A DNA stretch of 36,239 nucleotides from the NCBI GenBank assembly GCA_947461795.1, contig CANHMG010000012.1, forward strand, positions 1 through 36,239, written 5' to 3'. Both the position numbers and the translations under genes were made by a program. The notes under the pieces were generated by a model. The model was given only the letters and a program-made list of their open reading frames with translations, was not told where the DNA came from and did not search any database. This document shows, one piece after another, positions 1-36,239 of the stretch; the first letter of the stretch is position 1, and each line of letters begins with the position of its first letter. The stretch comes from Flavobacteriaceae bacterium (lineage in GTDB: Bacteria > Bacteroidota > Bacteroidia > Flavobacteriales > Flavobacteriaceae).

Positions 1-1017
1 GGTGTAGCAATAAACACTGGATTGAGGGTCAGCTGAAACCACAATGGCAGAAGGCTGTGTGATGGTGAAGGTTTGTGTTTTCGTGCAGCTATTAGCATCC
101 GTAACGGTACAGGTCCAAGTGCCTGCTGATAATCCGGTGACTGAAGGGGTTCCGTCGCCTGTCGGATTTCCCGGTGTCCAATCATAAGTATATACTGGTG
201 TTCCACCGGAAGTATTGACCGATGCGGCACCATTGGATCCGCCGTTGCACGAAACATTAGTTTGAGATGCAGCTGAAACCACAATGGCCGTAGGCTGTGT
301 GATGGTAAAGCTTTTTGTTATGGTTGATAATGCATTATCCGTTATCGTGCATGTGTAAGTAATAGCACACAAACCCGACGCGGTTGCCGTAGTGCCACCA
401 CTTGGTGCCCACGAGTACGTATAGGGAGCAACACCACCGCTGGCCACTACCGTAGCGCTTCCGTTACAACCTTCATTGCAAGATGTATTGACTTGTGATT
501 GTGTCGCGGTAAGGAGAGGAACAAGGTAACCATTGATCAACTGCCAACCCGCAGGCAGCGCTGATGGAGTACCTATGATACCGCCTGACACAACTCTGGT
601 CAAGTTCGCACCGGTCAGGTTTGCACCGGTCAGGTTCGCATTGGTTAGGTTCGCACTATCAAGGTACGCATTAGTCAGGTTCGCATTAGTCAGGTTCGCA
701 CCGCTCAGGTTCGCACTGGGTAGTAACGCATTCCTCAGGTTCGCACCGCTCAGGTTCGCACCGCTCAGGTTCGATAAACCCAGGGACGCACCGCTCAGGT
801 TCGCACCGCTCAGGTTCGCACCGCTCAGGTTCGAAAAAGGAAAGGAGTTACCTTCCTTATTGCAGCCTGACCAGTTGACAGATGGTGCGGGCGGAGCGCT
901 GCAATTCTGTGCCTGAACCGAAAAGAAGCTTACACTCAGTAATAGCATGATTGCTGTAAAAAGGAATGCCTTAAAAACACCTTTTTTAAATGTAATTGTT
1001 TTCATACTGTAATTCAT
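1..1017 (-). CDS. Partial secreted protein: signal peptide, pentapeptide repeats, then SprB-type repeats; 3' end lies off the left edge
   Basis: Reverse-strand reading from ATG at 1017 (or in-frame ATG at 1005): [78 protein letters not shown]..., then [18 protein letters not shown], then repeats such as [27 protein letters not shown]. Open to position 1. Absent from the ORF track because it has no stop inside the window. Confidence 0.88.
600..832 (-). repeat. Tandem 15-bp repeats (GGTGCGAACCTGAGC-like) encoding A(N/D)LSG pentapeptide repeats
   Basis: About 15 imperfect 15-bp units; reverse-strand translation gives [78 protein letters not shown]. Confidence 0.85.
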
Positions 1018-1274
1018 GACCCATAATTGTTGTTACATCACTACAGGTATGGGTTTTTAGCCCCGTAGTGACTTTGATTTAAGAAAATAGCCAGCACCGA
1101 TAAGGTACCGCAAAAAGGATAAACTTGGGGTCTAGTCCTATTGTTTGAATAGCGCATAAAGTCTATTCGCATTTTGGAAAAGAGGGTGAACTCATTTCCT
1201 TTTTTATCCTGAAAAAAGTAAAAAAACACCGTGGCTAAGACGTCCAAATGCATCTCTTTTTTCAAAATACGAAA

Positions 1275-1310
1275 CAATAGTACTTATTTATTTTGCACAG
1301 TATCAAAAAA
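1275..1310 (-). promoter_or_regulatory. Candidate Bacteroidota-type promoter (-33 TTTTTTG, 21-bp spacer, -7 TACTATTG)
   Basis: Minus strand TTTTTTG-N21-TACTATTG; one mismatch from the TAnnTTTG -7 consensus. Upstream of the pentapeptide/SprB gene. Confidence 0.4.
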
Positions 1311-1341
1311 TGTCACGAACTCGCCGTTTCATGTCACGAAC
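1310..1341. promoter_or_regulatory. Two perfect 11-bp direct repeats ATGTCACGAAC spaced exactly 21 bp, possible tandem regulator site
   Basis: ATGTCACGAAC at 1310-1320 and 1331-1341, directly abutting the candidate -33 element. Confidence 0.45.
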
Positions 1342-1783
1342 GAATCATAACATGCAAAAAACATCGACGAAATGCATCTTTGGGATTTTAAAAATACAGC
1401 AAACAACAGAATCGTCACTTCCAATTTAATATCAAATGACGCTGATATTTTAGAAATAGATTGGCTCGTTTATGGAGGGAAATCGAGGACACTATTGCGA
1501 CAGTTAATACAGGTCGGCAACCCTCTAAAACCTATAATAAATTAAGGAACTGAAGCGAGAGAGGGAAAGAGACAATTACCGCAAAAAAGTTGTTAATGCA
1601 ACAAGCTTTTTAAAGTATTTCTTTTTCAAAAAAAGGCAGCTGGCGTAATGCTAAATGACAATCGTTATGCAAAAGCATATCGCTTAGCATGCAAAGTGAA
1701 GCACAAGCACATCGGAAAAGAACGTGGCTACATTTTCGAAATGCGCTACGCTCCCTTTAAATAATTTAGAAATTGACATAAAA

Positions 1784-1813
1784 AAACCTCCCGATAGGAA
1801 GGTTTTTATTGAT
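1784..1813. terminator. Probable bidirectional intrinsic terminator
   Basis: AAAAACCTCC-CGATA-GGAAGGTTTTT hairpin next to the stop of the 1824-2363 minus-strand gene. Confidence 0.6.
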
Positions 1814-1823
1814 AGGAACAAAA

Positions 1824-2363
1824 TTATTTCGTCATCAAATCTTGCAGCGGTTTCAACTGGTCTAAGTCGATATCCGCTTCTTTCAAGACCGAAATCATAT
1901 TGAATATCATGGTCGGATTCATGTCTTTTCCTAGAACACGAACAACCGCAAAACCATTTTCTTTTTTGTTGGCAAAAAAAACAAACTCATCAATGTGCTC
2001 GTCATCGCCAATAAAACTAATTGAAGCACCTTCTTGCCCAGAACCGAACTTCATCAGTTGCTGGTACTTTTCATCTTTCAAAATCGAATTGACGTTGGCG
2101 CGTTCTAATTCAAATTGCGCCTTGTTTTTGTCGTTTAGTTTGAAGGCTAAAATGTTCATCTTGTCAAACGAACCCAGCGCTTCTTTTTGAGTTGCAGTCA
2201 ACTTTGATTTATCGATGTTTAGAATACTCGGCGAAAGATCCAATGCAATGAAATCTTTACTTTCAGATTTGTCAACAAAATAGCGTTGTAAACTTGGTTC
2301 TGATTGGCAACTGTTGAGGACTAATAGCGCCACATATAGCACAATGTAAGGAATACATCTCAT
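1824..2363 (-). CDS. DUF4252-like lipoprotein
   Basis: ORF of 179 aa with lipobox-like N-terminus (LLVLNSCQS); resembles the neighbouring DUF4252-like gene. Confidence 0.75.
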   Translation of the reverse strand: MRCIPYIVLYVALLVLNSCQSEPSLQRYFVDKSESKDFIALDLSPSILNIDKSKLTATQKEALGSFDKMNILAFKLNDKNKAQFELERANVNSILKDEKYQQLMKFGSGQEGASISFIGDDEHIDEFVFFANKKENGFAVVRVLGKDMNPTMIFNMISVLKEADIDLDQLKPLQDLMTK

Positions 2364-2369
2364 GATATA

Positions 2370-2906
2370 CTATTTTGGACCTTTAGAACCTTTGGTCGCT
2401 TTTTTCAAATCGTCCCCACCTGGAAATCTCATTTTATCGGTCAAAACTGAAATTTCATTCAGATCGAAATCACCTGTCAAAGACATTAATACGGTATCCT
2501 CATTTCTACTGCCTTCAATGAACATTAACAGTTCTCTTATCTGAGTGTCTTTGGCTCCAGATTTTACCATGATTTTGATATTTCTACCATTTTCATTCAC
2601 ACGCATTAATTCTTCTAAACCTGACGTTTTAATATATTTGTCAGCGGCAGATTTCATTTCATTTTCAACTCGTGTGCTCTTTGTTGTAAATACTTTCAGA
2701 TTGTCTAATTTCTTAATCAAATTGAGATACTGCTGCGCTTCTTTATCAGAAGTGTCCATTTTAACCTTACTCATGAGGTCGAACATTTTCTTATTGACGA
2801 TAATGGAAGTCACATCGTCTTGACCGTCAAATTTATCAAATGCTCCTTGAGCAAAGAATGGGCTTGACATTAAAACCAGTACTACAGTGATTGCAAATTT
2901 TTTCAT
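2370..2906 (-). CDS. DUF4252-like exported protein
   Basis: ORF of 178 aa with signal peptide MKKFAITVVLVLMSSPFFAQ; genomic context of ECF sigma/anti-sigma. Confidence 0.75.
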   Translation of the reverse strand: MKKFAITVVLVLMSSPFFAQGAFDKFDGQDDVTSIIVNKKMFDLMSKVKMDTSDKEAQQYLNLIKKLDNLKVFTTKSTRVENEMKSAADKYIKTSGLEELMRVNENGRNIKIMVKSGAKDTQIRELLMFIEGSRNEDTVLMSLTGDFDLNEISVLTDKMRFPGGDDLKKATKGSKGPK

Positions 2907-3010
2907 TTTTTTTGATTTTTGATTTTTCCGTTACGCTCGATTAATTAATTTTCTTAATATCAAATGCCTCGGGTGATTATTAAATATTGAATTGATTTCT
3001 GTGGTAAATT

Positions 3011-3469
3011 CTAATTTTCTGAAACAAATATTTTGTCTCGAGTATCTTCATAGGTTTGAACGTATCGAACGCTTTCTATTCCTGTATTCACATGATTAGA
3101 AAGTAGTTCCAGCGCTTTTTGTGTTTCTTCAAAAGCAACTTGCGGATCATCATAAGTTCCTAATTCAGAAGTTGCTTTTGTGCTGGAGTAATTTTGGAAA
3201 GTATAAATTCCTATTCCTAATAGTACAATCACTGAGGCTGCAATAGACAACCATTTGACAGGGTTATTTTTAGATTTGAATAAAGGTAATTTTTGTTCAA
3301 ATTCCTGTTTTGATGTATTCGACAAATACGCAAATAAAGGTTGATATTGAACCAAATTCGAAGCAATATCTGAAGAAGAAAAGTAGTCTTTTAATACTAT
3401 TTCTTCTGCAAGTGTTGTTTCGCCTTCAAAATATTTAGTGACGAGTAATGTTATTTTATCCGATTCCAT
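3011..3469 (-). CDS. Putative anti-sigma factor with a single transmembrane segment
   Basis: Cytoplasmic N-terminus, TM segment WLSIAASVIVLLGIGIYTF; start overlaps the end of the sigma factor gene by 14 nt. Confidence 0.65.
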   Translation of the reverse strand: MESDKITLLVTKYFEGETTLAEEIVLKDYFSSSDIASNLVQYQPLFAYLSNTSKQEFEQKLPLFKSKNNPVKWLSIAASVIVLLGIGIYTFQNYSSTKATSELGTYDDPQVAFEETQKALELLSNHVNTGIESVRYVQTYEDTRDKIFVSEN

Positions 3470-3965
3470 AATGATGTGTTTTGGTCATAAATTCACGTAT
3501 TGTTTTTCTTGCTCTGGAAAGTGCAACCCGTATCGCGGTTTCATTCATTTCTAATATTTGAGCTATTTCTGAAAATTCATATTGCTCAATATCCCGCATT
3601 TGAATTATTAAACGTTGTTGCTCTGGCAATTCATTAATAATTTTCTCTACCCAATTCAAACTATCCGTATCTTCTAATTGTTGTTGCAAACTTGGCTGTC
3701 TGTCGGTATAATTCGAATGTACAATTTGCAAATTGGTGGCTCTTTTCGACTTCAATTGATCCAAACAATAATTCTTTGTAATGGTCATTGCGAATGCTTC
3801 AACGCTGGAGTAACCATTCAAACTTTCATTCTTATTCCATAATTTAACCAAAACTTCCTGAGTAGCATCTTCTGCTTCTTCCGTACTTACGAGTAATCGC
3901 TTTGCCAATCGAAAGACTTTATCTTTGAAAGGAGCTATAACTTGTAAGAACTCATTTTGGTTCAT
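3456..3965 (-). CDS. ECF-type RNA polymerase sigma factor
   Basis: Region 2 (EEAEDATQEVLVKLW) and region 4 (LPEQQRLIIQMRDIEQYEFSEIAQILEMNETAIRVALSRARKTIRE) signatures. Confidence 0.93.
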   Translation of the reverse strand: MNQNEFLQVIAPFKDKVFRLAKRLLVSTEEAEDATQEVLVKLWNKNESLNGYSSVEAFAMTITKNYCLDQLKSKRATNLQIVHSNYTDRQPSLQQQLEDTDSLNWVEKIINELPEQQRLIIQMRDIEQYEFSEIAQILEMNETAIRVALSRARKTIREFMTKTHHYGIG

Positions 3966-4176
3966 ATGTGTAAATTTTATTTTTTAGCGGTCACATATGG
4001 TATCGCCTTTTTACTAATAGGTGTTTGTTTGCACAAACTTGTCGTTAATGGCGATTTCATAAAATACAATTAATTTGAAAGTGTTAGAGTCAAGACGAGC
4101 CCTTTAATATTTTGTTACAAAGAAGCGAAAATAATTTCAAATGAATTAAATTTACTCACGCTATGAAATATACTTT

Positions 4177-5634
4177 ATGAAAAAATATTTTAATTATTTA
4201 CCGTGTATACTATTGTTAGCCTTTGCTTTACAAAGCTGTGAAGTACAAGACGACAACAATGTCCCAGAGGATATTGCCATTAATAATTTTGTTTGGAAAG
4301 GTTTGAATTTGTATTATTTATGGCAAGCTGATGTTCCCAAATTAGCAGATGACAGATTTGCCAATCAATCAGATTTAAATACTTATTTGTATGGATTTTC
4401 TAGACCAGAAGATTTATTTCAACAACTGTTAAACAAACCTAGAAGTTTGTATCCTAATCCTGGTGAAGCTATCGATCGCTTTAGTGTGATTTTTTCAGAT
4501 TATAATGAATTAGAAGGGATTCTTTCGGGAACCACTAAAAACAATGGGGCTGATTTCGGCTTATTTTATAAAGACGCAACGCAAACTTCAGTCTTTGGAG
4601 TCGTACGCTATATTTTCCCAAATTCAGATGCTGCTGCTAAAAACGTTCAACGGGGTAACATCTTTTATGCTATTAATGGAGTATCATTAACCAAAGAAAA
4701 TTACAGTTCACTTTTAAACAATGATACGTATACTATGAATTTTGCCACTTACGATTCTGGAAACATCACTCCGAACGGGCAATCAGTTAGTTTAACCAAA
4801 TCGGTGCTTTCAGAAAACCCAGTCTATCTAAATACTGTAATTAATTCAGGCACCCACAAAATTGGATATTTAATGTACAATGGTTTTTATCCGAATTATG
4901 AATCCCAATTGAATGCCGCTTTTAGCTCTTTAAAATCGCAGGGCATTACTGAATTGGTTTTGGACCTTCGCTACAATTCTGGAGGATCTGTAGCGACAGC
5001 TACACGAATAGCAAGTTTAATTACGGGTCAATTTACCAATCAAATTTTTGCAAAAGAACAATGGAACGCCAAACTAGAAGATTATTATAACAGTACCAAT
5101 CCGAGTACATTGTTGAATTTATTCACCAATAAACTTGGAAACAGCGAAACATTAAACAGTTTGAATTTGAGTAAAGTGTATGTTCTCACTACCAAAAGCA
5201 CTGCATCTGCAAGCGAATTAGTCATCAATGGATTAAAACCGTATATCAACGTAGTTCAAATTGGAGATATTACTACAGGAAAAAATGTGGGTTCGATTAC
5301 ACTCTATGATTCGCCTTCTTTTTCTAAAACAGGCAGTAGCACCAAACATCGTTATGCGATGCAACCCATTGTTTTGAAAATCGTTAATAAAATAGGTTTT
5401 GGGGATTACATTAATGGATTAGATCCTACGATTCTTCTCAAAGAAGATTATGGAAACTTAGGAGTTTTAGGCGATACTACTGAGCCTTTATTAAATGCAG
5501 CGATCAATGCCATCATTGGGAGCGGAAGACCCACTCCACAAAAAAGAGTTCGAAGTTTCGAAACACTGCAAGATACTCGAACAATTACGCGTTTGAAAAG
5601 TGAAATGTATGTGGATGATTTTCAAAACCGATAA
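4177..5634 (+). CDS. S41 family C-terminal processing peptidase-like lipoprotein
   Basis: Lipobox LLAFALQSCEV; PDZ-like segment; ELVLDLRYNSGGSV and TTKSTASASELVINGLKPY catalytic-region motifs. Confidence 0.85.
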   Translation: MKKYFNYLPCILLLAFALQSCEVQDDNNVPEDIAINNFVWKGLNLYYLWQADVPKLADDRFANQSDLNTYLYGFSRPEDLFQQLLNKPRSLYPNPGEAIDRFSVIFSDYNELEGILSGTTKNNGADFGLFYKDATQTSVFGVVRYIFPNSDAAAKNVQRGNIFYAINGVSLTKENYSSLLNNDTYTMNFATYDSGNITPNGQSVSLTKSVLSENPVYLNTVINSGTHKIGYLMYNGFYPNYESQLNAAFSSLKSQGITELVLDLRYNSGGSVATATRIASLITGQFTNQIFAKEQWNAKLEDYYNSTNPSTLLNLFTNKLGNSETLNSLNLSKVYVLTTKSTASASELVINGLKPYINVVQIGDITTGKNVGSITLYDSPSFSKTGSSTKHRYAMQPIVLKIVNKIGFGDYINGLDPTILLKEDYGNLGVLGDTTEPLLNAAINAIIGSGRPTPQKRVRSFETLQDTRTITRLKSEMYVDDFQNR

Positions 5635-5636
5635 AA

Positions 5637-5666
5637 ATAAAAAGGCCTTCAATTAGAAAGCCTTTT
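5637..5666. terminator. Intrinsic terminator between convergent genes
   Basis: AAAAGGCcTTC-AATTA-GAAaGCCTTTT stem-loop. Confidence 0.65.
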
Positions 5667-5686
5667 AGTTACTTTATCTTAATTTA

Positions 5687-6778
5687 TCATTGATTGAAAT
5701 AAAAACCAGAAGGTCCAATTCCTACGGTATGACTTTTTTGCAAAGTCCCAATCGGGCTATTGCCTGAATTCCCTAAAGAATAAATATTCACGGTTCCATT
5801 CTGATCATAAATAGTATAACCTGAAACATAAATATGGTAATTTTTGATTGCAAAACCATAAAGTGTTGGAATATCAGCTATGAATTTTGGTGTTGTAGGA
5901 AGTGCTGTAGCATCAATTGGCATGCTGTAAACTGCCGAATTAATGGTGTAGAACAATTTCGAATCTGCTATCTCTAAATTGGCTGGATGTGTTGTAACGG
6001 CTCCAAAATCGAATGATTTCAATAATTGGTTATTCGTTAAATTAATTTGCAACAATTTTCCAGAAGTTTCAGCAGGGGCATAATTTGGATTTCCTGCACA
6101 TGTAATCCACAATGAACTTCCATCAATTTGCATAGCATTAGGAATATCACCTACTAAAATTGAGGATACCGAATTATTCGTAGTATTAATAACGGAAATC
6201 GTATTGCCAAAATGATAGCCACCGCTATGCGCAACATATAACGTCCCTGCGTTTTCAATGATTTTATCAGGCCCTTCCGTAACTGGAATGTTAGCTGTTA
6301 TTGCATTCGAAATGGGGTCAATAACAGCAACATAATCATCCGTTGCATCCGTTCCGTCTCCCCAATTGGTTACATAACCTTTCCCATTCGAAAAAACTAT
6401 ATACCTTGGATTGCTTAAACCTGTTGAAATTGTAGCCACACTTTCCATTGTATACCGATTTACAATTTCAATAGTATTTGAAATATTCATAACGATATAG
6501 GCGTATTGATTGTAAAATCCAATACTTTGAGCCGTATCACCTAATATTTTTGGAGCATTTACTACCCCAAAAATATCATTTTGAAGTGTATTCAAATCAA
6601 AAGATATGTATGAAATCGTTGAATTATTGGCGTTAGCCGCTCCTTCGTTAACAACTAAAACACCACTGTCATAACTTCCCAAAGGGACATATTTTTGGGG
6701 TTCTTCTACTTCATTAGAACAAGCGTTTAATAAAATTAAGCCGATTAAAGCTCCAAAAAGAAATTTGTAAATTTTCAT
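5687..6778 (-). CDS. YncE/DUF5074-like beta-propeller lipoprotein, B12 uptake associated
   Basis: Lipobox LILLNACSN; propeller-like repeats (VAVIDPISNAITANIPVTEGPDKI, ISVINTTNNSVSSILVGDIPNAM); 5 bp downstream of the TonB receptor. Confidence 0.75.
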   Translation of the reverse strand: MKIYKFLFGALIGLILLNACSNEVEEPQKYVPLGSYDSGVLVVNEGAANANNSTISYISFDLNTLQNDIFGVVNAPKILGDTAQSIGFYNQYAYIVMNISNTIEIVNRYTMESVATISTGLSNPRYIVFSNGKGYVTNWGDGTDATDDYVAVIDPISNAITANIPVTEGPDKIIENAGTLYVAHSGGYHFGNTISVINTTNNSVSSILVGDIPNAMQIDGSSLWITCAGNPNYAPAETSGKLLQINLTNNQLLKSFDFGAVTTHPANLEIADSKLFYTINSAVYSMPIDATALPTTPKFIADIPTLYGFAIKNYHIYVSGYTIYDQNGTVNIYSLGNSGNSPIGTLQKSHTVGIGPSGFYFNQ

Positions 6779-6783
6779 AGTTT

Positions 6784-8616
6784 TTAAAAATTAAAGATTA
6801 AATAAAGAGCATAATTTATTCCTGGCATCGGTCGTTGCGATACACTTTGATAGTTTTTGTTCCAAAGATTGAGTACTTGAAAACCTAATTTATAAGTGGC
6901 AACTTTTCCTAAAATGTAATTCAAATTCAAATTTGAAATTTGATATTCCTCAAGAAAATTCTTGTTATCGCTAGATGTAAAGACATATCCAGTAAACAAA
7001 TATTGGTAATTTAAAGTCATTTTCCGAAAAGAATAGGCTAAACTCGAATTGAATTTATGAAAAGGAACATAAACCAACTGTTTCTCTGTTTGATTATCTT
7101 CCGAAACAGTATATCCATAATTGGCATTGAAGTCAATCGCATGATTTTGACTTTTTTTATTCCAATTGAAAGTCAATTCCGCACCGTAAACGGATACTTT
7201 CGCTATATTATTGGGCCTCCATGTCCCACTTTGATTTGGTTTCCATTGAATTAAATTGTCAATTTTTTGATAATATATCGTTCCAGAAATTGACACATTC
7301 TTGAATTTTAAATATTGCCCAAGTTCGCCTTGATAGGAATTTTCAGGTTTTAAATTTGGATTTCCTAAACCTACCCAATATAAATCATTGAATGTAGGAA
7401 TTCGGAAATTTCGGGAGAAATTGGTAACCAAAGTATAGTGATTACTGAGTCGATGATGTGTTCCAAAAGAAAACAAAAACGGGCTATCATAAGACGATGT
7501 TATTTCCTTTCTTCCGCTCAATTCATACGAAAAGTAACGAAAAACCTCTTGTTTTAATAAAACAGTAACAACTCCAATTTCCCTTGTGTTTGTTCGTATT
7601 TGAGAGCCAATTCCTTTGGTTTGAGTAAATTCTAAAATTGTATTAAAAGTAATGGAAGGCGTAATTTCATATAGAAAATCCTGTTTCACAAGTTCAGTTT
7701 CGGTTTTGGAAGTTTCAAAATTACCCTTAAGTGCATTTTCAAAATAATTATAGTGTTCCCCCAAGAATGCAACTTTCAATTTAGAAGTTACTTTTCCTAA
7801 AAACCAATTCCATTCTATTAAATTTCGATAATTGTAATCACGATACTTACTTTTAGAAACAGCACTTAATGTTCCTGAAAAATGTCGCTCGCTTTCATAA
7901 AATTGGCTGTAGAATTTTAGTGTATGAAAGAGGTTCAGTCGATATCCTAAACTCGCATTCATACTGGTATTATAAAATTGGCCATTCTCGTTCTTTTGAT
8001 TTTTTGTACCTAAATAGTCATAATTATTGGTCGAACTATTTCTTGAAATGCTTATTTGATTGGCTACTTTTTTGTTTGAAAAGTTAATTTTGTAATTGGA
8101 CAGAAAAGTGTTAAAACTTCCATAGGATAAGAACAATTCATTTTGAAATTGATTCTTAAAAGTCAATTCATTATTCAAATGGATGCTTCCTCCAATAGCA
8201 CTACTGCCATAAATGGAACTTCCACCACCCGACCGGACCGTAATTGAAGTATAATCTCTTGTGGTTATCGTATTAAAATCAGTCTGACCATTGAGTTGTG
8301 AATTGATATTAATTCCATTCCAAATTACCGCAGTTTGTTGCGCTGTAGTGCCTCGAAAAGAAGGAGACGAAACCATACCTAAACCATTTTCTTTAAAATA
8401 AATTATTGAATTATAATTCAATAAAGAGGTTAAAGAAGCTCCGTTTTTAGCAATAATCGAATCATTCAAAACAGCAACCGATTGGGTATTGGAAAAATTT
8501 TTAAGTTGTGAATCAGAGACAAAAACTTCTTTCAAGGTCACAATAGAATCATTTTGCGCACAAACCATTTGGCACATCATCAAAATCCAAAATAAAAACA
8601 GCTTTTTCGCAGTCAT
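6784..8616 (-). CDS. TonB-dependent outer-membrane receptor, BtuB-like
   Basis: Signal peptide; plug motifs (SPSFRGTTAQQTAVIWNGININ, GSSIYGSSAIGGSIHL); barrel with terminal aromatic ALYLIFNF; preceded by a cobalamin riboswitch. Confidence 0.9.
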   Translation of the reverse strand: MTAKKLFLFWILMMCQMVCAQNDSIVTLKEVFVSDSQLKNFSNTQSVAVLNDSIIAKNGASLTSLLNYNSIIYFKENGLGMVSSPSFRGTTAQQTAVIWNGININSQLNGQTDFNTITTRDYTSITVRSGGGSSIYGSSAIGGSIHLNNELTFKNQFQNELFLSYGSFNTFLSNYKINFSNKKVANQISISRNSSTNNYDYLGTKNQKNENGQFYNTSMNASLGYRLNLFHTLKFYSQFYESERHFSGTLSAVSKSKYRDYNYRNLIEWNWFLGKVTSKLKVAFLGEHYNYFENALKGNFETSKTETELVKQDFLYEITPSITFNTILEFTQTKGIGSQIRTNTREIGVVTVLLKQEVFRYFSYELSGRKEITSSYDSPFLFSFGTHHRLSNHYTLVTNFSRNFRIPTFNDLYWVGLGNPNLKPENSYQGELGQYLKFKNVSISGTIYYQKIDNLIQWKPNQSGTWRPNNIAKVSVYGAELTFNWNKKSQNHAIDFNANYGYTVSEDNQTEKQLVYVPFHKFNSSLAYSFRKMTLNYQYLFTGYVFTSSDNKNFLEEYQISNLNLNYILGKVATYKLGFQVLNLWNKNYQSVSQRPMPGINYALYLIFNF

Positions 8617-8660
8617 AATTTCAGAATCTTTTTCCCGAAGATTCGATATTCGTTACAAAA

Positions 8661-8830
8661 AAAGGCAGGTCTCCTGGCTTGCGTCTTGTTGTTTCCCTTC
8701 CCATTCAAATGAACAGTGGTCTTGTAGTTAACAACAAGCTTTCTAGCTTACAGTTGCGGGAACAGCTTAGGTTTTGAACCTAATTCCCTTTTAATGTGAT
8801 TGAATAAAATTTCAAATCACAACCTTAATT
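8661..8830 (-). ncRNA. Cobalamin (B12) riboswitch, 5' leader of the TonB receptor operon
   Basis: Minus-strand sequence AAAAGGGAATTAGGTTCAAAACCTAAGCTGTTCCCGCAACTGTAAGC...AAGACCACTG...GGGAAGGGAAACAACAAGACGCAAGCCAGGAGACCTGCC matches the conserved cobalamin riboswitch core (B12 box GCCAGGAGACCTGCC and CCCGCAACTGTAAG). Ends are approximate. Confidence 0.93.
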
Positions 8831-8836
8831 CGAGGG

Positions 8837-8844
8837 CAAAGATA
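8837..8844 (-). promoter_or_regulatory. Candidate -7 element (TATCTTTG) for the riboswitch/btuB-like transcript
   Basis: Minus-strand TATCTTTG immediately upstream of the riboswitch; fits TAnnTTTG. Confidence 0.5.
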
Positions 8845-8872
8845 ACCTTATCTGGATGAATTAAAAATTAAA

Positions 8873-8905
8873 TTTGAAATTTAAATTGGATTACAACTAC
8901 CTTTG
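8873..8905 (+). promoter_or_regulatory. Candidate promoter of the btuF-like operon
   Basis: TTTG (8873-8876), 21-bp spacer, TACCTTTG (8898-8905); ATG at 8927. Confidence 0.6.
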
Positions 8906-8926
8906 TCCCGCTTGAAAAATCATCCT

Positions 8927-10069
8927 ATGAAAACAGTTTTCCTGAAATTCTCTTTACTTTTAGTGATGGTACTTGCTGTTGGATGTAAACCAAATACGGC
9001 AAATAAAAATTCAAGTTTTTCAAATGCTAGCAATCAAATAAAATACGCAAAAGGGTTAGCTATCTATAAATACAATGGTTTTTCAATTTTAAAAATTAAA
9101 GATCCTTGGCCCAATGCAGCTAAAGAATACACCTATATTCTTCAAGAAAAAAACGGAATTATTCCTGATAGTTTACAACAAAATCCTATCATTCCGATTC
9201 CACTCAAAACAATCGTAGCCACCTCAACAACTCACATTCCGTCTTTAGAAATGTTGGGTGTCGAAAATACGCTTGTTGGTTTTCCAAATACAGCTTATAT
9301 TTCTTCTGAAAAAATGAGACGCCGAATTGATTTAGGGAATATTCGCGATGTAGGGAACGACCAAAGTTTCAACACAGAACTTTTAATTGAATTAGCTCCA
9401 GCTGCTATAATCGGTCAAGGAATTGACAATAACAATCCGGCTTTAGACAATTTGCAAAAAAGCGGTTTAAAAGTTATCTTCAATGGCGATTGGAACGAAT
9501 CTTCTCCATTAGGAAAAGCAGAATGGATAAAGTTCTTTGGTGCACTTTACGGTTTAGAATCAAAAGCAAACTTTCTCTTTAATTCGATTGAAACTGACTA
9601 TTTAAAAACGGTAGCATTAGCTCAAAAAACCACTGCAAAACCGACTGTTTTTTCGGGAGCTGTTTTTGAAAATCAATGGTATATGCCTCAAGGAAATAGT
9701 TGGGGTGCACTTTTTATAAAAGAAGCAAACGCGAACTATTTGTGGAGTGAAACCAAAGGAACAGGAAGCTTATCCTTGTCCATTGAATCTGTTTTGGTAA
9801 AAGCACAAAATGCCGATTTCTGGATTGGACCTGGACAATTTACTTCTTTGAAAGAAATGACAGCTGCCAATCCACATTACGCTCAATTTAAAGCATTTCA
9901 AACAAAAAATGTATATTCGTATAGTACAAAAAAAGGAAAAACAGGCGGGCTTATTTATTATGAATTAGCTCCTAATCGACCTGATTTAGTATTAAAAGAC
10001 ATGATTAAAATTTTACATCCCGAAGTACTTCCCAATTACAAATTATACTTCTTTGAAAAATTACAATAA
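8927..10069 (+). CDS. btuF: ABC transporter substrate-binding lipoprotein, BtuF/FecB-like
   Basis: Start corrected to ATG at 8927 (MKTVFLKFSLLLVMVLAVGCKPN, lipobox); ORF-track TTG start at 8903 lies inside the -7 element. Periplasmic-binding fold motifs (IVATSTTHIPSLEMLG, ELLIELAPAAIIG). Confidence 0.8.
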   Translation: MKTVFLKFSLLLVMVLAVGCKPNTANKNSSFSNASNQIKYAKGLAIYKYNGFSILKIKDPWPNAAKEYTYILQEKNGIIPDSLQQNPIIPIPLKTIVATSTTHIPSLEMLGVENTLVGFPNTAYISSEKMRRRIDLGNIRDVGNDQSFNTELLIELAPAAIIGQGIDNNNPALDNLQKSGLKVIFNGDWNESSPLGKAEWIKFFGALYGLESKANFLFNSIETDYLKTVALAQKTTAKPTVFSGAVFENQWYMPQGNSWGALFIKEANANYLWSETKGTGSLSLSIESVLVKAQNADFWIGPGQFTSLKEMTAANPHYAQFKAFQTKNVYSYSTKKGKTGGLIYYELAPNRPDLVLKDMIKILHPEVLPNYKLYFFEKLQ

Positions 10070-11101
10070 ATGCAAAAGAATTCAAAACATAGGTTTCTTT
10101 ACATATTGCTATTTATAGTGACCATTTTTCTATTTGTTTTAGACCTCAGCTTTGGTTCGATTACAATTCCATTTAAAGAAATTTTGAACACCTTAACAGG
10201 CGGAACAGCTACGAAAAGTACTTGGGAGTATATCATTCTCAATTACCGTTTACCAAAAGCTATTACGGCTATTTTAGTCGGAATGGGATTGTCAATTAGT
10301 GGGTTGTTAATGCAAACTCTATTTAGAAATCCATTGGCCGGCCCATATGTTTTAGGGTTGAGTTCGGGTTCGAGTTTGGGTGTTGCCCTAGTCATTTTAG
10401 GAGCCCGATTTATGCCTCCATATTGGAACGATTTATTCGTGTCATCTTACGGAATTATTATCGCATCCTGTTTGGGAAGTGCTTTAGTTTTGCTCTCGGT
10501 TTTGTTTGTTTCTCAACGATTGCGCGATACTATGGTCATCTTAATTGTTGGGTTGATGTTTGGTAGTTTTACCAACGCTTTTGTAGGGGTACTTTCGTAT
10601 TTTAGTTCAGCGGAACAATTACAAAAATTTACTTTTTGGTCGTTAGGAAATTTAGGGAATTTATCGTGGAATTCCATCCTAATTCTAACAAGTTCAGTGG
10701 CTATTGGTTTGTTATTGAGTTTCATTAGCATCAAACCTTTGAATACACTATTACTAGGAGAGAATTACGCGAAAAGTCTCGGTATGAATTATAAAAAATC
10801 AAGACTGATTATAATTCTGGCGACCAGTATTTTAGCAGGAAGTATCACTGCATTTGCAGGCCCCATTGCCTTTATTGGATTAGCAGTTCCACATATTGCC
10901 AAATTGATCTTTCAAACCAGTAATCACGACACTTTGTTTTGGAGCACCTTGCTTTTAGGATCGAGTTTGATGTTGTTTTGTGATCTTATTTCACAAGTTC
11001 CTGGCGGTGATTTTACCTTGCCAATTAATGCGATTACTTCTATTATAGGAGCTCCAATCGTAGTTTGGTTGTTGGTTCGCAAACGTAAAATGATGCACTA
11101 A
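10070..11101 (+). CDS. btuC: FecCD-family ABC transporter permease, BtuC-like
   Basis: Polytopic; family motifs RLPKAITAILVGMGLSISGLLMQTLFRNPLAGPYVLGLSSGSSLGVAL and GPIAFIGLAVPHIAKL. Confidence 0.9.
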   Translation: MQKNSKHRFLYILLFIVTIFLFVLDLSFGSITIPFKEILNTLTGGTATKSTWEYIILNYRLPKAITAILVGMGLSISGLLMQTLFRNPLAGPYVLGLSSGSSLGVALVILGARFMPPYWNDLFVSSYGIIIASCLGSALVLLSVLFVSQRLRDTMVILIVGLMFGSFTNAFVGVLSYFSSAEQLQKFTFWSLGNLGNLSWNSILILTSSVAIGLLLSFISIKPLNTLLLGENYAKSLGMNYKKSRLIIILATSILAGSITAFAGPIAFIGLAVPHIAKLIFQTSNHDTLFWSTLLLGSSLMLFCDLISQVPGGDFTLPINAITSIIGAPIVVWLLVRKRKMMH

Positions 11102-11886
11102 TGGAAAATAAAATCGTACTCCACACTGAAAACCTAAGCATAGGATATTCCCATCAAAAGGAAAAAAATTGTATTGCTTCTTCCATACATTTAACTTTAG
11201 AAAAAGGAAAATTAATTGCGCTTGTGGGGGCCAATGGAATTGGGAAATCCACCTTGATTCGAACACTTACAGGCATACAAAAACCACTTTTGGGTGAGGT
11301 TTTTTTACATTCCAAAAGAATAAGTCATTACGAACCATTGACGTTAGCCAAAGAAATGAGTTTAGTATTAACCGAAAAATTGCCTCCGAGTAATCTTACG
11401 GTTTATGAATTGATTGCTTTAGGAAGACAACCGTATACAAATTGGATTGGAAAATTATCTCCCGACGATTTAGAAAAAATTGAAAGCGCCATTGCAATCA
11501 CACAAATTCAACATTTGATTTCCAAAAAGCATTACGAAATAAGTGATGGACAATTGCAAATAGTCCTTATTGCAAGAGCATTAGCACAAGATACGGCTTT
11601 GATTGTTTTGGATGAACCGACAACCCATTTAGATTTGGTGCACAAAGTGTCGCTATTCAAACTGCTAAAAAAACTCACTCAAGAAACGGAAAAATGCATC
11701 TTATTTTCGACACATGATATTGATATGGCGATTCAATTGAGTGATGAAATGATAGTGATGACTTCTGATAATTGTATACAAGGTCAACCGTGTCAGTTGA
11801 TTTCAAAAGGAGTTTTTGAATCCTTATTTCAGGACGAACACATTGCATTTGATTCCCAGAAAGGAACATTTATCATCAAAAATTAA
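11101..11886 (+). CDS. btuD: ABC transporter ATP-binding protein, BtuD/FecE-like
   Basis: Walker A GANGIGKST, signature ISDGQLQIVLIARAL, Walker B LIVLDEPTTHLD; start overlaps the permease stop. Confidence 0.88.
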   Translation: MENKIVLHTENLSIGYSHQKEKNCIASSIHLTLEKGKLIALVGANGIGKSTLIRTLTGIQKPLLGEVFLHSKRISHYEPLTLAKEMSLVLTEKLPPSNLTVYELIALGRQPYTNWIGKLSPDDLEKIESAIAITQIQHLISKKHYEISDGQLQIVLIARALAQDTALIVLDEPTTHLDLVHKVSLFKLLKKLTQETEKCILFSTHDIDMAIQLSDEMIVMTSDNCIQGQPCQLISKGVFESLFQDEHIAFDSQKGTFIIKN

Positions 11887-12035
11887 TGTCATTTAGACTT
11901 AGAATTTACTGTAAATAAAATGAAGTTTTTTTTTCTTTATTCAAAAAATAAAAATCAAGCATAGCATCGTTACGGTTTATTTTTATTTGGAAGAAGAAAG
12001 GAAAAAAGAGCTTTTTATTGCAGTAAATTCTATGT

Positions 12036-13655
12036 CTAAATCGTATAGGACTTCCCTTTTAATAAATTAATACTCACGGTCGCTACTTCTGAATCTGGAA
12101 ATTTCTTAAAAATGGATGCATCCGGAAACAAACCTGCTTCAGCGGCTATTTTATGAAACACATCAATTTCAACGATATATTGATCCGAAAAACCATGTGT
12201 GGCATCATAAGCCGTTGCAGCTGTTTTACCAATATTTCGAGCGGCAATAGCTGGCGAAATGGTATGCAATTCAATCAACAACAAGCCAAATTTACTCACG
12301 AAGGGTGACCATTTCAGCATATGTTCTAACAAATTATCTTCAACTTGTTTAGTCGTGATTTGAACTCCTCTATGCGCAAAAGCACCTGAAGATTCGCTAA
12401 TTCTCTCAACGGTTTCAGTTTTTGGATTTTCCCAAATACGATTATGATCTAAAAAAGTTCTAACATTGAGAAGGTCTTTTAAGTCGATAGCATAATTTTC
12501 ATTTAAATCTTGCGCTAAAACATCAGGTCTTCCAATATCTCCCCAAATTACTTTTGCCCATATATCTGCTTTGATTAAATTGGCACGAGTCACTTTTAAA
12601 GCCGCCTGATTGTAATCGACACCCACTAAAAATAAAGGATATTCGTCTAACATTTTACCCCGTAAAGTTTGACGATCTATAACTTCAAAAATATGTTGCA
12701 AAAAAGCACCATTCCCACAACCCATGTCTAAAATTCCTTTGGGTTGTTGTTCGATGGGTTTATTAAAAAGCTCGATTAAAATTTCATCTACCACTTTAAA
12801 ATAGGTTTCATGAGCTCCGCCACTTCCCCATACATTCATTTCACGATCGACATGTATTTCGTCGGAACCATCAGGTTGCATTCTCAAAATGGATGGATTG
12901 CCAAACATTAATTCCTCAATCTTGGCAAAAGTTGGCAAATAGGAAACTGTCACGCCATAAGACGCAGCACGTTTGGCAAAAAACAAGCCTGTTTCTGTGA
13001 ATTGATAATTTCCGTTTTTTTCAATAAACCAACCTAAAAAGGTTAGAAAATCTAAAATTTTGATGAAGAGTTCTGGAGATTTATGAAATTCTTCCGGGCG
13101 AAAAGAAAGCTCCATAAAATACTTATGAAACATGCCATTCATTCCCAAACGAACCATCGTTGGACCAACCAAATAGCCTTCAATGTGTTTTAGAATCTGA
13201 TGTTGTATTTCATTTGTTGGTTGATTCTCAGAAAATACAATCCCGTAATTAGTTTTATATTTTTCAAAAATGCGGTTGAGTTTATGAAAAGGCTCCTCTT
13301 CAAAAAGACGCGGATGAAATTGAGTAGAAAAATGAAGTAAATCGACTACATCTTCATACAAATAAAAGTGGGAAAAAGCAATTTCACTTTGGGATGAAAT
13401 ACGAAATCGAATTGATTCATTCGCTTCTATACAATATTCTAAAAAACCTTGTGAACACAATACGCGCAAACCGACGTGAAGATAGCCTTTGTTCGCTTTA
13501 AACTCTGCAGACAATTCTTCTAAAGTAGCAGTTTGTTTTTCTAGCAAATAGTTTAGAATCCCTTTTTTGTTTAACGCAACTGCAACTGGCGCAGTCGCAA
13601 GACCGTCAAGATGTCTAAAAATGGTGCTTCGAAGATCACTTTTGTTCGTTATCAT
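12036..13655 (-). CDS. Large class I SAM-dependent methyltransferase, AprA-like
   Basis: SAM-binding motif GILDMGCGNGAFL in the C-terminal half; N-terminal winged-helix-like segments. Confidence 0.75.
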   Translation of the reverse strand: MITNKSDLRSTIFRHLDGLATAPVAVALNKKGILNYLLEKQTATLEELSAEFKANKGYLHVGLRVLCSQGFLEYCIEANESIRFRISSQSEIAFSHFYLYEDVVDLLHFSTQFHPRLFEEEPFHKLNRIFEKYKTNYGIVFSENQPTNEIQHQILKHIEGYLVGPTMVRLGMNGMFHKYFMELSFRPEEFHKSPELFIKILDFLTFLGWFIEKNGNYQFTETGLFFAKRAASYGVTVSYLPTFAKIEELMFGNPSILRMQPDGSDEIHVDREMNVWGSGGAHETYFKVVDEILIELFNKPIEQQPKGILDMGCGNGAFLQHIFEVIDRQTLRGKMLDEYPLFLVGVDYNQAALKVTRANLIKADIWAKVIWGDIGRPDVLAQDLNENYAIDLKDLLNVRTFLDHNRIWENPKTETVERISESSGAFAHRGVQITTKQVEDNLLEHMLKWSPFVSKFGLLLIELHTISPAIAARNIGKTAATAYDATHGFSDQYIVEIDVFHKIAAEAGLFPDASIFKKFPDSEVATVSINLLKGKSYTI

Positions 13656-13696
13656 TTGGAAATCATTTACTTAAATTACTCCAAATATAGAAAAAA

Positions 13697-14146
13697 CTAC
13701 AAACCAATTTGTCTTTTTGCTTCCCCAATGACAAAAGCACAGGCATTTGCCAAATTATAACTTCGGACTAAAGGAGAAATGGGAATCTTCAAATGATTTT
13801 CAAATTTTGAAAGCACTTCTTCACTCAAACCCACACTTTCTTTTCCAAAAACCAGCCAATCACCGTCTTGAAATTGGTTTTCTAAGTACGATTTTGTGGC
13901 ATGAGAACTCATTAGAAAAACTCTTGATTTATCAGGAATAATAGCCATCCACTCCGCTACATTTTGGTATTCTTTCCAATCTAAATGCACCCAATAATCT
14001 AGGCCGGAACGCTTGACATTCTTATCGGTAATTTGAAATCCAAACGGATGAATGAGATGCAATCGGCTTTCGGTTCCGACACAAAGCCGTCCGATATTTC
14101 CGGTATTATTTGGGATTTCAGGTTCTACTAGTACAATGTTGAGCAT
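13697..14146 (-). CDS. trmL: tRNA (cytidine(34)-2'-O)-methyltransferase
   Basis: SPOUT motifs: LVEPEIPNNTGNIGRLCVGTESRLHLIHPFGF, LVFGKESVGL, IPISPLVRSYNLANACAFVIGEA. Confidence 0.93.
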   Translation of the reverse strand: MLNIVLVEPEIPNNTGNIGRLCVGTESRLHLIHPFGFQITDKNVKRSGLDYWVHLDWKEYQNVAEWMAIIPDKSRVFLMSSHATKSYLENQFQDGDWLVFGKESVGLSEEVLSKFENHLKIPISPLVRSYNLANACAFVIGEAKRQIGL

Positions 14147-14166
14147 TTTTTGTTGGATTATTGGAT

Positions 14167-14739
14167 TTATTGAATAGTAAATTCGGGTACTTCGAGAACT
14201 TGGCCTGCTTTTAAATCGCTTAAGAGCAAATTGCCAATGCGAACTCGAACCAATCGTAAAGTAGGCAAACCAACAGCCGCTGTCATTTTTCTAACTTGAC
14301 GAAATTTCCCTTCATTGATGGTAATCGAAATCCATGAAGTGGGTCCATGTCGTTCGTCCCGGATTTTTTTGGCTCTAACACCAAAGTCAGGTAGTGTAGT
14401 TACAATAAAAGCATGACAAGGTTTGGTCGTATATTTTGTACCTTCAAAACCTATTTCAACGCCATTTTTTAATGTAGAAATAGCCTCTTCAGTAACAATT
14501 CCATCTACTTGAACATAATATTCTTTGTCTACTTTACTACTGCAAATAAAATCACTGACTTTTCCGTCGGTTGTAATTAAAAGTAAGCCTTCCGAATCTT
14601 CATCTAATCTGCCAATTGCCATGGTTCCTGAAGGAAAATCAAACAATTCGCCTAGTAATTTTTTGTTTCGTTTTAATTCGTATTTGAATTGACTTAAATA
14701 TCCGTAAGGTTTATGGAGTATAAAATGACGCTGTTTCAA
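14167..14739 (-). CDS. RluE/RsuA-family pseudouridine synthase
   Basis: HKPYGYLSQF, GRLDEDSEGLLLITTDG catalytic motif, EGKFRQVRKMTAAVGLPTLRLVRVRIG. Confidence 0.92.
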   Translation of the reverse strand: MKQRHFILHKPYGYLSQFKYELKRNKKLLGELFDFPSGTMAIGRLDEDSEGLLLITTDGKVSDFICSSKVDKEYYVQVDGIVTEEAISTLKNGVEIGFEGTKYTTKPCHAFIVTTLPDFGVRAKKIRDERHGPTSWISITINEGKFRQVRKMTAAVGLPTLRLVRVRIGNLLLSDLKAGQVLEVPEFTIQ

Positions 14740-14861
14740 TTTGGATTTTTAGATTGTTGAATTTTATATAATGGCCAAAGATAATTGAATTTAATTTTTA
14801 AAGTCACTTCCAAAAAAATACAATAATTGATTACATTTACTTTTTACAAATCCTTTCAAAA

Positions 14862-16199
14862 ATGAACGCCACATTACTTACTCTTCTAACTTTTTGTATT
14901 GCCTTAGCTATAGGTATTTATATAGGAAAACTGCTATTTTCAGCCAAGTCACAATCCGAAAAAATCGGTTTAGAAGAAAAGCTTATCGGTTTGACTTCTC
15001 AATTCAAAGCCATTCAAGAACAACTCAAAACGAATCAATCTGAAAAAGAAACAATTCGAACAGAAAAAGACAGTTTAGCTATACAACTTTCAAAAAAGGA
15101 AACTGATTTTGAAAATCTTTGGGAACGGAATCTCGAACAAAAACAAGAAGTTGAAAAGCTACAAGAGAAATTTACCAAAGAATTTGAAAATTTAGCCAAC
15201 AAAATTTTAGAAGAAAAAACGAATAAGTTTACCGAACAAAACAAAGAAAACATGAAGAATATCTTGATGCCGTTGCAAGATAAGATTCAACTGTTTGAGA
15301 AAAAAGTCGAAGACACACACAAAGAAAGTATTGATTATCATGCGGCTTTGAGGCAACAAATATTAGGTTTAAGCGAAATGAACGCTCAGATGAGCAAAGA
15401 AACTTTGAATTTGACAAAAGCTCTCAAAGGCGATAGCAAGATGCAAGGGAATTGGGGCGAATTGGTTTTAGAGCGTGTTTTAGAAAAATCAGGTTTAGAA
15501 AAAGACCGTGAATATTATGTACAACAAGCGCATACCACTGAAGATGGTCAACGTGTTTTTCCCGATGTCGTGATTAATTTACCTGATGGTAAAAAAATGA
15601 TTGTCGATTCAAAGGTGTCTCTGACTGCTTATGAAAAATACAGCAATGAGGAAGATGACAATTTAAAAAGTAGCTATTTAAAAGAACACATCAATTCTAT
15701 CAAACGCCATGTGGAGCAATTAGGCGAAAAGAATTATCAAGATTTATATCAAATAGAAAGCCCTGATTTTGTGTTATTATTTATTCCGATTGAACCCGCA
15801 TTTGCTATTGCTTTGAATGAAGAAACAACACTTTATAATAAAGCTTTTGAAAAAAACATTGTGATTGTAACTCCCTCAACTTTATTGGCAACTTTACGAA
15901 CTATAGATAGTATGTGGACAAATCAGAAACAACAAGAAAATGCCTATGAGATTGCGCGTCAAGCGGGAGCCTTGTATGATAAATTTGAAGGATTTGTGGC
16001 TGATTTGGTTAAAGTGGGAAATAAAATTAAAGACACCAAAACAGAATATGATGCGGCCATGAATAAATTGGTGGATGGCAAAGGAAATTTAATTACAAGT
16101 GTTGAAAAGTTAAAAAAAATGGGAGCTAAAGCCAAAAAAACATTACCTGAATCAATTTTGAAAAGAGCTGAAATAGATGAAACAGAAAATTTAAATTAA
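14862..16199 (+). CDS. rmuC: DNA recombination protein RmuC
   Basis: N-terminal TM, coiled coil, then GNWGELVLERVLEKSGL, FPDVVINLPDGKKMIVDSKVSLTAYE, TPSTLLATLRTI. Confidence 0.94.
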   Translation: MNATLLTLLTFCIALAIGIYIGKLLFSAKSQSEKIGLEEKLIGLTSQFKAIQEQLKTNQSEKETIRTEKDSLAIQLSKKETDFENLWERNLEQKQEVEKLQEKFTKEFENLANKILEEKTNKFTEQNKENMKNILMPLQDKIQLFEKKVEDTHKESIDYHAALRQQILGLSEMNAQMSKETLNLTKALKGDSKMQGNWGELVLERVLEKSGLEKDREYYVQQAHTTEDGQRVFPDVVINLPDGKKMIVDSKVSLTAYEKYSNEEDDNLKSSYLKEHINSIKRHVEQLGEKNYQDLYQIESPDFVLLFIPIEPAFAIALNEETTLYNKAFEKNIVIVTPSTLLATLRTIDSMWTNQKQQENAYEIARQAGALYDKFEGFVADLVKVGNKIKDTKTEYDAAMNKLVDGKGNLITSVEKLKKMGAKAKKTLPESILKRAEIDETENLN

Positions 16200-16368
16200 A
16201 AAATTAATTTTAAGTTTTATAAATACTAAAAAATGGATGCTAAGTTTTTACAATTAAATTAGCTTTTTTTTATTGTATTTACAACTAAACACAATTTTGC
16301 TTAGTAGTTGTTTATAAATTTTGCAATTTTATTACAATATTTAATTTATTTTTGATTTTATTTACAAT

Positions 16369-17499
16369 ATGAAACGAATTTATTTTTTACTAATTAGTGT
16401 ATTAATTTTAACGCTATTTGTTATTTCTTGTTCATTAAATAATGATGAAGAATATATAGATATTAAGGAATCAAATAGAACAAGCAACCCAATATCTGGC
16501 CCAGTTAGATTTGATTTTACACAAGTTCCTTTAGCCAAACTTTCCGATTATCATTTTTTTATTGGTCCTTTAAAAAACCAAACTCCAGGCTATAAGGTTG
16601 TGCCTTATTCACCAGCAAGTACTCTTTTTACAGATTATGCTTCCAAAAAAAGATTTATTTGGATGCCACCCAATGTAAAAGCCACCTACACTGCAGACAA
16701 TAAAATATTGAATTTTCCAGTGGGAACAGTTTTATTAAAAACTTTTTATTACACAACGATTCAACCTAATAATACTACTAAAATCATTGAAACTCGAGTA
16801 ATGATTTTGAAATCTGATGGTTGGAAATTTTATGAATATATATGGAATGAGGATCAAACAGAAGCTTTTTTAGTTTCGGGTCCTGATTTTGCAAATGGAA
16901 GTAGTGTGACTATTACGTTTAGAAAACCAAATAATGAAATCATTACTACGGATTATAGAATTCCTTCCGATGCAGAATGTTTTGCCTGTCACAAACTAAA
17001 CGAACAAGCTACGCCAATTGGTGTAAAACCACAAAACTTAAATGTTGATTACTTGTATCCAAGAGGAAACAGAAACCAATTACTGTATCTTTTACAACAA
17101 GGGTATTTAGCAAGCTACCCTTCGAATATTGTTACAACTGTTGATTATCATGACACCACAAAATCTCTAGACTTGAGGGCTCGTTCCTATTTAGATATTA
17201 ATTGTGCCCATTGTCATCAAGATCATGCCCGTTGTGATTATCGTGCTTTACGATTTGCTTTTAGCGAAACTACAAACCCAACCAATCTTGGTATTTGTGT
17301 TATCGCTGCAGAGGAAATAAGTCCAATTTTACAAAAACTAATTACGCCTGGAAATTTTGATAAATCTATCGTTCATTATAGAGTTAGCTCAAACGATGAA
17401 AGCGAAAGGATGCCATTGCTTGGAAGAACAATAGTGCATGATGAAGGAATCAATCTTTTAGAACAATGGATATTATCTTTAACACAAACGTGTGATTAA
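16369..17499 (+). CDS. Diheme c-type cytochrome lipoprotein (SO_2930-like family)
   Basis: Lipobox LFVISCSLNN; two CXXCH motifs (AECFACHKL, NCAHCHQD); 'YASKKRFIWMPP' and 'TFYY' segments shared with the paralogue at 22441. Confidence 0.82.
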   Translation: MKRIYFLLISVLILTLFVISCSLNNDEEYIDIKESNRTSNPISGPVRFDFTQVPLAKLSDYHFFIGPLKNQTPGYKVVPYSPASTLFTDYASKKRFIWMPPNVKATYTADNKILNFPVGTVLLKTFYYTTIQPNNTTKIIETRVMILKSDGWKFYEYIWNEDQTEAFLVSGPDFANGSSVTITFRKPNNEIITTDYRIPSDAECFACHKLNEQATPIGVKPQNLNVDYLYPRGNRNQLLYLLQQGYLASYPSNIVTTVDYHDTTKSLDLRARSYLDINCAHCHQDHARCDYRALRFAFSETTNPTNLGICVIAAEEISPILQKLITPGNFDKSIVHYRVSSNDESERMPLLGRTIVHDEGINLLEQWILSLTQTCD

Positions 17500-17541
17500 T
17501 TGTTATTAAACAAAAATTAAAAAACCCTAATACAAATACTA

Positions 17542-19587
17542 ATGAAAAAATCTTTACCTTTTATTTTTACATTCTTTTGTTTTGCTTTATCTTTTGCGCA
17601 AGAACATTGTGATAGTGCATTAACTGTTGCTCTTGGATCTACTACAACAGCTCCAGCTTTCACGAATGAAATAGGAGAAATACCTACACAGCTTTGTGGA
17701 TTAACAAATCAAAACGGTATTCCGGCAACTAAAGGAAAATGGTATACGTTTACTGCTACAGAAAACAATACAGTCACTGTTACAACATTTTTACCACAAA
17801 ACAATAATTCAGACACTCGTTTTATTGTATATTCAGGAAGCTGTACAAGTTTGACATGTGTTGGATCTAACGATGATTATAACGGTACAAATTCTTCGCA
17901 ACTTACATTTGCTATTACAACAGGAACAGTATATACTATTGCTTTCGACAATAGATACAGTTCTGCTGGGTTTGATTTTAGAATAACCATTGCTCCACCA
18001 CCAGCACCAGATAGATTGTCATTCACTTCTACACCCGTTGCAGGAATAGCTGGAGGTTATAATAATTGTATTGCAGATATGAATGGTGATTACAGAGATG
18101 ATATTGTTTCTGCTATTAATACAACGCAACTAGCTATTTCATACCAACAAGTAGGTGGAGGATTTACAACTTCTACTTATGCACTTTCTAATACCTCTGT
18201 TTTGCCTTCTTGGAGTATTGCTGCTGGTGATTATGATAATAACGGATATAATGACTTAATCTTTGGTTCAGGAAGTGGCATTGTTTTTTTGAAATCCAAT
18301 TCAGATGGAACAGCATATACTACTGATAGAAAAACTCAAAGTTATTTAGTACAACGGACTAATTTTGTAGATATAAACAATGATGGAAAATTAGATGCTT
18401 TTGCTTGTGATGATAATGCACCCAATAGACGCTACATGAATGATGGTGTAAATATGAATCACATTCAAGGTGGTATTGGTGATTTTGCAAGTGGAGGAAA
18501 TTATGCTTCTTTATGGAGTGATTTTGATAATGATGGAGATATTGATATGCACTTGTCTAAATGTGGCCAAGGTGGATCTGGTGTAGGAGGAAACATTAAC
18601 CAGATGTTCAATAACAATGGAGATGGAACCTATACAAATATTGCCGCAGCCGCTAATATGGCAGATGCGGAACAAACATGGTCTTCAGCAGTTGGTGATT
18701 TTAATAATGATGGTTGGATGGATGTAATTGTGGGTGTAAATTCACTATCAGACGGAAATACGAACGTAAAAAGAAATAATGGAGACGGAACATTTACAAG
18801 TATTACAGTAGGTTCAGGATACGATACAATTTTCACTACAGGTAGAGAATATGTTGCACATGATTTTGATAACGATGGGTTTTTAGATGTTTTAAATTCT
18901 GGAAGTACTATCATGTTTGGAGACGGAAATTTTCATTTCACACCAAATCCAAATACGTATCCTTTATCTTCGGTTGACAGACCTGTTGGGGATTTAAATA
19001 ATGATGGATTTTTAGACATTCAAAACGGGAATAATGTATTGTTTAATAATGGTAACATAAATCATTGGATAAAAATAAATTTACAAGGAATTCAAAGTAA
19101 CCGAAATGGAATTGGTGCTAGAATAGAATTGTATGGTGCTTGGGGAAAACAAATTAGAGATGTTCAAAGTGGTACTGGTTTTCAAAACATGAGTAGTATT
19201 AACGCACATTTTGGTATTGGTTTAGAAACTCAAATAACAAAAGTAGTAGTAAAATGGCCTTCTGGAACTGTTGATACAATTAACAATCCATCTTCTGATC
19301 AATCTTTATATGTACTTGAAGGTTCAACTGCTTTAGCAAATACAAATTTTAATAATTCCGAATTCAGTTTGTATCCAATTCCAACTAAGAATATATTAAA
19401 CATTAAAACTAATAATTCTTTTATAATACAAACAGCACAAGTATATGAATTAACTGGAAAATTAGTATTAAATTCTGAGGTTATTAATGCAACTATAAAT
19501 GTAGAGTTCTTAACAAAAGGAACATACATACTTAAAGTAACAGATTCAAAAGGAAAAGTGTATTCTCAAAAATTTAATAAAGAGTAA
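17542..19587 (+). CDS. Secreted FG-GAP/VCBS repeat protein with ASPIC/UnbV domain and T9SS sorting domain
   Basis: Signal peptide ending FAQ; DFDNDGDIDM/DFNNDGWMDV-type FG-GAP loops; NGIGARIELYGAWGKQIRDVQSGTGFQNMSSINAHFGIG...VVVKWPSG (ASPIC/UnbV); C-terminal YPIPTKN...GTYILKVTDSKGKVYSQKFNKE. Confidence 0.88.
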   Translation: MKKSLPFIFTFFCFALSFAQEHCDSALTVALGSTTTAPAFTNEIGEIPTQLCGLTNQNGIPATKGKWYTFTATENNTVTVTTFLPQNNNSDTRFIVYSGSCTSLTCVGSNDDYNGTNSSQLTFAITTGTVYTIAFDNRYSSAGFDFRITIAPPPAPDRLSFTSTPVAGIAGGYNNCIADMNGDYRDDIVSAINTTQLAISYQQVGGGFTTSTYALSNTSVLPSWSIAAGDYDNNGYNDLIFGSGSGIVFLKSNSDGTAYTTDRKTQSYLVQRTNFVDINNDGKLDAFACDDNAPNRRYMNDGVNMNHIQGGIGDFASGGNYASLWSDFDNDGDIDMHLSKCGQGGSGVGGNINQMFNNNGDGTYTNIAAAANMADAEQTWSSAVGDFNNDGWMDVIVGVNSLSDGNTNVKRNNGDGTFTSITVGSGYDTIFTTGREYVAHDFDNDGFLDVLNSGSTIMFGDGNFHFTPNPNTYPLSSVDRPVGDLNNDGFLDIQNGNNVLFNNGNINHWIKINLQGIQSNRNGIGARIELYGAWGKQIRDVQSGTGFQNMSSINAHFGIGLETQITKVVVKWPSGTVDTINNPSSDQSLYVLEGSTALANTNFNNSEFSLYPIPTKNILNIKTNNSFIIQTAQVYELTGKLVLNSEVINATINVEFLTKGTYILKVTDSKGKVYSQKFNKE

Positions 19588-19818
19588 TAAGATAAGTTGA
19601 ATGTTCTAAATATAAAAAAATAGAATAGTCAATTTATAAATGACAATTAAAATTAAAAGCATTCTTTCAATACTTTAATTTGAAAATTAAAGAAGGGTGT
19701 TTTTAATTTTAGTTGTCTTATTTAATTATAACAAATACGCTTTACAAGAAATTATTTAGCTTTTATTCTAGAATTATTAAGTTAGATAAAATGAATATTA
19801 ATCAAAAAACCAAAAAAA

Positions 19819-22296
19819 ATGAGAAGTCAATTTCACCAATTAAAAATTAATTTTTATCAAAAAATCGCATTACTATTATTTTGTTTGGGATTTCAATTAT
19901 CTAATGCTCAAAGCACTTGTTCTACTGCATTGCCTATTACAGCAGGTACAACTACTGTAGCGGCGATTACTGGAACAAACTTATCTTCTACATGTTCTAC
20001 GGCAGGTTTAGCAGAATGGTATTCCTATACACCTACTCAAAACTATAGTATTACTATAACTTCTGATATACTTATAAATATATGTAAGGATACTAATTTT
20101 AATGTATATACTGGATTGTGTGGTAGTTTAATATGTTATGCTGGAGATGATGATTCGGGCATAATAGCTTGTAATTCAGGTTCTGCAACTACCTATCTTT
20201 CTGTTGATACATTTGATGTAATTGCAGGTAATACGTATTATATTGCTTGGGATAATCGATGGAGTGCAGATGGGTTTGATTTTCAATTGATAGAAGCTCC
20301 TTTTGTACCAAATCTTTGTTCAACTGCAATGCCAATTACAACAGGAATAACTACTGTAAATGCTATAGACGGTGATAATATGGCAACTACATGTTCAACG
20401 ACAACTTTGGCTAAATGGTACGCATATACTCCAACTCAAAATGCTCACACAACAATTACATCTGATTTAAGTACTAACCTTTGTAAAGACACAAATTTTA
20501 GTGTTTATAGAGGTTCATGTACTGGTACATTTACCTGTGTTACTAGTGATGACAATTCTGGAATTTTAGCCTGTAATTCTGGAAATACAAATTCATTTTT
20601 ATCTAAAGCAACATTCGATGTATCAGCAGGGACAACCTATTATATCGTTTGGGATAACAAATGGAGTACAGATGGTTTTGATTTTGAAATAACTGAAGCG
20701 CCAATTATAGTTCCAATTAATTATACTAGTCAAACAATTAGTACTATAACAAGTAACTATAATATTTGTTTAGTAGACATGAATGGAGACCATTTAGATG
20801 ATGTTGTTGGAGTTTCAACAAACAATCTAAAAGTGCATTATCAAGGCACTGGTGGTGCTTTTACTGTTGCCAATTTTTCAGTTCCAGGAACGAGTTTTAT
20901 GCCATCATGGAGTTTAGCTGCTGGAGATTTAAACAAAGATGGGTATAATGATTTAATGTTAGGTGGTGGCAGCGGAGCTTCTTTTTGGACCTCTAATAAT
21001 ACAGGCACAGCCTACACAAGCTATACTCCAGGAGAATATATCTTTTGTCAAAGAACTAACTTTATTGACATCAATAATGATGGTAATTTAGATGCTTTTT
21101 CTTGCCATGATGTTGATCCAAACGTATATTATTTAAATGATGCTTTAGGCAATTTAACCTATTATCAATCTGGAACAACTCCAGGTGCGTATATGTTAGG
21201 AATTACTGCTAGTGGTGGTAATTATGCTTCCTTATGGACCGATTATGACAATGATGGCGATAGAGATATGTTTATTTCAAAATGTTCTGGACCTCCAAGT
21301 GAATTGCATAGAAACGATGGGAATGGTGTATTTACTGATATCTCAGCAATAGCTCAAATTAATGTTCAACCTATTCAATCATGGTCTTCTGCAATAGCGG
21401 ATTTTGATAATGATGGGGATATGGATATTATGATTGGTTCGAATGGAAGTGTTGGGAATAAATTTTTTAAAAACAACCTTGATATAACGAATTCAGTTGA
21501 AGAAGCTTTTACAGAAATCACAATAGGTTCTGGTTTAGATACCAATACGAATCCAAACAGAGATTATATTGCTTATGATTTTGATAACGATGGTTTTGTA
21601 GATATTCTAGGGGGTGGTAGCAAAATCATGTTCAATCAAGGAGACAATACATTTACTCCTATTGTTTATCCAAACGTTACAGTTGGAGCTGTAGGAGATT
21701 TAAATAATGATGGTTTTCTTGACTTTTTAAATGGAAGTACAATTAATTATGCTATTCCAAATCAAAACAATTGGTTTACTTTAGAATTGCAAGGAATTGA
21801 AAGTAATAGTAATGGAATTGGAGCTAGAATTGAATTGTATGGCCCATGGGGGAAACAAATTAGAGACATCAGAAGTGGTGAAGGATTTGAATATATGAGT
21901 TCATTGAACGCTCATTTCGGAATTGGATTAGCCAATACAATTGAAAAAGTTGTAATCAAATGGCCGTCAGGATTAGAAGATACAGTTCTAAATCCAGCTA
22001 TTAATCAATCTTTAAGAGTTACCGAAGGAGCCACCTTAGCTGTAAACAACTATACAAATTCTGAGTTTAGTATTTATCCTATTCCATCCAAACAATTTCT
22101 AAATATTAATATCAAATCAAATTCTACTCAGAATTTCAAATCAGCTCAAATTTTTGATTTAAACGGAAAATTAATTTTAGAATCTCTAGTAACTCCTTTA
22201 AAATTAAATATTGAATCAATCCAAAGTGGAACCTACCTTTTGTTATTAAAGAACGAAAATGGTAAAGGGTTTTCACAAAAATTTATTAAAGAATAA
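19819..22296 (+). CDS. Secreted FG-GAP/ASPIC-UnbV protein with duplicated N-terminal domain and T9SS sorting domain
   Basis: Two N-terminal repeats (CSTALPITAGTTTVAAI..., CSTAMPITTGITTVNAI...); FG-GAP loops; ASPIC/UnbV segment; C-terminus SGTYLLLLKNENGKGFSQKFIKE. Confidence 0.88.
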   Translation: MRSQFHQLKINFYQKIALLLFCLGFQLSNAQSTCSTALPITAGTTTVAAITGTNLSSTCSTAGLAEWYSYTPTQNYSITITSDILINICKDTNFNVYTGLCGSLICYAGDDDSGIIACNSGSATTYLSVDTFDVIAGNTYYIAWDNRWSADGFDFQLIEAPFVPNLCSTAMPITTGITTVNAIDGDNMATTCSTTTLAKWYAYTPTQNAHTTITSDLSTNLCKDTNFSVYRGSCTGTFTCVTSDDNSGILACNSGNTNSFLSKATFDVSAGTTYYIVWDNKWSTDGFDFEITEAPIIVPINYTSQTISTITSNYNICLVDMNGDHLDDVVGVSTNNLKVHYQGTGGAFTVANFSVPGTSFMPSWSLAAGDLNKDGYNDLMLGGGSGASFWTSNNTGTAYTSYTPGEYIFCQRTNFIDINNDGNLDAFSCHDVDPNVYYLNDALGNLTYYQSGTTPGAYMLGITASGGNYASLWTDYDNDGDRDMFISKCSGPPSELHRNDGNGVFTDISAIAQINVQPIQSWSSAIADFDNDGDMDIMIGSNGSVGNKFFKNNLDITNSVEEAFTEITIGSGLDTNTNPNRDYIAYDFDNDGFVDILGGGSKIMFNQGDNTFTPIVYPNVTVGAVGDLNNDGFLDFLNGSTINYAIPNQNNWFTLELQGIESNSNGIGARIELYGPWGKQIRDIRSGEGFEYMSSLNAHFGIGLANTIEKVVIKWPSGLEDTVLNPAINQSLRVTEGATLAVNNYTNSEFSIYPIPSKQFLNINIKSNSTQNFKSAQIFDLNGKLILESLVTPLKLNIESIQSGTYLLLLKNENGKGFSQKFIKE

Positions 22297-22318
22297 ACAC
22301 TAAATTATATTTAAAAAG

Positions 22319-22358
22319 TATCGATTTTACATTTTCTTTTTTCTAAATGAAATCGATA
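22319..22358 (+). terminator. Probable intrinsic terminator
   Basis: TATCGATTT...AAATCGATA stem followed by T-rich tract. Confidence 0.55.
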
Positions 22359-22440
22359 TTTTTTTAATAATATTGAACAAGAGCACTTTACTGTTTTATA
22401 TATATAAATTCATTACATTTGATTTGCTATAAAATTTTCT

Positions 22441-23610
22441 ATGAAAAAACTCTACTTTTTATTATTATTTGTTGCTTTTTTAGCCTTCGGAATACATTCC
22501 TGTTCACTAAATAGTAATGAGGATTATATTCCATTAAATGAAGATTCTAATAAAAATGGAGGTGTCATTTCGGGTCCTATTACACTCGATTTATCTCAAG
22601 TCCCATTTCCTAAACTTTCTGACTATCATTTTTTTGTTGGTGAATTAAAAAATCAAAAACCAGGTTACAAGGTTTTACCATTTGAACCTGCAAGTTCTTT
22701 ATTTACAGATTACGCTCACAAGAAACGATTTGTATGGATGCCAAAAGGAACGAAAGCAACCTTCAATGGGGATTCAAAAGTATTAGAATTACCTATAGGA
22801 GCTGTTTTAATTAAAACTTTTTATTATACTAATGTACAGCCATTGAACACTACTCGAATCATCGAAACCCGTTTAATGATTCGAAAAGCTTCAGGTTGGA
22901 TATTTGCTGATTATGTATGGAATGATGAACAAACGGAAGCTTTTTATAGTCTTCAAGGTAGTTTTACTCCTATAACTTGGAAAGATGAAAACGATGTCAT
23001 AAAAAGTACTGAATATAGAATTCCTGCCGAAGCTCAATGCATTATTTGCCATAAAAAGAAAATACTTGTGAACGAAGTAGAACAAACTATCTTTTTACCT
23101 ATTGGAATAAAACCACAAAGCTTAAACTGGAATTATAATTACGGTACAAATACTAGAAACCAATTAACCAAATGGATTGAGCAAGGTTATTTATTGAATA
23201 ATTTTAGTTATCCAACTGTAACTAATACTGCTGTAAATTATAATGACACTTCAAAACCTATTGAACTGAGAGCTCGCTCGTATGTAGATATTAATTGTGC
23301 TCATTGTCATCAAAATGATAGACATTGTGACTACAGACCTATGCGTTTTGCATTTAATGAAACAGGTCTTGATAACGGACTAGGGAATACTAATTTGGGA
23401 GTTTGTGTAAACACAGAAGACATGCAAGATTTTCCAACCGAATTAAATACAATTGTAAAACCAGGAAGCATCGAAAGATCTATGATGTATTATAGGTTAA
23501 ATACAACTAACGAAGCCTACAGAATGCCTCTACATGGCAGAACAATAATTCATGAAGAAGGAATTGCACTCATAGAACAATGGATTAATTCTTTGCATGA
23601 TTGTCCTTAA
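22441..23610 (+). CDS. Diheme c-type cytochrome lipoprotein (SO_2930-like family), paralogue of 16369-17499
   Basis: Lipobox FGIHSCSLNS; CXXCH motifs CIICH and CAHCH; shared YAHKKRFVWMPKGTKATF, RMPLHGRTIIHEEGI. Confidence 0.82.
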   Translation: MKKLYFLLLFVAFLAFGIHSCSLNSNEDYIPLNEDSNKNGGVISGPITLDLSQVPFPKLSDYHFFVGELKNQKPGYKVLPFEPASSLFTDYAHKKRFVWMPKGTKATFNGDSKVLELPIGAVLIKTFYYTNVQPLNTTRIIETRLMIRKASGWIFADYVWNDEQTEAFYSLQGSFTPITWKDENDVIKSTEYRIPAEAQCIICHKKKILVNEVEQTIFLPIGIKPQSLNWNYNYGTNTRNQLTKWIEQGYLLNNFSYPTVTNTAVNYNDTSKPIELRARSYVDINCAHCHQNDRHCDYRPMRFAFNETGLDNGLGNTNLGVCVNTEDMQDFPTELNTIVKPGSIERSMMYYRLNTTNEAYRMPLHGRTIIHEEGIALIEQWINSLHDCP

Positions 23611-23632
23611 AACTAATTAAAACTAAATACCA

Positions 23633-26092
23633 ATGAAAAAATTTACATTACTTTTTGTTTTGCTATTTTTAGCGCAACATTCCAAAGCACAAGATACGTG
23701 TGCTACTGCAATACCTTTAACAGGTTTTGGTTATTATGTGGTGGATGCTATTAATGGATCTCAAGTTCCTACTCCACTTTGTGATACTCAATATGGAGCA
23801 GTTCCTGCAACTCGTCCTCCTGGTGGAGAATGGTATGTATATACACCAACACAAGATTATTCTGTAAAAGTCACTACTGATCTTGCAGTAAACACACCTC
23901 TTATCGACACCCGTTTTCATGTTTATACAGGAAGTTGTGACAATTTGATTTGTTATGAAGGAGATGATGATAGTGGTTCTGGTAACTCATCAACAAGTGT
24001 TTTTAATGTAATAGCTAATACTACCTATTATATCGCTTTTGATAATCGATGGACTTCATTAGGATTTACTTTTCAACTTACTGAAGATGTATTTGTTCCT
24101 AATCCTTGTAGTTCTGCAACTCCAATAACCGCTGGAGTGACAACTGTAAATGCTATCGATGAAACCAACATTCTTACAACATGTTCTAATGAAACAATGG
24201 CAAAATGGTATTCTTATACACCAACTAGTAATTATGAAGTAACTTTATCTTCTGATTTGGTACAAAATACTTGTTTAAACACCGATTTTAATGTCTATTC
24301 AGGAACATGTGCTAATTTAGCTTGTTATGCATCTGACGATGATTCTGGTGTGATAACTTGTAGCACTGACAATTCGTCTTCGTTACTTTCTAAAAAAACA
24401 TTTACTGTTGCAGCTGGAGTTACTTATTATATCTCATGGAATAATCATTATTCTGCTGTCGGTTTTGATTTTGAATTAACAGAAACACCTATTATTATTC
24501 CAATACAATATAATATACAATCAATTTCGACTGTCAATAGTACCTACAACATTTGTGTTGTTGACATGAATGGTGATAGTTTAGATGATATTGTAGGTGT
24601 TAGCGCTAATAATTTAAAAATAAATTATCAGCAACCAGGTGGAACATTTACAAATTCCAATTTTACAGTTTCTGGAACAAGTTTTCTACCATCATGGAGT
24701 ATGGCAGCTGGAGATTATAACAGAGACGGTTATAATGATTTAGTATTAGGTAGCGGAAGTGGCCTTTCTGTATGGACAGCTCAAGATTCTGGAAGTGGCT
24801 ATACTGCGTATACACCTGGTGAATATATTTTCTGTCAAAGAACCAATTTTGCCGACTTAAATAACGATGGAAATCTAGATGTTTTCTCTTGTCATGATAT
24901 TGCTCCAAATGCCTATTATCTAAATGACAATGCAGGTAATTTAACTTATTACCAATCAACTGTTACAGCTGGAGCAATGAGTATAGGGGCAGTTGGAGGT
25001 AATTATTCAACATTATTTACCGACTTCGACAATGATGGAGATACTGACGTGTTTATCTCTAAATGTTCTGGACCACCATGTGAATTGCATAGAAATGATG
25101 GAAATGGGGTGTATACAGATATTTCTGCATTGGCTCAGATAAATGTTACTCCAATCCAAACTTGGTCATCTGGTATCGCTGATTTTGATAATGATGGCGA
25201 TATGGATATTATAATTACTTCTAGTGGTAGTTTACATAAATTTTTTAGAAACAATTTAGATACTACTAATGCTGTAGAAGAAGCCTATACAAATATCACT
25301 GCTGGTTCAGGTTGGGATACCAATACATCTACCAACATTGATAATGTTTCGTATGATTTTGATAATGATGGACTTGTAGATGTATTAGGTGGTGGTGGAA
25401 AAATCATGTTCAATAAAGGTAATAATTATTTTGCTCCAACAGCTTATCCTGCAACTGGTGGCTTTAATGCAATTAGTGTAGGTGCCGTAGGAGATTTAAA
25501 TAACGATGGATTTCTTGACATTTTAAATGGTAGTGCAGTTCGATATGCTATTCCAAATGGAAACAATTGGTTTAAAGTTCTTTTACAAGGAATTCAAAGT
25601 AATACGAATGGAATTGGAACTAGATTAGAAATTTATGGTGATTTTGGAATACAAATAAGAGATATAAGAAGTGGTGAAGGATTTAAATATATGAGCTCCT
25701 TAAATGGTCATTTCGGACTTGGTCAATATACTTCTATAAATAAATTAGTGGTTAAATGGCCTTCTGGAATTGTGGATACTTATTTAAATCCGGAAATAAA
25801 TGCAGCTTTTAGAGTAACTGAAGGTGCTACTTTAGCTGTAAATGGAAATACTAAATCTGTTTTTAGTATTTATCCTAACCCTGCCAATCAATATCTTAAT
25901 ATTAATTTAGATCCAAGCTCAAAAGAAAAATTAGTTGCTGCTCAAATATTTGATTTAAACGGAAGATTAGTTCAAGAATCTCAATTAACTTCATTAAAAT
26001 TAAATATTGAATCTATTCAAAGTGGAACTTATCTTCTCTTATTGAAAAATGAAAATGGGAAAGGATTTTCTCAAAAATTCATTAAAGAATAA
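23633..26092 (+). CDS. Secreted FG-GAP/ASPIC-UnbV protein with duplicated N-terminal domain and T9SS sorting domain
   Basis: Signal peptide ending SKAQ; FG-GAP loops (DFDNDGDTDV, DFDNDGDMDI); NGIGTRLEIYGDFGIQIRDIRSGEGFKYMSSLNGHFGLG...VVKWPSG; T9SS C-terminus. Confidence 0.88.
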   Translation: MKKFTLLFVLLFLAQHSKAQDTCATAIPLTGFGYYVVDAINGSQVPTPLCDTQYGAVPATRPPGGEWYVYTPTQDYSVKVTTDLAVNTPLIDTRFHVYTGSCDNLICYEGDDDSGSGNSSTSVFNVIANTTYYIAFDNRWTSLGFTFQLTEDVFVPNPCSSATPITAGVTTVNAIDETNILTTCSNETMAKWYSYTPTSNYEVTLSSDLVQNTCLNTDFNVYSGTCANLACYASDDDSGVITCSTDNSSSLLSKKTFTVAAGVTYYISWNNHYSAVGFDFELTETPIIIPIQYNIQSISTVNSTYNICVVDMNGDSLDDIVGVSANNLKINYQQPGGTFTNSNFTVSGTSFLPSWSMAAGDYNRDGYNDLVLGSGSGLSVWTAQDSGSGYTAYTPGEYIFCQRTNFADLNNDGNLDVFSCHDIAPNAYYLNDNAGNLTYYQSTVTAGAMSIGAVGGNYSTLFTDFDNDGDTDVFISKCSGPPCELHRNDGNGVYTDISALAQINVTPIQTWSSGIADFDNDGDMDIIITSSGSLHKFFRNNLDTTNAVEEAYTNITAGSGWDTNTSTNIDNVSYDFDNDGLVDVLGGGGKIMFNKGNNYFAPTAYPATGGFNAISVGAVGDLNNDGFLDILNGSAVRYAIPNGNNWFKVLLQGIQSNTNGIGTRLEIYGDFGIQIRDIRSGEGFKYMSSLNGHFGLGQYTSINKLVVKWPSGIVDTYLNPEINAAFRVTEGATLAVNGNTKSVFSIYPNPANQYLNINLDPSSKEKLVAAQIFDLNGRLVQESQLTSLKLNIESIQSGTYLLLLKNENGKGFSQKFIKE

Positions 26093-26145
26093 CTTCTAAA
26101 AAGCATTTAACAATAGTTGAATAAAAACAAGTATTATTAATACTT

Positions 26146-26188
26146 ACATCGATTTGATACTATTTTTTTGATAGTTTCAAATCGATGT
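26146..26188 (+). terminator. Strong intrinsic terminator
   Basis: ACATCGATTTGA.ACTAT-loop-ATAGT.TCAAATCGATGT then TTTTATTTT. Confidence 0.75.
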
Positions 26189-26393
26189 TTTATTTTATCT
26201 TCTTTTGGTATTGATTGTTATTCTTTATAAAGAAAAGAAAATAATGTTTCTATATTCAATGAAAACAATAAAGAAAAGTGAATTTATTAAACCTAAGTGA
26301 ATCATTAAATATCGTTCTAGTCTTTTACTTTTGAAAGAGGAAAAAGGTAACTACCTTTCACAAAAATTAAAAAAATAAATACAATTCAAGCAA

Positions 26394-26425
26394 AAAAAAA
26401 CCTGCCAAGTTTGACAGGTTTGTTT
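26394..26425 (-). terminator. Intrinsic terminator of the DUF5777-like gene
   Basis: AAACCTGtCAAACTTGgCAGGTTT followed by T tract on the minus strand. Confidence 0.65.
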
Positions 26426-26430
26426 GTTTT

Positions 26431-27270
26431 TTAAAAAACTCGAAGTAGATTGAATCCGAAGAATATTTGGCCTTTATTCCAATCTCCGTTTGTATTACCA
26501 AGAAATCCTGCTTCATGTATTCCTTGTGAGTTCGATAAATGCATTTGAAAAACATGCCCACCTGTTTCTAAATCAACTCCAATTGACAATGGATCTACAA
26601 AAGTAGAAGTTGCTGTTCTATTCAAATGAGTAGCATAATCAACATTGACAGACAATCTGTTAGTCAGTTTAAACCTTCCTCCCATGCCAATGGCGTATTG
26701 CGAATTGTCTTGCAAATCATTCGCAACAAAATTTTCATGAAAATACGTTGGAGCCAATTCTAAGGATAATCTTTTTGAGATTTTGCTAGAAATTAAAAGT
26801 TGGGAAACATAAATCATTCTATCTGCAAATTTCATTTTTGGATAATTATTTTCCTTCAATAGATTATTAAAAGCTAAACTATTAAAACCAACAATAGTGA
26901 ATGGAAAACCATCTTTTGTTTGTTCTTGAAATCTATATTTTGCAGAAAAATCAAATGCTTGTTCACTTCTAGCACCACTTATCGTAAGCCATTTTCTAAA
27001 CCCATATAAAAATTTTATTTGAGTAACTGCATTATCTAAACCCCAAAATCCTTCAGATCCGTCTTTAATAGAACCAAATCTATGAGCGATAATCAAATAC
27101 ATATCACCTTTTGCAGCTAATTTGGTAGACTCTAAGTTTACAATTTTGAGTGCCTTAAAGGCTGATTCTACAGGTTGATTTTTAGGAACACTATCCATTC
27201 CCGCTAATAAATCATCTTGAGCAAATGTAAAAAGGGGTAATAAAATTAGAAGTGAGAAAAATTTTTTCAT
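26431..27270 (-). CDS. DUF5777-like outer-membrane beta-barrel protein
   Basis: Signal peptide MKKFFSLLILLPLFTFAQ; IAHRFGSIKDGSEGFWGLDNA, alternating barrel-like strands, terminal aromatic. Confidence 0.75.
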   Translation of the reverse strand: MKKFFSLLILLPLFTFAQDDLLAGMDSVPKNQPVESAFKALKIVNLESTKLAAKGDMYLIIAHRFGSIKDGSEGFWGLDNAVTQIKFLYGFRKWLTISGARSEQAFDFSAKYRFQEQTKDGFPFTIVGFNSLAFNNLLKENNYPKMKFADRMIYVSQLLISSKISKRLSLELAPTYFHENFVANDLQDNSQYAIGMGGRFKLTNRLSVNVDYATHLNRTATSTFVDPLSIGVDLETGGHVFQMHLSNSQGIHEAGFLGNTNGDWNKGQIFFGFNLLRVF

Positions 27271-27314
27271 TATGAAATGGTTATTGCTATTTAAATTATT
27301 TTTTTAAAACGAAA

Positions 27315-27707
27315 CTATTCAGATATTGAAGCTTGGTCGATTTTTAACTCTTCCAACAAATCATCATACCCTAAAAAACGACCTTTTATTTTTATTGCTT
27401 TTTGAATTACTATGCCATTTAGAAGTGAATCTTTAAAAACCGCAGATAGTTTTTCATCCAAAACAACGGTATGACTTGTTAAATCAATATTGGTAATGAT
27501 TCCAGAAACTTCAATAGTTTTGTCCAAATATTTAGTATTAGAAGCTACGGCATCCGATGCAAACTGACGCTGCAATTCTTTTACAGTTACAGAATACTTG
27601 GCGTCTTCATTTGCTATATCACGATGCTCTTGATACATGTAAAAATACATTCCAATTCCAAAAGCTACCAATAACAAAATACTACCTATTATTAATTTCT
27701 TTTTCAT
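27315..27707 (-). CDS. Membrane-anchored OB-fold (tRNA_anti-like) protein
   Basis: N-terminal TM (IIGSILLLVAFGIGMYFYMY) plus OB-fold-like strand pattern (KTIEVSGIITNIDLTSHTVVLDEKLSAVF). Confidence 0.55.
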   Translation of the reverse strand: MKKKLIIGSILLLVAFGIGMYFYMYQEHRDIANEDAKYSVTVKELQRQFASDAVASNTKYLDKTIEVSGIITNIDLTSHTVVLDEKLSAVFKDSLLNGIVIQKAIKIKGRFLGYDDLLEELKIDQASISE

Positions 27708-27790
27708 ATTAAATCTTTTTTACAAATCTAATTTTTAATTTTAAAAATAACTTTTTTTATAGCTAAAAATATTTATTTTTGAATAAAAAT

Positions 27791-28159
27791 ATGAAAATGA
27801 ATTCATACAAATTACTTTTCCTTTTTGGAATTACTATACTATCAAGTTGCTCCAACAATAGCACATCAGACCTTATCGAACCCATTCCATTTGTAGAAAA
27901 TGTTACGTATTTAGATAACATAAAACCTATTATCGAATCCAATTGTCTTTCGTGCCATAGTTCACCTCCACAAAATTATGCTCCTATGCAACTTACAACA
28001 TACAATGATGTAAAATTGGCAGTACAAAACAGAGGTTTAATTGGTCGTATTACTCGAGATGAAGGAGCATCAGGATTAATGCCTAATGGCGGCCCTAAAT
28101 TACTTCAATCTAAAATAGATTTAATTATTAAATGGAGAGATCAAGGTTTTCAAGAATAA
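27791..28159 (+). CDS. Small c-type cytochrome-like lipoprotein
   Basis: Lipobox ILSSCSN and one heme-binding CXXCH (NCLSCHSS); start corrected from TTG 27779 to ATG 27791. Confidence 0.78.
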   Translation: MKMNSYKLLFLFGITILSSCSNNSTSDLIEPIPFVENVTYLDNIKPIIESNCLSCHSSPPQNYAPMQLTTYNDVKLAVQNRGLIGRITRDEGASGLMPNGGPKLLQSKIDLIIKWRDQGFQE

Positions 28160-28171
28160 ACAATACTAATC

Positions 28172-28711
28172 ATGAAAAAAATATTTTTACTACTAGCCTT
28201 ATTCCTACTATCAGTAGGTCACGCTCAAGATAAAATGATTACCAAAACCGGGAAAATCACTTTTGAAGCTTCAGTACCTGCATTTGAAGAAGTAAAAGGA
28301 AAAAACGAAGGCGTAACTTGTGTATTAAATCCAAAGACTGGTGAAATTGCTAGCTTGGCTTTGATGAAAGGATTTCGTTTTAAATTGGCTTTAATGGAAG
28401 AACATTTCAACGAAAATTACATCAATAGCGATACTTATCCAAAAGCTACTTTCAAAGGAAAAATTGAAAATTTTGATGCTACTGCTTTAACGACAACTGC
28501 CAAAGATTACACCATTAAAGGAAAGTTAGAACTTCATGGAAAAACGAACGAAGTTACTTCTATTGCTAAAATTAGAAAAACAGAGGGTGGGATTGAAATA
28601 ATGACCAACTTTAGTGTCAATTCTGAAGATTACGCCATTGCAATTCCTGCTGTCGTAAAGAGCAAAGTCTCCAATAAAGTAAAAGTAAAAGCTGAATTTA
28701 TTGTAAAATAA
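28172..28711 (+). CDS. YceI family periplasmic protein
   Basis: Signal peptide ending GHAQ; TKTGKITFEASVP, NSDTYPKATFKGKI, KGKLELHGKTNEVT typical of YceI. Confidence 0.87.
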   Translation: MKKIFLLLALFLLSVGHAQDKMITKTGKITFEASVPAFEEVKGKNEGVTCVLNPKTGEIASLALMKGFRFKLALMEEHFNENYINSDTYPKATFKGKIENFDATALTTTAKDYTIKGKLELHGKTNEVTSIAKIRKTEGGIEIMTNFSVNSEDYAIAIPAVVKSKVSNKVKVKAEFIVK

Positions 28712-28718
28712 AAAAATG

Positions 28719-28743
28719 TCTCAAGAAATTGAGATTTTTTTTT
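28719..28743. terminator. Intrinsic terminator between convergent genes
   Basis: TCTCAA-GAAA-TTGAGA followed by T9 tract. Confidence 0.65.
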
Positions 28744-29701
28744 ACTCCAGATTCACCATTTCGTAATCATTCAATTTGTCGATATGCAGTAATGATTTAC
28801 TTTCATCTTCATTTCTTGAAAACATCGGGGTAAACTTCGCACCATAAACAATCTCAGAAAAAATATAGGAAGTTCTTTTAGCTACAGTCGTACTATACAT
28901 ATCGTCGAACATTCTCATAAAAACAAGAATTTCTCCTTCTAAATTTTGAAAATCAGCTTGACTAAAATGATACAACGGACTATCTTCCGAAATAGGATGC
29001 ACCAAAGTCCAACTCATAGTCAACGAATTGACCTTTTCTAATTCTAATTCTAAAGAAAAGAATTTATTTACAGGCTTTCCGCTCTCCTCCACTTTCATTC
29101 CTAACGTTATTTTGGCCTCCGCATCGGTAAGATTTGTGTTTTTGTAAGGCGTCATCCGAAACATCAAAGCGGTTCCCTGTTTATAGGGAGCAATAATAGC
29201 ATTCTTCGAAAAGAGTATGTGAGCCTTTGGTTTGCTAAATCTTCCGTAAAACAAACCCGTAGCAATAGCAAAACTCAATAAGCCAAATAGCGCTTCAATA
29301 GCAGCAATGAGACTGGTAGAAAAACCACTTGGACTGATATGCCCATAACCAACAGTGGTAAAAGTTTGAATACTAAAAAAGAACGCTTGCCCGAATTTGT
29401 CCATGCTACTGCTCATCACAACACCTTTGAGATGTTCAACACCATTTATGTAATACAAACTGGCAAAGAAAAAATTGACGACAAAATAAAATAAAACGAC
29501 AATCACCATAAACTTCCAACGTGGGATGTTAAGCATCGTATGATACCAACTAATACTATCCAAAAATCCAATTCCGGTTTTCTTGACGTTGGCATTGCCG
29601 CTCTTCGTGATAAACCGACCACCGTAACTACTCGAATTAGTTCCGAAACCCGTATTAATTTCCGCTTTTGCCTTGGCATTTATTTTTTTTAATAGATTCA
29701 T
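28742..29701 (-). CDS. Inward-rectifier (Kir-type) potassium channel
   Basis: Selectivity filter QTFTTVGYGHISP, two flanking TM segments, C-terminal Kir-like domain (LMFRMTPYKNTNLTDAEAKITL). Confidence 0.9.
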   Translation of the reverse strand: MNLLKKINAKAKAEINTGFGTNSSSYGGRFITKSGNANVKKTGIGFLDSISWYHTMLNIPRWKFMVIVVLFYFVVNFFFASLYYINGVEHLKGVVMSSSMDKFGQAFFFSIQTFTTVGYGHISPSGFSTSLIAAIEALFGLLSFAIATGLFYGRFSKPKAHILFSKNAIIAPYKQGTALMFRMTPYKNTNLTDAEAKITLGMKVEESGKPVNKFFSLELELEKVNSLTMSWTLVHPISEDSPLYHFSQADFQNLEGEILVFMRMFDDMYSTTVAKRTSYIFSEIVYGAKFTPMFSRNEDESKSLLHIDKLNDYEMVNLE

Positions 29702-30005
29702 TGTTTGTGTTGTTAGAAGCTATTCCTGCTTTCCGCTTCAAGTTTTTCAAAAAATCCCTTTTTGGGTACGACACTAAAGTAGCTTCCTTTGGTCGCTCTT
29801 TCGTAGCTCCAAAAATAGTGCTTTTTTCTCAAAAGCTTTACACTACACACGAGCGTAGCGAACTGATGAAGTAATCAGGGCTAGTACGAATCGAATTAAG
29901 ATAGAAAAACGATTCAAAAACAAATCATTAACATGTAAGGCAAAGGTTTTGTCTCGAATCTTGTTTCTTGCTTCTTGTCTCTTTTGCCTCTTTTCATTTG
30001 CCGCG

Positions 30006-32858
30006 CTACTTACTCAAATACATTTTTCGTCTGCTATACAATTCATAAAACTGATCATCCTTTAAATCATCAATAAATAAGATGCTTTCGCCAGTCGATT
30101 TCATTTCTGGCCCAAGGGCTTTGTTTACATTGTGAAATTTACTAAACGAAAACACTGGTTGTTTTATCGCGTAGCCTTTTAACTGTGGATTAAAAGTAAA
30201 ATCGGTTACTTTATTGACACCCAACATGACTTTTGTCGCATAATTTACATACGGTTCTCCATAGGCTTTGGCAATGAAGGGAACCGTTCGAGACGCTCTA
30301 GGATTGGCTTCGATGATGTAAACTGTATCGTCCTTAATGGCAAATTGAATGTTGATTAAGCCTACTGTTCGCAATGCTAACGCAATTTTCTTGGTGTGAT
30401 CTTTTATTTGTTGCATGACGAATTCGCCCAAATTAAAAGGTGGTAACGTCGCATTCGAATCTCCAGAGTGAATTCCACAAGGTTCGATATGCTCCATGAT
30501 TCCGATGATGTAAACATTTTCACCATCACAAATCGCATCTGCTTCTGCCTCTATCGCGCCATCCAAATAATGATCAAGCAGCAATTTATTGCCGGGAATA
30601 TTTTTTAATAAATCAATAACGTGTTCTTCAAGTTCTTGTTTGTTGATGACGATTTTCATTCCTTGTCCACCCAACACATACGACGGGCGCACCAACAATG
30701 GAAAATCTAAAACATCTGCTAATGCACTTGCTTGATCTGCATTTTCGGCAATTCCAAATTGAGGAAATGGAATTTTTAATTCGGTCAATAACTCAGAAAA
30801 TCGTCCTCGATCTTCTGCTAAATCTAAAGCGTCAAATGAAGTTCCCAATATTTTGATTCCGTAACGATCTAATTTTTCAGCCAGTTTCAATGCAGTTTGA
30901 CCACCCAATTGAACAATCACGCCTTCTGGATTTTCATGTCGAATGATATCGTAAATGTGTTCCCAGAAAACGGGTTCGAAGTATAATTTATCTGCCGTAT
31001 CAAAATCGGTTGAAACTGTCTCCGGATTGCAATTGATCATAATGGTTTCGTAACCACATTCTTTGGCAGCCAAAACGCCATGCACGCACGAATAATCAAA
31101 CTCAATCCCTTGACCGATACGATTGGGACCAGAACCCAAGACCACTACTTTTTTCTTGTCGGTCACAATACTTTCGTTGTGAACGTATCTCTTGCCATCA
31201 GCAGTTTCAATATCAGCTTCGAAAGTCGAATAATAGTAAGGTGTTTTTGCTGTAAACTCTGCGGCACATGTATCCACTAATTTATAAACCCGTTTGACGT
31301 TTTGCTCTTCTCGTAATTTATAAACCTGACTTTCCAAACAACCTAACATGTGCGCAATTTGTCGGTCACCGTATCCTTTTTGCTTGGCTTCAAGTAAGAG
31401 TTCTTTGGGTAAGGAATCAATTTTATACTTGGATATTTCTTTTTCTATAAGGTATAATTCCTCGTATTGTTTGAGGAACCACATATCGATTTTGGTAATT
31501 TCGTGAATTCTTGATAATGGAATTCCCATTTGAATCGCATCATAAATAACGAAAACTCTGTCCCAACTTGCATTCGTAAGTTTCTCGATAATTTGTTCGT
31601 AGTTTTTATAGCTTTTCCCATCAGCTCCTAACCCATTTCGTTTAATTTCCAGCGATTGCGTTGCTTTGTGCAAGGCTTCTTGAAAGGATCTTCCGATGCC
31701 CATTACTTCTCCTACTGATTTCATTTGAATTCCCAAAGTACGATCAGCTCCTTCAAATTTATCAAAGTTCCAACGTGGGATTTTTACAATGACATAATCC
31801 AAAGTTGGTTCGAAAAGAGCCGAAGTTGATTTGGTAATTTGATTCGGTAATTCATCCAAATTATAGCCTAAAGCTAGTTTAGAAGCCACTTTAGCAATGG
31901 GATATCCTGTTGCTTTGGAAGCTAAAGCGGATGAACGCGAAACTCTAGGATTGATTTCGATAGCGACAATATCTTCTTTTTCATCAGGTGATACTGCAAA
32001 TTGAACATTACAACCTCCTGCAAAATTTCCGATAGATCGCATCATGAGAATGGCATAATCACGCATTTTTTGAAATGTAGTATCCGACAAGGTCATGGCA
32101 GGTGCCACTGTTATGGAATCTCCGGTATGAATTCCCATAGGATCCATATTTTCAATAGAACAAATGATCACCACATTATCATTTTTGTCCCGAAGCAATT
32201 CTAACTCGTATTCTTTCCAACCCATTAATGCTTTATCGATAAGCACTTCGTGAATGGGTGACGCTTCTAATCCTCGAGTTAATAATTCGTTGAAATCTTC
32301 TTTTTTATACACTACCGCTGCACCTGTTCCACCCAAAGTAAAAGAAGGGCGTATCACCAAAGGAAAACCAAATTCTTGTTCAACTTCTTTTCCTCTTAGA
32401 AAGGAAGTGACAATCTCAGCAGGTGCAGTAGGCACGCCAATTTTTTGAAGCAACTGTTTAAACTGTTCTCTATCCTCAGTAATATTGATAGCATTCACAT
32501 CGACACCAATCATCTTCACATCAAAGTCTTTCCAGATTCCTTTTTCATCTGCTTCGAGACAAAGATTTAAGGCGGTTTGACCTCCCATTGTTGGCAAAAC
32601 AGCATCAATTTGAGGATGTTCTTTAAGAATTTGAATAATCGATTTGGTGGTTAATGGCAATAAATAAACATGATCCGCCATACTTGGATCGGTCATGATG
32701 GTGGCTGGATTGGAGTTGATTAAGATGACTTCGATTCCTTCCTCACGAATGGAACGAGCCGATTGAGAACCGGCATAATCAAATTCGCAGGCTTGACCGA
32801 TTACGATGGGACCTGAACCAATAATTAGAACGGATTTGATGGAATTGTCTTTGGGCAT
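30006..32858 (-). CDS. carB: Carbamoyl-phosphate synthase large subunit
   Basis: Two ATP-grasp halves: SVLIIGSGPIVIGQACEFDYAGSQ and VVVLGSGPNRIGQGIEFDYSCVH; EINPRVSRSSALASKATGYPIAKVA. Confidence 0.97.
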   Translation of the reverse strand: MPKDNSIKSVLIIGSGPIVIGQACEFDYAGSQSARSIREEGIEVILINSNPATIMTDPSMADHVYLLPLTTKSIIQILKEHPQIDAVLPTMGGQTALNLCLEADEKGIWKDFDVKMIGVDVNAINITEDREQFKQLLQKIGVPTAPAEIVTSFLRGKEVEQEFGFPLVIRPSFTLGGTGAAVVYKKEDFNELLTRGLEASPIHEVLIDKALMGWKEYELELLRDKNDNVVIICSIENMDPMGIHTGDSITVAPAMTLSDTTFQKMRDYAILMMRSIGNFAGGCNVQFAVSPDEKEDIVAIEINPRVSRSSALASKATGYPIAKVASKLALGYNLDELPNQITKSTSALFEPTLDYVIVKIPRWNFDKFEGADRTLGIQMKSVGEVMGIGRSFQEALHKATQSLEIKRNGLGADGKSYKNYEQIIEKLTNASWDRVFVIYDAIQMGIPLSRIHEITKIDMWFLKQYEELYLIEKEISKYKIDSLPKELLLEAKQKGYGDRQIAHMLGCLESQVYKLREEQNVKRVYKLVDTCAAEFTAKTPYYYSTFEADIETADGKRYVHNESIVTDKKKVVVLGSGPNRIGQGIEFDYSCVHGVLAAKECGYETIMINCNPETVSTDFDTADKLYFEPVFWEHIYDIIRHENPEGVIVQLGGQTALKLAEKLDRYGIKILGTSFDALDLAEDRGRFSELLTELKIPFPQFGIAENADQASALADVLDFPLLVRPSYVLGGQGMKIVINKQELEEHVIDLLKNIPGNKLLLDHYLDGAIEAEADAICDGENVYIIGIMEHIEPCGIHSGDSNATLPPFNLGEFVMQQIKDHTKKIALALRTVGLINIQFAIKDDTVYIIEANPRASRTVPFIAKAYGEPYVNYATKVMLGVNKVTDFTFNPQLKGYAIKQPVFSFSKFHNVNKALGPEMKSTGESILFIDDLKDDQFYELYSRRKMYLSK

Positions 32859-33029
32859 TTGTAGTTAGTTGTTTTTTAGTTTGTAAGACTGCCAGATTTT
32901 AAGACTGTAAGATCGTTGTTGTGTGTTGGATGCACTAGCCCCGATAGAGCCGATATCCTTTGTGAGGCACGAACAAAGATAAAGGCGAAAGCGGGAAACG
33001 GCTCCTAAAAAATTTAATGACAAGATATA

Positions 33030-33063
33030 AAAAAAGGCGTTACTAAAAATAGCAACGCCTTTA
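33030..33063. terminator. Intrinsic terminator downstream of rpmH
   Basis: AAAGGCGTTaCTA-AAAA-TAGcAACGCCTTT stem-loop. Confidence 0.75.
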
Positions 33064-33082
33064 TTTTGATTTATACAAATCA

Positions 33083-33244
33083 TTATTTTTTGTGTCTTGG
33101 TTCGCAAGAAACCGTTAACTTGTGTCTTCCTTTCGCTCTACGACGCGCTAGCACTTTTCTTCCATTTGCTGAAGCCATTCTGTCCATAAATCCGTGCTTA
33201 TTTCTTCTTTTTCTTTTCGATGGTTGAAACGTTCTTTTGCTCAT
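33083..33244 (-). CDS. rpmH: 50S ribosomal protein L34
   Basis: Reverse-strand translation [53 protein letters not shown], 53 aa; below the ORF-track length cutoff. Confidence 0.98.
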
Positions 33245-33381
33245 TGCTTTGTATCTTTAAAATCTGATTTAATTTGTGGTGATCGTTTTGGCAATTAGTA
33301 TTTCCAAAACCGAGTGCAAATATACAAAGTCTTTTTTTTCTGGCAAGTAGTTTTATAAAAATATTTTCAAATCCTTTTACT

Positions 33382-33389
33382 ATCTTTGC
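33382..33389 (+). promoter_or_regulatory. Candidate -7 promoter element TATCTTTG
   Basis: TATCTTTG about 20 bp before ATG 33411. Confidence 0.4.
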
Positions 33390-33410
33390 GCACTTATAAA
33401 TAACTACATT

Positions 33411-33926
33411 ATGTTTCATAGAATTATAAAATTAATATTCGCCGGATTGATTATCATTACTGGTGTTTGGCAGATGACAGAAGGATATATTGGAAATGGA
33501 ATTTTCCTAATTATTTTGTCTGCACTACCTATTTTCCTGTATTATAAAAATGAATTTATTCTATTAGCGTTTCTTAGATTGCGAAAACAAGATTTTCCAG
33601 GAGCTCAAAAATGGCTAGCGTACATAAAAAACCCAGAAACAGCTTTAGTGAGAAAACAACAAGGCTATTATAATTACTTGCATGGAATCATGTTATCACA
33701 AACCAATTTGATTCAAGCAGAGAAATATTTTAAGAAAGCAATCGAATTAGGACTGAACATGGATATGGATTTGGCCGTTGCTAAACTTAACCTAGCCGGA
33801 GTAGCAATGACACGAAGAAGAAAATTAGAAGCTACGAATCTTTTGAATGAAGCCAAAAAATTAGACAAACAAAACATGCTTAAAGAGCAAATCACGATGA
33901 TGAAAGAGCAGATGAAAAAGATTTAA
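33411..33926 (+). CDS. Membrane protein with TPR-like C-terminal region
   Basis: Two N-terminal TM segments; LIQAEKYFKKAIELGLNMDMDLAVAKLNLAGVAMTRRRKLEATNLLNEAKKLD helical-repeat pattern. Confidence 0.65.
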   Translation: MFHRIIKLIFAGLIIITGVWQMTEGYIGNGIFLIILSALPIFLYYKNEFILLAFLRLRKQDFPGAQKWLAYIKNPETALVRKQQGYYNYLHGIMLSQTNLIQAEKYFKKAIELGLNMDMDLAVAKLNLAGVAMTRRRKLEATNLLNEAKKLDKQNMLKEQITMMKEQMKKI

Positions 33927-34063
33927 AGCAAGTAAAAAACCATTACGGAAATTTGATTTACAAACAAGTTTTCAACAAGTTATTAAAAATAATTTGTTGA
34001 AAACTTTTTTTTAACATTATTTATTGTTCATTTGCTTCACTATTAATCAAAAATTCCCAAATT

Positions 34064-34768
34064 ATGAGATTAATTATACCTACACTATTATGTATATTTT
34101 ATTTTCAGACTTCCCGAAGTCAAGTGAAAGAAAGCTCTTTCACTGATGCTATAAAAAACAATATCAAAAAATATAACGCCCAAACTGACAAAGAGTTTGA
34201 AAAAGGCGATATAGAAAAAGGCAATGCCTTATTTGATTCTTTAGTTCAAAACCACCTTGTCGGGACTCACTTTGAAGATTATACTTTTAAAAGTGTCAAC
34301 AGTCGTAAAGTAAAACTGAGTAAAATAAATAAGCCTGTATTTATTATTACGTATGCTTCTTGGTGCCTCAACAATAAAGGAGAAATTCCCGCAATTAATA
34401 AACTAGCTCTTAAATACGAAGATGACATACAATTTATTGTTGTTTTTTGGGATATAAAAAGCGATGCTAAAAAAATGGCACATCAATTTAGTAATCAAAT
34501 CAAAGTTTGTTATGCTAATGAATCGTATAGAAATGACGAATCTGTTGTAGCGACTTTAAAACATTCATTAGGATTTCCAACATCTTTCTTTTTGAATGAA
34601 GAATTAGAAGTAGTTGACATCAAAAGAGGTGGTGTTCCAATTCCACCAAGAACTGCTTTCAAAAAAGCTCTTGACATGAATTTTGCAGTATTTGATGAAA
34701 GAATGGTAAGTTTCTTAAACAAAAAAGACAACTATCAAGAACAACAATTGGCTTCAACATCTGATTAA
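34064..34768 (+). CDS. Exported thioredoxin-fold (TlpA-like) redoxin
   Basis: Signal peptide; VFIITYASWCLNNKGEIPAINKLALKYEDDIQFIVVFWD; GFPTSFFLNEELEVVD. Confidence 0.75.
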   Translation: MRLIIPTLLCIFYFQTSRSQVKESSFTDAIKNNIKKYNAQTDKEFEKGDIEKGNALFDSLVQNHLVGTHFEDYTFKSVNSRKVKLSKINKPVFIITYASWCLNNKGEIPAINKLALKYEDDIQFIVVFWDIKSDAKKMAHQFSNQIKVCYANESYRNDESVVATLKHSLGFPTSFFLNEELEVVDIKRGGVPIPPRTAFKKALDMNFAVFDERMVSFLNKKDNYQEQQLASTSD

Positions 34769-34770
34769 TA

Positions 34771-34797
34771 AAAAAAGCGCTTTAAAGCGCTTTTTTT
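34771..34797. terminator. Bidirectional intrinsic terminator
   Basis: AAAAAAAGCGCTTTAAAGCGCTTTTTTT, near-perfect palindrome. Confidence 0.8.
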
Positions 34798-34798
34798 A

Positions 34799-35692
34799 TT
34801 AATATCCACTTAATGGAATTTCAATTTCGTAAGTTTTTTTGTTTTGATTTAATAATTTTTTATCCCGCAACCACGGATTATGAATTTTTAAAATCTTATA
34901 ATTAATTCCTTGAGATTTTGCGAAGGAAGCCAAATCAGGAATTGAAGTATCTATTGTAATTATTTTAGAAGGAAGATTAACATACATTTCACTAACATCT
35001 ACAGTAAAACCAAATTTTACAGGATCCTTCATTATTTCCTTTAAGGCTAGTATTCTAAATACATAACGAGAGGTTTCATCATTTAATAGCAAATCATAAT
35101 AACTATCCACTTGTTGCATTTCGATTTGTTTCGTAACTCCAGTCATACCTCCGTTATAAGAAGCTGCCGCTAAGGTCCAATTTCCGAATTTTGCTTTAGC
35201 TTCTAATAAATATTTACATGCAGCTTCAGTAGATTTTTCTAAATGATAGCGTTCATCCACCATATCATTTACTTCCATGCCTTTTTCTTTGGCTGTTAAC
35301 GGCATAAATTGCCAAACACCTCTAGCACCAGCGGGAGAAACAGCATTTGCTAAACCACTTTCGATGACAGCCAGATATTTAAAATCATCTGGAACACCAT
35401 ATTTTTTTAATATAGGTTCAATAATTGGAAAAGCACGATTCGCTCTCTTGATGATCAATAAAGTGGTAGCATCCAAGTTGGCATTGATTAGCAATTCCCG
35501 ATCTAGCCTTTCTCTAACATCCGTAATTTGCAATGGTGTTGATTCTCCAGCAAAATCAATACTCACAGGGAAAAATTGAGAAGTTCCTTCTTTGGTGATT
35601 TTATTTTTGTTTTCTGTTGATATTCCATAAATAAATGCACCGCTAATCATTACTATCGTTCCTATTAGCGTTGTTTTCTTAATCCAGTTCAT
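34799..35692 (-). CDS. Lytic transglycosylase (MltD-like SLT domain)
   Basis: FKYLAVIESGLANAVSPAGARGVWQFMPLTAKEKGM and LAAASYNGGMTGV SLT motifs; N-terminal TM. Confidence 0.9.
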   Translation of the reverse strand: MNWIKKTTLIGTIVMISGAFIYGISTENKNKITKEGTSQFFPVSIDFAGESTPLQITDVRERLDRELLINANLDATTLLIIKRANRAFPIIEPILKKYGVPDDFKYLAVIESGLANAVSPAGARGVWQFMPLTAKEKGMEVNDMVDERYHLEKSTEAACKYLLEAKAKFGNWTLAAASYNGGMTGVTKQIEMQQVDSYYDLLLNDETSRYVFRILALKEIMKDPVKFGFTVDVSEMYVNLPSKIITIDTSIPDLASFAKSQGINYKILKIHNPWLRDKKLLNQNKKTYEIEIPLSGY

Positions 35693-35735
35693 TTGACATT
35701 AGTTTAGATGGGTAAATTTACACTATTTAGCCTAT

Positions 35736-36239
35736 TTAAGGATATTGATTTAATATAATTTTAGGTAAATTATCATTAAGCCAACGGTATTTACTGAGAA
35801 TCATGATATGAGTTCCTCCTTTTACAACGATACAATTTTGAATGTTTTTGATTGGAAAAACTTCATCAGCATCTCCATGAATATGAATTACGCGGTTATC
35901 GGGTTTCGTTCTATCCCAAAGAATCATTTGCTCAATAGCCCATTCTAAATAAGTTTTATCACGTACCGATAAAAATTTTTCGTATAATTTTAATCGTTGT
36001 TGTACCATCGTTCCAAATGAAAAATTTTTTAGTATTTCAATATTTTGAAATAACGAGGTTGGCACTAATTTATAGGCTTTAGTCGATTTTATAATCTTCA
36101 TTCGCAAGGGAACTTCCAAATTGGTTTTTACACTTGAAATGATGATTAATTTTTGCAATTTTAGAAACGCTGCCATTTCTTGAACCAAAACTCCACCAAA
36201 AGAAACACCAATTAATACCGCTTCATCATGGATGACGAA
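35736..36239 (-). CDS. Alpha/beta hydrolase, partial (5' end off the right edge)
   Basis: Reading frame continues upstream of the ORF-track start: ...FVIHDEAVLIGVSFGGVLVQEMAAFL, with nucleophile elbow GVSFGG; HGDADEVFP and GGTHIMI supply later Asp/His motifs. Confidence 0.82.
   Translation of the reverse strand, partial: FVIHDEAVLIGVSFGGVLVQEMAAFLKLQKLIIISSVKTNLEVPLRMKIIKSTKAYKLVPTSLFQNIEILKNFSFGTMVQQRLKLYEKFLSVRDKTYLEWAIEQMILWDRTKPDNRVIHIHGDADEVFPIKNIQNCIVVKGGTHIMILSKYRWLNDNLPKIILNQYP

Follow-up and report, generated by a model that had tools for sequence, protein, structure and literature searches.

Tandem diheme cytochrome and CRTAC1-like propeller genes in a flavobacterium: a conserved two-gene unit with a possible role in surface redox chemistry

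Gene organization of the locus

The window analyzed here, a whole stretch of 36,239 nucleotides, carries five open reading frames at positions 16369-26092, all on the plus strand, in the order cytochrome-1, ASPIC-1, ASPIC-2, cytochrome-2, ASPIC-3. The locus lies on contig C12 of a 2.35 Mb draft genome in 129 contigs, whose closest named relatives are Flavobacterium and Flavobacteriaceae MAGs. Its features are as follows.

16369..17499, plus strand: cytochrome-1, a diheme c-type cytochrome of the SO2930/TIGR03806 family, lipoprotein, 376 aa (TIGR03806 E 5.8e-83); lipid Cys is Cys21, followed by SLNNDEEY
16978-16992 and 17203-17217, plus strand: CXXCH motifs of cytochrome-1
17542..19587, plus strand: ASPIC-1, with signal peptide, one ~150-aa N-terminal unit, FG-GAP propeller, UnbV_ASPIC domain and T9SS sorting tail, 681 aa (Pfam)
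19642..19718, plus strand: long hairpin 3′ of ASPIC-1, possible terminator (RNA fold of 19588-19720: -42.3 kcal/mol, z -9.0)
19819..22296, plus strand: ASPIC-2, with the architecture of ASPIC-1 but two N-terminal units, 825 aa (Pfam)
22315..22365, plus strand: hairpin and T run 3′ of ASPIC-2, terminator-like (-12 kcal/mol, z -4.3)
22441..23610, plus strand: cytochrome-2, a diheme lipoprotein of the SO2930/TIGR03806 family, 389 aa (TIGR03806 E 2.2e-80); lipid Cys is Cys21, followed by SLNSNEDY
23038-23052 and 23296-23310, plus strand: CXXCH motifs of cytochrome-2
23633..26092, plus strand: ASPIC-3, with two N-terminal units, FG-GAP propeller, UnbV_ASPIC domain and T9SS sorting tail, 819 aa (Pfam)
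26146..26190, plus strand: hairpin and T run 3′ of ASPIC-3, terminator-like (-21.7 kcal/mol, z -8.4)

An earlier note on this DNA had described the gene order and strand, intergenic gaps of 42 bp (cytochrome-1) and 22 bp (cytochrome-2) before the downstream ASPIC genes, and a lipobox with two CXXCH motifs on each cytochrome. The reading frames lie exactly as it placed them, both gaps were recovered, and each cytochrome has an N-terminal lipobox Cys and exactly two CXXCH motifs. Its account of the three partner proteins (signal peptide, Ca-loop-like FG-GAP repeats, ASPIC/UnbV segment, T9SS tail) also holds: N-terminal signal peptides are visible in all three, FG-GAP_3, UnbV_ASPIC and Por_Secre_tail (PF18962) all score above their Pfam cut-offs, TIGR04183 likewise passes its own, and each protein contains six DxNxDGxxD-type loops. 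The ~150-residue N-terminal unit, present once in ASPIC-1 and twice in ASPIC-2 and ASPIC-3, was absent from that account. ASPIC-2, which has no cytochrome of its own, is 67% identical to ASPIC-3.

The hairpin after each ASPIC gene points to cyt1-ASPIC1, ASPIC2 and cyt2-ASPIC3 as the likely transcription units. The hairpin after ASPIC-1 has no second full copy in the source genome. Matches in a sigma-70 promoter scan did not rise above those in shuffled sequences, and TAnnTTTG boxes showed no window-wide enrichment. All three UnbV_ASPIC genes of the source assembly and two of its three TIGR03806 genes sit at this locus, so the clustering is not a matter of chance.

Near-obligate pairing, co-inheritance and a partner swap in one clade

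The main survey covered 201 genomes from 200 Flavobacteriaceae genera, and the DNA around 60 cytochrome loci was read. TIGR03806 matches were classed by their score against the window cytochromes, class B being the class to which these belong. PF07593 alone was an uninformative probe, present in 157/201 genomes and mostly in proteins of ~1100 aa, and the full-length partner was therefore used instead. A class-B cytochrome was found in 38/201 genomes (38 genera), and in 43 of the 44 readable copies a propeller gene lay directly downstream on the same strand, with a median gap of 16 bp. The sole exception is the source genome's own third copy (L079, on contig C32), which stands beside methylmalonyl-CoA mutase and belongs, with L204, to one related cytochrome subclade without a propeller. 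In a 39th genome with a class-B cytochrome (G015) the pair is cut by a contig end (L215). The partner was present in all 39 cytochrome-bearing genomes, and a strong partner match without a cytochrome occurred in only one other, G067, where the propeller is kept at its usual site and the cytochrome is gone (L214); the co-presence gives a Fisher p of ~6e-41 with genomes treated as independent, which they are not. Members of the same propeller subfamily are also found with no cytochrome at all, at loci L209-L213 and L216-L219.

A further 80 named GTDB loci, from Flavobacterium, Chryseobacterium, Epilithonimonas, Fluviicola and Lacinutrix among others, formed a second set, in which the cytochrome was followed by a propeller in 85/92 cases, the rest being contig ends or cyt-cyt-ASPIC runs. 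Tandem arrays of pairs recur among the loci. Of 396 genomes surveyed throughout the phylum, 14 had matches scoring in the class-B range (at least 446 bits), and 13 of these 14 belong to Flavobacteriales.

The two genes are also inherited together. Cytochrome and propeller distances are correlated (r 0.75, 125 pairs), a correlation to which relatedness alone contributes. At tandem loci with two pairs each, the matching of cytochromes agreed with the matching of propellers in 31/31 informative comparisons, and this co-segregation holds at L096 even though the physical order of the tandem pairs is reversed there. In the tree, cytochrome-1 and cytochrome-2 are old paralogs with separate orthologs in L094, L095 and L096. 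The earlier note had proposed cytochrome plus ASPIC as the repeating unit and called for a survey of cytochromes with adjacent ASPIC/UnbV genes; adjacency in both sets, the spread over 38 genera and the co-segregation of tandem pairs strongly support that unit.

No gene for an electron donor or acceptor traveling with the pair was found among its neighbors, the common ones being housekeeping genes. A neighboring group of DUF5777 barrel, monoheme cytochrome and YceI genes was considered as part of the unit and rejected, its co-occurrence with the pair at the genome level not being significant (24/38 versus 74/163 genomes, p 0.07). Separately, 19 Flavobacterium loci have a gene in the DUF5777 position downstream of the pair.

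In Bacteroidota other than Flavobacteriales, cytochromes of this family adjoin a beta-helix gene of TIGR03805 type and usually lie on its downstream side, which indicates a partner swap in one clade. ASPIC-partnered cytochromes form a single clade in the tree (SH-aLRT 99) with the beta-helix-partnered ones outside it, and none of the window proteins scanned matched the beta-helix model, the adjacent partner being UnbV_ASPIC. Overall, the pairing is near-obligate, its members are co-inherited, and the swap of partner belongs to one clade.

Properties and predicted placement of the two proteins

TIGR03806 covers both window cytochromes end to end, at 279 and 270 bits against a curated cut-off of 313.3, and they are therefore divergent relatives rather than curated members of the family. 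Both CXXCH motifs are kept throughout the family alignment (A5). An AlphaFold2 model of cytochrome-1 reached a pLDDT of 92.0 and a pTM of 0.85, and a Foldseek search of this model against the PDB returned nothing below E 0.001, P460 structures included. By profile, Pfam P460 weakly matches the N-terminal heme domain in 19/68 members (best E 1.4e-4, below the Pfam cut-off), and hhalign aligns this domain with P460 at 93%, a value that falls to 53% once CXXCH is masked. Motifs colinear with those of P460 proteins are also present, in the order FPxGTVLIK (FPxGxxxxK), MIKK, GW and CXXCH. These results give moderate support, as a lead, to a distantly P460-like N-terminal heme domain. Homology of the cytochromes to hydrazine synthase was rejected, as neither Pfam nor sequence and fold searches of the PDB gave an HZS_alpha match. 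In long class-B cytochromes the N-terminal extension is a Big_9 Ig domain, of extracellular type; a domain common to this extension and the ASPIC N-terminus was sought, and no convincing match was obtained.

The best PDB match of the propeller by Foldseek is murine CRTAC1 (9etn, E 5.3e-22), followed by GlcNAc-binding lectins, and CRTAC1 is also the best PDB match by sequence. The N-terminal modules vary among relatives, being MAM, fn3 or none. The propeller has no recognized redox cofactor site, and neither this nor its nearest solved structures lend support to the proposal of the earlier note that electrons pass to or from it. A physical complex of the two proteins fared similarly: AlphaFold2 was run on an in-frame read-through of cytochrome-1 and ASPIC-1 with 38 paired rows, and both parts folded well at a pTM of 0.57, which therefore gives no confident fixed arrangement of cytochrome and propeller. 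A rigid complex is thus not supported by this model, with which a transient one is compatible.

Related cytochromes are found fused to propellers. At L041 (in G067), one open frame, cut by a contig end, runs from a related cytochrome through a PKD domain into FG-GAP repeats; the repeats match the partner HMM at 106 bits, and the cytochrome groups in the tree with a fusion clade and not with class B. This is a single case, as no second cytochrome-FG-GAP fusion was found in 298 further genomes of the order. Other members of the fusion clade combine a glucose/sorbosone dehydrogenase (GSDH) propeller, the cytochrome and a T9SS tail (L038, L174, L178, L220, L221). Fusion of this cytochrome family with secreted beta-propellers has therefore involved more than one type of propeller.

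Both partners are predicted to lie at the cell surface, the propeller by its T9SS tail and the cytochrome by the residues that follow its lipid Cys. A net acidic charge of at least 2 after the lipobox was found in 95/139 ASPIC-partnered cytochromes, a lower bound because the detector sometimes chose an earlier Cys, as against 1/19 beta-helix-partnered ones. This stretch resembles the lipoprotein export signal (LES), SDDFE in Flavobacterium johnsoniae (PMC5080379), and surface export is predicted from it. In the two window cytochromes the acidic run is displaced to about +6 to +8, so that their putative export signal is weaker than in most relatives. The acidic signal coincides with the partner swap. 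Of the cell-surface redox complex envisaged in the earlier note, then, the surface placement stands as a prediction, and the physical complex does not follow from the model.

Interpretation and relation to known systems

We lean, by a modest degree, toward a stepwise model in which a conserved two-gene unit, with a putative redox function at the surface, is present twice at the locus alongside one extra propeller. The cytochrome would be synthesized as a lipoprotein with two hemes, and the acidic residues that follow its lipid Cys are predicted to target it to the external side of the outer membrane. The propeller partner is strongly predicted to be exported by the T9SS, after which its C-terminal tail would anchor or release it. 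Comparative genomics, rather than the complex model, supports the two acting as a cognate pair. The Ca2+-stabilized propeller, which is CRTAC1-like and varies in its N-terminal modules, may bind an extracellular ligand, such as a polymer, and present it to the cytochrome, where the N-terminal P460-like heme domain would perform redox chemistry or accept electrons and the C-terminal class-I-like heme would relay them. We infer that the two proteins cooperate in redox reactions outside the cell, in which binding would fall to the propeller.

The cytochrome could instead be the catalytic heme enzyme itself, with a P460/c′-beta-type heme 1 acting on NO, hydroxylamine or peroxide, heme 2 as a relay, and a propeller that only anchors or positions it. 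The colinear P460 motifs, the unmasked hhalign value and the weak Pfam matches suggest as much, as do CRTAC1-family genes beside hydrazine-synthase-like multiheme genes in other phyla (PMC12758564). We consider this rather unlikely, however: the P460 likeness drops once CXXCH is masked, the fold search retrieved no P460 structure, and the related cytochrome domains fused to GSDH appear to resemble plain electron acceptors. Unlikely too is a surface heme enzyme system in which a P460/c′-beta-type catalytic domain and a relay heme would receive ligands from the T9SS-secreted CRTAC1-like propeller.

The pair could also be an adhesion unit: the secreted propeller would serve as a lectin or matrix protein, respiratory or detoxifying electrons would flow through the cytochrome separately, and the genes would be co-regulated without any interaction of their products. 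This would suit the resemblance of the propeller to CRTAC1, integrin and GlcNAc lectins, the variability of its N-terminal modules, the propellers that occur without cytochromes and the pTM of 0.57 for the pair. It is quite improbable in view of the near-obligate adjacency, the cognate inheritance of paralogs in every informative comparison and the one cytochrome-FG-GAP fusion. Many loci share a tdk-alr-mscL-asd or RmuC neighborhood, as would be expected if the pair were held together merely by conserved synteny, hitchhiking beside housekeeping genes; this is very improbable and largely refuted, because the two genes are still side by side in 13 or more unlinked contexts with no flanking gene in common, and tandem pairs co-segregate even in reversed order.

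A surface redox unit of the kind we favor would connect T9SS secretion to surface redox chemistry and would hint at a role for one clade of bacterial CRTAC1-like proteins. If it were a surface heme enzyme, flavobacteria would carry out redox chemistry beyond the outer membrane without multiheme conduits. The pair occurs widely across Flavobacteriales, also in common cultured genera, for example Flavobacterium and Chryseobacterium; Lacinutrix jangbogonensis (L169) and Meridianimaribacter flavus (L171) are culturable laboratory species that carry it. It would offer a tractable model of a redox pair that relocates outside the cell through a new partner and a new export signal.

The literature searched on SO2930 or ASPIC with cytochrome contained no description of a cytochrome-propeller pairing. 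No cytochrome partner is known for animal CRTAC1. The propeller proteins share the FG-GAP propeller and ASPIC/UnbV domain of the CRTAC1 family (murine CRTAC1, 9etn), but differ in their T9SS tail, N-terminal adhesion-type units and near-obligate cytochrome neighbor. CRTAC1-family propeller genes also lie beside genes for c-type heme proteins in other phyla, where they flank hydrazine-synthase-like multiheme genes in clusters of alpha, CRTAC1 protein and beta-gamma (PMC12758564); in contrast, the window cytochromes have no hydrazine synthase match and the locus has no beta-gamma gene. The GSDH-SO2930 cytochrome-T9SS fusions likewise combine a beta-propeller with the same cytochrome family in a T9SS-secreted protein. 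They differ in that their propeller is GSDH with a presumed quinone, that of the window being of the FG-GAP type and lacking a known cofactor, and in that their cytochromes form a separate clade. The pairing of TIGR03805 (parallel beta-helix) with TIGR03806 (SO2930 diheme cytochrome), which is documented in the NCBIfam model descriptions, has the same cytochrome family, two paired genes and exported proteins. In the present pair, by contrast, a CRTAC1-like propeller exported by the T9SS is encoded downstream of the cytochrome in place of the beta-helix. The cytochrome itself falls short of the TIGR03806 cut-off, forms a separate clade and has an acidic signal that resembles one for surface export. 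The SO2930/beta-helix pair may be the ancestor, from which the unit would have moved outside the cell as a T9SS propeller replaced the beta-helix.

Conserved cysteines and the genes downstream of the module

Two cysteines of ASPIC-1 (window 17542-19587), Cys289 and Cys341, are invariant across the aligned partner propellers (34 of 34) and may form a disulfide. Next to the module is a further group of genes:

26431-28711: DUF5777 barrel, tRNA_anti-like protein, monohaem lipoprotein cytochrome and YceI-like protein

The CXXCH motif of this cytochrome spans 27944-27958. At 19 loci a gene in the DUF5777 position sits downstream of the cytochrome-ASPIC pair; when tested across genomes, co-occurrence of DUF5777 with the pair was not significant.

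RNA elements and a putative B12 locus

The 3′ side of ASPIC-1 holds a long, highly stable inverted repeat (window 19642-19718; z -9), which occurs once in the genome. Elsewhere in the window lie:

5687-11886: genes for a TonB-dependent receptor, DUF5074, BtuF-like, FecCD and ABC ATPase proteins
8647-8842, minus strand: cobalamin riboswitch, upstream of the TonB-dependent receptor gene
32933-33002, plus strand: Flavo-1 RNA

The genes at 5687-11886, together with the riboswitch, probably constitute a vitamin B12 uptake locus. The Flavo-1 match only slightly exceeds its gathering score (43.7 vs 42 bits), and a carbamoyl-phosphate synthase gene is close to it.

Cytochromes and propellers found apart or fused

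The genome of the window encodes a third SO2930 cytochrome, located away from any propeller:

L079, contig C32, 5505-6608: SO2930 cytochrome without propeller

With an SH-aLRT value of 99, this protein forms one subclade with the cytochromes of L204 and L172. None of the three was observed next to an ASPIC gene, although the sequence at L172 ends at a contig edge. Propellers likewise occur alone; relatives of approximately 540 aa (L209-L211, L217-L219) occupy a distinct conserved neighborhood that is cytochrome-free, and in the Flavobacteriaceae genome G067 the usual locus (L214) retains the propeller without its cytochrome. The same genome additionally encodes a cytochrome-PKD-FG-GAP fusion (L041). 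Fusions of another type, in which a glucose/sorbosone dehydrogenase (GSDH) propeller is followed by an SO2930 cytochrome and a T9SS tail (L038, L174, L178, L220, L221), may be secreted sugar dehydrogenases of the quinoprotein type that carry their own diheme acceptor.
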